64,000 nt of DNA from Acholoe squamosa (taxonomy: Eukaryota > Annelida > Polychaeta > Phyllodocida > Polynoidae): positions 682,001-746,000 of the forward strand of contig OX439049.1 of NCBI GenBank assembly GCA_949317995.1. The letters are read 5' to 3'. The position numbers were made by a program, and so were the translations under genes. Position 1 is the first letter of the stretch. Each line of letters begins with the position of its first letter. Below, piece by piece: positions 1-64,000 of this stretch. Under the pieces are notes generated by a model that saw nothing but the letters and a program-made list of their open reading frames with translations, ran no database searches and was not told the origin of the DNA.

Positions 1-1132
1 AGACACCACCTCCTGCAGCACTTCAACCACTGGTGGAGGTTTTAGCACCACCTCCTGCAGCACATCAACCACTGGTGGAGGTTATAGACGCCACCTCCTG
101 CAGCACATCAACCACTGGTGGAGGTTTTAGCATCACCTCCTGCAGCACAACAACCACTGGTGGAGGTTTTAGCACCACCTCCTGCAGCACATCAACCACT
201 GGTGGAGGTTTTAGCACCACCTCCTGCAGCACATCAGCCACTGGTGGATGTTTTAGACGCCACCTCCTGCAGCACATCAGCCACTGGTGGAGGTTATAGA
301 CACCACCTCCTGCAGCACATCAGCCACTGGTGGAGGTTATAGCACCACCTCCTGCAGCACATCAACCACTGGTGGAGGTTTTAGCACCACCTCCTGCAGC
401 ACATCAACCACTGGTGGAGGTTTTAGCACCACCTCCTGCAGCACATCAACCACTGGTGGAGGTTATAGCACCACCTTCTGCAGCACATCAACCACTGGTG
501 GAGGTTATAGACACCACCTTCTGCAGCACATCAACCACTGGTGGAGGTTATAGACACCACCTCCTGCAGCACATCAACCACTGGTGGAGGTTATAGACAC
601 CACCTCCTGCAGCACATCAACCACTGGTGGAGGTTATAGACACCACCTCCTGCAGCACATCAACCACTGGTGGAGGTTATAGCACCACCTCCTGCAGCAC
701 ATCAACCACTGGTGGAGGTTATAGACACCACCTCCTGCAGCACAACAACCACTGGTGGAGGTTATAGACACCACCTCCTGCAGCACATCAGCCACTGGTG
801 GAGGTTATAGACACCACCTCCTGCAGCACATCAACCACTGGTGGAGGTTATAGACACCACCTTCTGCAGCACTTCAACCACTGGTGGAGGTTTTAGCACC
901 ACCTCCTGCAGCACATCAACCACTGGTGGAGGTTTTAGCACCACCTCCTGCAGCACATCAACCACTGGTGGAGGTTATAGACACCACCTCCTGCAGCACA
1001 TCAACCACTGGTGGAGGTTATAGACACCACCTCCTGCAGCACATCAACCACTGGTGGAGGTTATAGACACCACCTCCTGCAGCACATCAACCACTGGTGG
1101 AGGTTTTAGCACCACCTCCTGCAGCACATCAA
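1..1132. repeat. 43-bp minisatellite array
   Basis: About 26 head-to-tail copies of a unit of about 43 bp, beginning before the window. Each unit holds CTGCAG and ACCTCC/GGAGGT inverted arms. Variation is mostly limited to a few positions (ttttagc versus ttatagac; acatc, acttc or acaac). Because 43 is not a multiple of three, the same peptides recur in all frames, so the short ORFs here are a by-product of the repeat. Confidence 0.95.
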
Positions 1133-1464
1133 CCTTACAAATTCCTGGGTTCCGTACTTGACAGATTGCAGAGCATCATGTAAAAAAACCAATGTTGATA
1201 TGTGAGGAATTTGTAGCTATATGGTGCTGGTTCTGCATAGGCCTTCCACACCGACAGCACAGGGGACTGACATCACTGGTGGACTGGGTGCAGTAGTAAG
1301 TAGAAAATAGTAAGTAGTTCTAGGGGACAAAGTGAGATGCAAGGGTACATAGGATAAAGTGAGAGTACTTTATCACATGCTGCCAGCTTAACCTAAAACA
1401 ATCTTATTGACTTTTGTTCTTCTTCTAAACTCTTAGCTGAATTCTATACCAAGTAATAGGCTCA
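1133..1464. other. Unassigned flank of the first array
   Basis: Unique-looking, fairly AT-rich sequence between the 43-bp array and an inverted-repeat element. I see no ORF, RNA gene or recognisable element in it. Confidence 0.5.
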
Positions 1465-1664
1465 TACCGTAATGTCCTGATATAAGGCGCACCTCACATA
1501 TATACGGCACACACTGAGTTGAGGAGAATATTATAAGGCACACCAGGGGGTTGATTTTTGAGGGTTTAGTACTGTTCACCCCGTCCTTTAACTTTTAGTT
1601 TAAGAGGTTCTATAGGGCTTTTGATTCATGTACAAGACGCGCCTTATATGCGGGAGATTACGGT
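1465..1664. mobile_element. MITE of the TACCGTAA family (family A), 200 bp
   Basis: The segment begins TACCGTAATGTCC and ends GGGAGATTACGGTA, so the termini are inverted repeats, apparently bounded by TA. Internally it carries the family's taaggcgcac-type motifs. Related copies are at 37854, 38416, 45051, 46041 and 50851. Internal degraded motifs (tataaggcacacc) continue to about 1860. It has no coding capacity. A TA target would fit Tc1/mariner-like mobilisation, but the superfamily is not established here. Confidence 0.7.
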
Positions 1665-1870
1665 AGTTTACACCCCAGATTGCGGGTCCTCAAGCATACC
1701 TTGTGTATAAGGCACACCCTGACTTCATGCCACACCTAGAAGGTGCATCTGGGATAACATTTTAGACAATTTAGTACTGTTCTATGGTTCTAAGTCCTCG
1801 CGTATAATACTCACTGCTAGCTTTAGCTGACCTTATGAAGCACACTCAGGGTTCATGTACAAGCTGCAGC

Positions 1871-2398
1871 TAATACATGCGGTACTCTTCTAATATCTAA
1901 ACCTTATTACTAATACATGCGGTACTCTTCTAATATCTAAACCTTATTACTAATACATGCGGTACTCTTCTAATATCTAAACCTTATTACTAATACATGC
2001 GGTACTCTTCTAATATCTAAACCTTATTACTAATACATGGGGTACTCTTCTAATATCTAAACCTTATTACTAATACATGCGGTACTCTTCTAATATCTAA
2101 ACCTTATTACTAATACATGCGGTACTCTTCTAATATCTAAACCTTATTACTAATACATGCGGTACTCTTCTAATATCTAAACCTTATTACTAAAACATGG
2201 GGTACTCTTCTAATATCTAAACCTTATTACTAATACATGGGGTACTCTTCTAATATCTAAACCTTATTATGGGGTACTCTTCTTATATCTAAACCTTATT
2301 ATGGGGTACTCTTCTAATATCTAAACCTTATTATGGGGTACTCTTCTAATATCTAAACCTTATTATGGGGTACTCTTCTAATATCTAAACCTTATTAT
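1871..2398. repeat. 40-bp minisatellite switching to a 32-bp unit
   Basis: About ten copies of a 40-bp unit (start taatacatgcggtactc, end accttattac). From about 2267 a shortened 32-bp unit that lacks the taatac segment is repeated about five times. The array follows directly on degraded family A MITE sequence (ttatgaagcacactcaggg, 1830-1850). Confidence 0.92.
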
Positions 2399-3084
2399 GG
2401 GGGAGGGGACCAGGGGAAAGTGTCGTAAATCTCTTTAGTACAACCCAAACACTATGATATTTTCTAGGGTACCCCTACAGAAAGATGACCTATTTAGGTC
2501 AGCCTAAGTTGAAAGCATTTTGTGGTACAGCAGGGGGTGGGATGATGGAGGAGGGGGGGGTTAAACATATGGGGAGCAGCTTCAGGCTGCCCGAGTCGAA
2601 GGGGGAGGCACACAGCCTCAGGTTAGATAACAACTGTGGTGCGAACCCTGCGGTGGTTGTCTACTCAATTATACGGGGGAAAAAAGCTGTCAACTGTATT
2701 AGAATTTGATACCTGCTACAACTTGTAATATCAACAAAACCTAAATAATGCATATAATCTTTCCAAGTCTGAATTCCCGATAAATTCTCACCAAATACTT
2801 TATTTTACCTGCAGCACAACCCCCCAAAAAAGGGGGGCTGTTATCTGACTTCCTTGAAAATGGGACTGTTAAAACTGAGCTGCTTTCTTGGTAGGGGGCT
2901 GTAGTTTGACAGTTGGTACTTAAAGAGTCAGTAGCCACCCCCCCCCCCACCCCCAAGGAAGCTCCCCAGCCCTCAGCACATGGTGGTAGCCTGGTATAAT
3001 GCATACCTCACCTCAAACCCCAAACCCACATGTCTGTCTGTCTGTGTCTGTATGTGCTGTCCACATCTGTCCTGGAGCTGGATT
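2399..3084. other. Unassigned, with G/C homopolymer runs
   Basis: Intergenic sequence holding a poly-G run near 2552 and a poly-C run at 2938-2953. Two ORFs of 74 and 87 codons show no recognisable motif and no start context, so I do not call them. Confidence 0.5.
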
Positions 3085-4752
3085 CACCTTACACAGCACA
3101 GTGAAGGTCTGCTCTCATGTCCCATTTACCCTATACCTTACACACAGCACAGTGAAGGTCTGCTCTCATGTCCCATTTACCCTATACCTCACACAGCACA
3201 GTGAAGGTCTGCTCTCATGTCCCATTTACCCTATACCTTACACAGCACAGTGAAGGTCTGCTCTCATGTCCCATTTACCCTATACCTCACACAGCACAGT
3301 GAAGGTCTGCTCTCATGTCCCATTTACCCTATACCTCACACAGCACAGTGAAGGTCTGCTCTCATGTCCCATTTACCCTATACCTTACACAGCACAGTGA
3401 AGGTCTGCTCTCATGTCCCATTTACCCTATACCTCACACAGCACAGTGAAGGTCTGCTCTCATGTCCCATTTACCCTATACCTCACACACAGCACAGTGA
3501 AGGTCTGCTCTCATGTCCCATTTACCCTATACCTTACACACAGCACAGTGAAGGTCTGCTCTCATGTCCCATTTACCCTACACCTCACACACAGCACAGT
3601 GAAGGTCTGCTCTCATGTCCCATTTACCCTATACCACACACAGCACAGTGAAGGTCTGCTCTCATGTCCCATTTACCCTGTACCTCACACACAGCACAGT
3701 GAAGGTCTGCTCTCATGTCCCATTTACCCTGTACCTCACACACAGCACAGTGAAGGTCTGCTCTCATGTCCCATTTACCCTGTACCTCACACACAGCACA
3801 GTGAAGGTCTGCTCTCATGTCCCATTTACCCTATACCTTACACAGCACAGTGAAGGTCTGCTCTCATGTCCCATTTACCCTACACCTCACACACAGTGAA
3901 GGTCTGCTCTCATGTCCCATTTACCCTATACCTTACACAGCACAGTGAAGGTCTGCTCTCATGTCCCATTTACCCTATACCTTACACAGCACAGTGAAGG
4001 TCTGCTCTCATGTCCCATTTACCCTATACCTTACACACAGCACAGTGAAGGTCTGCTCTCATGTCCCATTTACCCTATACCTTACACACAGCACAGTGAA
4101 GGTCTGCTCTCATGTCCCATTTACCCTATACCTCACACAGCACAGTGAAGGTCTGCTCTCATGTCCCATTTACCCTATACCACACACACAGCACAGTGAA
4201 GGTCTGCTCTTATGTCCCATTTACCCTGTACCTCACACACAGCACAGTGAAGGTCTGCTCTCATGTCCCATTTACCCTATACCTTACACACAGCACAGTG
4301 AAGGTCTGCTCTCATGTCCCATTTACCCTATACCTCACACACAGCACAGTGAAGGTCTGCTCTCATGTCCCATTTACCCTATACCTTACACAGCACAGTG
4401 AAGGTCTGCTCTCATGTCCCATTTACCCTATACCTCACACACAGCACAGTGAAGGTCTGCTCTCATGTCCCATTTACCCTACACCTCACACACAGCACAG
4501 TGAAGGTCTGCTCTCATGTCCCATTTACCCTATACCACACACACAGCACAGTGAAGGTCTGCTCTCATGTCCCATTTACCCTATACCTTACACAGCACAG
4601 TTAAGGTCTGCTTTCATGTCCCATTTACCCTATACCTTACACAGCACAGTGAAGGTCTGCTCTCATGTCCCATTTACCCTACACCTCACACACAGCACAG
4701 TGAAGGTCTGCTCTCATGTCCCATTTACCCTACACCTTACACAGCACAGTGT
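3085..4752. repeat. 49/51-bp minisatellite array
   Basis: About 33 copies of a unit containing cacagtgaaggtctgctctc and catgtcccatttaccc. The length alternates between 49 and 51 bp through gain or loss of a CA dinucleotide in cacaca(ca)gcac. One unit at about 3890 is shortened. The 146-237-codon ORFs across it follow the repeat and shift frame at each CA change. Confidence 0.95.
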
Positions 4753-4954
4753 GTTTTTTTTGCCTGGTCCCATAGGCAGGGCCATACGAACCACATCCTT
4801 TGAACACTCAGGAAACTGCCTCTGAGCAGTGAGTGTTATAAAGTGCAGTTCCATTGACATCAGAGATATTAGAGTAATAGTATGTGACAGTATGACAACA
4901 ATGTAGATGATGAGAACTTTATGACAGGTTTGACCTCTGGGTACCACTTTTAAC
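4753..4954. other. Unassigned spacer
   Basis: About 200 bp between the 49/51-bp array and a palindromic element. No feature recognised. Confidence 0.4.
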
Positions 4955-5278
4955 CTTCACCCTTTAAGGGCCGGCCGCTGATGCATTAATGCATCATGCC
5001 CATTGGTCAGCATGATGCATTATTGCATCATGCTGACCAATGGGCATGATGCATTAATGCATCATGCCCATTGGTCAGCATGATGCATTTATGCATTATG
5101 CTGACCCTCCGGGGTTGATACACTCGAAGTGTTGCCATGATGCTCCAATGAAATGCTGGCGAGCAGTCTCGCCAGTATTTCATTGGTGCATCATGACGAC
5201 CAATGAGCATGATGCGCTCCTGCATCATGCTGCATTCCTGCATCATGAAGCATTCCTGCATTGAACCACATGGCCCTC
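4955..5278. mobile_element. Palindrome-rich TTAA-type MITE (family B)
   Basis: Starts near ttaaccttcaccctttaagg and ends near ccctcttaaag. The interior is built from alternating inverted copies of gatgcattaatgcatcatg and cattggtcagcatgatgc, plus the palindrome tgctggcgagcagtctcgccag. Related copies occur at 22010-22590, 44731-44925 and 47397-47562. The best-preserved termini read TTAACCCTTTAAGG, which resembles a piggyBac-style TTAA target followed by CCC. No transposase is present. Confidence 0.6.
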
Positions 5279-5729
5279 TTAAAGTCTAACTAACTCATCC
5301 CCTACAATATCCAGGTTGCCTTAAACCCTGATATACCATCCTACACTCTCCCAGCACCCTCACAGCACCATATGCTAGAAGAGTGCACTGAGTAGTGAGG
5401 ACATGCAGCACCAGATGGCAGGGCGGCAGTTACAGCTGTCTACAGAAATATCCACCACCCTGACAGAGGTCATAATGAGTGAGGGTGTGTGTGTGTGTGT
5501 GCCCAGGGACTAACATATACAATTAGGGAGACCTCACTGTTTATAAACAGGGGCCGGGGGGGGGGAGGTTGCAGGGAGGGGGTGATGGTAAAAATTTCAG
5601 ATCCCTCCTGATGGGGGGGGCGTAAAAACTTTTGAGGGGGTGTAAAAAAAGGTTCATGCAGAAGCACAAAAACCTTTGGTGAGTAACTGCTCACTGTATG
5701 TGTTGTACACTCCTGATACACTCCTAGCA
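5279..5729. other. Unassigned, with GT and poly-G tracts
   Basis: Contains a (GT)n run at about 5484-5502 and several G-rich runs at 5548-5640. No gene or element recognised. Confidence 0.45.
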
Positions 5730-5990
5730 TGGCAGTTTGTCATGATGCACAGACTGGTGTGTAACTCGCCAAATCTGCACTCGTGCATCATGATGAGACT
5801 TTGAGACAGCAGATATCCTGTACAGTTGGTATGAATGTAGCCCTGGCGAGTTACTCACCAGGGCTACATTCATGCCTCATGCTGATCAATGGTATATGGT
5901 ATGAATGTAGCCCTGGCGAGTTACTCACCAGGGCTACATTCATGCCTCATGCTGACCAATGGTATATGGTATGAATGCACTCTGCAGTCC
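5730..5990. repeat. Two tandem copies of a 39-bp hairpin
   Basis: At 5833-5871 and again at 5903-5941 a 39-bp near-perfect palindrome occurs, with arms GAATGTAGCCCTGG and CCAGGGCTACATTC. The centre also pairs (GAGT/ACTC). The two copies are 70 bp apart, with nearly identical linkers. The surrounding gcatcatgatg and catgctgatcaatgg motifs belong to the family B vocabulary, so this is probably a rearranged family B copy. Confidence 0.75.
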
Positions 5991-6229
5991 TGTCAGGGTT
6001 AAACACTGAGTCCAGCAGTAAAAAGTAAAAACATCACAACTTACCTTCACAAGGTGTGGTGGAGCGGCCATCAGGAGGCTCACCTAAAAATACACAGAGG
6101 TAAAAGTTAACATTATCTGTGTTAATGTACATGTGTAATGTATGCTGTAAGGGTAAGCCTTAGACTGAACGCATGTGTAGCAATGTTGCCAAAATGAAGT
6201 TTTTGCATAGTTTAAAAGAAGTAATGACA
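5991..6229. other. Unassigned spacer
   Basis: About 240 bp with no recognisable feature, upstream of the duplicated segment that carries the telomere-like run. Confidence 0.4.
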
Positions 6230-6372
6230 AAGTTTATAAAGGTACCTTAAGATATCAATATTCATATACCTGCAAGAGAGTGAAATGGTCTAGGGTTAGG
6301 GTTAGGGTTAGGGTTAAGTTTATAAAGGTAAGATATCAGTATTCATATACCTCCATGAGAGTGAAATGGTCT
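6230..6372. repeat. Tandem duplication split by an interstitial TTAGGG run
   Basis: A segment of about 60 bp (aagtttataaaggta to gagagtgaaatggtct) occurs at about 6230-6290 and again at about 6316-6372 with a few differences. Between the copies, at 6291-6316, lie about four tandem TTAGGG units. The gypsy element is inserted within 10 bp of the second copy. Confidence 0.8.
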
Positions 6373-6381
6373 GCATAATAT

Positions 6382-6758
6382 TGTAAGGGTTTGTGGCCTT
6401 ACGGACCTGGGGGGTTCGGGTCTTACGATTCGGAAAGAAAGAGTAAGACAGTATTCCAAGTGTATGCCAACGGTTAGGTTTATTACTTAATGCACACTCA
6501 CGGCTGCCGAATGATATCAAAGGGGCAGCTAATATTAAAAGACAGTGGTTTACATAGTGTGGAGGCCAGAAGGGCCTCTGACGTAGCGGCTGAGCCCTGG
6601 GCTTTATATACGGACCCAGGTGTTCGTCGTCAGATGTCCCCACAGACCCGGATCGGTGCTGCCACCTATCCGGAACCTGAGGAACGTCCGACGACTCGAC
6701 TCACCCGCCACGTCAGACGGTACCCAACTCCTATGGTTTAGTAAAGTGTACCTCTACA
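6382..6758 (-). repeat. 3' LTR of the gypsy element
   Basis: 377 bp, matching 18855-19231. In element orientation it begins TGTAGAGG and ends CCCTTACA. It contains a TATATAAAG box (plus-strand tttatata at about 6603) and AATAAA (plus-strand tttatt at 6479-6484). The order TATA then AATAAA fits U3-R-U5, with polyadenylation in this copy. Confidence 0.95.
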
Positions 6759-6770
6759 CCACTCCCCCAG
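6759..6770 (-). promoter_or_regulatory. Polypurine tract of the gypsy element
   Basis: Read on the minus strand this is CTGGGGGAGTGG directly abutting the 3' LTR, the expected position and purine bias of a plus-strand DNA primer. Confidence 0.85.
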
Positions 6771-8277
6771 ACATTTAGGAGGGTGTTATACGTATAATAT
6801 TACTAGGATAACATTTCTACATGTCTAAACCTTTAGTAATAGAGGTACAACCATAGGTATAACATTAGCACTAAATAAATTGTGAACCAGATGTCATATA
6901 TATATATTCGATAGTGAATTTTAGTTACATATAACGATTAGGATGTTGAAATATTATACGAATTACTTGAAGAAGAGACAGTTATGTGAAACGGAACTGT
7001 CTGTTTAATTATTATACCACATAATATTGTATTATATTTCAGGTATAATTAATAAGACAAGTAATATGAATCGTATACATGTGATGATGACAGCTATATG
7101 TAACGGAACTGTCGATAATAAAACATATCACAAAATAACATCCGTATGTGTGTTTGTAGTCATTGACAACACATTTGAATATGTAGTCTTAAAGAAGACT
7201 GTTATAGTAACATCACTATCTAATGACATGTCGTATATTAATATTATACGAATCCGTTAAGGATTCCGTGAGTAGTACGAATATGATTATTTATAACATA
7301 CACTTGAAAAAAAAAACAAAAAAACATCACGGTGTGGTAATGAATATAATAATATATTATCACCGTGTACCTAATAACCTTTATAGCACCAGATCATTAT
7401 ATTTATTATATATTTTGTCTCGCAGGACAATAATATGTGTTATCTGGTGGAGTTTAACGGATCTTATAATATAAATACTAATAGTGATTAGAGATCCGTA
7501 TCAGGAAATGTCTATGTACCCGTATTATAATATGTATCTAGTGGATATGTACATACATATAATATTATAGAAAAATAGAAATATGACATTATATACAATA
7601 TATAGGAATTATAAATGCTGCTGGAGTCTTCTGCTGTATCCTCCGGGTACTAGTAGGTAGGTGTGGTCAGCTAACCACGGGATGGACGTGCTAAAGTTTA
7701 TAGTTTCCTTATATTGAGTGAACACGGTAGTTGATTTGGGGCAGCTACCCACAATCCTCTAGTAGTGCTAAAGTTTATAGTATATCCGAATGGTGTAGAT
7801 TTGTAGAATATTAGTCCGGATGTGTCAACTGTGTAGAGAACGTAATCCTTTTTAAGTTTTAGTTGACATAAGTAAAATAATAGTCCGATATAGGTTGATC
7901 CGGAAGTAATAGTAGTAGAGATATAAGTCCATTCGGGAGTACAGATGAGTTGTAGAGGTAAATCGTAAAGTCCATCCTAGTAATTGGTTAGCACGGGTAA
8001 CAGCAGGAGTCTGGAACTGGCATCCGGATACGTCTCACAGCAGCAAGTCTACTATCGGATTGTTCATGGATGAAATTATAAATCCGAATAGGCTATTCAG
8101 GGTGTAATAAATGTTATACAACCTGAATAATAGACTGGTCAAAGGAACCCGGAACACATAGCATAGGTGTTCATGCACTAGTAAAAGCATTCGCAGACCT
8201 TTAGGGTTCCGCAAAGACTATATCTGGTCATTTAGTGTTGGAAAAAAAAATTATGGAAGAAATAACCCTAGCATGCT
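6771..8277 (-). other. AT-rich 3' non-coding region of the gypsy element
   Basis: About 1.5 kb between the third ORF's stop and the PPT. It is very AT-rich, with repeated ataatatta-type motifs, and has no credible ORF on the element strand. Such a long 3' leader-like region is where env would sit in gypsy retroviruses, but there is no trace of an envelope protein. A role as 3' UTR or packaging sequence is inference. Confidence 0.6.
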
Positions 8278-11226
8278 TCAAACGGATTTCTTAGCATGCT
8301 TCTTCTTCAGAAGAGCTAAAGCCGACTCGGGAGTGCCGTCCCACTCGTCCAAGTCGACTCCGAACACCCTCATGAACTTAGTGTTCAGGTTGGTGTTCCG
8401 AGTGATCTCCTCCTTTACACGCTTTTCCAACACGTGTACATCCATAGCTGCTTTTTCTTGAGCAGCTGAGGCAGCCTCCTCCTGGGCCTTTACATCGTCC
8501 CGGATGAGAGTCTCGAGACGTTGCTTTTCAGCGTCGCCCACCTGTTTCATACACAACAGAGTTTCGTTTAGGAGACCCTGATGAAACTCTGTCGCTTTCT
8601 CCCGAACGGTCTTCTCCCAATGGGTGTAGATGGCCTTCTGGACATCTGCCTCCCCTTGGCGAGACTTCTCAAACCAAACTTCCGCATTACCAGTTTTAAT
8701 GGTAATGGCGTCCTTCGGTTTCTCAGGTGCCGCGACAGCCTTGGGAGGAGTCGAGGCGGCCTGTGGACCACTTCCGGGTTTAGGACTCCCGGACACACCT
8801 GTCGTTGGTACACAGAAGGCAGGTGGTACATTCTGTTTCAGTCCCATTTGCAGGTACATGTTTAACTGCTCCTGGGTAAAGGTAACTGGTTGGGCGGCTG
8901 GAGCGGATGCAGATCCGGCGGCAGCAGATGCGGTGGTCTTCTTTGGCATAAGGCGACCATCCTTTCCTACCACCAAGGTCTGGCTCTCAGGTCCAGGTCC
9001 CTGGTTTAAGGACGGAAAGTTTCGAGAACTCACTTTCCCAGGTTTAGATACGGCTCCAGCGTATCCGGCAGGTTCAGGCTTCTTGAACACCGGAGTGCCC
9101 TGAGCCTGTTCTGCGGGGTGCCTTGTCAGAGGGGACCTGGAACGGTCCTCTGCTCTGACCTTTGGTTTTGTCGTGCTCTGACCATTACCGTTGCCGCCAC
9201 GGTTCTGGTCTCTCCTGCTCCTTTCACGAGCTCTCTTTGCATCCTTTCCGGATTCCTCGCATTTCTGCCAGAGAGACTCGTGCATGTCCAATTTACCCTT
9301 TCCAGGAGTCAGGACTATCTTTGCTCGGAGTTTCGAATCCTTGGTCTTCGGAACTTCGCAGAGGACTTGGTCCCCTGGTCGGATCTTAGACCAAGCATCC
9401 TCGCTCAGGCTATCGAACTCCTTCATGAGTTCCTGATGAAGCTCCATGATGCGCTTCCGGGCCCCGTCCAAACCTTCTGCGTGGCATTTCTTCTGGTGTC
9501 TAGCCAGATCACTACGTCGGTTGTATTGCACCTTCGTAGTACACTTCTTGCCCTTCTTACCATAACTCGGATCACAAATGTAAACCGGGTGATGGTGGAA
9601 GTGGGCCTCTACCAGATGCCTTTGGAACCGGGCTGGAGTACTCCAGGTCCGGATCGAGACATCACTCGCATCCTGGCAGATAGAGAAGGGACAGGACTTT
9701 TGATCGTCACCGTACCACTTCTCTAAAGCCCAACGCAGCTTCCTCCTCTGGGTATAAGTGTAATACCCTTCGGTGTGGTTTAGCATAAGCCACATCTTTC
9801 GATAGGCTTTGCTCGGATTGGGGTCCTCGTCCGAAAGGCGCATCCAATCTTCATCATCCGACTCATCGTTCTTATTGATTGAGTCTGGACAGGCATAGAG
9901 GGTAGAGCCGTCCTTCTTAACTCCGTACGCACAGTCGGAGAAACACGTCGGGATCCGGGTTTTGAATCCGGATTTGGCGTTAGCCCAACGTTCGGCCTCG
10001 GTTTGAGTTGATGGAGTGGCCTTCTCATCATACTCAACCGAGGATTCGTGCACCGACTCCTCGTCAGACGACTCAACCTCCATGGCAGTACTACCAGTGG
10101 TTGAGGTGCTGGGTTTCGGCTCGGCTCTCGCAGAATCCGGGAGATTCTTGAGCTTCCGAGCAGCGGATCGTCGGTTCTTACTGACCTTCCAGTCTTCCTC
10201 CGGTTCCTGGGTTCCGGATGTGCTGGAGGTCGTGGCTTCTACTGGAGTAGTAGTGCTGCCGGTAGCTGATGTAGCACTGGCGGAGCTTCTGGTGGCAAGC
10301 TTCAGGTCGGGGATAGGAGGTGCGGGTGCTTCCGCGGCCCTCTTAGCCTCTTCCTGTGCCTCCTGTTCGGCAGTCATGCGGCGGACAATAACCGTCCGAA
10401 GGGCTGCAGCTCGGTCCAATCCGATTAGTGAATTGTTCTGGACATCCACCAATTCCTGTTCGGTTATGTAGTAACCGTCGTCCCACTGCTCGAAGTTAGC
10501 AGCGGCCTCCCGGAATTCCTTAGTGGTCCGGCACGGCGTCCGGATAGCACTAGGGCGTGGGTAGGTCTGGCCATCGGTATCCCAGACACAGCCTACCCAG
10601 TTAATGTTCGTAGCCTTGACGTTCCACAGGGACTTGTCAGGCTTCGGATACGCTCCGAGCTCGAAGGCTCGGTTAGCTGCGTACACGGTTTCACGGAAAC
10701 CGGCGTCCACCATAAGTCCCCGTTGGAACCACGGCCAGTCTCGAAGCCACTCGGGAGGCATCCTGGTCAGCTGTTCGGGAGCCATGACGCCCTCGATAGC
10801 TATCCTGACTTTCGGGTCCATCCTGACTGGTGTCCCGTCCGCGTAGGTCACTTGTGCCTGCAGTTCCGGGTGGACATACAGGTAGCGACCATCATAACTA
10901 GCTGGAAAAGGCTCCGCCACTGCTGGCTTCCACTCATCCTTCTGTCCGTCAACTTGGGTAGTTTCGGACTCTGTCGCTGCGGGTTCAGCACTCGCAGTCG
11001 CTCCGGATCCCTCTGCTGGGAGTGGAGATAGCAGTTTCTCTGGCTCATTGAGTGAGAATGAAGCCAGCTTCTCCTCGAACGAGCGATCCGTGGGTTCCTC
11101 CACGTCCATCATCTCGCTCTCTTCCTGTGTAACAGGCGACAAAGCTTCCGGAAAAGCTTCTGCGGACGGAGTCAGCTTATCCGGGTCACCGGATAGCTTG
11201 GCTGCAGCTACGGATTCCTCAGCCAT
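8278..11226 (-). CDS. Third ORF of the gypsy element: zinc-finger, coiled-coil protein of unknown function
   Basis: About 982 residues from the first ATG (11226); the frame is open to a GTG at 11244. Residue numbers here count from that GTG. An acidic, Ala/Pro/Ser-rich N-terminus (1-100) is followed by a Trp-rich globular-looking part (about 103-290), Ser/Thr-rich linkers (310-410), and two C2H2-like zinc fingers: C518/C523 with H545/H550, and C557/C568 with H583/H588. A basic Arg/Ser-rich stretch (665-705), a Pro/Ala-rich linker and a C-terminal predicted coiled coil (about 860-955) ending KKKHAKKSV complete it. I see no signal peptide or membrane segment, so it is not an envelope protein. 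It may bind nucleic acid, as a second Gag-like or regulatory protein, but I do not recognise the family. It is clearly more GC-rich than gag and pol. A CRE-containing spacer precedes it and may act as its own promoter. Confidence 0.8.
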   Translation of the reverse strand: MAEESVAAAKLSGDPDKLTPSAEAFPEALSPVTQEESEMMDVEEPTDRSFEEKLASFSLNEPEKLLSPLPAEGSGATASAEPAATESETTQVDGQKDEWKPAVAEPFPASYDGRYLYVHPELQAQVTYADGTPVRMDPKVRIAIEGVMAPEQLTRMPPEWLRDWPWFQRGLMVDAGFRETVYAANRAFELGAYPKPDKSLWNVKATNINWVGCVWDTDGQTYPRPSAIRTPCRTTKEFREAAANFEQWDDGYYITEQELVDVQNNSLIGLDRAAALRTVIVRRMTAEQEAQEEAKRAAEAPAPPIPDLKLATRSSASATSATGSTTTPVEATTSSTSGTQEPEEDWKVSKNRRSAARKLKNLPDSARAEPKPSTSTTGSTAMEVESSDEESVHESSVEYDEKATPSTQTEAERWANAKSGFKTRIPTCFSDCAYGVKKDGSTLYACPDSINKNDESDDEDWMRLSDEDPNPSKAYRKMWLMLNHTEGYYTYTQRRKLRWALEKWYGDDQKSCPFSICQDASDVSIRTWSTPARFQRHLVEAHFHHHPVYICDPSYGKKGKKCTTKVQYNRRSDLARHQKKCHAEGLDGARKRIMELHQELMKEFDSLSEDAWSKIRPGDQVLCEVPKTKDSKLRAKIVLTPGKGKLDMHESLWQKCEESGKDAKRARERSRRDQNRGGNGNGQSTTKPKVRAEDRSRSPLTRHPAEQAQGTPVFKKPEPAGYAGAVSKPGKVSSRNFPSLNQGPGPESQTLVVGKDGRLMPKKTTASAAAGSASAPAAQPVTFTQEQLNMYLQMGLKQNVPPAFCVPTTGVSGSPKPGSGPQAASTPPKAVAAPEKPKDAITIKTGNAEVWFEKSRQGEADVQKAIYTHWEKTVREKATEFHQGLLNETLLCMKQVGDAEKQRLETLIRDDVKAQEEAASAAQEKAAMDVHVLEKRVKEEITRNTNLNTKFMRVFGVDLDEWDGTPESALALLKKKHAKKSV

Positions 11227-11735
11227 GACTGGGGAATCGACCACGGGAGTAAACTACTCCTTTTTCCGGCTTTTACGGCGCCGGGGCCGGCACAAACGGA
11301 GTCTGTCTACCAGGAGACAGACTCTGGAGGAGCAGCGGGGGGTTTGCTTAGCCGGTAAAATCCAAGAAGGGAGCGAGCTCGACCGTCTTGGACGTTACCG
11401 AAAACAAATATGGCGACAGGCCAGCTTTCGTGACGTCATTTCCCCGCGGTCCGCGAGGTCACGAGAGGTCAGCCGAGACTGGACACGGTGACGTCATGCG
11501 GAAACGCACGTGCTACAGGCGGTACATCAACAAACTGATTGTTTTTAGGTAATTATCGCTCACCCCGATGACTCGACTGGGGATTTAAGTGGAGATTATG
11601 GAAAGCTTAAGCAAATCCACCGGATTATCCGTCCACTACCCATTGGTACATCATGCGGGGGCGACAAATAAGCCTTTAGGGTCAGTTGTCATCCGTTCCT
11701 CTAAATGTAAACATTACACTCGTTGTGTATACAGG
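11227..11735 (-). promoter_or_regulatory. pol-ORF3 spacer with two CRE palindromes (candidate internal promoter)
   Basis: This 509-bp spacer separates the pol stop from the third ORF's ATG. It carries two perfect TGACGTCA palindromes at 11431-11438 and 11489-11496, about 205-270 bp upstream of the ATG on the element strand. The surrounding DNA (11260-11510) is CpG- and GC-rich. Gypsy elements normally express downstream ORFs by splicing or from the LTR. An internal CREB/ATF-responsive promoter is an inference from these motifs; no TATA box was seen. Confidence 0.5.
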
Positions 11736-14700
11736 TTAGGTCACTGCAGTCCTCTGGGCAATTCGGGGGCTGCGGCGAACGTATCTCCCCTTCTCGGATA
11801 GTTCTTTATCGGACCTGACAGTCTGAAGAGCTTTCTCTAGGTGCTTCTTAGCCTTAGAAACACCTTTCCTCTTCTTTTTGTCTTCACCTGCCGAGACTTT
11901 TTTAACTCCCCCACGCTTAATCGGTGTTGGCGTGGGTGTTACTGATTCGGAACACTTTTTGGGTCTACCCTGACCACGCTTCACTGTAGTGTTCTTTACC
12001 TGGTCTATTATGCGATTCTGATTCAGGATCCTTTCGGAACCTTCACCATACATTTCTGTGGAGGTCTCCCTCCCAGACCATCTCCTTAATCTAGCCACAT
12101 TTGACTTATAGAGTCGACCAAGGTCAGATTTAATAATTACGGTACAATCACTGATAATTTGTGTTATAGTAAAGGGACCGTCCCAATTAGACGCTAATTT
12201 TATGTGTCTAAGTGGTTCATGTAATCTAAGGACTCTGTCTCCGGATTGGAATTTCCGATGTTTTAGATCGGTATCGTATCCTACTTTCTGCCATTTGGCA
12301 CTTTTCTCCAAATCAATTCGGACAGACTCATATGCTTTTCTAAATCTGTCTCTTAAACATTCCACAAAAACTACATGGCAAGGTAGTTCAGGGTCCATTC
12401 CTACGACTCCAAAAACTAGGTCAGCAGGCATTATCAAATCTTCTCCGAATACTAAAAGGTTCGGAGAACAATTTGTACTTGAATGTACTGTACTATTATA
12501 AGCATGTGTCACAAAATGGCATTGCTCATCCCAGTCATCCATATGTTCATTAACGAGTGACTTTAGGACTTGGATGAGGGTTCTATTGAACCTTTCCACC
12601 AATCCGTCGCTTTGTGGTCTATACGGATTGGTTCTAGTCTTGCAAATAGCCAAGTACTCGCACATACCCTGCCAGAGATTTGATTCGAATTCTCTGCCTT
12701 GGTCACTGTGTAACATTAATGGTACACCGAAGCTTAGTACCCAACCTTTTACAAAAGCTTCGGCACAAGTAATTGCTTTGTGGTCCGGTAGTGGAAATAC
12801 TTTAGTGTATTTCGTATAATAATCACACACTACCATCATACAGGTATTATCATTAGCGGTTGTATTAAATCCACTAATAATATCTACCCCGATTCTTGCG
12901 AATCTAACTCCGAAAAGTTCTTGGGATAGGGGAAGTTTGCCCATCCCGGGTCCGGGTTTGTTTTTACAACAATCCGGACAGGTGGTTACCCATCTTTGCA
13001 AGTCCCGTGTCATGCCAGGCCAATAGTATTTCTTGGAAAGTCGTGCTAGCGAGCGTTTCCTTCCGAAATGACCACTGCTCCGATGTCCATGACAGAAGTA
13101 CATAATGTCATGTCTCATGGCATGTGGTATCACCACTTGCATGATTCTACCACCATTATTACATGGCTTCCAACGGTATAACACGCCTTTCCGGACTTCA
13201 AGCTCGGTCCATTGAGCAAGAAACCTTCTCATTTCTCGATTTTCCAGAGAGACCTCTGGTCTAACTGGACGTATACCCTTTGGTACTAATTGCAGTAGCT
13301 GTGCAGTTATCGAGTCAGCTTCCTGGAAATGTCGTATGTGATCCATAGACCAATCCAGTATACTGGCAACTAGGGGTACGAATGGTCTTCGAATCCCTGC
13401 TAACACTGCCTTATGAGCTCCACAATCAGTACAATCCGGATTATCACATTTCCGGATTGGTATTCGAGACAAAGCATCAGCATTTAAATGCTTAACTCCG
13501 GGTCTATGCTGAATCTGTTGATGTTCAAGCCCATATTCGGATAAATGGGCTAGCCATCGGCCTAACATGCCTTCAGCATCTCGGAAGTTCAGTAGCCACC
13601 TTAAAGAGGAATGATCCGTACGCAAAGTAAAGTTCGTTCCCCATAGAAAATGTTTGAACTTCTTGGTATATACGACTACTGCTAACAACTCTCTTTTGGT
13701 TGTGCAGTAATTGCGCTGGGTCTTGCTCAGTGTATTGCTGGCAAAGGCAATTGGCACTTCTCTCCCATTTTGGACTTGCGAGAGAGCTGCACCAATGCTA
13801 TCATTACTAGCATCAGTATCCAGTATGAAATGATCCGTCTCATTCGGATATTGCAATACGGGAGTACTCGTGAACAGGTCTTTTAGCTTTTGGAAAGCGG
13901 TTTCCTGTTCATGCGTCCAAGGAAATTTTTCCTTGGTACTTCCTGGAGTCCAGTTAGCTATTGCTTGTAATGGGTAACTGACTCTAGAATAATTCGGAAT
14001 AAATTCCCTGTAATAGGAACAGAATCCTAAAAAGGACCTCACTTCTTTGGGTGTTTTAGGTCTATTCCAATTCGTAACTGATTCGATTTTTTCCGGATCA
14101 GCCTTTATTCCTTCATCACTGATGATGCGGCCCAAATAATTTATGGACTTTCTAAACATGTGGCATTTCTTAGGTTTCAATTTGAGACCATTTGAAATAA
14201 TACGTTCTAGTACCATTTTTAGGTTATTAGAACATTCTTCGAATGTTTTTCCGAAGACAATGACATCGTCTAGATATACAAGACATCTTTTCCACAATAA
14301 ATCACTTAGAATTGTTTCCATCATTGCTTCAAATGTTGCAGGTGCATTGCACAATCCAAACGGCATTACATTATATTGAAATAATCCAATATGACTTGAA
14401 AATGCAGTTTTCTCCATATCTGAAGGGTTCATTCCCACTTGCCAATAGCCTGATTGCAAGTCTAGGGTACAAAACCAACTGTTTCCTCCTAAGGAGTCAA
14501 TGGTTTCATCTATTCTCGGTAATGGATACGAATTCTTTTTCGTTATTCCATTCAACTTCCTGTAGTCTATACAGAAACGGATAGTACCGTCTTTTTTTGT
14601 TACCATACACACAGGACTACTCCATGGACTATTAGAAGGGACTATTACATCCTGTTCCAACATCTTATTTATTTCATCCTCAGCTACTCTCTTTTTTGCT

Positions 14701-15971
14701 AAGGGTAACCGTCTATACGGTATCTTAAAGGGTTCGGCATCCCCAGTATCTATTTTATGTAATACCTTATTTGTCGTACCTAGTTTTTCACCAGGTTTGG
14801 CAAAGGCAGTATGATACTGACAGAGCATATCATAGAACTCTTTCCGGTGTTCCGGATCTTCTAATGAAGTTTCTTCATACAACTTAAGTAAGTCTTCCGA
14901 AATTTCATCATCTCCTGTTACCTTCTGTAAGCTTAGCTTGCTATCCGTTACAGTTTCCGAAAGGGTCACGTTTCCAAAAACTTGTCCCTTTTTCAAGTAG
15001 ATAGTAGTGTTTCCAGTATTGGAGACAGGTACTACCGACCAGGATGCATTCGCTACTATCGTGTCTACAGAATTTAATCCAATACCTGACAAAGTAACTA
15101 CATCCGGTTCTATCACTGCAGGTTTGTTACGCATTGCAGGATCACTTCTTACAAGCACATCACAGGCTACTCCCGGAGGGATTCGCACAGTGTGTGCCAC
15201 ACTAGCCATACTGCTCACTTGTCTCAGTGCACATCTAACCTTCACGGGGTACGGGTATCTCACACTCAACACTCCTGTTTGGGGTTCCAATACAGCACCA
15301 TACAGGGATGCGAAATCTAACCCGAGTATCCCCTCATCTGCTATATCCGCAACGGTGGCGCTCATGACATAGTCATGTATACCATCTAACTGTAGTCTCA
15401 CACAAGTTCTACCATACATTTGCAAGGTACTGCCGTCGGCCGTCTGAGCACTTCCTCCCGATTTGAGAGTATCATGTTCATCCGGTATAAGGTCGTAGAA
15501 CCCCTTGGAGATACAAGAGTGGCTAGCTCCCGTATCCACAAGGAATTCGGCAGACCTTCCGTTAACAGTAAGGCAAACATACCACCGCCTTCCGTTTAGA
15601 ACAGAGGGCATGTCCGTGACAATCGGAACGTCATTTTTCACACCAGGAGTCAATCCACATCCTTTTAAGAATTCCAGACAAGGATGACCCGGGGGCAGGT
15701 GGGCACCACAGACCTTGGCTAACGAATAGCCGCCTGCCTCGTTACTGATATTGGGTTTCCCCTGTGCTCCCATAGCACCTGTTATATCAGCTTCCCTAAC
15801 CTTCCGGGTGTCTACAACCACCTCGGTGTTAGGCGATCTTGTTACTTCATGTGAACTATCATCACGGATGGTGATATCATGGCAAGATTTGTCACTGGGA
15901 TCCCCTTCTTTGCCCCTCGGGAGACCCCTCCTTAGTTTTCCTCTGTACTTACTCCAGAGACACTCTCCTGT
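11736..15971 (-). CDS. pol: Pol polyprotein: protease, reverse transcriptase, RNase H, integrase
   Basis: The frame is open from 15971 to a TAA at 11736 and overlaps the gag end in the -1 frame. The first in-frame start-like codon is a GTG at 15821, so synthesis as a Gag-Pol fusion is likely. Numbering from that GTG: aspartic protease VDTGAS (D96) with ILGLD at 165; RT with LDLQSGYWQ (D454) and YLDD at 516-519; RNase H D670, E711, D736 and D782; integrase zinc site H913, H918, C948, C951; DDE triad D980, D1040, E1076 with the 35-residue D-E spacing; GPF module (WDGPFTI) near 1213. No chromodomain is evident. The basic C-terminal tail holds an AT-hook-like KRGQGRPKK (about 1282). All catalytic residues are present, so the enzymes look functional. 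The RT-before-integrase order is that of Ty3/gypsy. Confidence 0.96.
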   Translation of the reverse strand, partial: TGECLWSKYRGKLRRGLPRGKEGDPSDKSCHDITIRDDSSHEVTRSPNTEVVVDTRKVREADITGAMGAQGKPNISNEAGGYSLAKVCGAHLPPGHPCLEFLKGCGLTPGVKNDVPIVTDMPSVLNGRRWYVCLTVNGRSAEFLVDTGASHSCISKGFYDLIPDEHDTLKSGGSAQTADGSTLQMYGRTCVRLQLDGIHDYVMSATVADIADEGILGLDFASLYGAVLEPQTGVLSVRYPYPVKVRCALRQVSSMASVAHTVRIPPGVACDVLVRSDPAMRNKPAVIEPDVVTLSGIGLNSVDTIVANASWSVVPVSNTGNTTIYLKKGQVFGNVTLSETVTDSKLSLQKVTGDDEISEDLLKLYEETSLEDPEHRKEFYDMLCQYHTAFAKPGEKLGTTNKVLHKIDTGDAEPFKIPYRRLPLAKKRVAEDEINKMLEQDVIVPSNSPWSSPVCMVTKKDGTIRFCIDYRKLNGITKKNSYPLPRIDETIDSLGGNSWFCTLDLQSGYWQVGMNPSDMEKTAFSSHIGLFQYNVMPFGLCNAPATFEAMMETILSDLLWKRCLVYLDDVIVFGKTFEECSNNLKMVLERIISNGLKLKPKKCHMFRKSINYLGRIISDEGIKADPEKIESVTNWNRPKTPKEVRSFLGFCSYYREFIPNYSRVSYPLQAIANWTPGSTKEKFPWTHEQETAFQKLKDLFTSTPVLQYPNETDHFILDTDASNDSIGAALSQVQNGREVPIAFASNTLSKTQRNYCTTKRELLAVVVYTKKFKHFLWGTNFTLRTDHSSLRWLLNFRDAEGMLGRWLAHLSEYGLEHQQIQHRPGVKHLNADALSRIPIRKCDNPDCTDCGAHKAVLAGIRRPFVPLVASILDWSMDHIRHFQEADSITAQLLQLVPKGIRPVRPEVSLENREMRRFLAQWTELEVRKGVLYRWKPCNNGGRIMQVVIPHAMRHDIMYFCHGHRSSGHFGRKRSLARLSKKYYWPGMTRDLQRWVTTCPDCCKNKPGPGMGKLPLSQELFGVRFARIGVDIISGFNTTANDNTCMMVVCDYYTKYTKVFPLPDHKAITCAEAFVKGWVLSFGVPLMLHSDQGREFESNLWQGMCEYLAICKTRTNPYRPQSDGLVERFNRTLIQVLKSLVNEHMDDWDEQCHFVTHAYNSTVHSSTNCSPNLLVFGEDLIMPADLVFGVVGMDPELPCHVVFVECLRDRFRKAYESVRIDLEKSAKWQKVGYDTDLKHRKFQSGDRVLRLHEPLRHIKLASNWDGPFTITQIISDCTVIIKSDLGRLYKSNVARLRRWSGRETSTEMYGEGSERILNQNRIIDQVKNTTVKRGQGRPKKCSESVTPTPTPIKRGGVKKVSAGEDKKKRKGVSKAKKHLEKALQTVRSDKELSEKGRYVRRSPRIAQRTAVT
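15932..15971 (-). promoter_or_regulatory. gag-pol overlap, candidate -1 frameshift region
   Basis: The pol frame is open for 40 nt before the gag TAA (15932-15934), in the -1 frame relative to gag. Just before the gag stop the sequence reads GGAAAAC in the gag frame (plus-strand gttttcc, 15935-15941). This is a plausible slip tract but not a perfect X-XXY-YYZ heptamer. The exact site is unproven. Confidence 0.55.
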
Positions 15972-18715
15972 CTACGAGGGACAGGTTTTTCAGCCATACA
16001 TTCTGGAGCATAATGCCCCAGTTTCTGGCATCTGAAACATCTCCTCTGGGATTTGTCAACTCTCGGTCTCTTTAGAGCTTCTGTTAATCCGGCTAATAAT
16101 GTTTCCATCATGTTAGTCGGAGCAACAGTGGCTGCTACAGTTGGGTTCGCCGTAGAGGCTACACTGCCAGGTTGAGTTGATCCGGAAGCTGTTTTACCAG
16201 CAACTGATCCTCCTCTCCCTCTCGAATGTACTTTCCTATACCGCTTTTGTCGGTAATATTTTCCAGCTACATGCACTGAACCAATATAATCTCCGTTTTC
16301 ATCGGAGACATATTCATCATTCTCATCAACTTCATTCGATTCAACCGGAGCTAATTGGGAAGTATCGTATACCGGAGCAGGTGTACCTCCGTATTGGAAT
16401 GGAGCTGCTCTTATTGGATTAGGTCCGAGACCTACCAGACGTTTCTTCATGTCGTGTCCATCAATTGCTATGAACAGATCACTGAAGGAAGTGTCATCTT
16501 TCCAAGAGTCCCAGACCACTTGCTTGTGATCCGGATCACGCAATCCACTGTAGAATTGTATAAACAATTCTTGTAGATAACAATCATCATCATGAGCCCA
16601 ATTTGGACGTGCTTTCGAAAGCAAGTCCTGTAGCTCCAAACCAAAGACTTTGTGTGATTCTTTAGGTTTTTGTGTCCTCTTCTTAAAGCTTACCCACGGA
16701 TCTTCTCTAACGATTGATCCGAAAAGGTATGCGGCACATTCGACCAATTGATCATAGGTACCATATATTCCGTAAGCTGCTCTCCATTGGTTGAGAGCTA
16801 CTTTTCCGCCTTTATTTAACCAACAAATCAAATATGGCAGAGCTTCTTCTTTTGTCCAGCCACTACAATTGACTTCGTCAACAAAAGCTTGATACCTGTC
16901 CTTCCATGGATCATTAGAATCATATGGAGGGGGTATCCGTGCCTGCCTACGTGCCGGATTATTACATCCGCGTAGTCTATCTGCTTCTCGCATGCTCCAG
17001 TTCATGACTTCCATGCCGTCTGCTCCCTTTCGGTAGCAGTCAATGCCAAGGTTTTGTATACATTGGCTTCTATCAAAGATGGTTTGCATCCCTGCAGGCA
17101 TAGAAGTTCTCCTGTTAGGTTTCCTGCCATCTCCTCCTGATCCTGATCCTCCGAATCCGGATCCTCCTGGGCCGCCTGGAGGGTTTCCTCCTGGTGGACC
17201 ATTATTATTATAGCCTCCAGATGAACCACCAGGGTATCCACTATTGTGACCGGTGTTTCCAGAAGAAGCATATCTAGGGTAAGAATCATTTTGATTCCAT
17301 CCCTGGTTATAGCTATTACCATTCTGATAATTGCCACTTCCCGATGGATTATAATTATTTCTATATCCATAGGAAGATGTTCTCGGTTGGTACGTACCGC
17401 CGTTGATATTGTTTTGTGGCGGATTTGGTCTCGGAAAACGTCCATCAGTAGGACCATTACCAGAACCTGGGGGTGGATTCGGTAATCTTGGTACTGCTGG
17501 TGTACTGTGGCCGGGTTGGGGGAAATATGAAGGTGGTGTCAACATATGTCTCATTGGTCCGGGTGCTCTTGGTTGTGCCACGGGTGAATTATTATTATTC
17601 CCTGTAGCACCATCGTGAGTCGCTTTGATTTTGTGACTCAAATCTGGTATGGGTGGTGCTGGTCCTATCGTATCCAGCATTGGAACTACTGGTTTAGATG
17701 CGGTTCCATTTACTGCAGCATTATCCGGTTTGTTATAGATTCCGGATACCACATTCTTGTCAGCCCCATCATCAACGAATGGGCTGTATCTAATTGGGGT
17801 TGCATCTTTAGATGTCTTTCCCAACATTGTAGATACCACAGCTGGGTCTATATTACCTATAGTTAACTGGGCTGCTTCTACATATTTATCTAGAGTTATT
17901 GCAGTGGTCTGCAATTCCTGAAGCTCATTCGTGAGTTTCTGTCTATCCTCCTCCAGTTGTTTGTTGTAAGCTATGATGCCTACCCGGATGGTTTCATTAT
18001 CTTCAGCTTGTTTACTGCACTGAAGTTTCAATTTATCCAACTCCTCCTGATAATGGCGAATTTCGGATTCGAATTTTGTCTTATCAAGGTTTAGTTGGTC
18101 GTTCGTATCTATGTATGTTTGGATACGAATGTGCCTATTATCATATTCTTTATTGAATGAATCTCTCATAGATTGAAGTTTTAGTTCTTCACTCTCGAGT
18201 TCTTTCATGTACTCGCTCCTTCTGGCTTCGAATTCCTTTCGCATGCCAGTTAGGTCCTCTTCCATTTGAAGTTTTTCATGCAATACTTCATCCTTAGCTT
18301 TGACCAAGGTATTTAAATTCTCGTTCAAAGTTACATAAGTTTCATTCAACAACAGGACATCCGGTCGTTTTAATTCTTCACCTTCCGGTACCGCATAGGT
18401 TAAGTCGCCATCTATAGCGCTATAATCTAATATTGGTAATTCGGGCCTGGGTAACCTATAAGGTAGTTCTCCGAATGTTACCCTTTTTCGCATTGGTGCC
18501 GGATGTTCTGGGTTAGTACTACCACCGACTTCGAACATCGAATCACATAATTCGTCAACAATTGAATGCTGGCCTATTAAGTTACTATGTCTCTGTATGG
18601 ACTGTTCGCGTCGTACAGAGTCTGGCAGATTCTCTTCACTATCATTATAGTGGGGTCCGGGATCTCTCCAGGATGCTGATTCTGCATCTTGTGAGTCCGA
18701 ATGGGCTTGGAGCAT
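15932..18715 (-). CDS. gag: Gag polyprotein with long coiled coil and CCHC zinc knuckle
   Basis: This structural protein of the virus-like particle is first in the element. The frame is open up to 18829 (a GTG); the first in-frame ATG is at 18715, giving about 927 residues. Counting from 18829: an acidic N-terminus, a long heptad-rich coiled coil (about 155-320), a low-complexity Asn/Gly/Pro/Tyr/Ser-rich segment (about 400-570), a capsid-like region (about 580-800, Trp-rich, like retrotransposon Gag), a basic Arg/Ser/Gly stretch (860-880), and a CCHC knuckle with C931, C934, H939, C944. It is much longer than typical gypsy Gag. The coiled coil and low-complexity segment account for the excess. 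It ends in TAA and pol follows in the -1 frame. The choice of start is uncertain because the ATG context is weak. Confidence 0.9.
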   Translation of the reverse strand: MLQAHSDSQDAESASWRDPGPHYNDSEENLPDSVRREQSIQRHSNLIGQHSIVDELCDSMFEVGGSTNPEHPAPMRKRVTFGELPYRLPRPELPILDYSAIDGDLTYAVPEGEELKRPDVLLLNETYVTLNENLNTLVKAKDEVLHEKLQMEEDLTGMRKEFEARRSEYMKELESEELKLQSMRDSFNKEYDNRHIRIQTYIDTNDQLNLDKTKFESEIRHYQEELDKLKLQCSKQAEDNETIRVGIIAYNKQLEEDRQKLTNELQELQTTAITLDKYVEAAQLTIGNIDPAVVSTMLGKTSKDATPIRYSPFVDDGADKNVVSGIYNKPDNAAVNGTASKPVVPMLDTIGPAPPIPDLSHKIKATHDGATGNNNNSPVAQPRAPGPMRHMLTPPSYFPQPGHSTPAVPRLPNPPPGSGNGPTDGRFPRPNPPQNNINGGTYQPRTSSYGYRNNYNPSGSGNYQNGNSYNQGWNQNDSYPRYASSGNTGHNSGYPGGSSGGYNNNGPPGGNPPGGPGGSGFGGSGSGGDGRKPNRRTSMPAGMQTIFDRSQCIQNLGIDCYRKGADGMEVMNWSMREADRLRGCNNPARRQARIPPPYDSNDPWKDRYQAFVDEVNCSGWTKEEALPYLICWLNKGGKVALNQWRAAYGIYGTYDQLVECAAYLFGSIVREDPWVSFKKRTQKPKESHKVFGLELQDLLSKARPNWAHDDDCYLQELFIQFYSGLRDPDHKQVVWDSWKDDTSFSDLFIAIDGHDMKKRLVGLGPNPIRAAPFQYGGTPAPVYDTSQLAPVESNEVDENDEYVSDENGDYIGSVHVAGKYYRQKRYRKVHSRGRGGSVAGKTASGSTQPGSVASTANPTVAATVAPTNMMETLLAGLTEALKRPRVDKSQRRCFRCQKLGHYAPECMAEKPVPRRQESVSGVSTEEN

Positions 18716-18841
18716 TAGCGATCCATTTCCATTCTCTTGGGCAAGTGATTGCCCTGCTGGGTTAGCTTCCCTAAGGGTGTCTAACCCATGTACTAGCCGT
18801 TCGGACGTTATAACGTCCGGGCTATACACCAGAATTAACTG

Positions 18842-18853
18842 GTCACGGCACCA
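18842..18853 (-). promoter_or_regulatory. Primer-binding site of the gypsy element (tRNA-His type)
   Basis: On the element strand TGGTGCCGTGAC starts one nucleotide after the 5' LTR. Its complement GTCACGGCACCA equals the 3' end of animal cytosolic tRNA-His plus CCA, as I remember that tRNA. The match stops after 12 nt. Confidence 0.75.
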
Positions 18854-18854
18854 G

Positions 18855-19231
18855 TGTAAGGGTTTGTGGCCTTACGGACCTGGGGGGTTCGGGTCTTACG
18901 ATTCGGAAAGAAAGAGTAAGACAGTATTCCAAGTGTATGCCAACGGTTAGGTTTATTACTTAATGCACACTCACGGCTGCCGAATGATATCAAAGGGGCA
19001 GCTAATATTAAAAGACAGTGGTTTACATAGTGTGGAGGCCAGAAGGGCCTCTGACGTAGCGGCTGAGCCCTGGGCTTTATATACGGACCCAGGTGTTCGT
19101 CGTCAGATGTCCCCACAGACCCGGATCGGTGCTGCCACCTATCCGGAACCTGAGGAACGTCCGACGACTCGACTCACCCGCCACGTCAGACGGTACCCAA
19201 CTCCTATGGTTTAGTAAAGTGTACCTCTACA
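18855..19231 (-). repeat. 5' LTR of the gypsy element
   Basis: 377 bp, matching 6382-6758 without a difference that I could see. It provides the promoter for the genomic RNA (see the TATA entry) and carries AATAAA (plus-strand tttatt at 18952-18957). ATAT follows at 19232-19235, matching 6378-6381. Confidence 0.95.
19076..19083 (-). promoter_or_regulatory. TATA box in the 5' LTR
   Basis: Plus-strand tttatata reads TATATAAAG on the element strand in a GC-rich setting. Transcription would start about 25-30 bp downstream, near 19045-19050, giving U3 of roughly 185 bp. Confidence 0.65.
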
Positions 19232-19654
19232 ATATGATAAGACGCAGGCCAAAATTAGTTTTCGGCAACACTGGTGTAGGTTTAACTTACTGCGACAATG
19301 TCAACCTCAGATCATACCTAATCAGACAGAATAATACTGCATGTTGATTTTCTCACTATATTTTTAACAGAGAATTTGGTTCCCTATACATATTTTCCTT
19401 TAACACCCCAGAGCCTGATCAGTCCGTTCCCTTACAGCAGTCCGTGTGTATGTGGCTGAGTGAGCACAGACAGACAGAGGTTCTCAGACATCAGATGTAG
19501 CTGACAAATTACAACTTTACATGAGGGTACTGGACACACACTTTACACCAGAACAAGAAGATTACCAGTGCTTACAGACTGTGTCTTAGCTTCTACCTAG
19601 TAACTGTGGAAGGACTCAATAGTGCACTCAGGGGAGACATGCACAGTTCCTGTC
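19232..19654. other. Unassigned flank of the gypsy element
   Basis: Genomic sequence after the target duplication. It includes a gacgcaggcc...ggcaacactgg stretch (19240-19275) that resembles sequence at 36945-36990 and 44375-44410, so a low-copy dispersed repeat is likely. No gene seen. Confidence 0.45.
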
Positions 19655-21484
19655 CCACTGTTCCCAAAGATTGGAAGGTCCCCTATAAAAGCCTATGTAA
19701 TAGTATACCTGTCCCCCTGTTCCCAATGATGGGTAGGTCCCCTATAAAAGCCTATGTAATAGTATACCTGTCCCCCTGTTCCCAATGATGGGTAGGTCCC
19801 CTATAAAAGCCTATGTAACAGTATACCTGTCCCACTGTTCCCAATGATGGGAAGGTCCCCTATAAAAGCCTATGTAACAGTATACCAGTCCCCCTGTCCC
19901 ACTGTCCCCAATGATGGGTAGGTCCCCTATAAAAGCCTATGTAATAGTATACCAGTCCCCCTGTCTCACTGTTCCCAATGATGGGAAGGTCCCCTATAAA
20001 AGCCTATGTAACAGTATACCAGTCCCCGTCCCACTGTTCCCAATGATGGGTAGGTCCCCTATAAAAGCCTATGTAATAGTATACCAGTCCCACTGTTCCC
20101 AATGATGGGTAGGTCCCCTATAAAAGCCTATGTAACAGTATACCAGTCCCACTGTTCCCAATGATGGGAAGGTCCCCTATAAAAGCCTATGTAATAGTAT
20201 ACCAGTCCCACTGTTCCCAATGATGGGAAGGTCCCCTATAAAAGCCTATGTAATAGTATACCAGTCCCACTGTTCCCAATGATGGGTAGGTCCCCTATAA
20301 AAGCCTATGTAATAGTATACCAGTCCCACTGTTCCCAATGATGGGTAGGTCCCCTATAAAAGCCTATGTAATAGTATACCAGTCCCACTGTTCCCAATGA
20401 TGGGTAGGTCCCCTATAAAAGCCTATGTAACAGTATACCAGTCCCACTGTTCCCAATGATGGGAAGGTCCCCTATAAAAGCCTATGTAATAGTATACCAG
20501 TCCCACTGTTCCCAATGATGGGTAGGTCCCCTATAAAAGCCTATGTAATAGTATACCAGTCCCACTGTTCCCAATGATGGGTAGGTCCCCTATAAAAGCC
20601 TATGTAATAGTATACCAGTCCCACTGTTCCCAATGATGGGTAGGTCCCCTATAAAAGCCTATGTAACAGTATACCAGTCCCACTGTTCCCAATGATGGGT
20701 AGGTCCCCTATAAAAGCCTATGTAACAGTATACCTGTCCCACTGTTCCCAATGATGGGAAGGTCCCCTATAAAAGCCTATGTAATAGTATACCAGTCCCC
20801 CTGTCTCACTGTTCCCAATGATGGGAAGGTCCCCTATAAAAGCCTATGTAACAATATACCAGTCCCACTGTTCCCAATGATGGGTAGGTCCCCTATAAAA
20901 GCCTATGTAATAGTATACCAGTCCCACTGTTCCCAATGATGGGTAGGTCCCCTATAAAAGCCTATGTAATAGTATACCAGTCCCACTGTTCCCAATGATG
21001 GGAAGGTCCCCTATAAAAGCCTATGTAACAGTATACCAGTCCCACTGTTCCCAATGATGGGTAGGTCCCCTATAAAAGCCTATGTAATAGTATACCAGTC
21101 CCCCTGTCCCACTGTTCCCAATGATGGGAAGGTCCCCTATATAAGCCGATGTAATAGTATACCAGTCCCCCTGTCCCACTGTTCCCAATGATGGGAAGGT
21201 CCCCTATAAAAGCCGATGTAATAGTATACCAGTCCCCCTGTTCCCAATGATGGGTAGGTCCCCTATAAAAGCCTATGTAATAGTATACCAGTCCCCGTCC
21301 CACTGTTCCCAATGATGGGAAGGTCCCCTATAAAAGCCTATGTAATAGTATACCAGTCCCCCTGTTCCCAATGATGGGTAGGTCCCCTATAAAAGCCTAT
21401 GTAATAGTATACCAGTCCCCCTGTCCCCCTGTTCCCAATGATGGGTAGGTCCCCTATAAAATCCGATGTAATAGTATACCAGGC
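19655..21484. repeat. 59-bp minisatellite array
   Basis: About 31 copies of a unit containing ggtcccctataaaagcctatg and gtcccactgttcccaatgat. Units vary in g(g/t)aaggtc, aatagt/aacagt, and in insertion of an extra cccctgt block. Almost every unit holds TATAAAAG, but I see no evidence of transcription. Confidence 0.95.
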
Positions 21485-22009
21485 CCCCCAACCAGGACCA
21501 CTGGCCCCCCAATAAGAATTTGCTTTTTTACGCCCCTGAGAAACAGAAACAGAAACTGGTACATGATGACATTGTCATTTTGTCTTTTTCAATAATAAGG
21601 GTGCCCAGATATGTACAGACCTTGTATAAAGTGTCTGATACAGATACAGGAAGCCCCTATTGACTCTAGACACTGCTCATCTGGTATAAGGGTGCCCAGA
21701 TATGTACAGAGACCTTATATAAAGTGTCTGATAATTTACAAGACACAGCTTGCCCTATTGACTCTAGACACAGCTCATCTGGCCTAGAGCAGTCAAAAAT
21801 CACTCGGGGTTATTTCTATGTTTTTGCTTAGACCTGTAGAGAAGTTATAGAAATAGAAGCCCTTACCCCTAAGAGCCTGCTTTAGTTTTCGTCCATATAT
21901 TGATCGTCAGCCTCCACAAACCCCGATACCACGTATCACATCCCCGTGTACAAACGTCGTTATGGATAACTCTCACATATATGTGCTAACATCACCTATA
22001 AACCTTAAC
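21485..22009. repeat. Spacer with a direct duplication
   Basis: A segment of about 90 bp (ggtgcccagatatgtacag to ctctagacac) is present twice, at about 21600-21680 and 21690-21775, differing by small indels. The rest of the stretch shows no gene. Confidence 0.6.
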
Positions 22010-22600
22010 CATTTAAATACTGCTGCAACAATGGAGTGCTGGCGAGACTGCTCGCCAGCACTTCATTGGTGCATCATGAAAACCCACTGTATTTTTCTCA
22101 TAGCGTCGTTATGATGCATGAATGCCGCCATGGTGAGTTAGTCACCAGGGCTGCATCACACCGGCCAACGGGCATGATGCATTAATGCATCACACCGGCC
22201 AACGGGCATGATGCATTAATGCATCACACCGGCCAACGGGCATGATGCATTAATGCATCACGACGACCAACGGGCATGATGCATTAATGCATCACGACGA
22301 CCAAAGGGCATGATGCATTAATGCATCACACCGGCCAACGGGCATGATGCATTAATGCATCACGACGACCAAAGGGCATGATGCATTAATGCATCACGAC
22401 GACCAAAGGGCATGATGCATTAATGTATCACATCACGACGACCAACGGGCATGATGCATTGATGCATCACGACGACCAAAGGGCATGATGCATTAATGTT
22501 TCACGATGACCAACGGGCATGATGCATTAATGCATCACGACGACCAACGGGCATGATGCATTAATGTATCAGCGGCCCCTAAAGGGTTAAAGTGACCATT
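22010..22600. mobile_element. Family B (TTAA-type) MITE containing a 34-bp array
   Basis: The left end is ccttaaccatttaaatactg and the right end is cccctaaagggttaaagtg, degenerate forms of TTAACCCTTTAAGG. The left interior has the family hairpin (agtgctggcgagactgctcgccagcact, written in parts: AGTGCTGGCGAG / CTCGCCAGCACT). The rest is an array of about 12 units of about 34 bp (22155-22568) built on gggcatgatgcattaatgc. The array therefore sits inside the element. Confidence 0.65.
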
Positions 22601-23099
22601 AAGAGGTAGACATGGGTTAACATTAACCCTTCTCTGCCTCACTAACGTCCTATTAACGTCATGCTAATCTCATCACGCTGAACCCCTGGGGCTGCACTAA
22701 TCCTACACTCAAACTAAAACACCCTAATTCTGACATCTACAGGACCATGTTGTGGATGTGACCAAGGAGTTTTTATCCGGGGCTTTTATCTTGTGACTCA
22801 CTCCATTCTACACGCCTTGTTACTCTTGTATTAAAGTTGTGTTATTGGACATCATACCACAACTAAAAGTTAGCCAGACCATCTAAAATCTAATTTCAGA
22901 GTTAGGTTCTTAGATGATGTGGCTAACTCCTGTACTGGTACTCCATTTATATTGACATGGCCTTTGACTGAGAGCCTGATTAATAATATAGTCCTTACAG
23001 TTTTCAACCTTCCTGGTGTGATAAACATCTGGCCATTCAAGGTGATGGATAATTTACAAAATGACTGTGGGGTTAGTTTGTCTAACCACTGCTAGGGGA
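22601..23099. other. Unassigned
   Basis: Unique-looking sequence. No ORF or repeat is recognised. Confidence 0.4.
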
Positions 23100-23540
23100 G
23101 GGACGCTGGTAGTGACGTCATCATTGTTTTGGTGAGACGCTGACTCAGTGCCAGCTGTGACGTGCCACGTCCTCTGACGTCACGATATGACATCCCCTCT
23201 GTGACCTTGCCCCTGACTCCTGACCTCCACTTGACCTCTGCCATGCCACAGGTGACCTTGACCTGTTTATGTTGGCAGGAGGAAGGTCGTGTTTTGTATC
23301 GTCACACATTACATACTCAGTGGTTGCACACAGTCCTAGAGTAGATGGGGGATACTTCCGTATTTCTCTGGTTAGTGGATTCTGGGAAGGATGGGATGGT
23401 TCAGCTGTGGTCTCTGGAGGCAATTTTTAGACATGACGTCATGATGTGACATGCGCAGTGGGCGGTGCGTCGTCCCCCTGGTGGCTGATGAGGTAATTAG
23501 AATATGGCCCGAGGAGGAACGCTGAGTGTGGACATGGTGA
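23100..23540. promoter_or_regulatory. Cluster of CRE, AP-1 and nuclear-receptor half-site motifs
   Basis: Three perfect TGACGTCA palindromes (23113-23120, 23175-23182, 23434-23441), one TGACTCA (about 23142) and several TGACCT half-sites (23200-23270, including TGACCTTGA) lie in about 330 bp. A CCCCCTGGTGG CTCF-like core is near 23474. A purine-rich stretch then ends in gacatggtgagg (about 23531), which could be a splice donor on the plus strand. I recognise no coding exon, and the assignment as promoter or enhancer is inference. Confidence 0.4.
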
Positions 23541-24319
23541 GGACTGGTTTTTCTTTTTTATTTCTTTTTTCCAAAGTCATTTTTTTATTGGTTGCAATAT
23601 GACTGTCTGTTAAAGGTTAAGGTTGGAAAATTTGCTTTCACCATCGACATATCCACAGCTATGCTCTACTCTACGAGACATTTTATCGTCCGACCCCGGG
23701 CACAACCAGGCAATTGCTATTTTCTAATCGATTTTACTTTAAAGCATGAATAAATTCAATTTATATAATCAACATTTGTAGACGGGTTGGGGAAGAGCAA
23801 TCCAACACAACCACATATTTGGGGCATCTTTTTATACATAAGTCAACCCTCACCTTCTCGACCCTTTAATTCCTCAGATCCCTGATTAAATGCCTCAAAG
23901 AAAAACGGGATCTTAGTATACCTCAGTTTTCCATTTAATATATTTTGACTTTTAACTCCTTAGATAACTAGCTTCCTCAGGAGGCCTTTTCTGGCTAAAT
24001 CTGATATAGGCAGCAATTTACGAAAATATTTTAGGGGAAATTTAGAAATCAAATAAATTTAGGGTCAAATTTCGACTTGGATAAATTTCCCCTAAATAAA
24101 GGCAACTACCTAAATATTTAGTCACCTGACTAAAATTTCTCTGACTAAATCTCAGGAATCCAGTGTAAAAGTGGGGGAATACCAGGGATTCCCTGGGGAA
24201 TCCCAAGAATCCCAAGAATTTATGCAGTGATTTAGGTAGATGCGTAAATATTTAGAAAGATGTGTAAATCTATGGGAGACTAGTCTTCTGCTTACTGACA
24301 TGCATTGTGTGTATGCCTG
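23541..24319. other. Unassigned AT-rich sequence
   Basis: AT-rich, with runs of ctaaat/atttag-type degenerate repeats at 23990-24260 that lead into the next array. No gene recognised. Confidence 0.4.
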
Positions 24320-25812
24320 TATAAATACAGGCATACAGGCATTTACAGTTCTTATAAATACAGGCATACAGACATTTACAGTTCTCGTAAATACAGGCAT
24401 ACAGGCATTTACAGTTCTTATAAATGCAGGCATACAGGCATTTACAGTTCTCGTAAATACAGGCATACAGGCATTTACAGTTCTCGTAAATACAGGCATA
24501 CAGGCATTTACAGTTCTCGTAAATACAGGCATACAGGCATTTACAGTTCTCGTAAATACAGGCATACAGGCATTTACAGTTCTCGTAAATACAGGCATAC
24601 AGGCATTTACAGTTCTCGTAAATACAGGCATACAGGCATTTACAGTTCTTGTAAATACAGGCATTTACAGTTCTCGTAAGTACAGGCATACAGGCATTTA
24701 CAGTCTTATAAATACAGACATACAGGCATTTACAGTTCTCGTAAATACAGGCATACAGGCATTTACAGGTCTCGTAAATACAGGCATACAGGCATTTACA
24801 GTTCTTGTAAATACAGGCATTTACAGTTCTCGTAAATACAGGCATACAGGCATTTACAGTTCTCGTAAATACAGGCATACAGGCATTTACAGTTCTCGTA
24901 AATACAGGCATACAGGCATTTACAGTTCTCGTAAATACAGGCATTTACAGTTCTCGTAAATACAGGCATACAGGCATTTACAGTTCTCGTAAATACAGGC
25001 ATACAGGCATTTACAGTTCTTGTAAATACAGGCATTTACAGTTCTCGTAAGTACAGGCATACAGGCATTTACAGTTCTCGTAAATACAGGCATACAGGCA
25101 TTTACAGTTCTTGTAAATACAGGCATTTACAGTTCTCGTAAATACAGGCATTTACAGTTCTCGTAAATACAGGCATACAGGCATTTACAGTTCTCGTAAA
25201 TACAGGCATACAGGCATTTACAGTTCTCTTAAATACAGGCATACAGGCATTTACAGGTCTTATAAATACAGGCATACAGGCATTTACAGTCTTATAAATA
25301 CAGGCATACAGGCATTTACAGTCTTATAAATACAGGCATACAGACATTTACAGTTCTCGTAAATACAGGCATACAGGCATTTACAGTTCTCGTAAATACA
25401 GGCATAACGGCATTTACAGTTCTTATAAATACAGGCATATACAGTCTTATAAATACAGGCATACAGACATTTACAGTTCTCGTAAATACAGGCATACAGG
25501 CATTTACAGTTCTTATAAATACAGGCATAACGGCATTTACAGTTCTTATAAATACAGGCATACAGGCATTTACAGTTCTTATAAATACAGACATTTACAG
25601 TTCTCGTAAATACAGGCATACAGACATTTACAGTTCTCGTAAATACAGGCATATACAGTCTTATAAATACAGGCATACAGACATTTACAGTTCTCGTAAA
25701 TACAGGCATACAGGCATTTACAGTTCTCGTAAATACAGGCATACAGACATTGACAGTTCTTATAAATACAGGCATTTACAGTTCTCGTAAATACAGGCAT
25801 TTACAGTTCTTC
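24320..25812. repeat. 33-bp minisatellite array
   Basis: About 45 copies of a 33-bp unit (tacaggcatacaggcattta plus cagttctcgtaaa), with shortened 22-bp versions that lack one tacaggca half. Because 33 is divisible by three, long ORFs (up to 239 codons) appear on both strands. They reflect unit length, and single-base variants and short units interrupt them. Confidence 0.95.
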
Positions 25813-26940
25813 CACTGCACATTCTTGGGAGCAGCAGTGACGTCATAGCAACCACTACCAGCACAGCCCTTATCAGCCTTATCTGCCTACTGATAAGAAT
25901 CCTCATGAAGGGTTAAATTAAATAGGAAATGTACTAGAAAAAGGTGTTAAAACCCCTATCAGAAAATATCTAGACATCGGGACGGCAAAATGAGTTACAA
26001 ATTCTGAAAGATATCAAAAATTTACCTCACATACTTGGTGCACTTTTTTCTTATCCCAATATAAGAAAAGAAAACAGCAAAAAGGCGACTTTTTTTCTAG
26101 TACATTGCCTATATAATATGACCCTTTACCCGGTCCCAAGCAACCAGGGTTCTGCTCCCGAAAATATACAGCAGCGATTTACTCAGTGATTTAATCATTT
26201 CATACATACATATCTGGTACCGGAAGGAGGACAATTTTTTAGAATTATCTTGGATTAATAAGCACACCCAGAATATGACGTCAATAAAGCAGTACATCCG
26301 GGACCTTCTACCAGCTGATGTAGTCTGTGTGTGTGTGTGGGGGGGGGGGTGACTTGTGGCCAGGGGGGAAGTCCTCCTATCTTCACACACCACAAATATG
26401 TGTTATTTTTCCCTGTCCGCAATGACTGAGACTGACCAGCATAACAACACAGGTACTAGCTCCCAGACGTACATTGAATGTAGATGTCCTTTAAAGAATC
26501 TAGCTGCAGCTGAATTTAGGGTTTGCGGTTATCAGATTGGATTTCTACTAAAGTGACCACAATTTGACCCAACCTGCGCCTTTAAAAGGTAAAAGGATGT
26601 TGTTGAACTTGGGGGCGTCTCTATATAACACAAAAATTGTGAAAAAGTACATGACTTATGACAGAAAATGTGAATACAACGTCTCTATCAAACGGTAGAT
26701 TGGGGCGGGGTATAAAGTATATAGGTATAGATTTGTAGAGATTGATTTTATCTCACTCCGCCCATAAAGCTAAAAGTAGACATGTTTATAGTGGTCATGG
26801 TGTGTTATTTCTGGGGGTTTATGACCAGGGGCTAAAAGTGTCACCCAGAAATAGACTTCAATCATTACTACCCGGTAGTTAGGTAGTTAGGTGGTCAGGT
26901 GTGTAATCTCACAGGTACATTTAAGTGTGCGAATCCCATG
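25813..26940. other. Unassigned; two isolated CREs, short G run
   Basis: TGACGTCA palindromes are at 25838-25845 and 26276-26283. A GT run followed by poly-G is at 26325-26350. Two ORFs of 66-94 codons have no recognisable motif. No gene called. Confidence 0.4.
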
Positions 26941-27609
26941 GTATTATATATACCTTAAAATCCCACGTATGAGCCGAGCCGCACCCTGACTTTGGGCGAA
27001 TGCTATAAGCTGCACCAGAGGCCTGAAATGGTTGTCATTTCTTACTATAGTCTATATGTATAAGCCGCACCAGAGGCCTGAAATGGTTGTCATTTCTTAC
27101 TATAGTCTATATGTATAAGCTGCACCAGAGGCCTGAAATGGTTGTCATTTCTTACTATAGTCTATATGTATAAGCTGCACCAGAGGCCTGAAATGGTTGT
27201 CATTTCTTACTTTAGTCTATATGTATAAGCTGCACCAGAGGCCTGAAATGGTTGTCATTTCTTACTATAGTCTATATGTATAAGCTGCACCAGAGGCCTG
27301 AAATGGTTTTCATTTCTTACTATAGTCTATAAAGTAAAACCCTCAGTATAGGCCGCACCCTGAGTGCAGGAACATGGTCTATAAGGCACGGCCTATAGAC
27401 AGGGTTTGACGGGTTCATAAGCCGGGGGGTGAGTTCGGGGAAATCCTATAAGCCGATTTTGGTGTCAAATTTTTCCCATTTTCTCTTTATTCTATAGTAA
27501 AAAAAAAACGGTCATAAGCCGGGGGGGGCGGACTTTGGGAAAAATTTAGAAGCCGGTTTGGGCCTGAAATAGAAAAAAAAATCCGGCTTATGACCGGGGA
27601 TTTACGGTA
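26941..27609. mobile_element. TACCGTAA-family element with internal 55-bp array
   Basis: The right end is ccggcttatgaccgggg then atttacggta (to 27609). The left end is degenerate (atataccttaaaatcccacg, from about 26950). The interior holds six tandem 55-bp units (about 27004-27333) starting tataagctgcaccagaggcc, plus further taagccg motifs. No coding sequence. Confidence 0.6.
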
Positions 27610-28100
27610 TATGGTTTTACTACTTTTCTAGAGGAGGCGATATTTTTACATAGTTATCTTGTTACAACTTTTCTCTCCGATTGCTCTCTCACATGCAACA
27701 TTCGGTCAACCCTCTCCCAAATATCCTGATCGGGGGAAAAAATTTACAATATCTGATAGACAACATTTTGAATTTATGGTCGGCCTAGAACATAGGGTCA
27801 ACCATTTTTATCTTTTTTTCAGGCCTTGTGAGACCCTAGTATGGTTGGGCCCCAGACGGGTAAAATCAACAAGAGGACAAGGCCACTTTTTAAATTTCGA
27901 AAAGGGACATGGGGTTGATAAGACATGTGACAAAACCAGTTCTTAACAAAGGGCATAGTGCTAAATGCACTTGAAACTCGGAAAGACCATACCGGTACCT
28001 ACCCCATCGTTGTACATAAGTAAACCTACCTAGACAGTCAAATAAATCTTTTCCATTTTGGTGTAATCAATCAGTTATGATACTAATAAAGGTTAAAAAC
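27610..28100. other. Unassigned
   Basis: A 95-codon ORF at 27659-27946 has no recognisable domain. Nothing else seen. Confidence 0.35.
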
Positions 28101-28345
28101 GTTCTTCTTCGTCTCACTATCTGCCATTTTGGATTGACCCGGAAGTTGTCGCGCCGACATATTTTGCGCCAAATTTTTCTGATTTATGCAAAATTAAAGA
28201 GGTATCACCGACTCAAATAGGCCTTATTTAGAAAAAGAGGCATGTTAATGATACAATACAACCATTAATTTCAAGCGAAAACGTGTAAATTTGGCCTTCT
28301 TTTCCACCATGATTTTTCAAGGTGAGCTGCGCATGCGCAGGATGA
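28101..28345 (+). promoter_or_regulatory. TATA-less promoter-like cluster: YY1, ETS, E2F, NRF1 motifs
   Basis: In about 215 bp lie GCCATTTTGG (YY1, 28123-28132), ACCCGGAAGT (ETS, 28137-28146), TTTTGCGCCAAA (E2F, 28162-28173) and the palindrome TGCGCATGCGCA (NRF1, 28328-28339). Between them, tttccaccatg (ATG 28309) has a good start context and is followed after four codons by caag/gtgagc, a consensus splice donor. This combination is typical of housekeeping promoters in animals. Whether a gene starts here, and on which strand, cannot be settled from the window. Confidence 0.4.
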
Positions 28346-29356
28346 CACCATGGTGGCGAATGGCAGGATTCCTGCCGGACTTATGACATCCTGATTTGAC
28401 ACCTCCATAGGGTTTAACATTGTGGATCCAAAGCTGGCTCCTCAAAATTTTTGAGTAATAATTCATTTTCTCATTTTAATATCTCCTAAATAACTTGATC
28501 CCCCCTTATAATCTTTGATCCTGCAAATGCTACGGAACATAATCTATCACATACATATGTTTTTAAGGCCGAAATGAACCTTAAATGATTTTTAATGGAT
28601 TTTTAAAAGTAAAAAGATGGTTGTTTTTGCCAAAAACGTGCGTCTTCAAGTGGCTTGGCCCAGTAGTGATTCCCTGAAACTCTTTCCGAATTAAAAATCA
28701 ACAATGGACATAGGACCCCCCCCCCCTCTATGCCCTTATGGTGAATATCACAGAATATGACAGTAGATATACAATAGAACTGACAAAAGTCAGTGTATAA
28801 AGACACTCAAGACAGTGTAGATCTACAATATAAGAGTTGGTGAACAACTTACAAGTACAACTTGACATTGATTCTAACAGTCAAACTGTAACACACGCCC
28901 ACCCCACTATACGTGTACATACAACAGAGACAACTGCAGGTGTCCACTTATCCTTCCACCGTGGCCGACAACTTTCCTCGATATAGGCTGGGATGGCCTG
29001 CGCCTGTGCAGACATTTTACGGTACTGACATTATCTTTTCCAGTGTTTTAAAAGTGTATAAAACCATTTACGACAGAGTGTATTCCAGTTTTTGAAAATG
29101 TCAAAATATCAAAAGTGATGTGGCCTGCTTAAGATGCTAAGATGCAGGCCTCTAGCAGTCAATTATCTGAGACCAGTGCTAATTTGACACCTAGTACCAA
29201 TGTCATTTGGTGAATTATATCGTGGACAGGGCTGAGTTCTGCCATCTTGGTTCTAAGCCCCCCCCCCCTCCCTCGCTCCCTGTACATAGCCGTGAGTGAG
29301 GGCCGTTTATAGGTTATTGATTTCCTGTTGTATTTGACATTCAGGTAGTAATAAAC
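28346..29356. other. Unassigned
   Basis: Includes a C-run near 28718 and another at 29249. Small ORFs without motifs. If the promoter-like cluster upstream is real, this would be its first intron on the plus strand. Confidence 0.35.
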
Positions 29357-30955
29357 ACCACACAACCTTCACACCTGTATCAGACACAACCTTCACACCT
29401 GTATCAGACACAACCTTCACACCTGTATCAGACACAACCTTCACACCTGTATCAGACACAACCTTCACACCTGTATCAGACACAACCTTCACACCTGTAT
29501 CAGACACAACCCTCACACCTGTATCAGACACAACCCTCACACCTGTATCAGACACAACCCTCACACCTGTATCAGACATAACCTTCACACCTGTATCAGA
29601 CACAACCCTCACACCTGTATCAGACAACCCTCACACCTGTATCAGACAACCCTCACACCTGTATCAGACACAACCCTCACACCTGTATCAGACATAACCT
29701 TCACACCTGTATCAGACAACCCTCACACCTGTATCAGACACAACCCTCACACCTGTATCAGACACAACCCTCACACCTGTATCAGACACAACCCTCACAC
29801 CTGTATCAGACACAACCCTCACACCTGTATCAGACAACCCTCACACCTGTATCAGACAACCCTCACACCTGTATCAGACACAACCCTCACACCTGTATCA
29901 GACACAACCCTCACACCTGTATCAGACACAACCCTCACACCTGTATCAGACACAACCTTCACACCTGTATCAGACACAACCTTCACACCTGTATCAGACA
30001 CAACCTTCACACCTGTATCAGACACAACCCTCACACCTGTATCAGACACAACCCTCACACCTGTATCAGACACAACCTTTACACCTGTATCAGACACAAC
30101 CCTCACACCTGTATCAGACACAACCCTCACACCTGTATCAGACACAACCCTCACACCTGTATCAGACACAACCCTCACACCTGTATCAGACACAACCCTC
30201 ACACCTGTATCAGACACAACCTTCACACCTGTATCAGACACAACCCTCACACCTGTATCAGACACAACCCTCACACCTGTATCAGACACAACCCTCACAC
30301 CTGTATCAGACACAACCTTTACACCTGTATCAGACACAACCCTCACACCTGTATCAGACACAACCCTCACACCTGTATCAGACACAACCCTCACACCTGT
30401 ATCAGACACAACCTTCACACCTGTATCAGACACAACCTTCACACCTGTATCAGACAACCCTCACACCTGTATCAGACACAACCCTCACACCTGTATCAGA
30501 CACAACCTTCACACCTGTATCAGACACAACCTTCACACCTGTATCAGACACAACCCTCACACCTGTATCAGACACAACCTTCACACCTGTATCAGACAAC
30601 CCTCACACCTGTATCAGACACAACCCTCACACCTGTATCAGACACAACCCTCACACCTGTATCAGACACAACCTTCACACCTGTATCAGACACAACCTTC
30701 ACACCTGTATCAGACACAACCCTCACACCTGTATCAGACACAACCCTCACACCTGTATCAGACACAACCTTCACACCTGTATCAGACATAACCTTCACAC
30801 CTGTATCAGACACAACCCTCACACCTGTATCAGACACAACCCTCACACCTGTATCAGACAACCCTCACACCTGTATCAGACATAACCTTCACACCTGTAT
30901 CAGACAACCCTCACACCTGTATCAGACACAACCCTCACACCTGTATCAGACACAA
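29357..30955. repeat. 24-bp minisatellite array
   Basis: About 66 copies of a 24-bp unit, c(c/t)tcacacctgtatcagaca plus caac, with scattered 22-bp copies lacking one CA. The minus strand gives an eight-residue periodic frame, but the 22-bp copies break it, so it is not coding. Each unit contains TCACACCT, the T-box half-site. Confidence 0.95.
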
Positions 30956-31058
30956 CCGTCCAGTGTTGCCGAAATGACACTCTAAAGGTGAAATCTACTA
31001 TAGATTTGATTTGGTTTGATTTCTCTCAGGTTTGATTGCGGGTAGGTGAGGGAGGGTA

Positions 31059-31168
31059 ATAGAGAGGGAGGGAGGGAGGGAGGGAGGGAGGGAGGGAGGG
31101 AGGGAGGGAAGGAGGGAGGGAGGGAGGGAGGAAGGGAGGGAGGAAGGGAGGGAGGGAGGGAGGGAGGG
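31059..31168. repeat. (GGGA)n microsatellite
   Basis: About 27 tandem GGGA tetranucleotides with a few gga/gaag interruptions. Confidence 0.95.
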
Positions 31169-31245
31169 TTTTAGCCTGAGGTCATGATTCTATCGTCCAC
31201 AAGTAGTAGCACACCCTGTCCATATAAATACACACATCTCATGTC

Positions 31246-31248
<3 letters not shown>

Positions 31249-31330
<82 letters not shown>
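31249..31330. repeat. (TA)n microsatellite
   Basis: About 41 uninterrupted TA dinucleotides. Confidence 0.97.
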
Positions 31331-31331
<1 letters not shown>

Positions 31332-32179
31332 CTTACTACTGGTGCCGCACCCTAGATTTTCATGATCCAACATGGCCAGAGTACCCAGTAATCATACACT
31401 TTCACATACATCATGACAGCTTATTCTAAACATATATGTATTACAGGGCTTATTTGAATAGTGATTTTGAGTGGTTTAGATTTATTTCAATACTACCAAG
31501 ACTACTGCAGATATTTTAAAGAGAGGGGCACTAATTTGCACTAAAGTGCCCCCTGCCCGGATGTATTCTTACAAGCCGATGAGGTATGTGGTTAATATCT
31601 CGCCATAAACTCCATTACCCTTTAAATAGAACTATCCACCCAACCCTGAATCCATATATAATTATATTAATGTTTAAGAATTATCAGCCCCCCCTTCTCC
31701 CTGCCAGACCCCCCCCCCCCCCCACACACACACACATACAGACATCAGTCAGTGCCCCACTGGTGTGTGACTCACACATTATTAATTAGTGTAATTGTGA
31801 TTGGTTAATTGAGACATGATGGTTGATTGGCTGACAATGGTTCATGTTAGGACATGGTAGGAGACCTTCCCTAAAACAGCCAGCCTAGACTTTGTATAAC
31901 AAACCCTCCTGTATCCATTCTGTATGACCTCAGATAAACAGAAAACAAGCATTAAAACCACCTGGTGTGACATTTATCCTCTTTGTTCAAACATACGTGA
32001 CTGTGAAGGATTTAATGTATTATAAACTTTAATAATCTGTTGTTAATTCTGACAGCTTAACGCCTGAGTGTGATAATCCAGCAGTCCCTAGTACTAGATG
32101 AGACTAATCTGTGAATAATACTGACTTATCTCTGATTTGGTGATACTGCAAACACCTTCATTAACCTTCAAGGTCCACA
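31331..32179. other. Unassigned; poly-C/CA tract
   Basis: Poly-C followed by (CA)n is at 31709-31738. No gene or element recognised. Confidence 0.4.
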
Positions 32180-35020
32180 TGATTCACACCGGGTCAGGGC
32201 CGGTTATGATGCACCGATGCAGTGCCCTTTATATGACAGATTAAGGACAACCAATGTGCATGGTGCATTAATGTACTAGAAGCCCTTTATATGACAGGAT
32301 TAAGGACAACCAATGTGCATGGTGCATTAATGCACTAGAAGCCCTTTATATGACAGGATTAAGGACAACCAATGTGCATGGTGCATTAATGTACTAGAGG
32401 CCCTTTATATGACAGATTAAGGACAACCAATGTGCATGGTGCATTAATGCACTAGAAGCCCTTTATATGACAGATTAAGGACAACCAATGTGCATGGTGC
32501 ATTAATGTACTAGAGGCCCTTTATATGACAGGATTAAGGTTAATCAGTGAGGTGCATTAATGCACTAGAAGCCCTTTATATGACAGGATTAAGGTCAATC
32601 AGTGAGGTGCATTAATGCACTAGAAGCCCTTTATATGACAGGATTAAGGACAACCAATGTGCATGGTGCATTAATGTACTAGAGGCCCTTTATATGACAG
32701 GATTAAGGACAACCAATGTGCATGGTGCATTAATGTACTAGCGGCCCTTTATATGACAGGATTAAGGTCAATCAGTGAGGTGCATTAATACACTAGAGGT
32801 CCTTTATATGACAGGATTAAGGACAACCAATGTGCATGGTGCATTAATGTACTAGAGGCCCTTTATATGACAGGATTAAGGACAACCAATGTGCATGGTG
32901 CATTAATGCACTAGAAGCCCTTTATATGACAGGATTAAGGACAACCAATGTGCATGGTGCATTAATGCACTAGAAGCCCTTTATATGACAGGATTAAGGA
33001 CAACCAATGTGCATGGTGCATTAATGCACTAGAAGCCCTTTATATGACAGGATTAAGGACAACCAATGTGCATGGTGCATTAATGTACTAGAGGCCCTTT
33101 ATATGACAGGATTAAGGTTAATCAGTGAGGTGCATTAATGCACTAGAAGCCCTTTATATGACAGGATTAAGGACAACCAATGTGCATGGTGCATTAATGT
33201 ACTAGAGGCCCTTTATATGACAGGATTAAGGACAACCAATGTGCATGGTGCATTAATGTACTAGCGGCCCTTTATATGACAGGATTAAGGTCAATCAGTG
33301 AGGTGCATTAATACACTAGAGGTCCTTTATATGACAGGATTAAGGACAACCAATGTGCATGGTGCATTAATGTACTAGAGGCCCTTTATATGACAGGATT
33401 AAGGACAACCAATGTGCATGGTGCATTAATGCACTAGAAGCCCTTTATATGACAGGATTAAGGACAACCAATGTGCATGGTGCATTAATGCACTAGAAGC
33501 CCTTTATATGACAGGATTAAGGACAACCAATGTGCATGGTGCATTAATGCACTAGAAGCCCTTTATATGACAGGATTAAGGACAACCAATGTGCATGGTG
33601 CATTAATGCACTAGATGCCCTTTATATGACAGGATTAAGGTTAATCAGTGAGGTGCATTAATGTACTAGAGGCCCTTTATATGACAGGATTAAGGACAAG
33701 CAATGTGCATGGTGCATTAATGCACTAGCGGCCCTTTATATGACAGGATTAAGGTCAATCAGTGAGGTGCATTAATGTACTAGAGGCCCTTTATATGACA
33801 GGATTAAGGTCAATCAGTGAGGTGCATTAATGCACTAGAAGCCCTTTATATGACAGGATTAAGGTCAATCAGTGAGGTGCATTAATGCACTAGAAGCCCT
33901 TTATATGAGAGGATTAAGGTCAATCAGTGAGGTGCATTAATGCACTAGAAGCCCTTTATATGACAGGATTAAGGTCAATCAGTGAGGTGCATTAATGCAC
34001 TAGAAGCCCTTTATATGAGAGGATTAAGGACAACCAATGTGCATGGTGCATTAATGTACTAGCGGCCCTTTATATGACAGGATTAAGGTCAATCAGTGAG
34101 GTGCATTAATGCACTAGAAGCCCTTTATATGAGAGGATTAAGGACAACCAATGTGCATGGTGCATTAATGCACTAGAGGCCCTTTATATGAGAGGATTAA
34201 GGACAACCAATGTGCATGGTGCATTAATGTACTAGCGGCCCTTTATATGACAGGATTAAGGTCAATCAGTGAGGTGCATTAATGCACTAGCGGCCCTTTA
34301 TATGACAGGATTAAGGACAACCAATGTGCATGGTGCATTAATGCACTAGAGGCCCTTTATATGAGAGGATTAAGGACAACCAATGTGCATGGTGCATTAA
34401 TGTACTAGCGGCCCTTTATATGACAGGATTAAGGTCAATCAGTGAGGTGCATTAATGCACTAGAAGCCCTTTATATGACAGGATTAAGGACAACCAATGT
34501 GCATGGTGCATTAATGTACTAGAGGCCCTTTATATGACAGGATTAAGGACAACCAATGTGCATGGTGCATTAATACACTAGAGGCCCTTTATATGACAGG
34601 ATTAAGGTCAATTAGTGAGGTGCATTAATGCACTAGAAGCCCTTTATATGACAGGATTAAGGACAACCAATGTGCATGGTGCATTAATGCACTAGAAGCC
34701 CTTTATATGACAGGATTAAGGACAACCAATGTGCATGGTGCATTAATGCACTAGCGGCCCTTTATATGACAGGATTAAGGTTAATCAGTGAGGTGCAATA
34801 ATGTACTAGCGGCCCTTTATATGACAGGATTACGGACAACCAATGTGCATGGTGAATTAATGTACTAGCGGCCCTTTATATGACAGGATTAAGGTTAATC
34901 AGTGAGGTGCAATAATGTACTAGCGGCCCTTTATATGACAGGATTAAGGACAAGCAGTGTGCATGGTGCATTAATGCACTAGAGGCCCTTTATATGACAG
35001 GATTAAGGACAACCAATCAG
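32180..35020. repeat. Interleaved 59-bp and 55-bp minisatellite array with family B motifs
   Basis: Roughly 49 units beginning gccctttatatgacaggatt and ending tgcattaatgcactaga. Two interior types alternate irregularly: one with aaccaatgtgcatgg (59 bp) and one with caatcagtgagg (55 bp). The unit's gtgcattaatgcac and caaccaatgtgcatg are variants of family B MITE motifs. The block containing tagcggccc then tacactagaggtcc recurs about 520 bp apart (near 32739 and 33261), which indicates duplication of multi-unit blocks. Confidence 0.93.
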
Positions 35021-35165
35021 GACCCTTACATTGTTGTGGCAGGAGTCTGGGTAAGACTAGGTACCCTCAGGACCCTTACCTTGTTGTGGCAGGAGTCTGG
35101 GTAGGACTAGGTACCCTCAGGACCCTTACATTGTTGGGGCTGGAGTTTGGGTAGGGCTAGGAACC
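35021..35165. repeat. Three tandem copies of a ~66-bp unit
   Basis: Units begin tcaggacccttacattgttg and contain ggagtctgggtag and actaggtaccc. The theme resembles the 51-bp array at 37237 (aggaccctcacc...gtgggactaggg). Confidence 0.75.
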
Positions 35166-36070
35166 ACCAGGACCCTTACTTAAAGTCTTAATCAGGACAC
35201 TGTTTATGTTGGTATGTATATTATATATGACATCCCATATCTCGGTCAGTTATAAACCTTCGTCTAACACTTGTCCAGGTATTTCTATGACATCTCGCCT
35301 TGCTCCCCCTCAGGGAGTGGAAACCCAAGGCGGGGAGGCGGTGATCCTCTCTATTTCCCCTCTCCGGGACTCGATCCACTTTCCCAAACATCAGGCTCCA
35401 TAGCCCACATTGCACCCTGAAATAGCTGGGTGTGTATTACTATCATAACTCCCCTACAGCAATAATAATAGGTCTACAATGTCATGAATGTGCACCCTCT
35501 TTCTGCCATACCAGCCCAGGATTCCTCTTGGACCATCCCTAAACGTATATCCATAGCCTCTCCAGACCCATTAGGGAGGCAGGGGAAAATCTCTCATGAA
35601 AAAATATCTTCTTTTTTGGTCATGAACATGGTAAGCAGGAGCAGCAAAAATCTGCCATCACGTCTAAATTTCAGGGATTGGAAACCTAGGATCTCGTTTT
35701 GAGAGACCAAAGAAAAAAAGAGAATTTTTTTCATTCCTTATTCTAAATGTATTTTCTTTTTGGTGAAACTCCACCAAGCCCCAGAATGCTTTTTTGGAGA
35801 TCTCTGCACATATCTACTGTACAATCATCAGATTTGCCCCTTGGGCAATTTTCGATCAGATTATAGGAAAAAACAAAATACTGACCCAAGAACCTCAACT
35901 ACTGAGGGAATATATTGCACCTCCTACTACACCTCCTACTCCATAGTCCATACATATACCTTAGACTGGTTCATCAGAGACATGGACTGCCATGACCCAG
36001 ACAAAGGCTGAGGTAAAGGTCAGGGAGAGGGGTGGTGAAGTGTGCCCCACCCCCCCTGGGTGCTGAACCT
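35166..36070. other. Unassigned, with small ORFs of unknown meaning
   Basis: ORFs of 64-83 codons (35206-35403 plus, 35221-35415 minus, 35484-35702 plus, 35760-36011 plus) overlap loosely and show no family motif. Degenerate exons or retroelement remnants are possible. I do not call any of them. Confidence 0.35.
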
Positions 36071-36074
36071 CCCT

Positions 36075-36935
36075 GTCTCAGCCCTACTGCTGTCTTACCG
36101 TACTGGGCAGTATAAGCACCCTGGTACTACTGCTGTCTTACCGTACTGGGCAGTATAAGCACCCTGGTACTACTGCTGTCTTACCGTACTGGGCAGTATA
36201 AGCACCCTGGTACTACAGCTGTCTTACCGTACTGGGCAGTATAAGCACCCTGGTACTACTGCTGTCTTACCGTACTGGGCAGTATAAGCACCCTGGTACT
36301 ACTGCTGTCTTACCGTACTGGGCAGTATAAGCACCCTGGTACTACAGCTGTCTTACCGTACTGGGCAGTGTAAGCACCCTGGTACTACAGCTGTCTTACC
36401 GTACTGGGCTGTGTAAGCACCCTGGTACTACTGCTGTCTTACCGTACTGGGCAGTGTAAGCACCCTGGTACTACTGCTGTCTTACCGTACTGGGCTGTGT
36501 AAGCACCCTGGTACTACTGCTGTCTTACCGTACTGGGCTGTATAAGCACCCTGGTACTACTGCTGTCTTACCGTACTGGGCAGTATAAGCACCCTGGTAC
36601 TACTGCTGTCTTACCGTACTGGGCAGTATAAGCACCCTGGTACTACTGCTGTCTTACCATACTGGGCTGTATAAGCACCCTGGTACTACTGCTGTCTTAC
36701 CGTACTGGGCTGTATAAGCACCCTGGTACTACTGCTGTCTTACCGTACTGGGCTGTATAAGCACCCTGGTACTACTGCTGTCTTACCGTACTGGGCAGTA
36801 TAAGCACCCTGGTACTACTGCTGTCTTACCGTACTGGGCAGTATAAGCACCCTGGTACTACTGTTGCTTACCGTACTGGGCTGTATAAGCACCCTGGTAC
36901 TACTGCTGTCTTACCGTACTGGGCTGTATAAGATG
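36075..36935. repeat. 43-bp minisatellite whose unit resembles a family A MITE end
   Basis: About 20 copies of a 43-bp unit containing ttaccgtactgggc and agtataagcaccctgg, with a/t variation in gc(a/t)gt. The unit's TACCGTA followed by TATAAGCACC parallels the family A terminus (TACCGTAATC..., then TATAAGGCGCACC). Confidence 0.93.
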
Positions 36936-37236
36936 CTAGGACCCAGGCCACTTTGGCCTACGTCGAGAAAAAAGTTTTTGGCAACACTGGTACCAGTAAA
37001 AAAGATTGGGCTGGTCTGAGCTGTAGAGGTACCGATATTCAAACAATAGCAGCTCTACTGGTCCCAATATTACACTCTTACCCTACGTGTCAGTATGCAC
37101 TACTCCTCTCACTAACCTTTTCACATCACCTGTTGTCTGCTTTCATGATGTCTTATCTTGTCTGACCTCAGCTTTTCACATTGTAGCAAGTAGTCTAAGG
37201 CCACTATTACTACAATGTGGAAACTGGGAACATCAG
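36936..37236. other. Unassigned spacer
   Basis: Contains aaagtttttggcaacactgg (36970), shared with 19260 and 44375, so probably dispersed repeat sequence. No gene seen. Confidence 0.4.
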
Positions 37237-37700
37237 GACCCTCACCAAGCTGTAGAAGGTGTGTGGGTGGGACTAGGGTAGCACGTGGACCCTCACCTAG
37301 CTGAAGAAGGGGTGTGGGTGGGACTAGGGTAGCACGTGGACCCTCACCTAGCTGTAGAAGGGGTGTGGGTGGGACTAGGGTAGCATGTGGACCCTCACCT
37401 AGCTGAAGAAGGGGTGTGGGTGGGACTAGGGTAGCACGTGGACCCTCACCTAGCTGAAGAAGGGGTGTGGGTGGGACTAGGGTAGCACGTGGACCCTCAC
37501 CTAGCTGTAGAAGGGGTGTGGGTGGGACTAGGGTAGCACGTGGACCCTCACCTAGCTGTAGAAGGGGTGTGGGTGGGACTAGGGTAGCACGTGGACCCTC
37601 ACCTAGCTGTAGAAGGGGTGTGGGTGGGACTAGGGTAGCACGTGGACCCTCACCTAGCTGTAGAAGGGGTGTGGGTGGGACTAGGGTAGCATGTGGAGGG
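37237..37700. repeat. 51-bp minisatellite array
   Basis: About nine copies of a 51-bp unit containing cacgtggaccctcacctagc and aggggtgtgggtgggacta. The length is divisible by three, so it keeps a frame open on both strands. Two further copies are at 38056-38165 after a segmental duplication. Confidence 0.93.
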
Positions 37701-37853
37701 TGTAGAGGTGGGAATAGTCCATTTAACATGTAACATGTAGTATCATGTGCTGATAGCTCTGTGTGGATGTGTGTGTGTGTGTGTGAGGGGGGGGCGAAGG
37801 ATGGTGGGGGGGTAAGACTGAGTGGTTGCAAAAAGGCCTCTGTGAGGTACAAA

Positions 37854-38056
37854 TACCGTAATCTCCCGCATATAAGGCGCACCTCACATATAAGGCGCAC
37901 CCTGAGTTTTAAAGCTTTAAGGCCCACTGGGGCTTGATTTTTGAGGGTTTAGTACTTTTCTTATAGTAAAAGTACCCCGCATATAAGACGCACCCCTCCT
38001 TTGGGAGCTTCTATAAGGTGCAGTGGGGCTTTAATTCGCGTATAAGGCGCGTCTTA
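37854..38056. mobile_element. Family A MITE, right end missing
   Basis: Starts TACCGTAATCTCCCGC and carries the taaggcgcacc motifs. It ends at ggcgcgtctta, joined to 51-bp repeat units, without the inverted terminus. Confidence 0.75.
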
Positions 38057-38415
38057 GGGTAGCACGTGGACCCTCACCTAGCTGTAGAAGGTGTGTGGGT
38101 GGGACTAGGGTAGCATGTGGACCCTCACCTAGCTGTAGAAGGGGTGTGGGTGGGACTAGGGTAGCATGTGGAGGGTGTAGAGGTGGGAATAGTCCATTTA
38201 ACATGTAACATGAAGTATCATGTGCTGATAGCTCTAAGTGTGGGGGGGGGGGGAGGAGGCTAAGACTAAGTGCTTGCAATAGTCCATTTAACATGTAACA
38301 TGTAGTATCATGTGCTGATAGCTCTGTGTGGATGTGTGTGTGTGTGAGGGGGGGGGCGAAGGATGGTGGGGGGGTAAGACTGAGTGGTTGCAAAAAGGCC
38401 TCTGTGAGGTACAAA

Positions 38416-38637
38416 TACCGTAATCTCCCGCATATAAGGCGCACCTCACATATAAGGCACACCCTGAGTTTTAAAGCTTTAAGGCCCCCTGGGGCTTGAT
38501 TTTTGAGGGTTTAGTACTTTTCTTATAGTAAAAGTACCCCGCATATAAGACGCACCCCTCCTTTGGGAGCTTCTATAAGGTGCAGTGGGGCTTTAATTCG
38601 CGTATAAGACGCGCCTTATAGGCGAGAGTTTACGGTA
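38416..38637. mobile_element. Family A MITE, complete, 222 bp
   Basis: Starts TACCGTAATCTCCCGC and ends GGCGAGAGTTTACGGTA. This is the best-preserved reference copy of the family in the window, nearly identical to 37854-38056 over the shared part. Confidence 0.8.
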
Positions 38638-39060
38638 CATCCTATATATAACCACCATACAAAGAGCAAGTTTCACTCACATGAAGGTCAAGGTGTGGCA
38701 TTTATTTCATGTGAATAACTTCTTCCCGTAGAGATAGCATTGCGGAGCCGATCGCCACACCCCCAGTGGCGTAATGTGTGCCAATCCACCACAGCGGCCG
38801 TTCCAGTACCATAGCCTTGTTCCGGGCGCATGTAAACATTCAAAATGGCGGACCGCCGCTCGTACGGGGAACTACGGTAACGGATTTTGATCATTTTTCC
38901 TTATTTAAACCCTCTAAAAACATAAAATAAATATAGAACTAAACTCCCCTGGTGTCCTCGGTGGCCGATCCACCCCTCGTGGTGGATCGGCCACCTCGTA
39001 CACCACGGTCGTTTAGTTCTATCTATTTATCATGTAGTGACAATTCTATTAATCATGTAC
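38638..39060. other. CpG-rich segment with nested 90-bp hairpin
   Basis: The left part is CpG-rich and has AAAATGGCGG (YY1-like, about 38839). At 38933-39022 arms ATAGAACTAAAC/GTTTAGTTCTAT enclose TGGTGT/ACACCA. These enclose a perfect 15-bp stem, GGTGGCCGATCCACC (38960-38974) with GGTGGATCGGCCACC (38981-38995), around a 6-nt loop. It could be a fold-back element core or a structured transcript. Confidence 0.6.
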
Positions 39061-41214
39061 ATTCTGTGGCCTTTTTACCTACCATTGCGGCAGCTTTCAG
39101 TCATTAGAGACTGTACGAGGGGAGTGGGTGACTTGGTGCCATACCTTCACCCACCTTGCACACCCTAGTGATTGTTTGTCACTAAAACTATAGCATTTCA
39201 AGTCAGACCTGCTGTTGTGTGTTGGTACACCTCATCCACCCCTTATATGCCAACTGGTTTCTTGTCTCCTTTTATTATAATAGTGTAATTTTCACATTCT
39301 TGGGGTCAGCCTTCATGGTTGGAACTTGGAGTCCGGTTGGTTCTGAGACATCAAATAAATACATGTTTTACTTGCCTTCATACCCCCAGGGTGGTATGCT
39401 CCCTCCCTCTGTGACCTGGTTGGCTCAGGTAGAAGTGTGTGTGTGTGTGGGGGGGGGGGAAGGGGGCTGGGGTTAAATCAGACAGAATGTATAATGCTGT
39501 ACAAGAACGCACGATGGCATTAAAAAACTGGCATTTAATCACCAATTCTATCTTTTTTGATAATTTCTCACTTGTTCATTTCACCATTTTGCTATTCTTT
39601 GTCTAACTATATACCAGAATATGTAAGTAGTTGATGGGTAGAAAAACCAAGTTGTGACGTGTACTGGAATTGGCTGCCTCTCATCCACATAATAAACAAA
39701 CACAAAAACAATGACACCTCCTCTATGGTACACAACATTAGGCACAGAAAAAATTCCTGACACTTTGCCAAAACCAACATGACACCATGACAGCGTTGAT
39801 GAGAACCAAATACCCTGCGGTAAACATTCAACTTTAGGGATCCACTTTTGAATGAAAATTTTTTCTCAAGAAATTTGTTGTCATCCGTTGGATTCCTTGC
39901 TCTCAAGCAAGTTATTTATTTCAAAAAATGAAAATTTGCCGAACACCACAAGGAGAAAATTTGCAGAAAACGAGGCGGAAGAAATCCATAGACAAGATAA
40001 AAAAAAAATTGTATATCCAAAAATATTTAGAGCGCGATATGTAGCGCAACTTATGTTTTGGTGTGGCCCTATTAACTTTTGCATGTTACCTGAAACACAA
40101 CATTTTGTTGTAGTAGTTAAAGCATAGAGACTGGTCAGGAGGCCGTACATTATGGTAAGGAGGCTCATGGTAGCTCCTTCAAGTCCCCTGTACACCCCCA
40201 CCCACGTGTTTACCAACCACAACAAAACTGTCCCCATTCACAAACCAGCTCTAACAGAAACCTTGCCAACTGCAGCCTTTATATTACAATTACCATCACA
40301 TACTTGTACCTCTGAGTACACCACGACATGGCAGCTATGGTGAACCTGGTTTATGTTGGTGTTATATCTTGATGTACCAGGGAAGGTACAATAAAGCCGG
40401 AAAAAAAAGTTATTTATTTCAGGTTACGTTCTCAAAAAATGAGGTAGGATTTTTTTATATTGTAAAATTTTTTTTAACTGGTGACTAAGAACAACCGTCA
40501 ATGACGACTCGCACCTCAAGTTGATGATTGTGGATGACCAAATCAACTCAAAAAAACACCCCAAAACAAAAAAAAATTCTTCGAAATTGGAGAAAAAAAA
40601 GCAAGGGTCGGCCCTGTTTTGCTAGGTAGGGTCAGGTTACCTGAAACAAACAATTTCTTTTTTGTGCCCAAGTACAGGCCACTATCCTAGTTCAACTTTT
40701 AGTCTAGGAGCCTTACTGACTAGTACCCTACTTCATTACAGGTATAATATCAGCTGTTCCCTTACCCTTTCCTTCAGGTGTTTCTTGACAGCTCACAGCA
40801 ATGCATGTACAGCAAAGTTATGTCAAGACCAAAATACCCCCTACTACAGCTGCTGCTGTTACTGCTGCTGCTACCTCTTATATTTACACCCCCTCCTACA
40901 CCCCCCCCGGACTCAGCCATGACCAATCCCCCCCCTACACACACACCTTCAGGTGGTTCTGGGCTTCCCTAGCCCACTTAAAAGGGTCTGTTTCTCCTCT
41001 TTCCTTTCCCCTCAGGATGTGTTTGGTGCACATATGCGTGGGCACTGACACATTTCTCTGTGAAATTGTGTAATTTAGTTCTCGCCATGAATATGACCTT
41101 AGCTGTCGAAATGGCGTTAAACATCTATTACTCACTCACTCAGGTGGTTCTTATTAACTAGATTCATACACCTCTCTAACCATGAGGTGTGAGCTACAGT
41201 GGTTCAATAAACAT
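39061..41214. other. Unassigned, with low-complexity tracts and element fragments
   Basis: GT/G runs are at 39435-39470, C-rich runs at 40900 and 40930. Sequence at 40085-40110 (gttacctgaaacacaacatt) and 40425-40660 resembles family C ends. ORFs up to 118 codons lack motifs. No gene called. Confidence 0.4.
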
Positions 41215-41570
41215 CTTCACACCAGTAACTAGCACTCGTCGCAGGGAAGTTCAATTTTCATATGAGTCGGACCTTTATCAGTTTGATGGTGGAACTTCAT
41301 GAAATTTCATGAGTCAATTATAAGCAATGATTCCATATATACCATAGTATCATCAAAGTGGGCCGTAAAAGAGAAAATATCTTTCGATTATGGTTTTCTC
41401 GGTAAAAACCTGAATAATCGTCCAATTTTGAAGCAATTTTTATTCAGAAGGCCTCCCTGTCCAGATACTGCTGCCCCTTAAAAACTGACATGTAGCTCAT
41501 GATCCCTCCTTTCATGCCAGCTGGGCAGGACCTCTTTTCTGCTAATAGTACAGTGGGGTGGTTCATTTAA
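41215..41570. mobile_element. Family D element, diverged copy
   Basis: From ccagtaactagcactcgtcg (41222) to about acagtggggtggttc (41565) the sequence runs parallel to 45584-45897 for most of its length with many substitutions. Its termini are too degraded to define. Confidence 0.55.
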
Positions 41571-43304
41571 AATCACGAACCCCCCCCCCCCTAGTTTATA
41601 CGGGCCTGATGTTTTATGTTGGTCTGTATGAGTTCATCTACTGGGAAATGACAATGTGTTAGAGCGCTGAAGACTGGTCTTCAAAAAAGTGCTGGTCTTT
41701 AGGTCAAATACAAAATGTTGTGTTCATGTAATGGGGTTGAAAAAAATTAGGGTAGGTTACCAGGTAGCTAGAGAAATATTTTTATTTTTGAAAATTTATT
41801 TTAGTCCCGGCTGAAATTTTCACGGCTACGTGACATGAAACGAGTGTTGAAGCAATTTATATTGCAGGTAACTCGGAAAGGTTCATACCAACGAGGGGTG
41901 AAGCGATTTGAATTGCACGTAACTCTGACAAGTGCTTAAATAATAACTGAGGCCTGAAAAGGAATCATAAAATTACCAAACCTTCACCAAGAGGTTAAAT
42001 CCCCAACAGCAAAATATCTAAAATTTTGTGATGTCGGGAGTCAGGTGGAAGTGTTGTGACAGTGTCAAACACTTCTCTGCCCCCTATAAAAAAGTTAACA
42101 ATAAGAGTGATAATGTGCCCATTCATGAAAAACACCTCAGTCCTCTCTGCTAAATAATGAGCCACAGTGGGTGACAGGATGTAGCTGACATCAGCACTGT
42201 TCTATAGAGGTGGTGGCTCCTAGTGAGAAATGAGTGAACTAGGCAGACTGAAGGGTTGTAGCTGGCTCATATTTTATCAGGGTAGGACACAGGATGTACT
42301 TAACATAGGTGGACCAAGTATCAGAAAATCTCTCCCCTTTCAAAATATCTTATCTATCGCTATATATTCATGTAATATTATGTGTTAGAGTAATGCTATT
42401 ATACACAGTTATATGCTGCTATATTCAAGTGGAATAAACCAAGAAAACACTATGGTATAGAATATTCATTTCCCATTACCCCCTAGCTGGAAACACCTCA
42501 GTTCCCCCTGCTAAATAATGAACAATGAGACCATCACCCTGTTTAAAAACGGCGGGAAACCTGACACCCTAAGCTGACACCTCAATAGAAAAGCATTGAG
42601 AGCACAAAGGATGTTGCTCCCATTTTGAGATGACCTACTTTTTAAAAACCTTAATATCAGAAAGATAAAACCAGATAACAGGTAACAATTACACCTCTAT
42701 GTTCCTGAATATGTACACTATTTTATGACAGGTTTCATTTTGCTTCATATTTAAGCATTTTCATGTTATTTGAGGTTGAAGGGAACAGTCCCATCTCTGA
42801 AACAGGCAATTTAGTTCTTAAAGTGTCACCCTGCCCCCACCTGTCTCTAAAAACTCGGAAAAGTAAACTTTCCGAGTTAATCAACATGCGTGATTGTAAA
42901 AAAAACAAAAAAAAACTCGATATTACCAAAGAATCAGATTTTTTCCCAAAAGGCCCATAAAAGAGTTATGGTTGGTCCAAAAACTTAGGGTAGCTAGCAT
43001 TACCTGAACACAACACTTTTATGCCTTATTCAAGCACTTGTAATAAGACCTAACAAACTGGTAATTGTTATGCCAGTATACTTATACAGAACACTAACAA
43101 CAACCTATCACTATATAAGCCTACCAGCCTGATGGAAACTCAGTGTTACTCACTATTAGTAAATACCCTGCTCTTGTATTCTAATTAACTTATGAGATCC
43201 AGATGTAATCAGTGATTACTATAAATCAGCCTCATCAGCTGACACTAATCTTATAACAATATCAGCCTTATTATTGCTAAATCTATCACAATCAAGGGGG
43301 GCTG
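41571..43304. other. Unassigned, with family C fragments
   Basis: Fragments with gttgtgttcatgtaa...ttagggtaggttacc (41715-41770) and ttagggtagctagcattacctgaacacaac (in parts, 42985-43015) are remnants of family C. No gene recognised. Confidence 0.4.
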
Positions 43305-43945
43305 GGCATGAGGTCTGGAAGCATGGATACCATAACGGGGAGTGGTTATTTAAGACATGAGGCCTGGAAGCATGGATACCATAACGGGGAGTGGTTATTT
43401 AAGGCATGAGGCCTGGAAGCATGGATACCATAACGGGGAGTGGTTATTTAAGGCATGAGGCCTGGAAGCATGGATACCATAACGGGGAGTGGTTATTTAA
43501 GGCATGAGGCCTGGAAGCATGGATACCATAACGGGGAGTGGTTATTTAAGGCATGAGGCCTGGAAGCATGGATACCATAACGGGGAGTGGTTATTTAAGG
43601 CATGAGGTCTGGAAGCATGTATACCATAACGGGGAGTGGTTATTTAAGACATGAGGCCTGGAAGCATGTATACCATAACGGGGAGTGGTTATTTAAGACA
43701 TGAGGCCTGGAAGCATGTATACCATAACGGGGAGTGGTTATTTAAGACATGAGGCCTGGAAGCATGTATACCATAACGGGGAGTGGTTATTTAAGACATG
43801 AGGCCTGGAAGCATGTATACCATAACGGGGAGTGGTTATTTAAGGCATGAGGTCTGGAAGCATGTATACCATAACGGGGAGTGGTTATTTAAGACATGAG
43901 GCCTGGAAGCATGGATACCATAACGGGGAGTGGTTATTTAAGACA
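43305..43945. repeat. 49-bp minisatellite array
   Basis: About 13 nearly identical copies of a 49-bp unit (ggcatgaggcctggaagcat plus ggataccataacggggagtg). Adjacent units share ggcatg/gacatg and ggatac/gtatac states in blocks. This points to recent expansion by block duplication. Confidence 0.95.
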
Positions 43946-44730
43946 CAGACCCCTTTGGCCTTTACAGAAAACTTTTTATCGACGCAGGCCAATGTGGCCT
44001 CTGTCCCAGCATCGAACACAGGCCATTTCCCTCTCACACAGGCCATTCAAACATAAATATTTTATTAAGGTACCAATATAAACTTCACTTTAACTAAAAA
44101 GAAATGAGAAAATGTTTGAATACAATACATGTTCACCTAATTGGCCCTATCTTTGGTTCTAATAGGCCGATTTGAAAAATTCTTTCACCATTAGAAAGCT
44201 GACATCATGGCAGGTCAAAGGCCCTGTAAGCCTAAAGCACATTCATGTTAACCCTTTAAGGATCCAGCACTTTATTGGAGCATGACATCATGGCAGGCCA
44301 GAATGACCTCCGTCCAAAGGCCCTATGCCGGCCATTAGGATTCTACGCAGGCAAAAGCCGGCATGCCGGCGTCTTTTTGGCAACACTGCAGATAAAAAGT
44401 TTTCAGCAACACTGCCATCATAAACTAACAATGTCACAATGACTTCAAATCTTACAACGATTCCCGGTATTTTCAGAAGATGCGACACACAGTTAAGGTC
44501 TGCTACTTTGAGTACACAAAACTAATAATCGCTAGACTTGGTGACTTTTTGCTTACAAACCTGTGCAATGTGTATGTGACCTGGTCTGACCTTGCCTACA
44601 TGTATACATGTACATACATGTTACAGTAGAAGTGTGTGTATAGTATACAATGTGAGTTCCCAGATTGTATTGGGGCTCAGTGAATGGACTGTGAAGGTGT
44701 TTCTGTAAGCCTAAAGCACATTCAGGTTAA
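43946..44730. other. Unassigned, with family B-like start and dispersed ggcaacactg repeat
   Basis: gttaaccctttaaggatccagcac (in parts, 44248-44272) is a family B left end without its partner. tttttggcaacactgc (44372) belongs to the low-copy repeat also seen at 19260 and 36970. No gene recognised. Confidence 0.4.
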
Positions 44731-44925
44731 CTCTTTAAGGATCCAGCACTTCATTGGAGCATCATGCCGACCCTACGGGGTTGATACATATACTCCCGGA
44801 GGGTCGGCATGATGCTCCAATGAAGTGCTGGCGTGCAGTCTCACCACCACTTCATTGGTGCATCATGACGACCAATGGGCATGATGCATCGGCGGCAGGG
44901 AGGCCTTTAATGGGTTAAAGGGCGA
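44731..44925. mobile_element. Family B (TTAA-type) MITE, ~195 bp
   Basis: Starts gttaactctttaaggatcc and ends ggcctttaatgggttaaagg. Inside is an inverted pair: cattggagcatcatgccgac with its reverse near 44800-44822, plus the hairpin around agtgctggcgtgcagtc. It shares gcatcatgacgaccaatggg with the other copies. Confidence 0.65.
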
Positions 44926-45050
44926 AGTGTTGTATAAATAACTACTTCAGGTACTGACACTGAACATGTTATCTTTGGGGCTATATCATAACCGGCTGTG
45001 AGTGGAACATGGGTTTTGAAAACAAAATTGACCATAACTTCTAACTTGAG
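44926..45050. other. Unassigned spacer
   Basis: Short unique segment between a family B and a family A element. No feature seen. Confidence 0.3.
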
Positions 45051-45140
45051 TATCGTAATCTCCCACCTATAAGGCGCATTCTGCATATCACGCCCATGAG
45101 TTGAACAGAAACCTGTAAGGTTCACCTAGGCCTGAATTTT

Positions 45141-45551
45141 GAGGGCTCAGTACTGTTCTATAGGAGTTTGGGATGATTGTTGAGGGCTCAGTACTGTTCT
45201 ATAGGAGTTTGGGATGATTGTTGAGGGCTCAGTACTGTTCTATAGGAGTTTGGGGTGATTGTTGAGGGCTCAGTACTGTTCTCTAGGAGTTTGGGATGAT
45301 TGTTGAGGGCTCAGTACTGTTCTATAGGAGTTTGGGATGATTGTTGAGGGCTCAGTACTGTTCTATAGGAGTTTGGGGTGATTGTTGAGGGCTCAGTACT
45401 GTTCTATAGGAGTTTGGGATGATTGTTGAGGGCTCAGTACTGTTCTCTAGGAGTTTGGGATGATTGTTGAGGGCTCAGTACTGTTCTATAGGAGTTTGGG
45501 ATGATTGTTGAGGGCTCAGTACTGTTCTATAGGAGTTTGGGATGATTGTAT
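45141..45551. repeat. 41-bp minisatellite inside the family A element
   Basis: Ten units beginning gagggctcagtactgttcta. The same motif (gagggtttagtactgttc/ttttc) is single-copy in ordinary family A elements at 1560 and 37945. The array therefore amplifies an internal element segment. Confidence 0.92.
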
Positions 45552-45583
45552 AGGGTGAAGGAAGCCTCTGATTCACATATAAC

Positions 45584-45897
45584 AGGCCCGTAACTAGCAC
45601 TCGTCGTGGGGTGGTTCGATTTTCATATATAAGGTGAACTTTAATCAGTCTAATGGTGGGAGTAGTAAAATTTCATTAAACAAATTGATGGAAGTTCTTT
45701 ATCTATATACTAAAGTATTACCAATGTGGGCCACATAAGAAAAAATATCTTTCTGATATGGTTTCCCCCATAAAAACCTTAATAATTGTCCAAAGTTTGA
45801 AGCAGTAAAAACTGATATGTAGCTCATGATCTCTATTCCTCCAATAGCTCAGTGTGGTGGTGCGATCACGACGATGAACTGCCCTAGTTAGGGGCCT
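45584..45897. mobile_element. Family D MITE, 314 bp
   Basis: Ends are AGGCCCGTAACTAG and CTAGTTAGGGGCCT, a 14-bp inverted repeat with one mismatch. It is inserted in the family A element. A related diverged copy is at 41215-41570. There is no ORF of note. Confidence 0.65.
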
Positions 45898-46040
45898 GTA
45901 TAAAATGCGCCTTATACGCGGGATGTCAAGGTATTTGAAAACTCCTTTAGCCATTGGAAAGCTGAGATGATGGCAGGCCGTCAAGTTCCACTGGCCAAAT
46001 GCACCAATTCCATGTTTGGTGCATCTTGTCAACAAATGAG

Positions 46041-46460
46041 TACCGTAAACTCTCTGGTATAAGCCGCTACTTATACCAGTACCCAATTAAATGTGCAGCT
46101 TGTACGGTTCTCCTGTACTCAGAGTGCGGCTTATAGAAGGGGTTTTCACACCATAGACCAGTCATAAAATGCCAATTTTCAGGCCCCAGATGAGGCTTAT
46201 ATCTTTTTCTCTAACTCAGAGTGCGGCTTATATTTGGTGTTTTCACATCATAGACCAGTCATCAAATGCCAATTTTCAGGCCCCAGATGAGGCTTATATC
46301 TTTTTCTCTAACTCAGGGTGCGGCTTATATTTGGTGTTTTCACACCATAGACCAGTCATCAAATGCCAATTTTCAGGCCCCAGATGAGGCTTATATCTTT
46401 TTCTCTAACTCAGAGTGCAGCTTATATGAGGGCGCAGCTTGTACAAGGGAATCTACGATA
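46041..46460. mobile_element. TACCGTAA-family element with internal 97-bp repeats
   Basis: Begins taccgtaaactctctggtat and ends gggaatctacgata, imperfect inverted ends. The interior is about 3.5 tandem units of 97 bp (tgcggcttatatttggtg, then caaatgccaattttcaggcc). The 69-72-codon ORFs are by-products of the repeat. Confidence 0.65.
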
Positions 46461-46939
46461 ATATGTGTCAGTTAAAGGGTTAAGATGTGGACTGTATTGG
46501 CTGTGGGTACTTTCTGTAGATTAAGGGTTAAAGGAGACCTTAGTAACTAAAGGGTTAAGATGTCCCATGTACTGCCCCATGTCCATGGTTGTTGTTGGCT
46601 GAAGTACCTTTCTATAGGACAGTGAGACATGAGGTGAATAGAGTAATACAAAGTCAGCTAAAGTAAGCGCTAATTACTGACATGGTCTTATATTGCTATA
46701 GTAGCCTGTGTTAAGGCCTCAGCGCTTTACGTACACCGAGGTGAGAATTCAAGAACAGCGCTTGGTTCAGACCTCATGTCATAGTTTATGATGCTACTTA
46801 AGAATTTTCCAATTTTGATACAGCGGATGCTAGCAGCGTTTACTTGAGATGAGTGCTCCTTCCTGACCTGGTAATGATTTATACAAACATTTTTTTTGCT
46901 TTATACAAAGTGATTACTACCATAACCTACATAGCATGT
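46461..46939. other. Unassigned
   Basis: No gene or element recognised. Confidence 0.35.
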
Positions 46940-47165
46940 AGCTCCCAGGGTGTCAGGAGGGTGTGTGTGTGTGAGGGGGGGGGTGATTACTAACATAACC
47001 TACATATTGTATGTACACCACTGACATAGCATGTAGCTCCCAGGGTGTCAGGAGGGTGTGTGTGTGTGGGGGGGGGGGGTGATTTCTAACATAACCTACA
47101 TATAGTATATACACCACTGACATAGCATGTAGCTCTAAGGGTGTCAGGTGTGTGTGTGGGGGGGG
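46940..47165. repeat. Three tandem ~105-bp units with GT/G tracts
   Basis: Units contain gacatagcatgtagctc and ggtgtcaggagggtgtgtg, followed by a G run of varying length. Confidence 0.8.
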
Positions 47166-47396
47166 GGGAGGGGGTGTGTGTGGGAGGGAAAGGGGGGTGT
47201 TACTGGTGCATCTTGTCTGTCAGGGTGCCAATATAATAGGACTCCCTATTACCAAACAACCCCTACCACCTTACAATCACCCCCCTTTCCAATCTCCCTT
47301 TTCTCGTCACTGGAACTATATTGTGACTGCATTGGATGTGCGAGAGCCCGCCAGATCGCCCCCCCCCTCCTTACTTATAGCTGTGTGAGGCCTGAC
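47166..47396. other. Unassigned, C-rich
   Basis: Includes poly-G and poly-C stretches. No feature recognised. Confidence 0.3.
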
Positions 47397-47562
47397 CTTC
47401 ACCCTTTAAAGGTGGCTGATGCAGGAGTGCATCATGCCCATTGGTTAGCATGATGCTTCAATGAAGTGCTAGCAGTCTTGCCAGCACTTCATTGCTGCAT
47501 CATAATGACCAATGGATTGGAAATGATGCATTAATGCATCAGCAGCCCTTAAAGGGTTAATG
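47397..47562. mobile_element. Family B (TTAA-type) MITE, ~165 bp
   Basis: Starts ttcaccctttaaaggtggc and ends gcagcccttaaagggttaa. The central hairpin has arms AATGAAGTGCTAG and CCAGCACTTCATT. This is the shortest intact copy in the window. Confidence 0.68.
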
Positions 47563-47601
47563 ATCTGTGAGTGTTCATTAATGTGTCTGTCTAAGGGCCC
47601 A

Positions 47602-48078
47602 TTAGGCCTGAAAAAAAAAAAAAAAAAGTTGTGTTCAGGTATCCCGACCGACCCTAATTTTTTGGCCCGACCCTAATTTTTTTTTTTTTTTTTTTTTTTT
47701 TAGAAAAGTTCCAAGAAAAATGTCAATATATACCGTAAATTTTTTTACTATAGAATAAAGAGAAAAATTTGATCCCAAAACCGGCTTTTAGGATTTCCCT
47801 GAACTCTCCCCCCCGCTTATGACCGGGGCCGGCTTGTGACCGAGGATTTACGGTAGGCATGTTTGGTATCAAATTAAAGGCCCATGGTCTCAGAAATGCT
47901 ACTAGCTTAAAATAACATTTTATAGTTTTTTAATTTGGTTAGTATGTTGAGCCATTTTTTTATGTAATTTTTGGCAGGTTTCGTGTTCCAGGAACTTAAA
48001 AAAAAAAAAATCCGACATACCTACCCTACTTTTTTGAGCAATGTTACCTGAACACAAGAATAGTTTTTTTAGGCCTTA
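47602..48078. mobile_element. Family C MITE with a nested TACCGTAA element
   Basis: Ends are ttaggcctgaaaaaa...gttgtgttcaggta and ttacctgaacacaag...ttttttaggcctta, an inverted repeat. Its interior has the family ccctaattttttgg motifs. A 125-bp element (47731-47855) with inverted TACCGTAAAT/ATTTACGGTA ends is inserted in it. Other copies: 49356-49650 and 55280-55570. Confidence 0.7.
47731..47855. mobile_element. 125-bp TACCGTAA MITE nested in family C
   Basis: Starts TACCGTAAAT and ends GATTTACGGTA. The interior has ccggcttttagg and cttatgaccgggg, like the right part of 26941-27609, so it belongs to that subfamily. Confidence 0.7.
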
Positions 48079-48100
48079 GGTAGCATTAAATGTATGCATA

Positions 48101-48326
48101 TGTATAGGTCAGCAGAAAACGTCTTTTGGAGAAACTGGGACTCGAACCCGGGACCCTCTAACTTCGAAGCGGAAGCTCTACCCCTGAGCTACTTCCCCTG
48201 GCCTGACGTTCTCTACCTTCCACCTACACCTGGATCGGTATGACACACACTAGGGGAGCAATGAGGACCAGGTAACCGGCTGCTGAGTGTCGGTCTACCA
48301 GGTAGAGGGATTTCCGGTCCCCTACA
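48101..48326 (-). repeat. TRIM LTR copy 1 (3'-most in element orientation)
   Basis: 226 bp; differs from the other two at about nine positions, including its terminus (TATACA instead of CTCTACA on the element strand) and the anticodon region of the tRNA-like gene. As the 3'-terminal LTR it is followed by the CATA duplication. Confidence 0.85.
48128..48198 (-). tRNA. tRNA-like gene in TRIM LTR 1
   Basis: 71-nt cloverleaf with acceptor GGGGAAG/TTTCTCC and the same boxes as the copies in LTR 2 and 3. Anticodon-loop TTCGAAG would place CGA at the anticodon. One extra anticodon-stem mismatch and a T-stem change (CCCAG) make this copy less sound than the other two. Confidence 0.5.
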
Positions 48327-48336
48327 CTCCTCCCAA
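48327..48336 (-). promoter_or_regulatory. Polypurine tract of the TRIM
   Basis: Minus strand TTGGGAGGAG directly precedes the LTR start TGTAGGGG. The second internal region has TTGTGAGGAG at the same place (48783-48792). Confidence 0.65.
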
Positions 48337-48541
48337 CTAGCTTCAACCTAGGGTTCCTACAGACTCGCAGGACCAGTACTGAGTCACATCCAGGTCGTAC
48401 GAGTTTTCTGTTCCCAGAAACTCCTGGAGGCGCCCCCTGTTTCCAAGGCCCCCAGTACTAGCAAGCCGAAGCGTATCTGTGTCATACCGGCCCAGGCACC
48501 GAGTTCCCCGATCCCCCTATTAAGTTGCGCGAGGACCGGCT

Positions 48542-48555
48542 CGGTTTCTCCACCA
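48542..48555 (-). promoter_or_regulatory. TRIM primer-binding site, first internal region
   Basis: Minus strand TGGTGGAGAAACCG lies one nucleotide after LTR 2. Its complement CGGTTTCTCCACCA equals the last 10 nt of the LTR-encoded tRNA-like body, plus A, plus an added CCA. Confidence 0.75.
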
Positions 48556-48556
48556 G

Positions 48557-48782
48557 TGTAGAGGTCAGTGGAAAACGTCTTTTGGAGAAACCGGGACTCG
48601 AACCCGGGACCCTCCAACTTCAAAGCGGAAGCTCTACCCCTGAGCTACTTCCCCTGGCCTGACGTTCTCTACCTTCCACCTACACCTGGATCGGTATGAC
48701 ACACACTAGGGGAGCAGTGACGACCAGGTAACCGGCTCCTGAGAGTCGGTCTACCAGGTAGAGGGATTTCCGGTCCCCTACA
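48557..48782 (-). repeat. TRIM LTR copy 2
   Basis: 226 bp, differing from LTR 3 at about two positions. It is shared by the two LTR-internal-LTR units. Confidence 0.9.
48584..48654 (-). tRNA. tRNA-like Pol III gene in TRIM LTR 2
   Basis: Minus strand: acceptor GGGGAAG pairs with TTTCTCC including G3-U70; D stem GCTC/GAGC; anticodon loop TTTGAAG (UGA at 34-36); T stem CCGGG/CCCGG; discriminator A; no encoded CCA. The A box TAGCTCAGGGG and B box GGTTCGAGTCC match Pol III consensus. TTTT follows about 8 nt after the 3' end (gacGTTTTCC) and could terminate Pol III. The body resembles tRNA-Ala (including G3-U70), but the anticodon reads Ser and there is no long variable arm. The anticodon stem has one mismatch and one G-U. 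A primer or promoter role fits better than decoding. Confidence 0.65.
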
Positions 48783-48997
48783 CTCCTCACAACTAGCTTC
48801 AACCTAGGGTTCCTACAGACTCGCAGGACCAGTACTGAGTCACATCCAGGTCGTACGAGTTTTCTGTTCCCAGAAACTCCTGGAGGCGCCCCCTGTTTCC
48901 AAGGCCCCCAGTACTAGCAAGCCGAAGCGTATCTGTGTCATACCGGCCCAGGCACCGAGTTCCCCGATCCCCCTATTAAGTTGCGCGAGGACCAGCT

Positions 48998-49011
48998 CGG
49001 TTTCTCCACCA
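48998..49011 (-). promoter_or_regulatory. TRIM primer-binding site, second internal region
   Basis: Same TGGTGGAGAAACCG sequence, one nucleotide after LTR 3 (the 5'-most LTR in element orientation). This is the PBS that would be used by a transcript starting in LTR 3. Confidence 0.75.
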
Positions 49012-49012
49012 G

Positions 49013-49238
49013 TGTAGAGGTCAGTGGAAAACGTCTTTTGGAGAAACCGGGACTCGAACCCGGGACCCTCCAACTTCAAAGCGGAAGCTCTACCCCTGAG
49101 CTACTTCCCCTGGCCTGACGTTCTCTACCTTCCACCTACACCTGGATCGGTATGACACACACTAGGGGAGCAATGACGACCAGGTAACCGGCTCCTGAGA
49201 GTCGGTCTACGAGGTAGAGGGATTTCCGGTCCCCTACA
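49013..49238 (-). repeat. TRIM LTR copy 3 (5'-most in element orientation)
   Basis: 226 bp with TG...CA ends, followed outside by the CATA duplication. Its two differences from LTR 2 lie outside the tRNA-like gene. Confidence 0.9.
49040..49110 (-). tRNA. tRNA-like Pol III gene in TRIM LTR 3
   Basis: Identical to the copy in LTR 2 by eye: G3-U70 acceptor, A box, B box, UGA at the anticodon position, and TTTT downstream. This copy is in the 5' LTR and its RNA would pair with the adjacent PBS. Confidence 0.65.
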
Positions 49239-49245
49239 CATATAT

Positions 49246-49731
49246 ATACCGTAGGTGCCCATTTAAGTACAGGGTCGCAAATAGGTGCCAGTCAATTAAG
49301 CGCCAGGGGTATAGGGGAATTGAAATAAGCTTAGGCACTAAAAACTCTATTCAAATAAGGCCTAAAACAAAAATTCTTGTGTTCAGGTAACATAGCTCAA
49401 AAAATTAGGGTAGGTAGGTCGGAATTTATTTTTCTTTTTAGATTTTTTTTTTAGTTCTGAATGCCGAAAACTGCCAAAAATGATAAAAAAAAAACATGGC
49501 TCAACATATCAACTAAATTAAAAAAATTTAAAAATGTTGGTTATTTCAAGCTTTTTTTTGGGGGGGTCATTTTTACCAAAATTTAGGGTCGGGCCAAAAA
49601 TTTAGGGTCGGTTGGGATACCTTTACACAACTATTTTTTTTTAGGCCTAAGTGCTTTTATTGAATAAGTGCCGGGGGTACAGGGGTATTGAAATTAAAGT
49701 ACCCAGGCGGTTAAACGGGCCACTACGATGT
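49246..49731. mobile_element. TACCGTA-ended element containing a nested family C MITE
   Basis: Ends taccgtaggtgcccatttaa and ttaaacgggccactacgatgta (in parts) form an imperfect inverted repeat. The interior aataagtgccgggggtacagg mirrors aagcgccaggggtatagggg. The family C copy interrupts it at 49356-49650. Confidence 0.55.
49356..49650. mobile_element. Family C MITE, 295 bp
   Basis: Ends taaggcctaaaac...ttgtgttcaggtaac and ctttacacaact...tttttaggcctaa. The interior has ttagggtaggtaggtcgg and its partners. Confidence 0.68.
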
Positions 49732-50850
49732 ATATATATATATACTAACACCAGGGGTGATTATCGGGGTAGTAGGGATGTATGATTGCATGTACACTTC
49801 AACCCTGGGCATTAATGTAGGTTATATGTGTGATAGAACATCAAGTCTACAAGCAGGGGTTTGTAGGCTACAGTGTCACATTCATGCAAAAGCTGTTCCC
49901 CTCACAGGCCAGAGTTTATTATCCTGCAGGCCCAGATTGATCTTGGCAGGACACCTCAAGATTAATATTATCATGAAAGAAAATAAGAATAGCTCTTTAT
50001 TTTAATCATTCAATGCTTTAAATCTTAACAAACAGTTTTGCCTTTTATTTCAGGCTGTATAAACTTTAATAATGGTCCAATTTGTAAGTCGTAAAGACAA
50101 ACTGGAACCCATGGTCCGAAGATTTATACAGGGGAGACATTCAGTCATGCGGTCTGGCAATGTCCGCAGGCACAGCAGCGATTTTGCTGGCAAAAGCCTG
50201 GGTCCCATGAGTTTCCATGTTGACTGTACAATACAAAATTGCTGTAACAGTTTCAGCACCAGGGTTCATATTGGCCACTAGCTGGTCTGAAGCTGGGTCC
50301 AGCGACACACACTAATAACAACTAATAAGATGGGACCAGCATGTCCCTGGAAGTGGGTTTTAACTAGACACAAGGTACCCATCATGGTATGTGTTTTAAG
50401 TGGGTTTTACATCAACCAGCGAAATTCAAAATGGTCGCTGCACTAGGCCTCCATACTGAGTCCTATAATGACAACATCCATAAAGATTTACACTGTCCCA
50501 GGTACTATGGTAAATTCTCTAGACAGTCCTATAGTATAGGCCTATAGTATATACACCAGACTCTACATATCAAGAGGTGGGCATGTTCAATGACCCAGAA
50601 ACATATGCACCAAGGACCCCAGAATGACTAGGGTTGTGTGTGGCAGTCTTACCAACTCCAACAGCATACAGCTGGTCACAACCCCTGCCCCACCAAACTG
50701 GTAACCCCCTCCCCTCTGTAGACAGGGTACACCAAGTTTAGCATTTGTCTCTCCATAGAGATTTATAGAGATTCTAAACAGTAAATATCTTCTTCAAATA
50801 CAGAATATATGATCCAAATGTACCATAACCCAGTGAGATGAAACCTTTAG
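49732..50850. other. Unassigned
   Basis: A 69-codon ORF at 50072-50281 follows a splice-acceptor-like tttatttcag (50054), but it has no recognisable domain. ctatagtatatacaccagactc (in parts, 50540-50570) is the motif expanded into the array at 52420. No gene called. Confidence 0.35.
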
Positions 50851-52064
50851 TACCGTAATCTCCCGCGTATAAGGCGCATCTTATACGCGAATCAGATCTG
50901 GGGTAGGTCTTATACGCGGGAGGCAGGCTGCCTTGAGTTGGGGGTGCGCCTTATACGCGGGTTTTCCCAATATCTCAACTGGCAGATGATCGGAGAAACA
51001 CTCCAATATCAATATTTAATAAATGCCACAAATGAGGTGTAACTAGAAGTAGAACTTATCTCTAACATTTTAGCATCAGTTCTTTTGGTTTCTTTTCCTA
51101 TATTCATATATTCTATTAATGTTGAAGCATGTGAGGGAATGAATTTAAATCACAACATTATCTTAACATAGTTTGAACATCTGTTCTTATATCAAACATA
51201 TAGCAAGTGTATATGAATGGTAGAGTGGCTCCATCTGGTGGCACTTCTAGGAACCATTCCTATTGAGTATAATACTCAATATTATAATATAATTTATATG
51301 TACATGATTATAAATGGTCATGGTCAAGGTAAAGTTTGAGGTAAATTTCAATTGTATACTGTCTTCTGAGACAGTTTTGACAAATCAACCACATCATGAT
51401 GACCTATTGACATGCTAACATGGAATTATCATGTGAAACAGTGATCTGAGCATGGATCCATTTACAACTACAGTACTGGGAATACAATCTAACACATAAT
51501 AATAATGCAAAATGAATCTTGATCATGATTATTTATAATCCTGTATTCAGTAGGAATGGTTCCCAGAAGTGCCACCAGATGGAGCCACTCTATCATTCAT
51601 ATACACTTGCTATATGTTTGACATAAGAACAGATGTTCAAACTATGTTTAGATTATGTTGTGATTTAAATTCATTCCCTCACATGCTTCTACATTGATAG
51701 AATATATGAATATAGGAAAAGAAACCAAAAGAACTGATGCTAAAATGCTAGAGATAAGTTCTACTTCTGGTTACACCTCATTTGTGGCATTCAAAAAGGA
51801 TATATGGTCAGCATCATACCCAAAACAATATCAACTCTAACTAAGGTTATCCCCAGCCACAAGGAGACTCTTGTATGCAGGCCATGCACAAGGTGCGCCT
51901 TGTACGCGGACCAGTCCCCTTGAGTTGGGGGGGCGCCTTATACGCGGGTTTTTCCAGAAATCTATCCAGAAGAGGTACGTGTGCCTTCTACGTGAAAAGG
52001 CCTTCTCTGAGTTGGGGGTGCGCCTTCTACGTGAGCTGCGCCTTCTACGCGGGAGATTACGGTA
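50851..52064. mobile_element. 1.2-kb fold-back element with family A termini
   Basis: Begins TACCGTAATCTCCCGC and ends GCGGGAGATTACGGTA, a perfect 16-bp inverted repeat. Inside, arms of about 255 bp at about 51020-51275 and 51540-51795 are inverted copies of each other, for example gtagagtggctccatctggt against accagatggagccactctat, separated by about 265 bp. The outer regions repeat the gcgccttatacgcggg motif. No transposase frame is seen. It is a large member of family A or a composite formed by an inverted duplication. Confidence 0.8.
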
Positions 52065-52419
52065 CATATATACAGCAATTTCAGACCACAGAATTATCAG
52101 ATAAAGCCTACAGAGATGTATTGGTGAATCTTAATTTTGTCTTATGCTAATCTTCCATAGAGCTCCAGGAGCTGAAATGTCTAATCTAATCATAAAACCC
52201 AAACTAAACATATATCACAAAAACAAGTTATCTACCATTAGTACATACATATGCTGATAACAATGCCTCAATATTTTGCCAAAATAGTCCATAGGAGAAG
52301 AACAGTGAACGAAAATAGAAATCAGGGCTCCCCTATCCCTTACACCGTGGTGACTCTGAACCATTGACTAGTCTACAAGTCTCACTAGTAGGACTTAGAG
52401 TCGCCGCGCTAATAACTAT
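52065..52419. other. Unassigned spacer
   Basis: No gene or element recognised. Confidence 0.35.
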
Positions 52420-53055
52420 AGTATATACACCAGACTCTAAATATCAACCCCTCCCCTTCCCCTTCCCCTAAGGCCTAACTATAGTATATACACTACAGTA
52501 TAATATAACTATAGTATATACACCAGACTCTACATATCAACCCCTCCCCTTCCCCTTCCCCTAAGGCCTAACTATAGTATATACACTACAGTATAATATA
52601 ACTATAGTATATACACCAGACTCTACATATCAACCCCTCCCCTTCCCCTTCCCCTAACTATAGTATATACACTACAGTATAATATAACTATAGTATATAC
52701 ACCAGACTCTACATATCAACCCCTCCCCTTCCCCTTCCCCTAACTATAGTATATACACTACAGTATAATATAACTATAGTATATACACCAGACTCTACAT
52801 ATCAACCCCTCCCCTTCCCCTTCCCCTAACTATAGTATATACACTATAGTATAATATAACTATAGTATATACACCAGACTCTACATATCAACCCCTCCCC
52901 TTCCCCTTCCCCTAACTATAGTATATACACTAGACACTACATATCAACCCTTCCTCTTCCCCTAACTATAGTATATACACTATAGTACAATATAACTATA
53001 GTATATACACCAGTCTCTAGATATCCAACCCTCCCCTTCCCCTTCCCCTAACTGC
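52420..53055. repeat. ~86-97-bp minisatellite array
   Basis: About seven units containing actatagtatatacaccag, actctacatatcaacccctc and a pyrimidine tract (ccttccccttcccct). Some units have an extra aaggccta. The last units are shortened. Confidence 0.9.
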
Positions 53056-53214
53056 AGGATGGCCTAGAGGCATGCACCTCCCCCACACTGTACCAATCAC
53101 CACCCCCCCCCCCCACCCCTCTGTGACTCACTCCCTGAGTCTAAGTCTGAGTGAGTGACGGCATCTTACATCACCATTTAAAGTGAGGAGAGGTAGAATG
53201 TACACACCACTGGT
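53056..53214. other. Short spacer with poly-C tract
   Basis: A C run is at 53104-53115. No feature recognised. Confidence 0.3.
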
Positions 53215-55025
53215 ATTTCACATCCTTCACATGTCTGCACTGTATTAGAAGATACCCAGCCCCAGGTGAGGCGCTGTGTTAAATGTGCCACATGTCTGCA
53301 CTGTAATAGAAGATACCCAGCCTCAGGTGAGGCGCTGTGTTAAATGTGCCACATGTCTGCACTGTATTAGAAGATACCCAGCCTCAGGTGAGGCACTGTG
53401 TTAAATGTGCTACATGACTCACATGTCTGCACTGTATTAGAAGATACCCAGCCTCAGGTGAGGCGCTGTGTTAAATGTGCTACATGTCTGCACTGTAGTA
53501 GAAGATACCCAGCCTCAGGTGAGGCACTGTGTTAAATGTGCCACATGTCTGCACTGTATTAGAAGATACCCAGCCTCAGGTGAGGCGCTGTGTTAAATGT
53601 GCTACATGTCTGCACTGTATTAGAAGATACCCAGCCTCAGGTGAGGCGCTGTGTTAAATGTGCTACATGTCTGCACTGTATTAGAAGATACCCAGCCTCA
53701 GGTGAGGCACTGTGTTAAATGTGCTACATGACTCACATGTCTGCACTGTATTAGAAGATACCCAACCTCAGGTGAGGCACTGTGTTAAATGTGCTACATG
53801 ACTCACATGTCTGCACTGTATTAGAAGATACCCAGCCTCAGGTGAGGCACTGTGTTAAATGTGCTACATGACTCACATGTCTGCACTGTATTAGAAGATA
53901 CCCAACCTCAGGTGAGGCACTGTGTTAAATGTGCTACATGACTCACATGTCTGCACTGTATTAGAAGATACCCAGCCTCAGGTGAGGCGCTGTGTTAAAT
54001 GTGCCACATGTCTGCACTGTATTAGAAGATACCCAGCCTCAGGTGAGGCACTGTGTTAAATGTGCCACATGTCTGCACTGTATTAGAAGATACCCAGCCT
54101 CAGGTGAGGCGCTGTGTTAAATGTGCCACATGTCTGCACTGTAGTAGAAGATACCCAGCCTCAGGTGAGGCGCTGTGTTAAATGTGCCACATGTCTCACA
54201 TGTCTGCACTGTATTAGAAGATACCCAGCCTCAGGTGAGGCGCTGTGTTAAATGTGCTACATGACTCACATGTCTGCACTGTATTAGAAGATACCCAACC
54301 TCAGGTGAGGCACTGTGTTAAATGTGCTACATGACTCACATGTCTGCACTGTATTAGAAGACACCCAGCCTCAGGTGAGGCGCTGTGTTAAATGTGCCAC
54401 ATGTCTGCACTGTATTAGAAGATACCCAGCCTCAGGTGAGGCGCTGTGTTAAATGTGCTACATGACTCACATGTCTGCACTGTATTAGAAGATACCCAAC
54501 CTCAGGTGAGGCACTGTGTTAAATGTGCTACATGACTCACATGTCTGCACTGTATTAGAAGATACCCAACCTCAGGTGAGGCGCTGTGTTAAATGTGCTA
54601 CATGACTCACATGTCTGCACTGTATTAGAAGATACCCAGCCTCAGGTGAGGCACTGTGTTAAATGTGCTACATGACTCACATGTCTGCACTGTATTAGAA
54701 GATACCCAGCCCCAGGTGAGGCGCTGTGTTAAATGTGCTACATGACTCACATGTCTGCACTGTATTAGAAGATACCCAGCCTCAGGTGAGGCGCTGTGTT
54801 AAATATGCTACATGACTCACATGTCTGCACTGTATTAGAAGATACCCAGCCCCAGGTGAGGCGCTGTGTTAAATGTGCTACATGACTCACATGTCTGCAC
54901 TGTATTAGAAGATACCCAGCCCCAGGTGAGGCGTTGTGTTAAATGTGCTACATGACTCACATGTCTGCACTGTATTAGAAGATACCCAGCCTCAGGTGAG
55001 GCGCTGTGTTAAATGTGCTACATGA
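53215..55025. repeat. 61/72-bp minisatellite array
   Basis: About 27 units containing catgtctgcactgtattaga and ctcaggtgaggcgctgtg. The longer form adds tacatgactca. The long form predominates in the right half, so the array is structured. Confidence 0.95.
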
Positions 55026-55279
55026 TTTACACTAAATGTATGGTAAATATTCGGACTCAGCATCTTCCTGGCGCTTGAGTAGGGGAATCTCTAATGGCCA
55101 TATCATCATGTTTAAAGTTAAGGTGAAGGGATGTGTATAATCTACACTGCTATATCATACTCACATCACACTTTATGCAGGATACACCAGACCAGACAGG
55201 CCTATATTTACTGTACAATACCACATAGTGCCAGGATATGGGGATCAACTTCTATATTAGGGAATGATAAGCCTCATGA
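55026..55279. other. Unassigned spacer
   Basis: No gene or element recognised. Confidence 0.3.
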
Positions 55280-55570
55280 TAAGGCCTAAAAATGTTATGT
55301 TCAGGTAACGCTACCTACCCTAATTTTTTGGCCCTACCCTAACTTTTTCATGGGCATTTTGGGGGAAAATCTGATATTTTGGCACTGATCAAGACATGAA
55401 ATTCTTTTTTCCCCCATGATATCGCACCTAAACTTCACGTCGCGTAGCCACAGCCGTGACAATTTACACCTTGCCTCAAAAAATCCTCGAAAATAAAAAA
55501 AATTCCCTACCTACCTACCCTAACTTTTTTCGAACTCATTACCTGAACGCAACAATTTTTTTAGGCCTAA
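55280..55570. mobile_element. Family C MITE, 291 bp
   Basis: Ends taaggcctaaaaatgttatg...ttcaggtaac and attacctgaacgcaac...ttttttaggcctaa. It carries the ccctaattttttgg and ctaccctaactttttt motifs. Confidence 0.7.
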
Positions 55571-57688
55571 CAAACATTTTTCTGTTCAAAACATTTATTC
55601 ATTTCAAATCTTATTTCTCTTACATCAAAATGAAAACTTGAGCAAGTCTAAAGTCACAGGGATGCCACTCACTGATTCGGAAATCCTTCATATTTTCTCA
55701 ATTTACAATAGGAAATACAAATACTATGGGAATCAAAATCAAAAATTCGGAATTCCTATTAAAAAAAAGGTGAACACAAACGGCGGTCATACACTCACCT
55801 TGTGCTTGTCTTCTGCTGATGATGATCTGCCGACCGGCTAAAAGTAACACGTATATCCAAACAGTACTGTGAAAGTCGTGGTAGAAGGAACTGGTAAAAC
55901 TCCACAACCTCTCACCACGAGAAGGAGTACGACCTAAGGGTAGTCCTGTGTCTGTGACTGGGAGGAAAGGGAGGTAAAATCCACACAGCCCTGAGAAGTC
56001 GTAGAAGCTCAGTCACACTGGTAGTGCACGGGTACTATTTTCACACTGAGAACACTTCTCAGATCTGGTCGTAGAGAGTTAGAAAATGGTCAAATATACA
56101 CTGCCTTTTTAGTGCTGAAGACTAGAATACCTGTCTTGGTACTGGTGGTAAGCGGTGGTAGGTGGTGGTAGGTGGTGGTACAACTTCCAAATCCCTCTAC
56201 ACAAACAAGTCACACACAACCTCTTTATCACTGCTCCTGGTCATACAAACTCAAACTGGTATATAATCCACACTACAGAGAACACTTCGCAGTCTCACTC
56301 TCAGATAGTAGAGTTAGAAAGTGTTATGATATATACAGACTTCTCAGTGCTGGAGACTTGAACACTTTGTAATGGTAGCAGAAAGTGGTAGAAATACCTT
56401 AACACACACCCAGGGCCTGCTTCTGGCTGTTTTGACTACTCCTTCTAGTTCTACAGCCTCACGTACTCCTCCCCCCTCCTATCTACCACCAGACACAGCC
56501 TAGTGGTGGTGTGTGTAGCCCCCAGCAGTTACTCACTGACTTCTAACTGCTTCTCACCACTCCACTACTCCAAATGTCGTCTGCTCGCTGCTAAATGTCT
56601 TCTGCCTGTCTTCCCGCGTAAATCCACTGACTGAAAGTCGTCTGGTGTCACTGTACATACACCCCTGTACCCCTTGTTATTAGCTGGACTCTAGTGGTAA
56701 GGGGTTAATGTGGTTAAATCCAAGATTTACCCCAAGATAAGGACCGTTAGGACAGCCTGTGTGTGCCTCCCGCCCTGATTCTGTGACTACTGACGGCCCC
56801 TACCCGCCCTACTCACCATCATACACTCTCCGTACACATACTAGATGCTGGTAGTGTATGGGTTGGGTGATGGGGAATGTGCTTGGGGAGAAAGTTAAAC
56901 TGTTGAATGTGTATAGTGGGTTTCTTACAAGGTGGCAAGGTATGGACGTGATGTCTCAAGACAAACCGGCAAACCAAAGAGCCTAGAAAGACAGAGATAG
57001 AGACAGACGAAGAGCAAAAGAAAGACAGTCAGATAGAGAGGGAGAGAAAGGGGGAAGAGAGAGGAAAGGAGAGAAACAGACAGGCTTGGACTGGGAGACA
57101 GACAGACAATCAGACAGAGCAAGAGATAGAGAGACAGAAACACAGAGAGGAGAGGAGGGGAGAGCCCGGGGGAGGAAGAGAGAACATTACCACCCACCCA
57201 TACTCCTACCCAAAAAAAAAATTAAAGGGGCGTTTTTTTCACATCTCTCCCAATGTCCCTGGCACCAGGAATAGGTGTGGGCCACCAAGCAGAGAGGACA
57301 GTTCCTGCAGGATTTAGTACCAGATTTAGCCACCAGGGGGCACCACTATGGGCTAGAATAGGAAAAATGTGCCTGAACCTGTTATAGGCTACTTTTTTTT
57401 TATGGAGAATTCAATAGTTTTTGATAAAACATTCTATTTTGGGTGGAAAGGTTCCAAAGTTGGCATGTAAAACGAATGTTTTTGGGGCATTTTTGTTGAA
57501 TTCTGTTGCCAGGGAAACATGATTTTCATTCTTAAGAGGAAAATCGATGGTCCCATTTGAAGGAACACTCCACAAGGTTTTCTACGGTGAAAACAGAATG
57601 AAAATACCATTTCTAGATCAAAAGTTATGGGCAAAAGAATAAAAATTTATGTTAATTTAGCTAATTAGCTTAAATTATGCTAATTATT
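55571..57688. other. Unassigned 2.1 kb; purine tract and a CTCF-like site
   Basis: A diverged duplication (gaacacttctcagatctgg near 56045 and gaacacttcgcagtctcac near 56280) and a (gtggtag)n run at 56150-56180 are present. A long purine-rich tract covers about 56985-57185. ORFs of 60-90 codons have no motif. No gene called. Confidence 0.4.
57330..57345 (+). promoter_or_regulatory. CTCF-like binding motif
   Basis: CCACCAGGGGGCACCA matches the bilaterian CTCF core consensus CCASYAGRKGGCRS at every position. Function is not shown by sequence alone. Confidence 0.45.
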
Positions 57689-57900
57689 GTAGAGGTTGGT
57701 GAAAATGTGAAACTGGGACTCGAACCCGGGCCCTCCAACTTCGAAGCGGCTGCTCTACCTTTGAGCTACTTCCCCTGGCCTGATGTTCTCACCTTCCAAC
57801 CACACCTGGATCGGTATGATACACACTAGGGGGCAGTGTTTACCCGGAGACCGTCCCCTGGGGGTCAGTCAACCGAGTACGGGGAATTACTGCCCCTACA
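57689..57900 (-). repeat. Diverged solo LTR of the TRIM family
   Basis: 212 bp from TGTAGAGG to CCCCTACA on the plus strand. It is alignable along its length with the LTRs at 48101-49238: same tRNA-like head, cctgatgttctc/cctgacgttctc, ctggatcggtatga, acacactagggg, and the ccctaca end. No internal region is present, so it probably arose by LTR-LTR recombination. No clear target duplication remains. Confidence 0.75.
57706..57775 (-). tRNA. tRNA-like relic in the solo LTR
   Basis: It keeps the B box GGTTCGAGTCC and D-arm (GCTC...GAGC) of the TRIM tRNA-like gene, but the 3' acceptor strand has become TTTCACA, which pairs poorly with GGGGAAG. The anticodon loop is TTCGAAG. Confidence 0.45.
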
Positions 57901-57959
57901 CTATCTATATGTCTCATGACCAATTGTTATATAGATGGACCATGGTTATGCATGGTTGG

Positions 57960-60900
57960 CCAGCACCCTGTATTCATGTATGCAAATAGTCAGCCTTGTA
58001 TTCATACATACAAACAGCCAGCCCTGTATTCATACATGCAAATAGCCAGCCCTGTATTCATACATGCAAATAGCCAGCCCTGTATTCATACATGCAAATA
58101 GCCAGCCCTGTATTCATACATGCAAACAGCCAGCACCCTGTATTCATACATGCAAATAGCCAGCCCTGTATTCATACATACAAATAGCCAGCCCTGTATT
58201 CATACATACAAACAGCCAGCCCTGTATTCATACATACAAATAGCCAGCCTTGTATTCATACATACAAATAGCCAGCCCTGTATTCATACATACAAATAGC
58301 CAGCACCCTGTATTCATGTATGCAAATAGCCAGCCCTGTATTCATACATGCAAATAGCCAGCACCCTGTATTCATACATACAAATAGCCAGCCCTGTATT
58401 CATACATGCAAATAGCCAGCACCCTGTATTCATACATGCAAATAGCCAGCCCTGTATTCATACATGCAAATAGCCAGCCTTGTATTCATACATGCAAATA
58501 GCCAGCCCTGTATTCATACATACAAATAGCCAGCACCCTGTATTCATGTATGCAAATAGCCAGCCCTGTATTCATGTATGCAAATAGCCAGCCCTGTATT
58601 CATACATGCAAATAGCCAGCCCTGTATTCATACATGCAAATAGCCAGCCTTGTATTCATATATGCAAATAGCCAGCCTTGTATTCATGTATGCAAATAGC
58701 CAGCCTTGTATTCATACATACAAATAGCCAGCACCCTGTATTCATGTATGCAAATAGCCAGCCTTGTATTCATACATACAAATAGCCAGCCCTGTATTCA
58801 TGTATGCAAATAGCCAGCACCCTGTATTCATGTATGCAAATAGCCAGCCCTGTATTCATGTATGCAAATAACCAGCCCTGTATTCATGTATGCAAATAGC
58901 CAGCCCTGTATTCATACATGCAAATAGCCAGCCCTGTATTCATGTATGCAAATAACCAGCCCTGTATTCATGTATGCAAATAACCAGCCCTGTATTCATG
59001 TATGCAAATAGCCAGGCCTGTATTCATACATACAAATAACCAGCCCTGTATTCATGTATGCAAATAGCCAGCCCTGTATTCATACATGCAAATAGCCAGC
59101 CCTGTATTCATACATACAAATAGCCAGCACCCTGTATTCATGTATGCAAATAGCCAGCCCTGTATTCATACATGCAAATAGCCAGCACCCTGTATTCATA
59201 CATGCAAATAGCCAGCCCTGTATTCATACATGCAAATAGCCAGCACCCTGTATTCATACATACAAATAGCCAGCACCCTGTATTCATACGTACAAATAGC
59301 CAGCCCTGTATTCATACATGCAAACAGCCAGCCCTGTATTCATACATACAAATAGCCAGCCCTGTATTCATACATGCAAATAGCCAGCCCTGTATTCATA
59401 CATGCAAATAGCCAGCCCTGTATTCATACATGCAAATAGCCAGCCCTGTATTCATACATGCAAATAGCCAGTACCCTGTATTCATGTATGCAAATAGCCA
59501 GCCCTGTATTCATACATGCAAATAGCCAGCCCTGTATTCATACATACAAATAGCCAGCCCTGTATTCATACATGTAAATAGCCAGCCTTGTATTCATGTA
59601 TGCAAATAGCCAGTACCCTGTATTCATGTATGCAAATAGTCAGCCCTGTATTCATGTATGCAAATAGCCAGCACCCTGTATTCATACATGCAAATAGCCA
59701 GCCCTGTATTCATACATACAAATAGCCAGCCCTGTATTCATACATGTAAATAGCCAGCCCTGTAGTCATGTATGCAAATAGCCAGTACCCTGTATTCATA
59801 CATACAAATAGCCAGCACCCTGTATTCATACATACAAATAGCCAGCCCTGTATTCATACATGCAAATAGCCAGCATCCTGTATTCATACATGCAAATAGC
59901 CAGCCCTGTATTCATGTATGCAAATAGCCAGCCCTGTATTCATACATACAAATAGCCAGCCCTGTATTCATACATGCAAATAGCCAGCCCTGTATTCATA
60001 CATGTAAATAGCCAGCCTTGTATTCATACATACAAATAGCCAGCCCTGTATTCATACATACAAATAGCCAGCACCCTGTATTCATACATACAAATAGCCA
60101 GCCCTGTATTCATACATACAAATAGCCAGCACCCTGTATTCATACATACAAATAGCCAGCACCCTGTATTCATACATACAAACAGCCAGCCCTGTATTCA
60201 TACATACAAATAGCCAGCCCTGTATTCATACATACAAATAGCCAGCACCCTGTATTCATGTATACAAATAGCCAGCCCTGTATTCATACATACAAATAGC
60301 CAGCACCCTGTATTCATACATACAAATAGCCAGCCCTGTATTCATACATACAAATAGCCAGCACCCTGTATTCATACGTACAAATAGCCAGCCCTGTATT
60401 CATACATACAAATAGCCAGCCCTGTATTCATACATGCAAATAGTCAGCCCTGTATTCATGTATACAAATAGCCAGCCCTGTATTCATGTATACAAATAGC
60501 CAGCCCTGTATTCATACATACAAATAGCCAGCCCTGTATTCATACATGCAAATAGTCAGCCCTGTATTCATGTATACAAATAGTCAGCCCTGTATTCATG
60601 TATACAAATAGCCAGCCCTGTATTCATACATACAAATAGCCAGCACCCTGTAGTCATACATGCAAATAGCCAGCCCTGTATTCATACATGCAAATAGCCA
60701 GCACCCTGTATTCATACATGCAAACAGCCAGCCCTGTATTCATACATGCAAATAGCCAGCCTTGTATTCATACATGCAAATAGCCAGCACCCTGTATTCA
60801 TGTATACATGCAAATAGCCAGCCCTGTATTCATACATGCAAATAGCCAGCCCTGTATTCATACATGCAAACAGCCAGCCCTGTATTCATACATGCAAATA

Positions 60901-63900
60901 GTCAGCCTTGTATTTATACATAGAAATAGCCAGCACCCTGTATTCATACATGCAAATAGCCAGCACCCTGTATTCATACATGCAAATAGCCAGCCTTGTA
61001 TTCATGTATGCAAATAGCCAGCCCTGTATTCATACATGCAAATAGTCAGCCCTGTATTCATGTATGCAAATAGACAGCCCTGTATTCATGTATGCAAATA
61101 GCCAGCCCTGTATTCATACATGCAAATAGCCAGGCCTGTATTCATGTATGCAAATAGCCAGCACCCTGTATTCATACATGCAAATAGCCAGCCCTGTATT
61201 CATACATGCAAATAGCCAGCGCCCTGTAGTCATACATGCAAATAGCCAGCCCTGTATTCATGTATGCAAATAGCCAGCACCCTGTATTCATACATGCAAA
61301 TAGCCAGCACCCTGTATTCATACATGCAAATAGCCAGCCCTGTAGTCATACATGCAAATAGCCAGCACCCTGTATTCATACATGCAAATAGCCAGCCCTG
61401 TATTCATGTATGCAAATAGCCAGCACCCTGTATTCATACATGCAAATAGCCAGCCCTGTATTCATACATGCAAATAGCCAGCACCCTGTATTCATGTATA
61501 CAAATAGCCAGCCCTGTATTCATGTATGCAAATAGCCAGCCCTGTATTCATACATACAAATAGCCAGCCTTGTATTCATACATGCAAATAGCCAGCACCC
61601 TGTATTCATACATACAAATAGCCAGCCCTGTATTCATACATACAAATAGCCAGCCTTGTATTCATACATGCAAATAGCCAGCCCTGTATTCATACATGCA
61701 AATAGCCAGCCCTGTATTCATGTATGCAAATAGCCAGCACCCTGTATTCATACATACAAATAGCCAGCCTTGTATTCATACATACAAATAGCCAGCCCTG
61801 TATTCATACATGCAAATAGCCAGCACCCTGTATTCATACATACAAATAGCCAGCCCTGTATTCATACATACAAATAGCCAGCCTTGTATTCATACATGCA
61901 AATAGCCAGCACCCTGTATTCATACATACAAATAGCCAGCCCTGTATTCATACATACAAATAGCCAGCCTTGTATTCATACATGCAAATAGCCAGCCCTG
62001 TATTCATACATGCAAATAGCCAGCCTTGTATTCATACATACAAATAGTCAGCCCTGTATTCATGTATGCAAATAGCCAGCCCTGTATTCATGTATGCAAA
62101 TAGCCAGCCCTGTATTCATACATGCAAATAGCCAGCCCTGTTTTCATACATGCAAATAGCCAGCCTTGTATTCATATATGCAAATAGCCAGCCTTGTATT
62201 CATGTATGCAAATAGCCAGCCTTGTATTCATACATACAAATAGCCAGCACCCTGTATTCATGTATTCAAATAGCCAGCCTTGTATTCATACATACAAATA
62301 GCCAGCCCTGTATTCATGTATGCAAATAGCCAGCACCCTGTATTCATGTATGCAAATAGCCAGCACCCTGTATTCATGTATGCAAATAACCAGCCCTGTA
62401 TTCATGTATGCAAATAACCAGCCCTGTATTCATGTATGCAAATAACCAGCCCTGTATTCATGTATGCAAATAGCCAGCCCTGTATTCATACATACAAATA
62501 ACCAGCCCTGTATTCATGTATGCAAATAGCCAGCCCTGTATTCATACATGCAAATAGCCAGCCCTGTATTCATACATACAAATAGCCAGCACCCTGTATT
62601 CATGTATGCAAATAGCCAGCCCTGTATTCATACATACAAATAGCCAGCCCTGTATTCATACATGCAAATAGCCAGCACCCTGTATTCATACATGCAAATA
62701 GCCAGCCCTGTATTCATACATGCAAATAGCCAGCACCCTGTATTCATACATACAAATAGCCAGCACCCTGTATTCATACGTACAAATAGCCAGCCCTGTA
62801 TTCATACATGGAAACAGCCAACCCTGTATTCATACATACAAATAGCCAGCCCTGTATTCATACATGCAAATAGCCAGCCCTGTATTCATACATGCAAATA
62901 GCCAGCACCCTGTATTCATGTATGCAAATAGCCAGCCCTGTATTCATACATACAAATAGTCAGCCCTGTATTCATACATGCAAATAGCCAGCACCCTGTA
63001 TTCATACATGCAAATAGCCAGCCCTGTATTCATACATACAAATAGCCAGCCCTGTATTCATACATGTAAATAGCCAGCCTTGTATTCATGTATGCAAATA
63101 GCCAGTACCCTGTATTCATGTATGCAAATAGCCAGCACCCTGTATTCATACATGCAAATAGCCAGCCCTGTATTCATACATACAAATAGCCAGCACCCTG
63201 TATTCATGTATGCAAATAGCCAGCCCTGTATTCATACATACAAATAGCCAGCCCTGTATTCATACATGCAAATAGCCAGCACCCTGTATTCATACATGCA
63301 AATAGCCAGCCCTGTATTCATACATACAAATAGCCAGCCCTGTATTCATACATGTAAATAGCCAGCCTTGTATTCATGTATGCAAATAGCCAGTACCCTG
63401 TATTCATGTATGCAAATAGCCAGCCCTGTATTCATACATACAAATAGCCAGCCCTGTATTCATACATGTAAATAGCCAGCCCTGTATTCATAAATGCAAA
63501 TAGCCAGCCCTGTATTCATACATACAAATAGCCAGCCCTGTATTCATACATACAAATAGCCAGCACCCTGTATTCATGTATGCAAATAGCCAGCCCTGTA
63601 TTCATACATACAAATAGCCAGCCCTGTATTCATACATGCAAATAGCCAGCACCCTGTATTCATACATGCAAATAGCCAGCCCTGTATTCATACATACAAA
63701 TAGCCAGCCCTGTATTCATACATGCAAATAGCCAGCCCTGTATTCATACATGCAAATAGCCAGCCCTGTATTCATACATGTAAATAGCCAGCCTTGTATT
63801 CATGTATGCAAATAGCCAGCCCTGTATTCATACATGCAAATAGCCAGCCCTGTATTCATACATGCAAATAGCCAGCCCTGTATTCATACATACAAATAGC

Positions 63901-64000
63901 CAGCCCTGTATTCATACATGCAAATAGCCAGCCCTGTATTCATACATGCAAATAGCCAGCCCTGTATTCATACATGTAAATAGCCAGCCTTGTATTCATA
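57960..64000. repeat. 28/30-bp satellite, >6 kb, running off the window
   Basis: More than 200 copies of cagccctgtattcatacatg plus caaatagc (28 bp), or the cagcaccctg form (30 bp). Units differ at a few two-state sites (catacatg, catgtatg or catacata; ccctg or cttg). Blocks are duplicated: the stretch around 59172 recurs at 62662, and that around 58657 recurs at about 62173. This gives a higher-order period of about 3.5 kb. The 60-80-codon ORFs are by-products of the repeat. Confidence 0.96.

Follow-up and report, generated by a model that had tools for sequence, protein, structure and literature searches.

A miniature LTR retroelement (TRIM) in the genome of the polynoid annelid Acholoe squamosa is best explained as a Helenus-type TRIM with a self-encoded primer, which probably relies on a Gypsy-type element for its movement in trans and whose LTR would double as a primer gene. 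The element lies at positions 48101-49238 of the 64,000-nucleotide stretch of DNA that was analysed (hereafter, the window). This reading is based on the anatomy of the element, the complementarity between its primer binding site (PBS) and the tRNA-like sequence of its own LTR, which includes a non-encoded CCA, the way in which both covary from family to family, and joints of PBS and tRNA-like in integrated copies, all of which are observed. Since the tRNA-like and the PBS change together between families, the primer is probably the element's own and not a borrowed host tRNA.

The original prediction of a miniature LTR retroelement at this place is confirmed, on the minus strand, and there is more than one element, in a tandem of the form LTR-internal-LTR-internal-LTR with three LTRs and two internal regions. 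The tandem has a period of 456 nt, made up of an LTR of 226 nt (TG..CA) and an internal region of 230 nt, and is composed of the following features:

49013..49238, minus strand: LTR 1, 5'-most in element orientation, 226 nt, TGTAGGGG...CTCTACA
48557..48782, minus strand: LTR 2, 226 nt
48101..48326, minus strand: LTR 3, 226 nt, 96% identical to LTR 1
48783..49012, minus strand: internal region 1, 230 nt
48327..48556, minus strand: internal region 2, 230 nt
48998..49011, minus strand: PBS TGGTGGAGAAACCG, one base beyond LTR 1
48542..48555, minus strand: PBS TGGTGGAGAAACCG, one base beyond LTR 2
48783..48793, minus strand: polypurine tract (PPT) GTTGTGAGGAG, ahead of LTR 2
48327..48337, minus strand: PPT GTTGGGAGGAG, ahead of LTR 3
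49239..49242, no strand: target site duplication CATA, copy 1
48097..48100, no strand: target site duplication CATA, copy 2

The base between the LTR end and the PBS is C (CTCTACA-C, followed by TGGTGGAGAAACCG). As is typical of TRIMs, one unit of LTR, internal region and LTR (226, 230 and 226 nt) is shorter than 1000 bp, coding capacity is absent, with no stop-to-stop frame of at least 110 aa overlapping 48101-49238, and a PBS lies beside the 5' LTR and a PPT beside the 3' LTR. The tandem is located within a larger inverted repeat (window 47617-49642), perhaps a foldback or MITE-like element, whose arms match at 89% (47998-48078/49356-49436) and 91% (47617-47681/49578-49642).

Each LTR contains a tRNA-like sequence accompanied by putative Pol III signals, among them two stretches that resemble the consensus of the A box and B box:

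49039..49110, minus strand: tRNA-like of LTR 1, 72 nt, 3' end CGGTTTCTCC-A (ARAGORN, Rfam RF00005)
48583..48654, minus strand: tRNA-like of LTR 2 (ARAGORN, Rfam RF00005)
48127..48198, minus strand: tRNA-like of LTR 3, decayed, CAGTTTCTCC-A (ARAGORN, Rfam RF00005)
49093..49103, also 48637-48647 and 48181-48191, minus strand: A-box-like TAGCTCAGGGG
49050..49060, also 48594-48604 and 48138-48148, minus strand: B-box-like GGTTCGAGTCC
49028..49031, also 48572-48575 and 48116-48119, minus strand: TTTT, putative Pol III terminator, 8-11 nt past the discriminator base of the tRNA-like

A tRNA-like in every LTR had been predicted and is found, with the expected 3' end CGGTTTCTCC-A in two of the three and not in the decayed third. 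The three reach 52.8, 52.8 and 40.2 bits against Rfam RF00005 (gathering score 29), and ARAGORN calls a tRNA in 67 of the 71 distinct tRNA-likes of other copies. The ARAGORN labels Ser, Cys, Phe and Leu were rejected as true isotypes, as they track anticodons that differ between families in one scaffold, and a plain cluster of host tRNA genes was rejected as well, as the tRNA-likes lie in LTRs sharing flanks and trailer. A TTTT within 17 nt past the discriminator is present at 125 of 140 distinct tRNA-like ends, against a background in the window LTR of 14 out of 209 17-nt windows, those over the terminator run counted; a T4 directly past the tRNA-like would suit a short Pol III transcript.

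Pairing in the acceptor, D and T arms is found in 95-97% of cells and in the anticodon arm in 78%, with the anticodon-arm pair 30-38 forming in just one of 47 tRNA-like sequences, so that the sound cloverleaf, anticodon arm included, of a host tRNA gene is not found. The lowest-energy fold of a window copy is not the cloverleaf either. Due to the poor anticodon arm and this fold, maturation of the tRNA-like is not assured, which speaks against a role as primer; at the same time, the pattern of arms would fit a primer better than a decoding tRNA, as a primer needs the acceptor/T half. Covariation within the cloverleaf is weak and was rejected as evidence. Elsewhere in the window, a weak tRNA match (57705-57775, minus strand, 29.3 bits against the RF00005 gathering score of 29) contains a perfect B box GGTTCGAGTCC at 57716-57726.

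The PBS TGGTGGAGAAACCG is complementary over 14 nt to the 3' end of the tRNA-like, the discriminator A and CCA, in agreement with the original prediction. The complement, CGGTTTCTCCACCA, is exact at 48542-48555 and 48998-49011. The LTR versions of this end read CGGTTTCTCCAAAA (two copies) and CAGTTTCTCCAAAA (one copy), and therefore the matched CCA is absent from LTR DNA, as had also been proposed. By our own arithmetic, 11 matching nucleotides beyond TGG have a probability of about 4^-11 at a fixed position, and a chance complement is rejected by the exact 14-nt match together with the covariation between families. The match stops at 14 nt, with PBS position 15 being A where the tRNA-like predicts G; this A is found in 28 of 28 copies of the first family, which counts against self-priming, and in 40 of the 42 joints carrying both features, by the place of the listed letters. 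The 8 nucleotides originally given for tRNA-Ala look low, as there are presumably animal tRNA-Ala genes ending in ATTCTCCA, with which the contiguous match would be 10 nt.

By the anatomical features tested, the window element is a Helenus. The original prediction did not name Helenus, and TRIMs with a tRNA-like LTR have already been described under this name (also 'TRIMp3') in fungi, animals and one plant, the match between PBS and tRNA-like being what is new relative to them within the parts of that description drawn on here (Kojima, 2024; PMC10886601). The features in common with these parts are short length, absence of proteins, tRNA-derived sequence with A and B boxes within each LTR, PBS and PPT, 4-bp duplications as in animals, tandem arrays (there for LTR-11_DR) and several tRNA-like types per genome (PMC10886601). 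The PBSs of animal Helenus, which also have 4-bp duplications, are reported there to fit the 3' ends of host tRNAs, and in its section 3.6 no complementarity between the LTR tRNA-like and the PBS was found (PMC10886601). In contrast, the PBS of the window element matches its own tRNA-like over 14 nt and covaries with it, and 75 joints match 10-14 of 14, so that this reported, although not definitional, trait is not shared.

Small-RNA genes with a Pol III promoter inside a TRIM LTR are also known from Cassandra and Ajax, according to the same parts of the literature, and the PBS of Ajax is said there to fit tRNA-Leu, and therefore its LTR small RNA is not the primer (PMC10886601). The LTRs of both carry 5S rRNA sequence, in contrast to the tRNA-like of the window element. 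In Tf1, the primer is a cut piece of the 5' end of the element's own mRNA, whereas that of the window element would be a CCA-tailed tRNA-like RNA from the LTR. An origin of the primer in the element itself would be shared with the Tf1 type, as portrayed in the sections of the bivalve TRIM paper used here (PMC6934838). These sections also describe biv-TRIM, an animal TRIM of similar size in which no canonical PBS was identified, and contain no element matching that of the window (PMC6934838).

In its own genome, which comprises 1.48 Gb in 63 contigs, the 456-nt unit has at least 80 matches, 40 of 3704 candidates having been scored. An exact 4-bp repeat, as in animal Helenus, is present in 18 of the 25 entries with both outer ends read and absent from seven. 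A pattern for tRNA ends with TTTCTCCA and a next base other than A, which demanded the 3' end of the tRNA-like but not the PBS, gave 2261 matches (reversed control, 0), from which 30 loci and 18 further stretches were examined. Further families were found at these loci, with different LTRs and in some cases different anticodon arms. The sequence beyond the PBS reads AGCCGGTCC, AGTGGTCC, AGTTGGTCC and AGCATCC in four subfamilies (A-D), the first three being related; while differing to varying degrees there, the four keep an identical PBS and tRNA-like end. The match to the own tRNA-like in the 42 joints with both features is 14 (21 joints), 13 (16), 12 (3) or 11 (2), out of 14. Three loci (L071, L072 and L079) have quite different anticodon arms (CAACGGTCTCGAGATTCGG; GCACTCGACTTGCAAGCATG) and the same CGGTTTCTCC-A end, which the search pattern required, as if tRNA bodies had been swapped and the primer end kept. 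Conservation inside family A was rejected as a sign of selection for being uninformative, the primer-matching columns (0.943) showing no higher conservation than other parts of the LTR (0.957 for positions 1-128). One pattern search of viral contigs gave two matches, two further ones of viral contigs gave none, and a pattern search of genome contigs gave none.

Covariation between the PBS and the tRNA-like 3' end across copies, which had been suggested as a check of the original prediction, exists at the level of families. The 153 distinct LTR ends with a tRNA-like in all fetched DNA are bimodal in the match to their own PBS, with 75 at 10-14, 78 at 1-9 and few between the two modes. Loci not chosen by PBS provide 41 of the 75, all of them A-D joints, with matches of 14 (20), 13 (16), 12 (3) and 11 (2). 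When partners are shuffled among the 75, the mean match is 12.50 and the maximum 12.88, compared with 13.35 observed, and 0 of 10000 shuffles reach the observed value; as copies inside a family share descent, the independent events number two and not 75.

The two events come from a search for an LTR end followed by TGG in which PBS position 5 is not G (162 matches, control 0, 100 listed). Forty of the listed loci were examined: 20 of varied kinds, and then the following 20 of the listing whose letters are CGCCGACCCCTACA, A or G, TGGTA. The first 20 include seven copies of family G, one joint of family H (L113), two A-type copies with a changed position 5 (L106 and L107) and L112, which is without a tRNA-like, and the remaining nine resemble solo LTRs next to which TGG occurs by chance; the second 20 are all family G. 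In family G, the tRNA-like ends in CGGTTTCCCT-A and the PBS reads TGGTAGGGAAACCG, so that PBS positions 5 and 7 differ from A-D, as do their partners, tRNA positions 72 and 70. The 27 copies examined match their own tRNA-like at 14 (17 copies), 13 (7), 12 (2) and 7 (1), that is, at 12-14 of 14 in 26, the outlier L127 having a 2-nt insertion in the PBS; the A-D type of tRNA-like is matched by the family G PBS at 12 at most. Position 5 was selected by the search and position 7 was free, and the latter is G in 26 of 27 family G copies versus A in all 53 A-D joints (41 at loci selected without regard to the PBS, 11 retrieved with a PBS pattern fixing position 7 and one from the position-5 search).

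Copies of family H, described by the pattern TTTTCGCCGACC.CTACA.TGG, have a tRNA-like that ends in CGGTGTTTCC-A and whose body we take to be Ala-like. The PBS of L113, the sole copy with an internal region, reads TGGTTGAAACACAG against the predicted TGGTGGAAACACCG (12 of 14), and its positions 8 and 10 follow its tRNA-like, which adds two further matched changes. What speaks against the reading is that the covariation consists of two family-level changes, one of them seen in one copy, and that both families were retrieved by means of PBS position 5.

The window also contains a near-complete Gypsy LTR retrotransposon (6382-19231, minus strand):

18855-19231 and 6382-6758, minus strand: Gypsy LTRs, 377 nt, with the 4-bp duplication ATAT
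15932-18871, minus strand: gag-like frame with a sub-threshold zinc knuckle
11736-15971, minus strand: pol
8278-11253, minus strand: extra 991-aa frame after pol, without Pfam match

As regards mobilisation by Gypsy, a trait of animal Helenus families, this element has a target duplication of the same 4-bp length as the TRIM, a TGTAG start and a one-base gap before its PBS, but the PBS itself differs, reading TGGTGCCGTGACC, which we take to fit tRNA-His. A partner Gypsy with the PBS of the TRIM was not found, which counts against self-priming. A search with the gag-like protein gave no match, and the closest relatives of the pol are 84% identical and below, mostly from metagenome sequences. 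Just beyond the 3' LTR of the Gypsy element lies a short run of TAACCC telomere-like repeats (6291-6316), and the window is rich in minisatellites, at 57966-64000 and elsewhere, for example with a 59-bp unit at 32224-35017 and a 28-bp unit repeated about 211 times.

Alternatively, one or more host tRNAs could be the real primer and the LTR tRNA-like could have been captured from it, e.g. by a reverse transcriptase copying past the PBS into the primer, in which case LTR and PBS would match each other only through the host tRNA that both resemble. The presumed fit of the Gypsy PBS to tRNA-His speaks for such a use of host tRNAs. So does the assignment of animal Helenus PBSs to host tRNA 3' ends in the cited parts of Kojima (2024; PMC10886601). 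However, three tRNA-like 3' ends, each with a matching PBS, would require about three host tRNAs, and a common copying from a host tRNA is weakened by the family covariation. By eye, no free host gene is seen in the 30 loci taken from the 2261 TTTCTCCA matches: the LTR trailer is present in 28, its first bases alone in L042, and L040 runs toward an LTR start. As the rest were examined in part (18 further stretches), a host gene may exist among the other matches; on balance, host priming appears unlikely.

Joints between the PBS and an antisense tRNA-like were found with a PBS pattern in which position 15 is not A (72 matches, control 0), all 12 loci examined having G there. In five of them (L081, L085, L088, L090 and L091), the PBS is continued by the reverse complement of a tRNA-like, which is of the family of the adjoining LTR in L081, L088, L090 and L091; in L085, no tRNA-like is left in the LTR alongside. 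The other seven are without run-through, although in three of them the match to the own tRNA-like is extended, to 19 nt in L083, 20 in L084 and 19 in L092. In L084, three bases past the PBS depart from its family and resemble the tRNA-like instead, as though a longer piece of the primer had been copied.

Longer reads of such joints, L093 to L097, show how far the antisense arms extend, and two of the five run-through loci have 4-bp duplications. L094 and L095 consist of a full sense LTR, one base, TGG, and the antisense tRNA-like and LTR, which reaches back as far as LTR nucleotide 1. The 4-bp repeats CATT and AGGG stand outside them, and a stretch is missing from one arm of L095. They are palindromic inserts with LTR nucleotide 1 at both sides, and a product whose two ends are both LTR 5' ends is apparently accepted by the integrase. 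In L093, which is further rearranged, and L097, whose sense LTR is cut short, the antisense arm continues into PPT and internal sequence, while L096, an element with two LTRs, has antisense tRNA-like of about 55 nt lying between its PBS and its internal region, and flanks (CCAG/CCTG) that differ by one base. Other inverted rearrangements, in L043 and L053, are without a PBS-tRNA joint. Read backwards, the joints correspond to the LTR up to the tRNA-like, CCA, one base and antisense LTR, which is what priming at the PBS by the CCA end of an LTR RNA should produce. As the PBS can also serve as the template for CCA, snap-back of DNA or a template switch would yield identical letters, and the joints suggest that tRNA-like and PBS pair during the life cycle while being silent on which molecule primed.

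The arms of L093 and L097, which pass the tRNA-like and the LTR and enter PPT and internal sequence, as though primer and element RNA formed one continuous molecule, would also fit priming in cis, in which a long element RNA is cut at the tRNA-like of the 3' LTR, gains CCA and primes at the PBS, with no free tRNA involved. This is decidedly improbable, given that DNA snap-back or template switching produces equal joints, that the T4 past the tRNA-like fits a short independent transcript and that L094 and L095 end exactly at LTR nucleotide 1. Least probable is that the tRNA-like is a Pol III promoter only, a role proposed for Helenus in the cited parts of its description (PMC10886601), and that the inverted joints come from the PBS snapping back during DNA synthesis. 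The letters of L094 and L095 are those expected when plus-strand strong-stop DNA snaps back at its PBS. However, the joint change of PBS and tRNA-like between families and the CCA complement in the PBS, with CCA absent from the LTR, are left unexplained, and the T4 past the tRNA-like is expected to stop Pol III short of the internal region.

If the primer is self-encoded, Pol III would make a short pre-tRNA from the tRNA-like in the LTR, with its A box, B box and T4, and this transcript would be trimmed at both ends and receive CCA from a host enzyme. Through its CCA end, it would then form a 14-nt duplex with the PBS in the RNA of the element and prime minus-strand DNA, and when the 3' end of the tRNA-like changes in a family, the PBS would change too. 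A Gypsy-type partner may move the TRIM in trans. The self-priming put forward in the original prediction has gained partial support from the family-level covariation and the direct PBS-tRNA joints; transcription, processing by RNase P/Z and CCA addition are steps that we infer.

The reverse transcription of LTR elements is taught as using a host tRNA or, in Tf1-like elements, a cut piece of their own mRNA, and the literature searched on the topic contains no description of an LTR element supplying its own tRNA primer. Judged from the sequences compared, it is likely that these TRIMs belong to a group of LTR retroelements that encode their own primer, with a lock and key for each family that is independent of the host tRNA pool, and cis-priming by CCA-tailed RNA may occur in some events. 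If this is true, an own tRNA primer would be a third way of priming reverse transcription, tRNA-bearing LTRs would gain a purpose beyond promoter function, and the free evolution of a PBS would be explained. Matched pairs of PBS and tRNA could be swapped in an assay, and, as a warning, retroelement primers may account for many of the tRNA genes predicted in such genomes.
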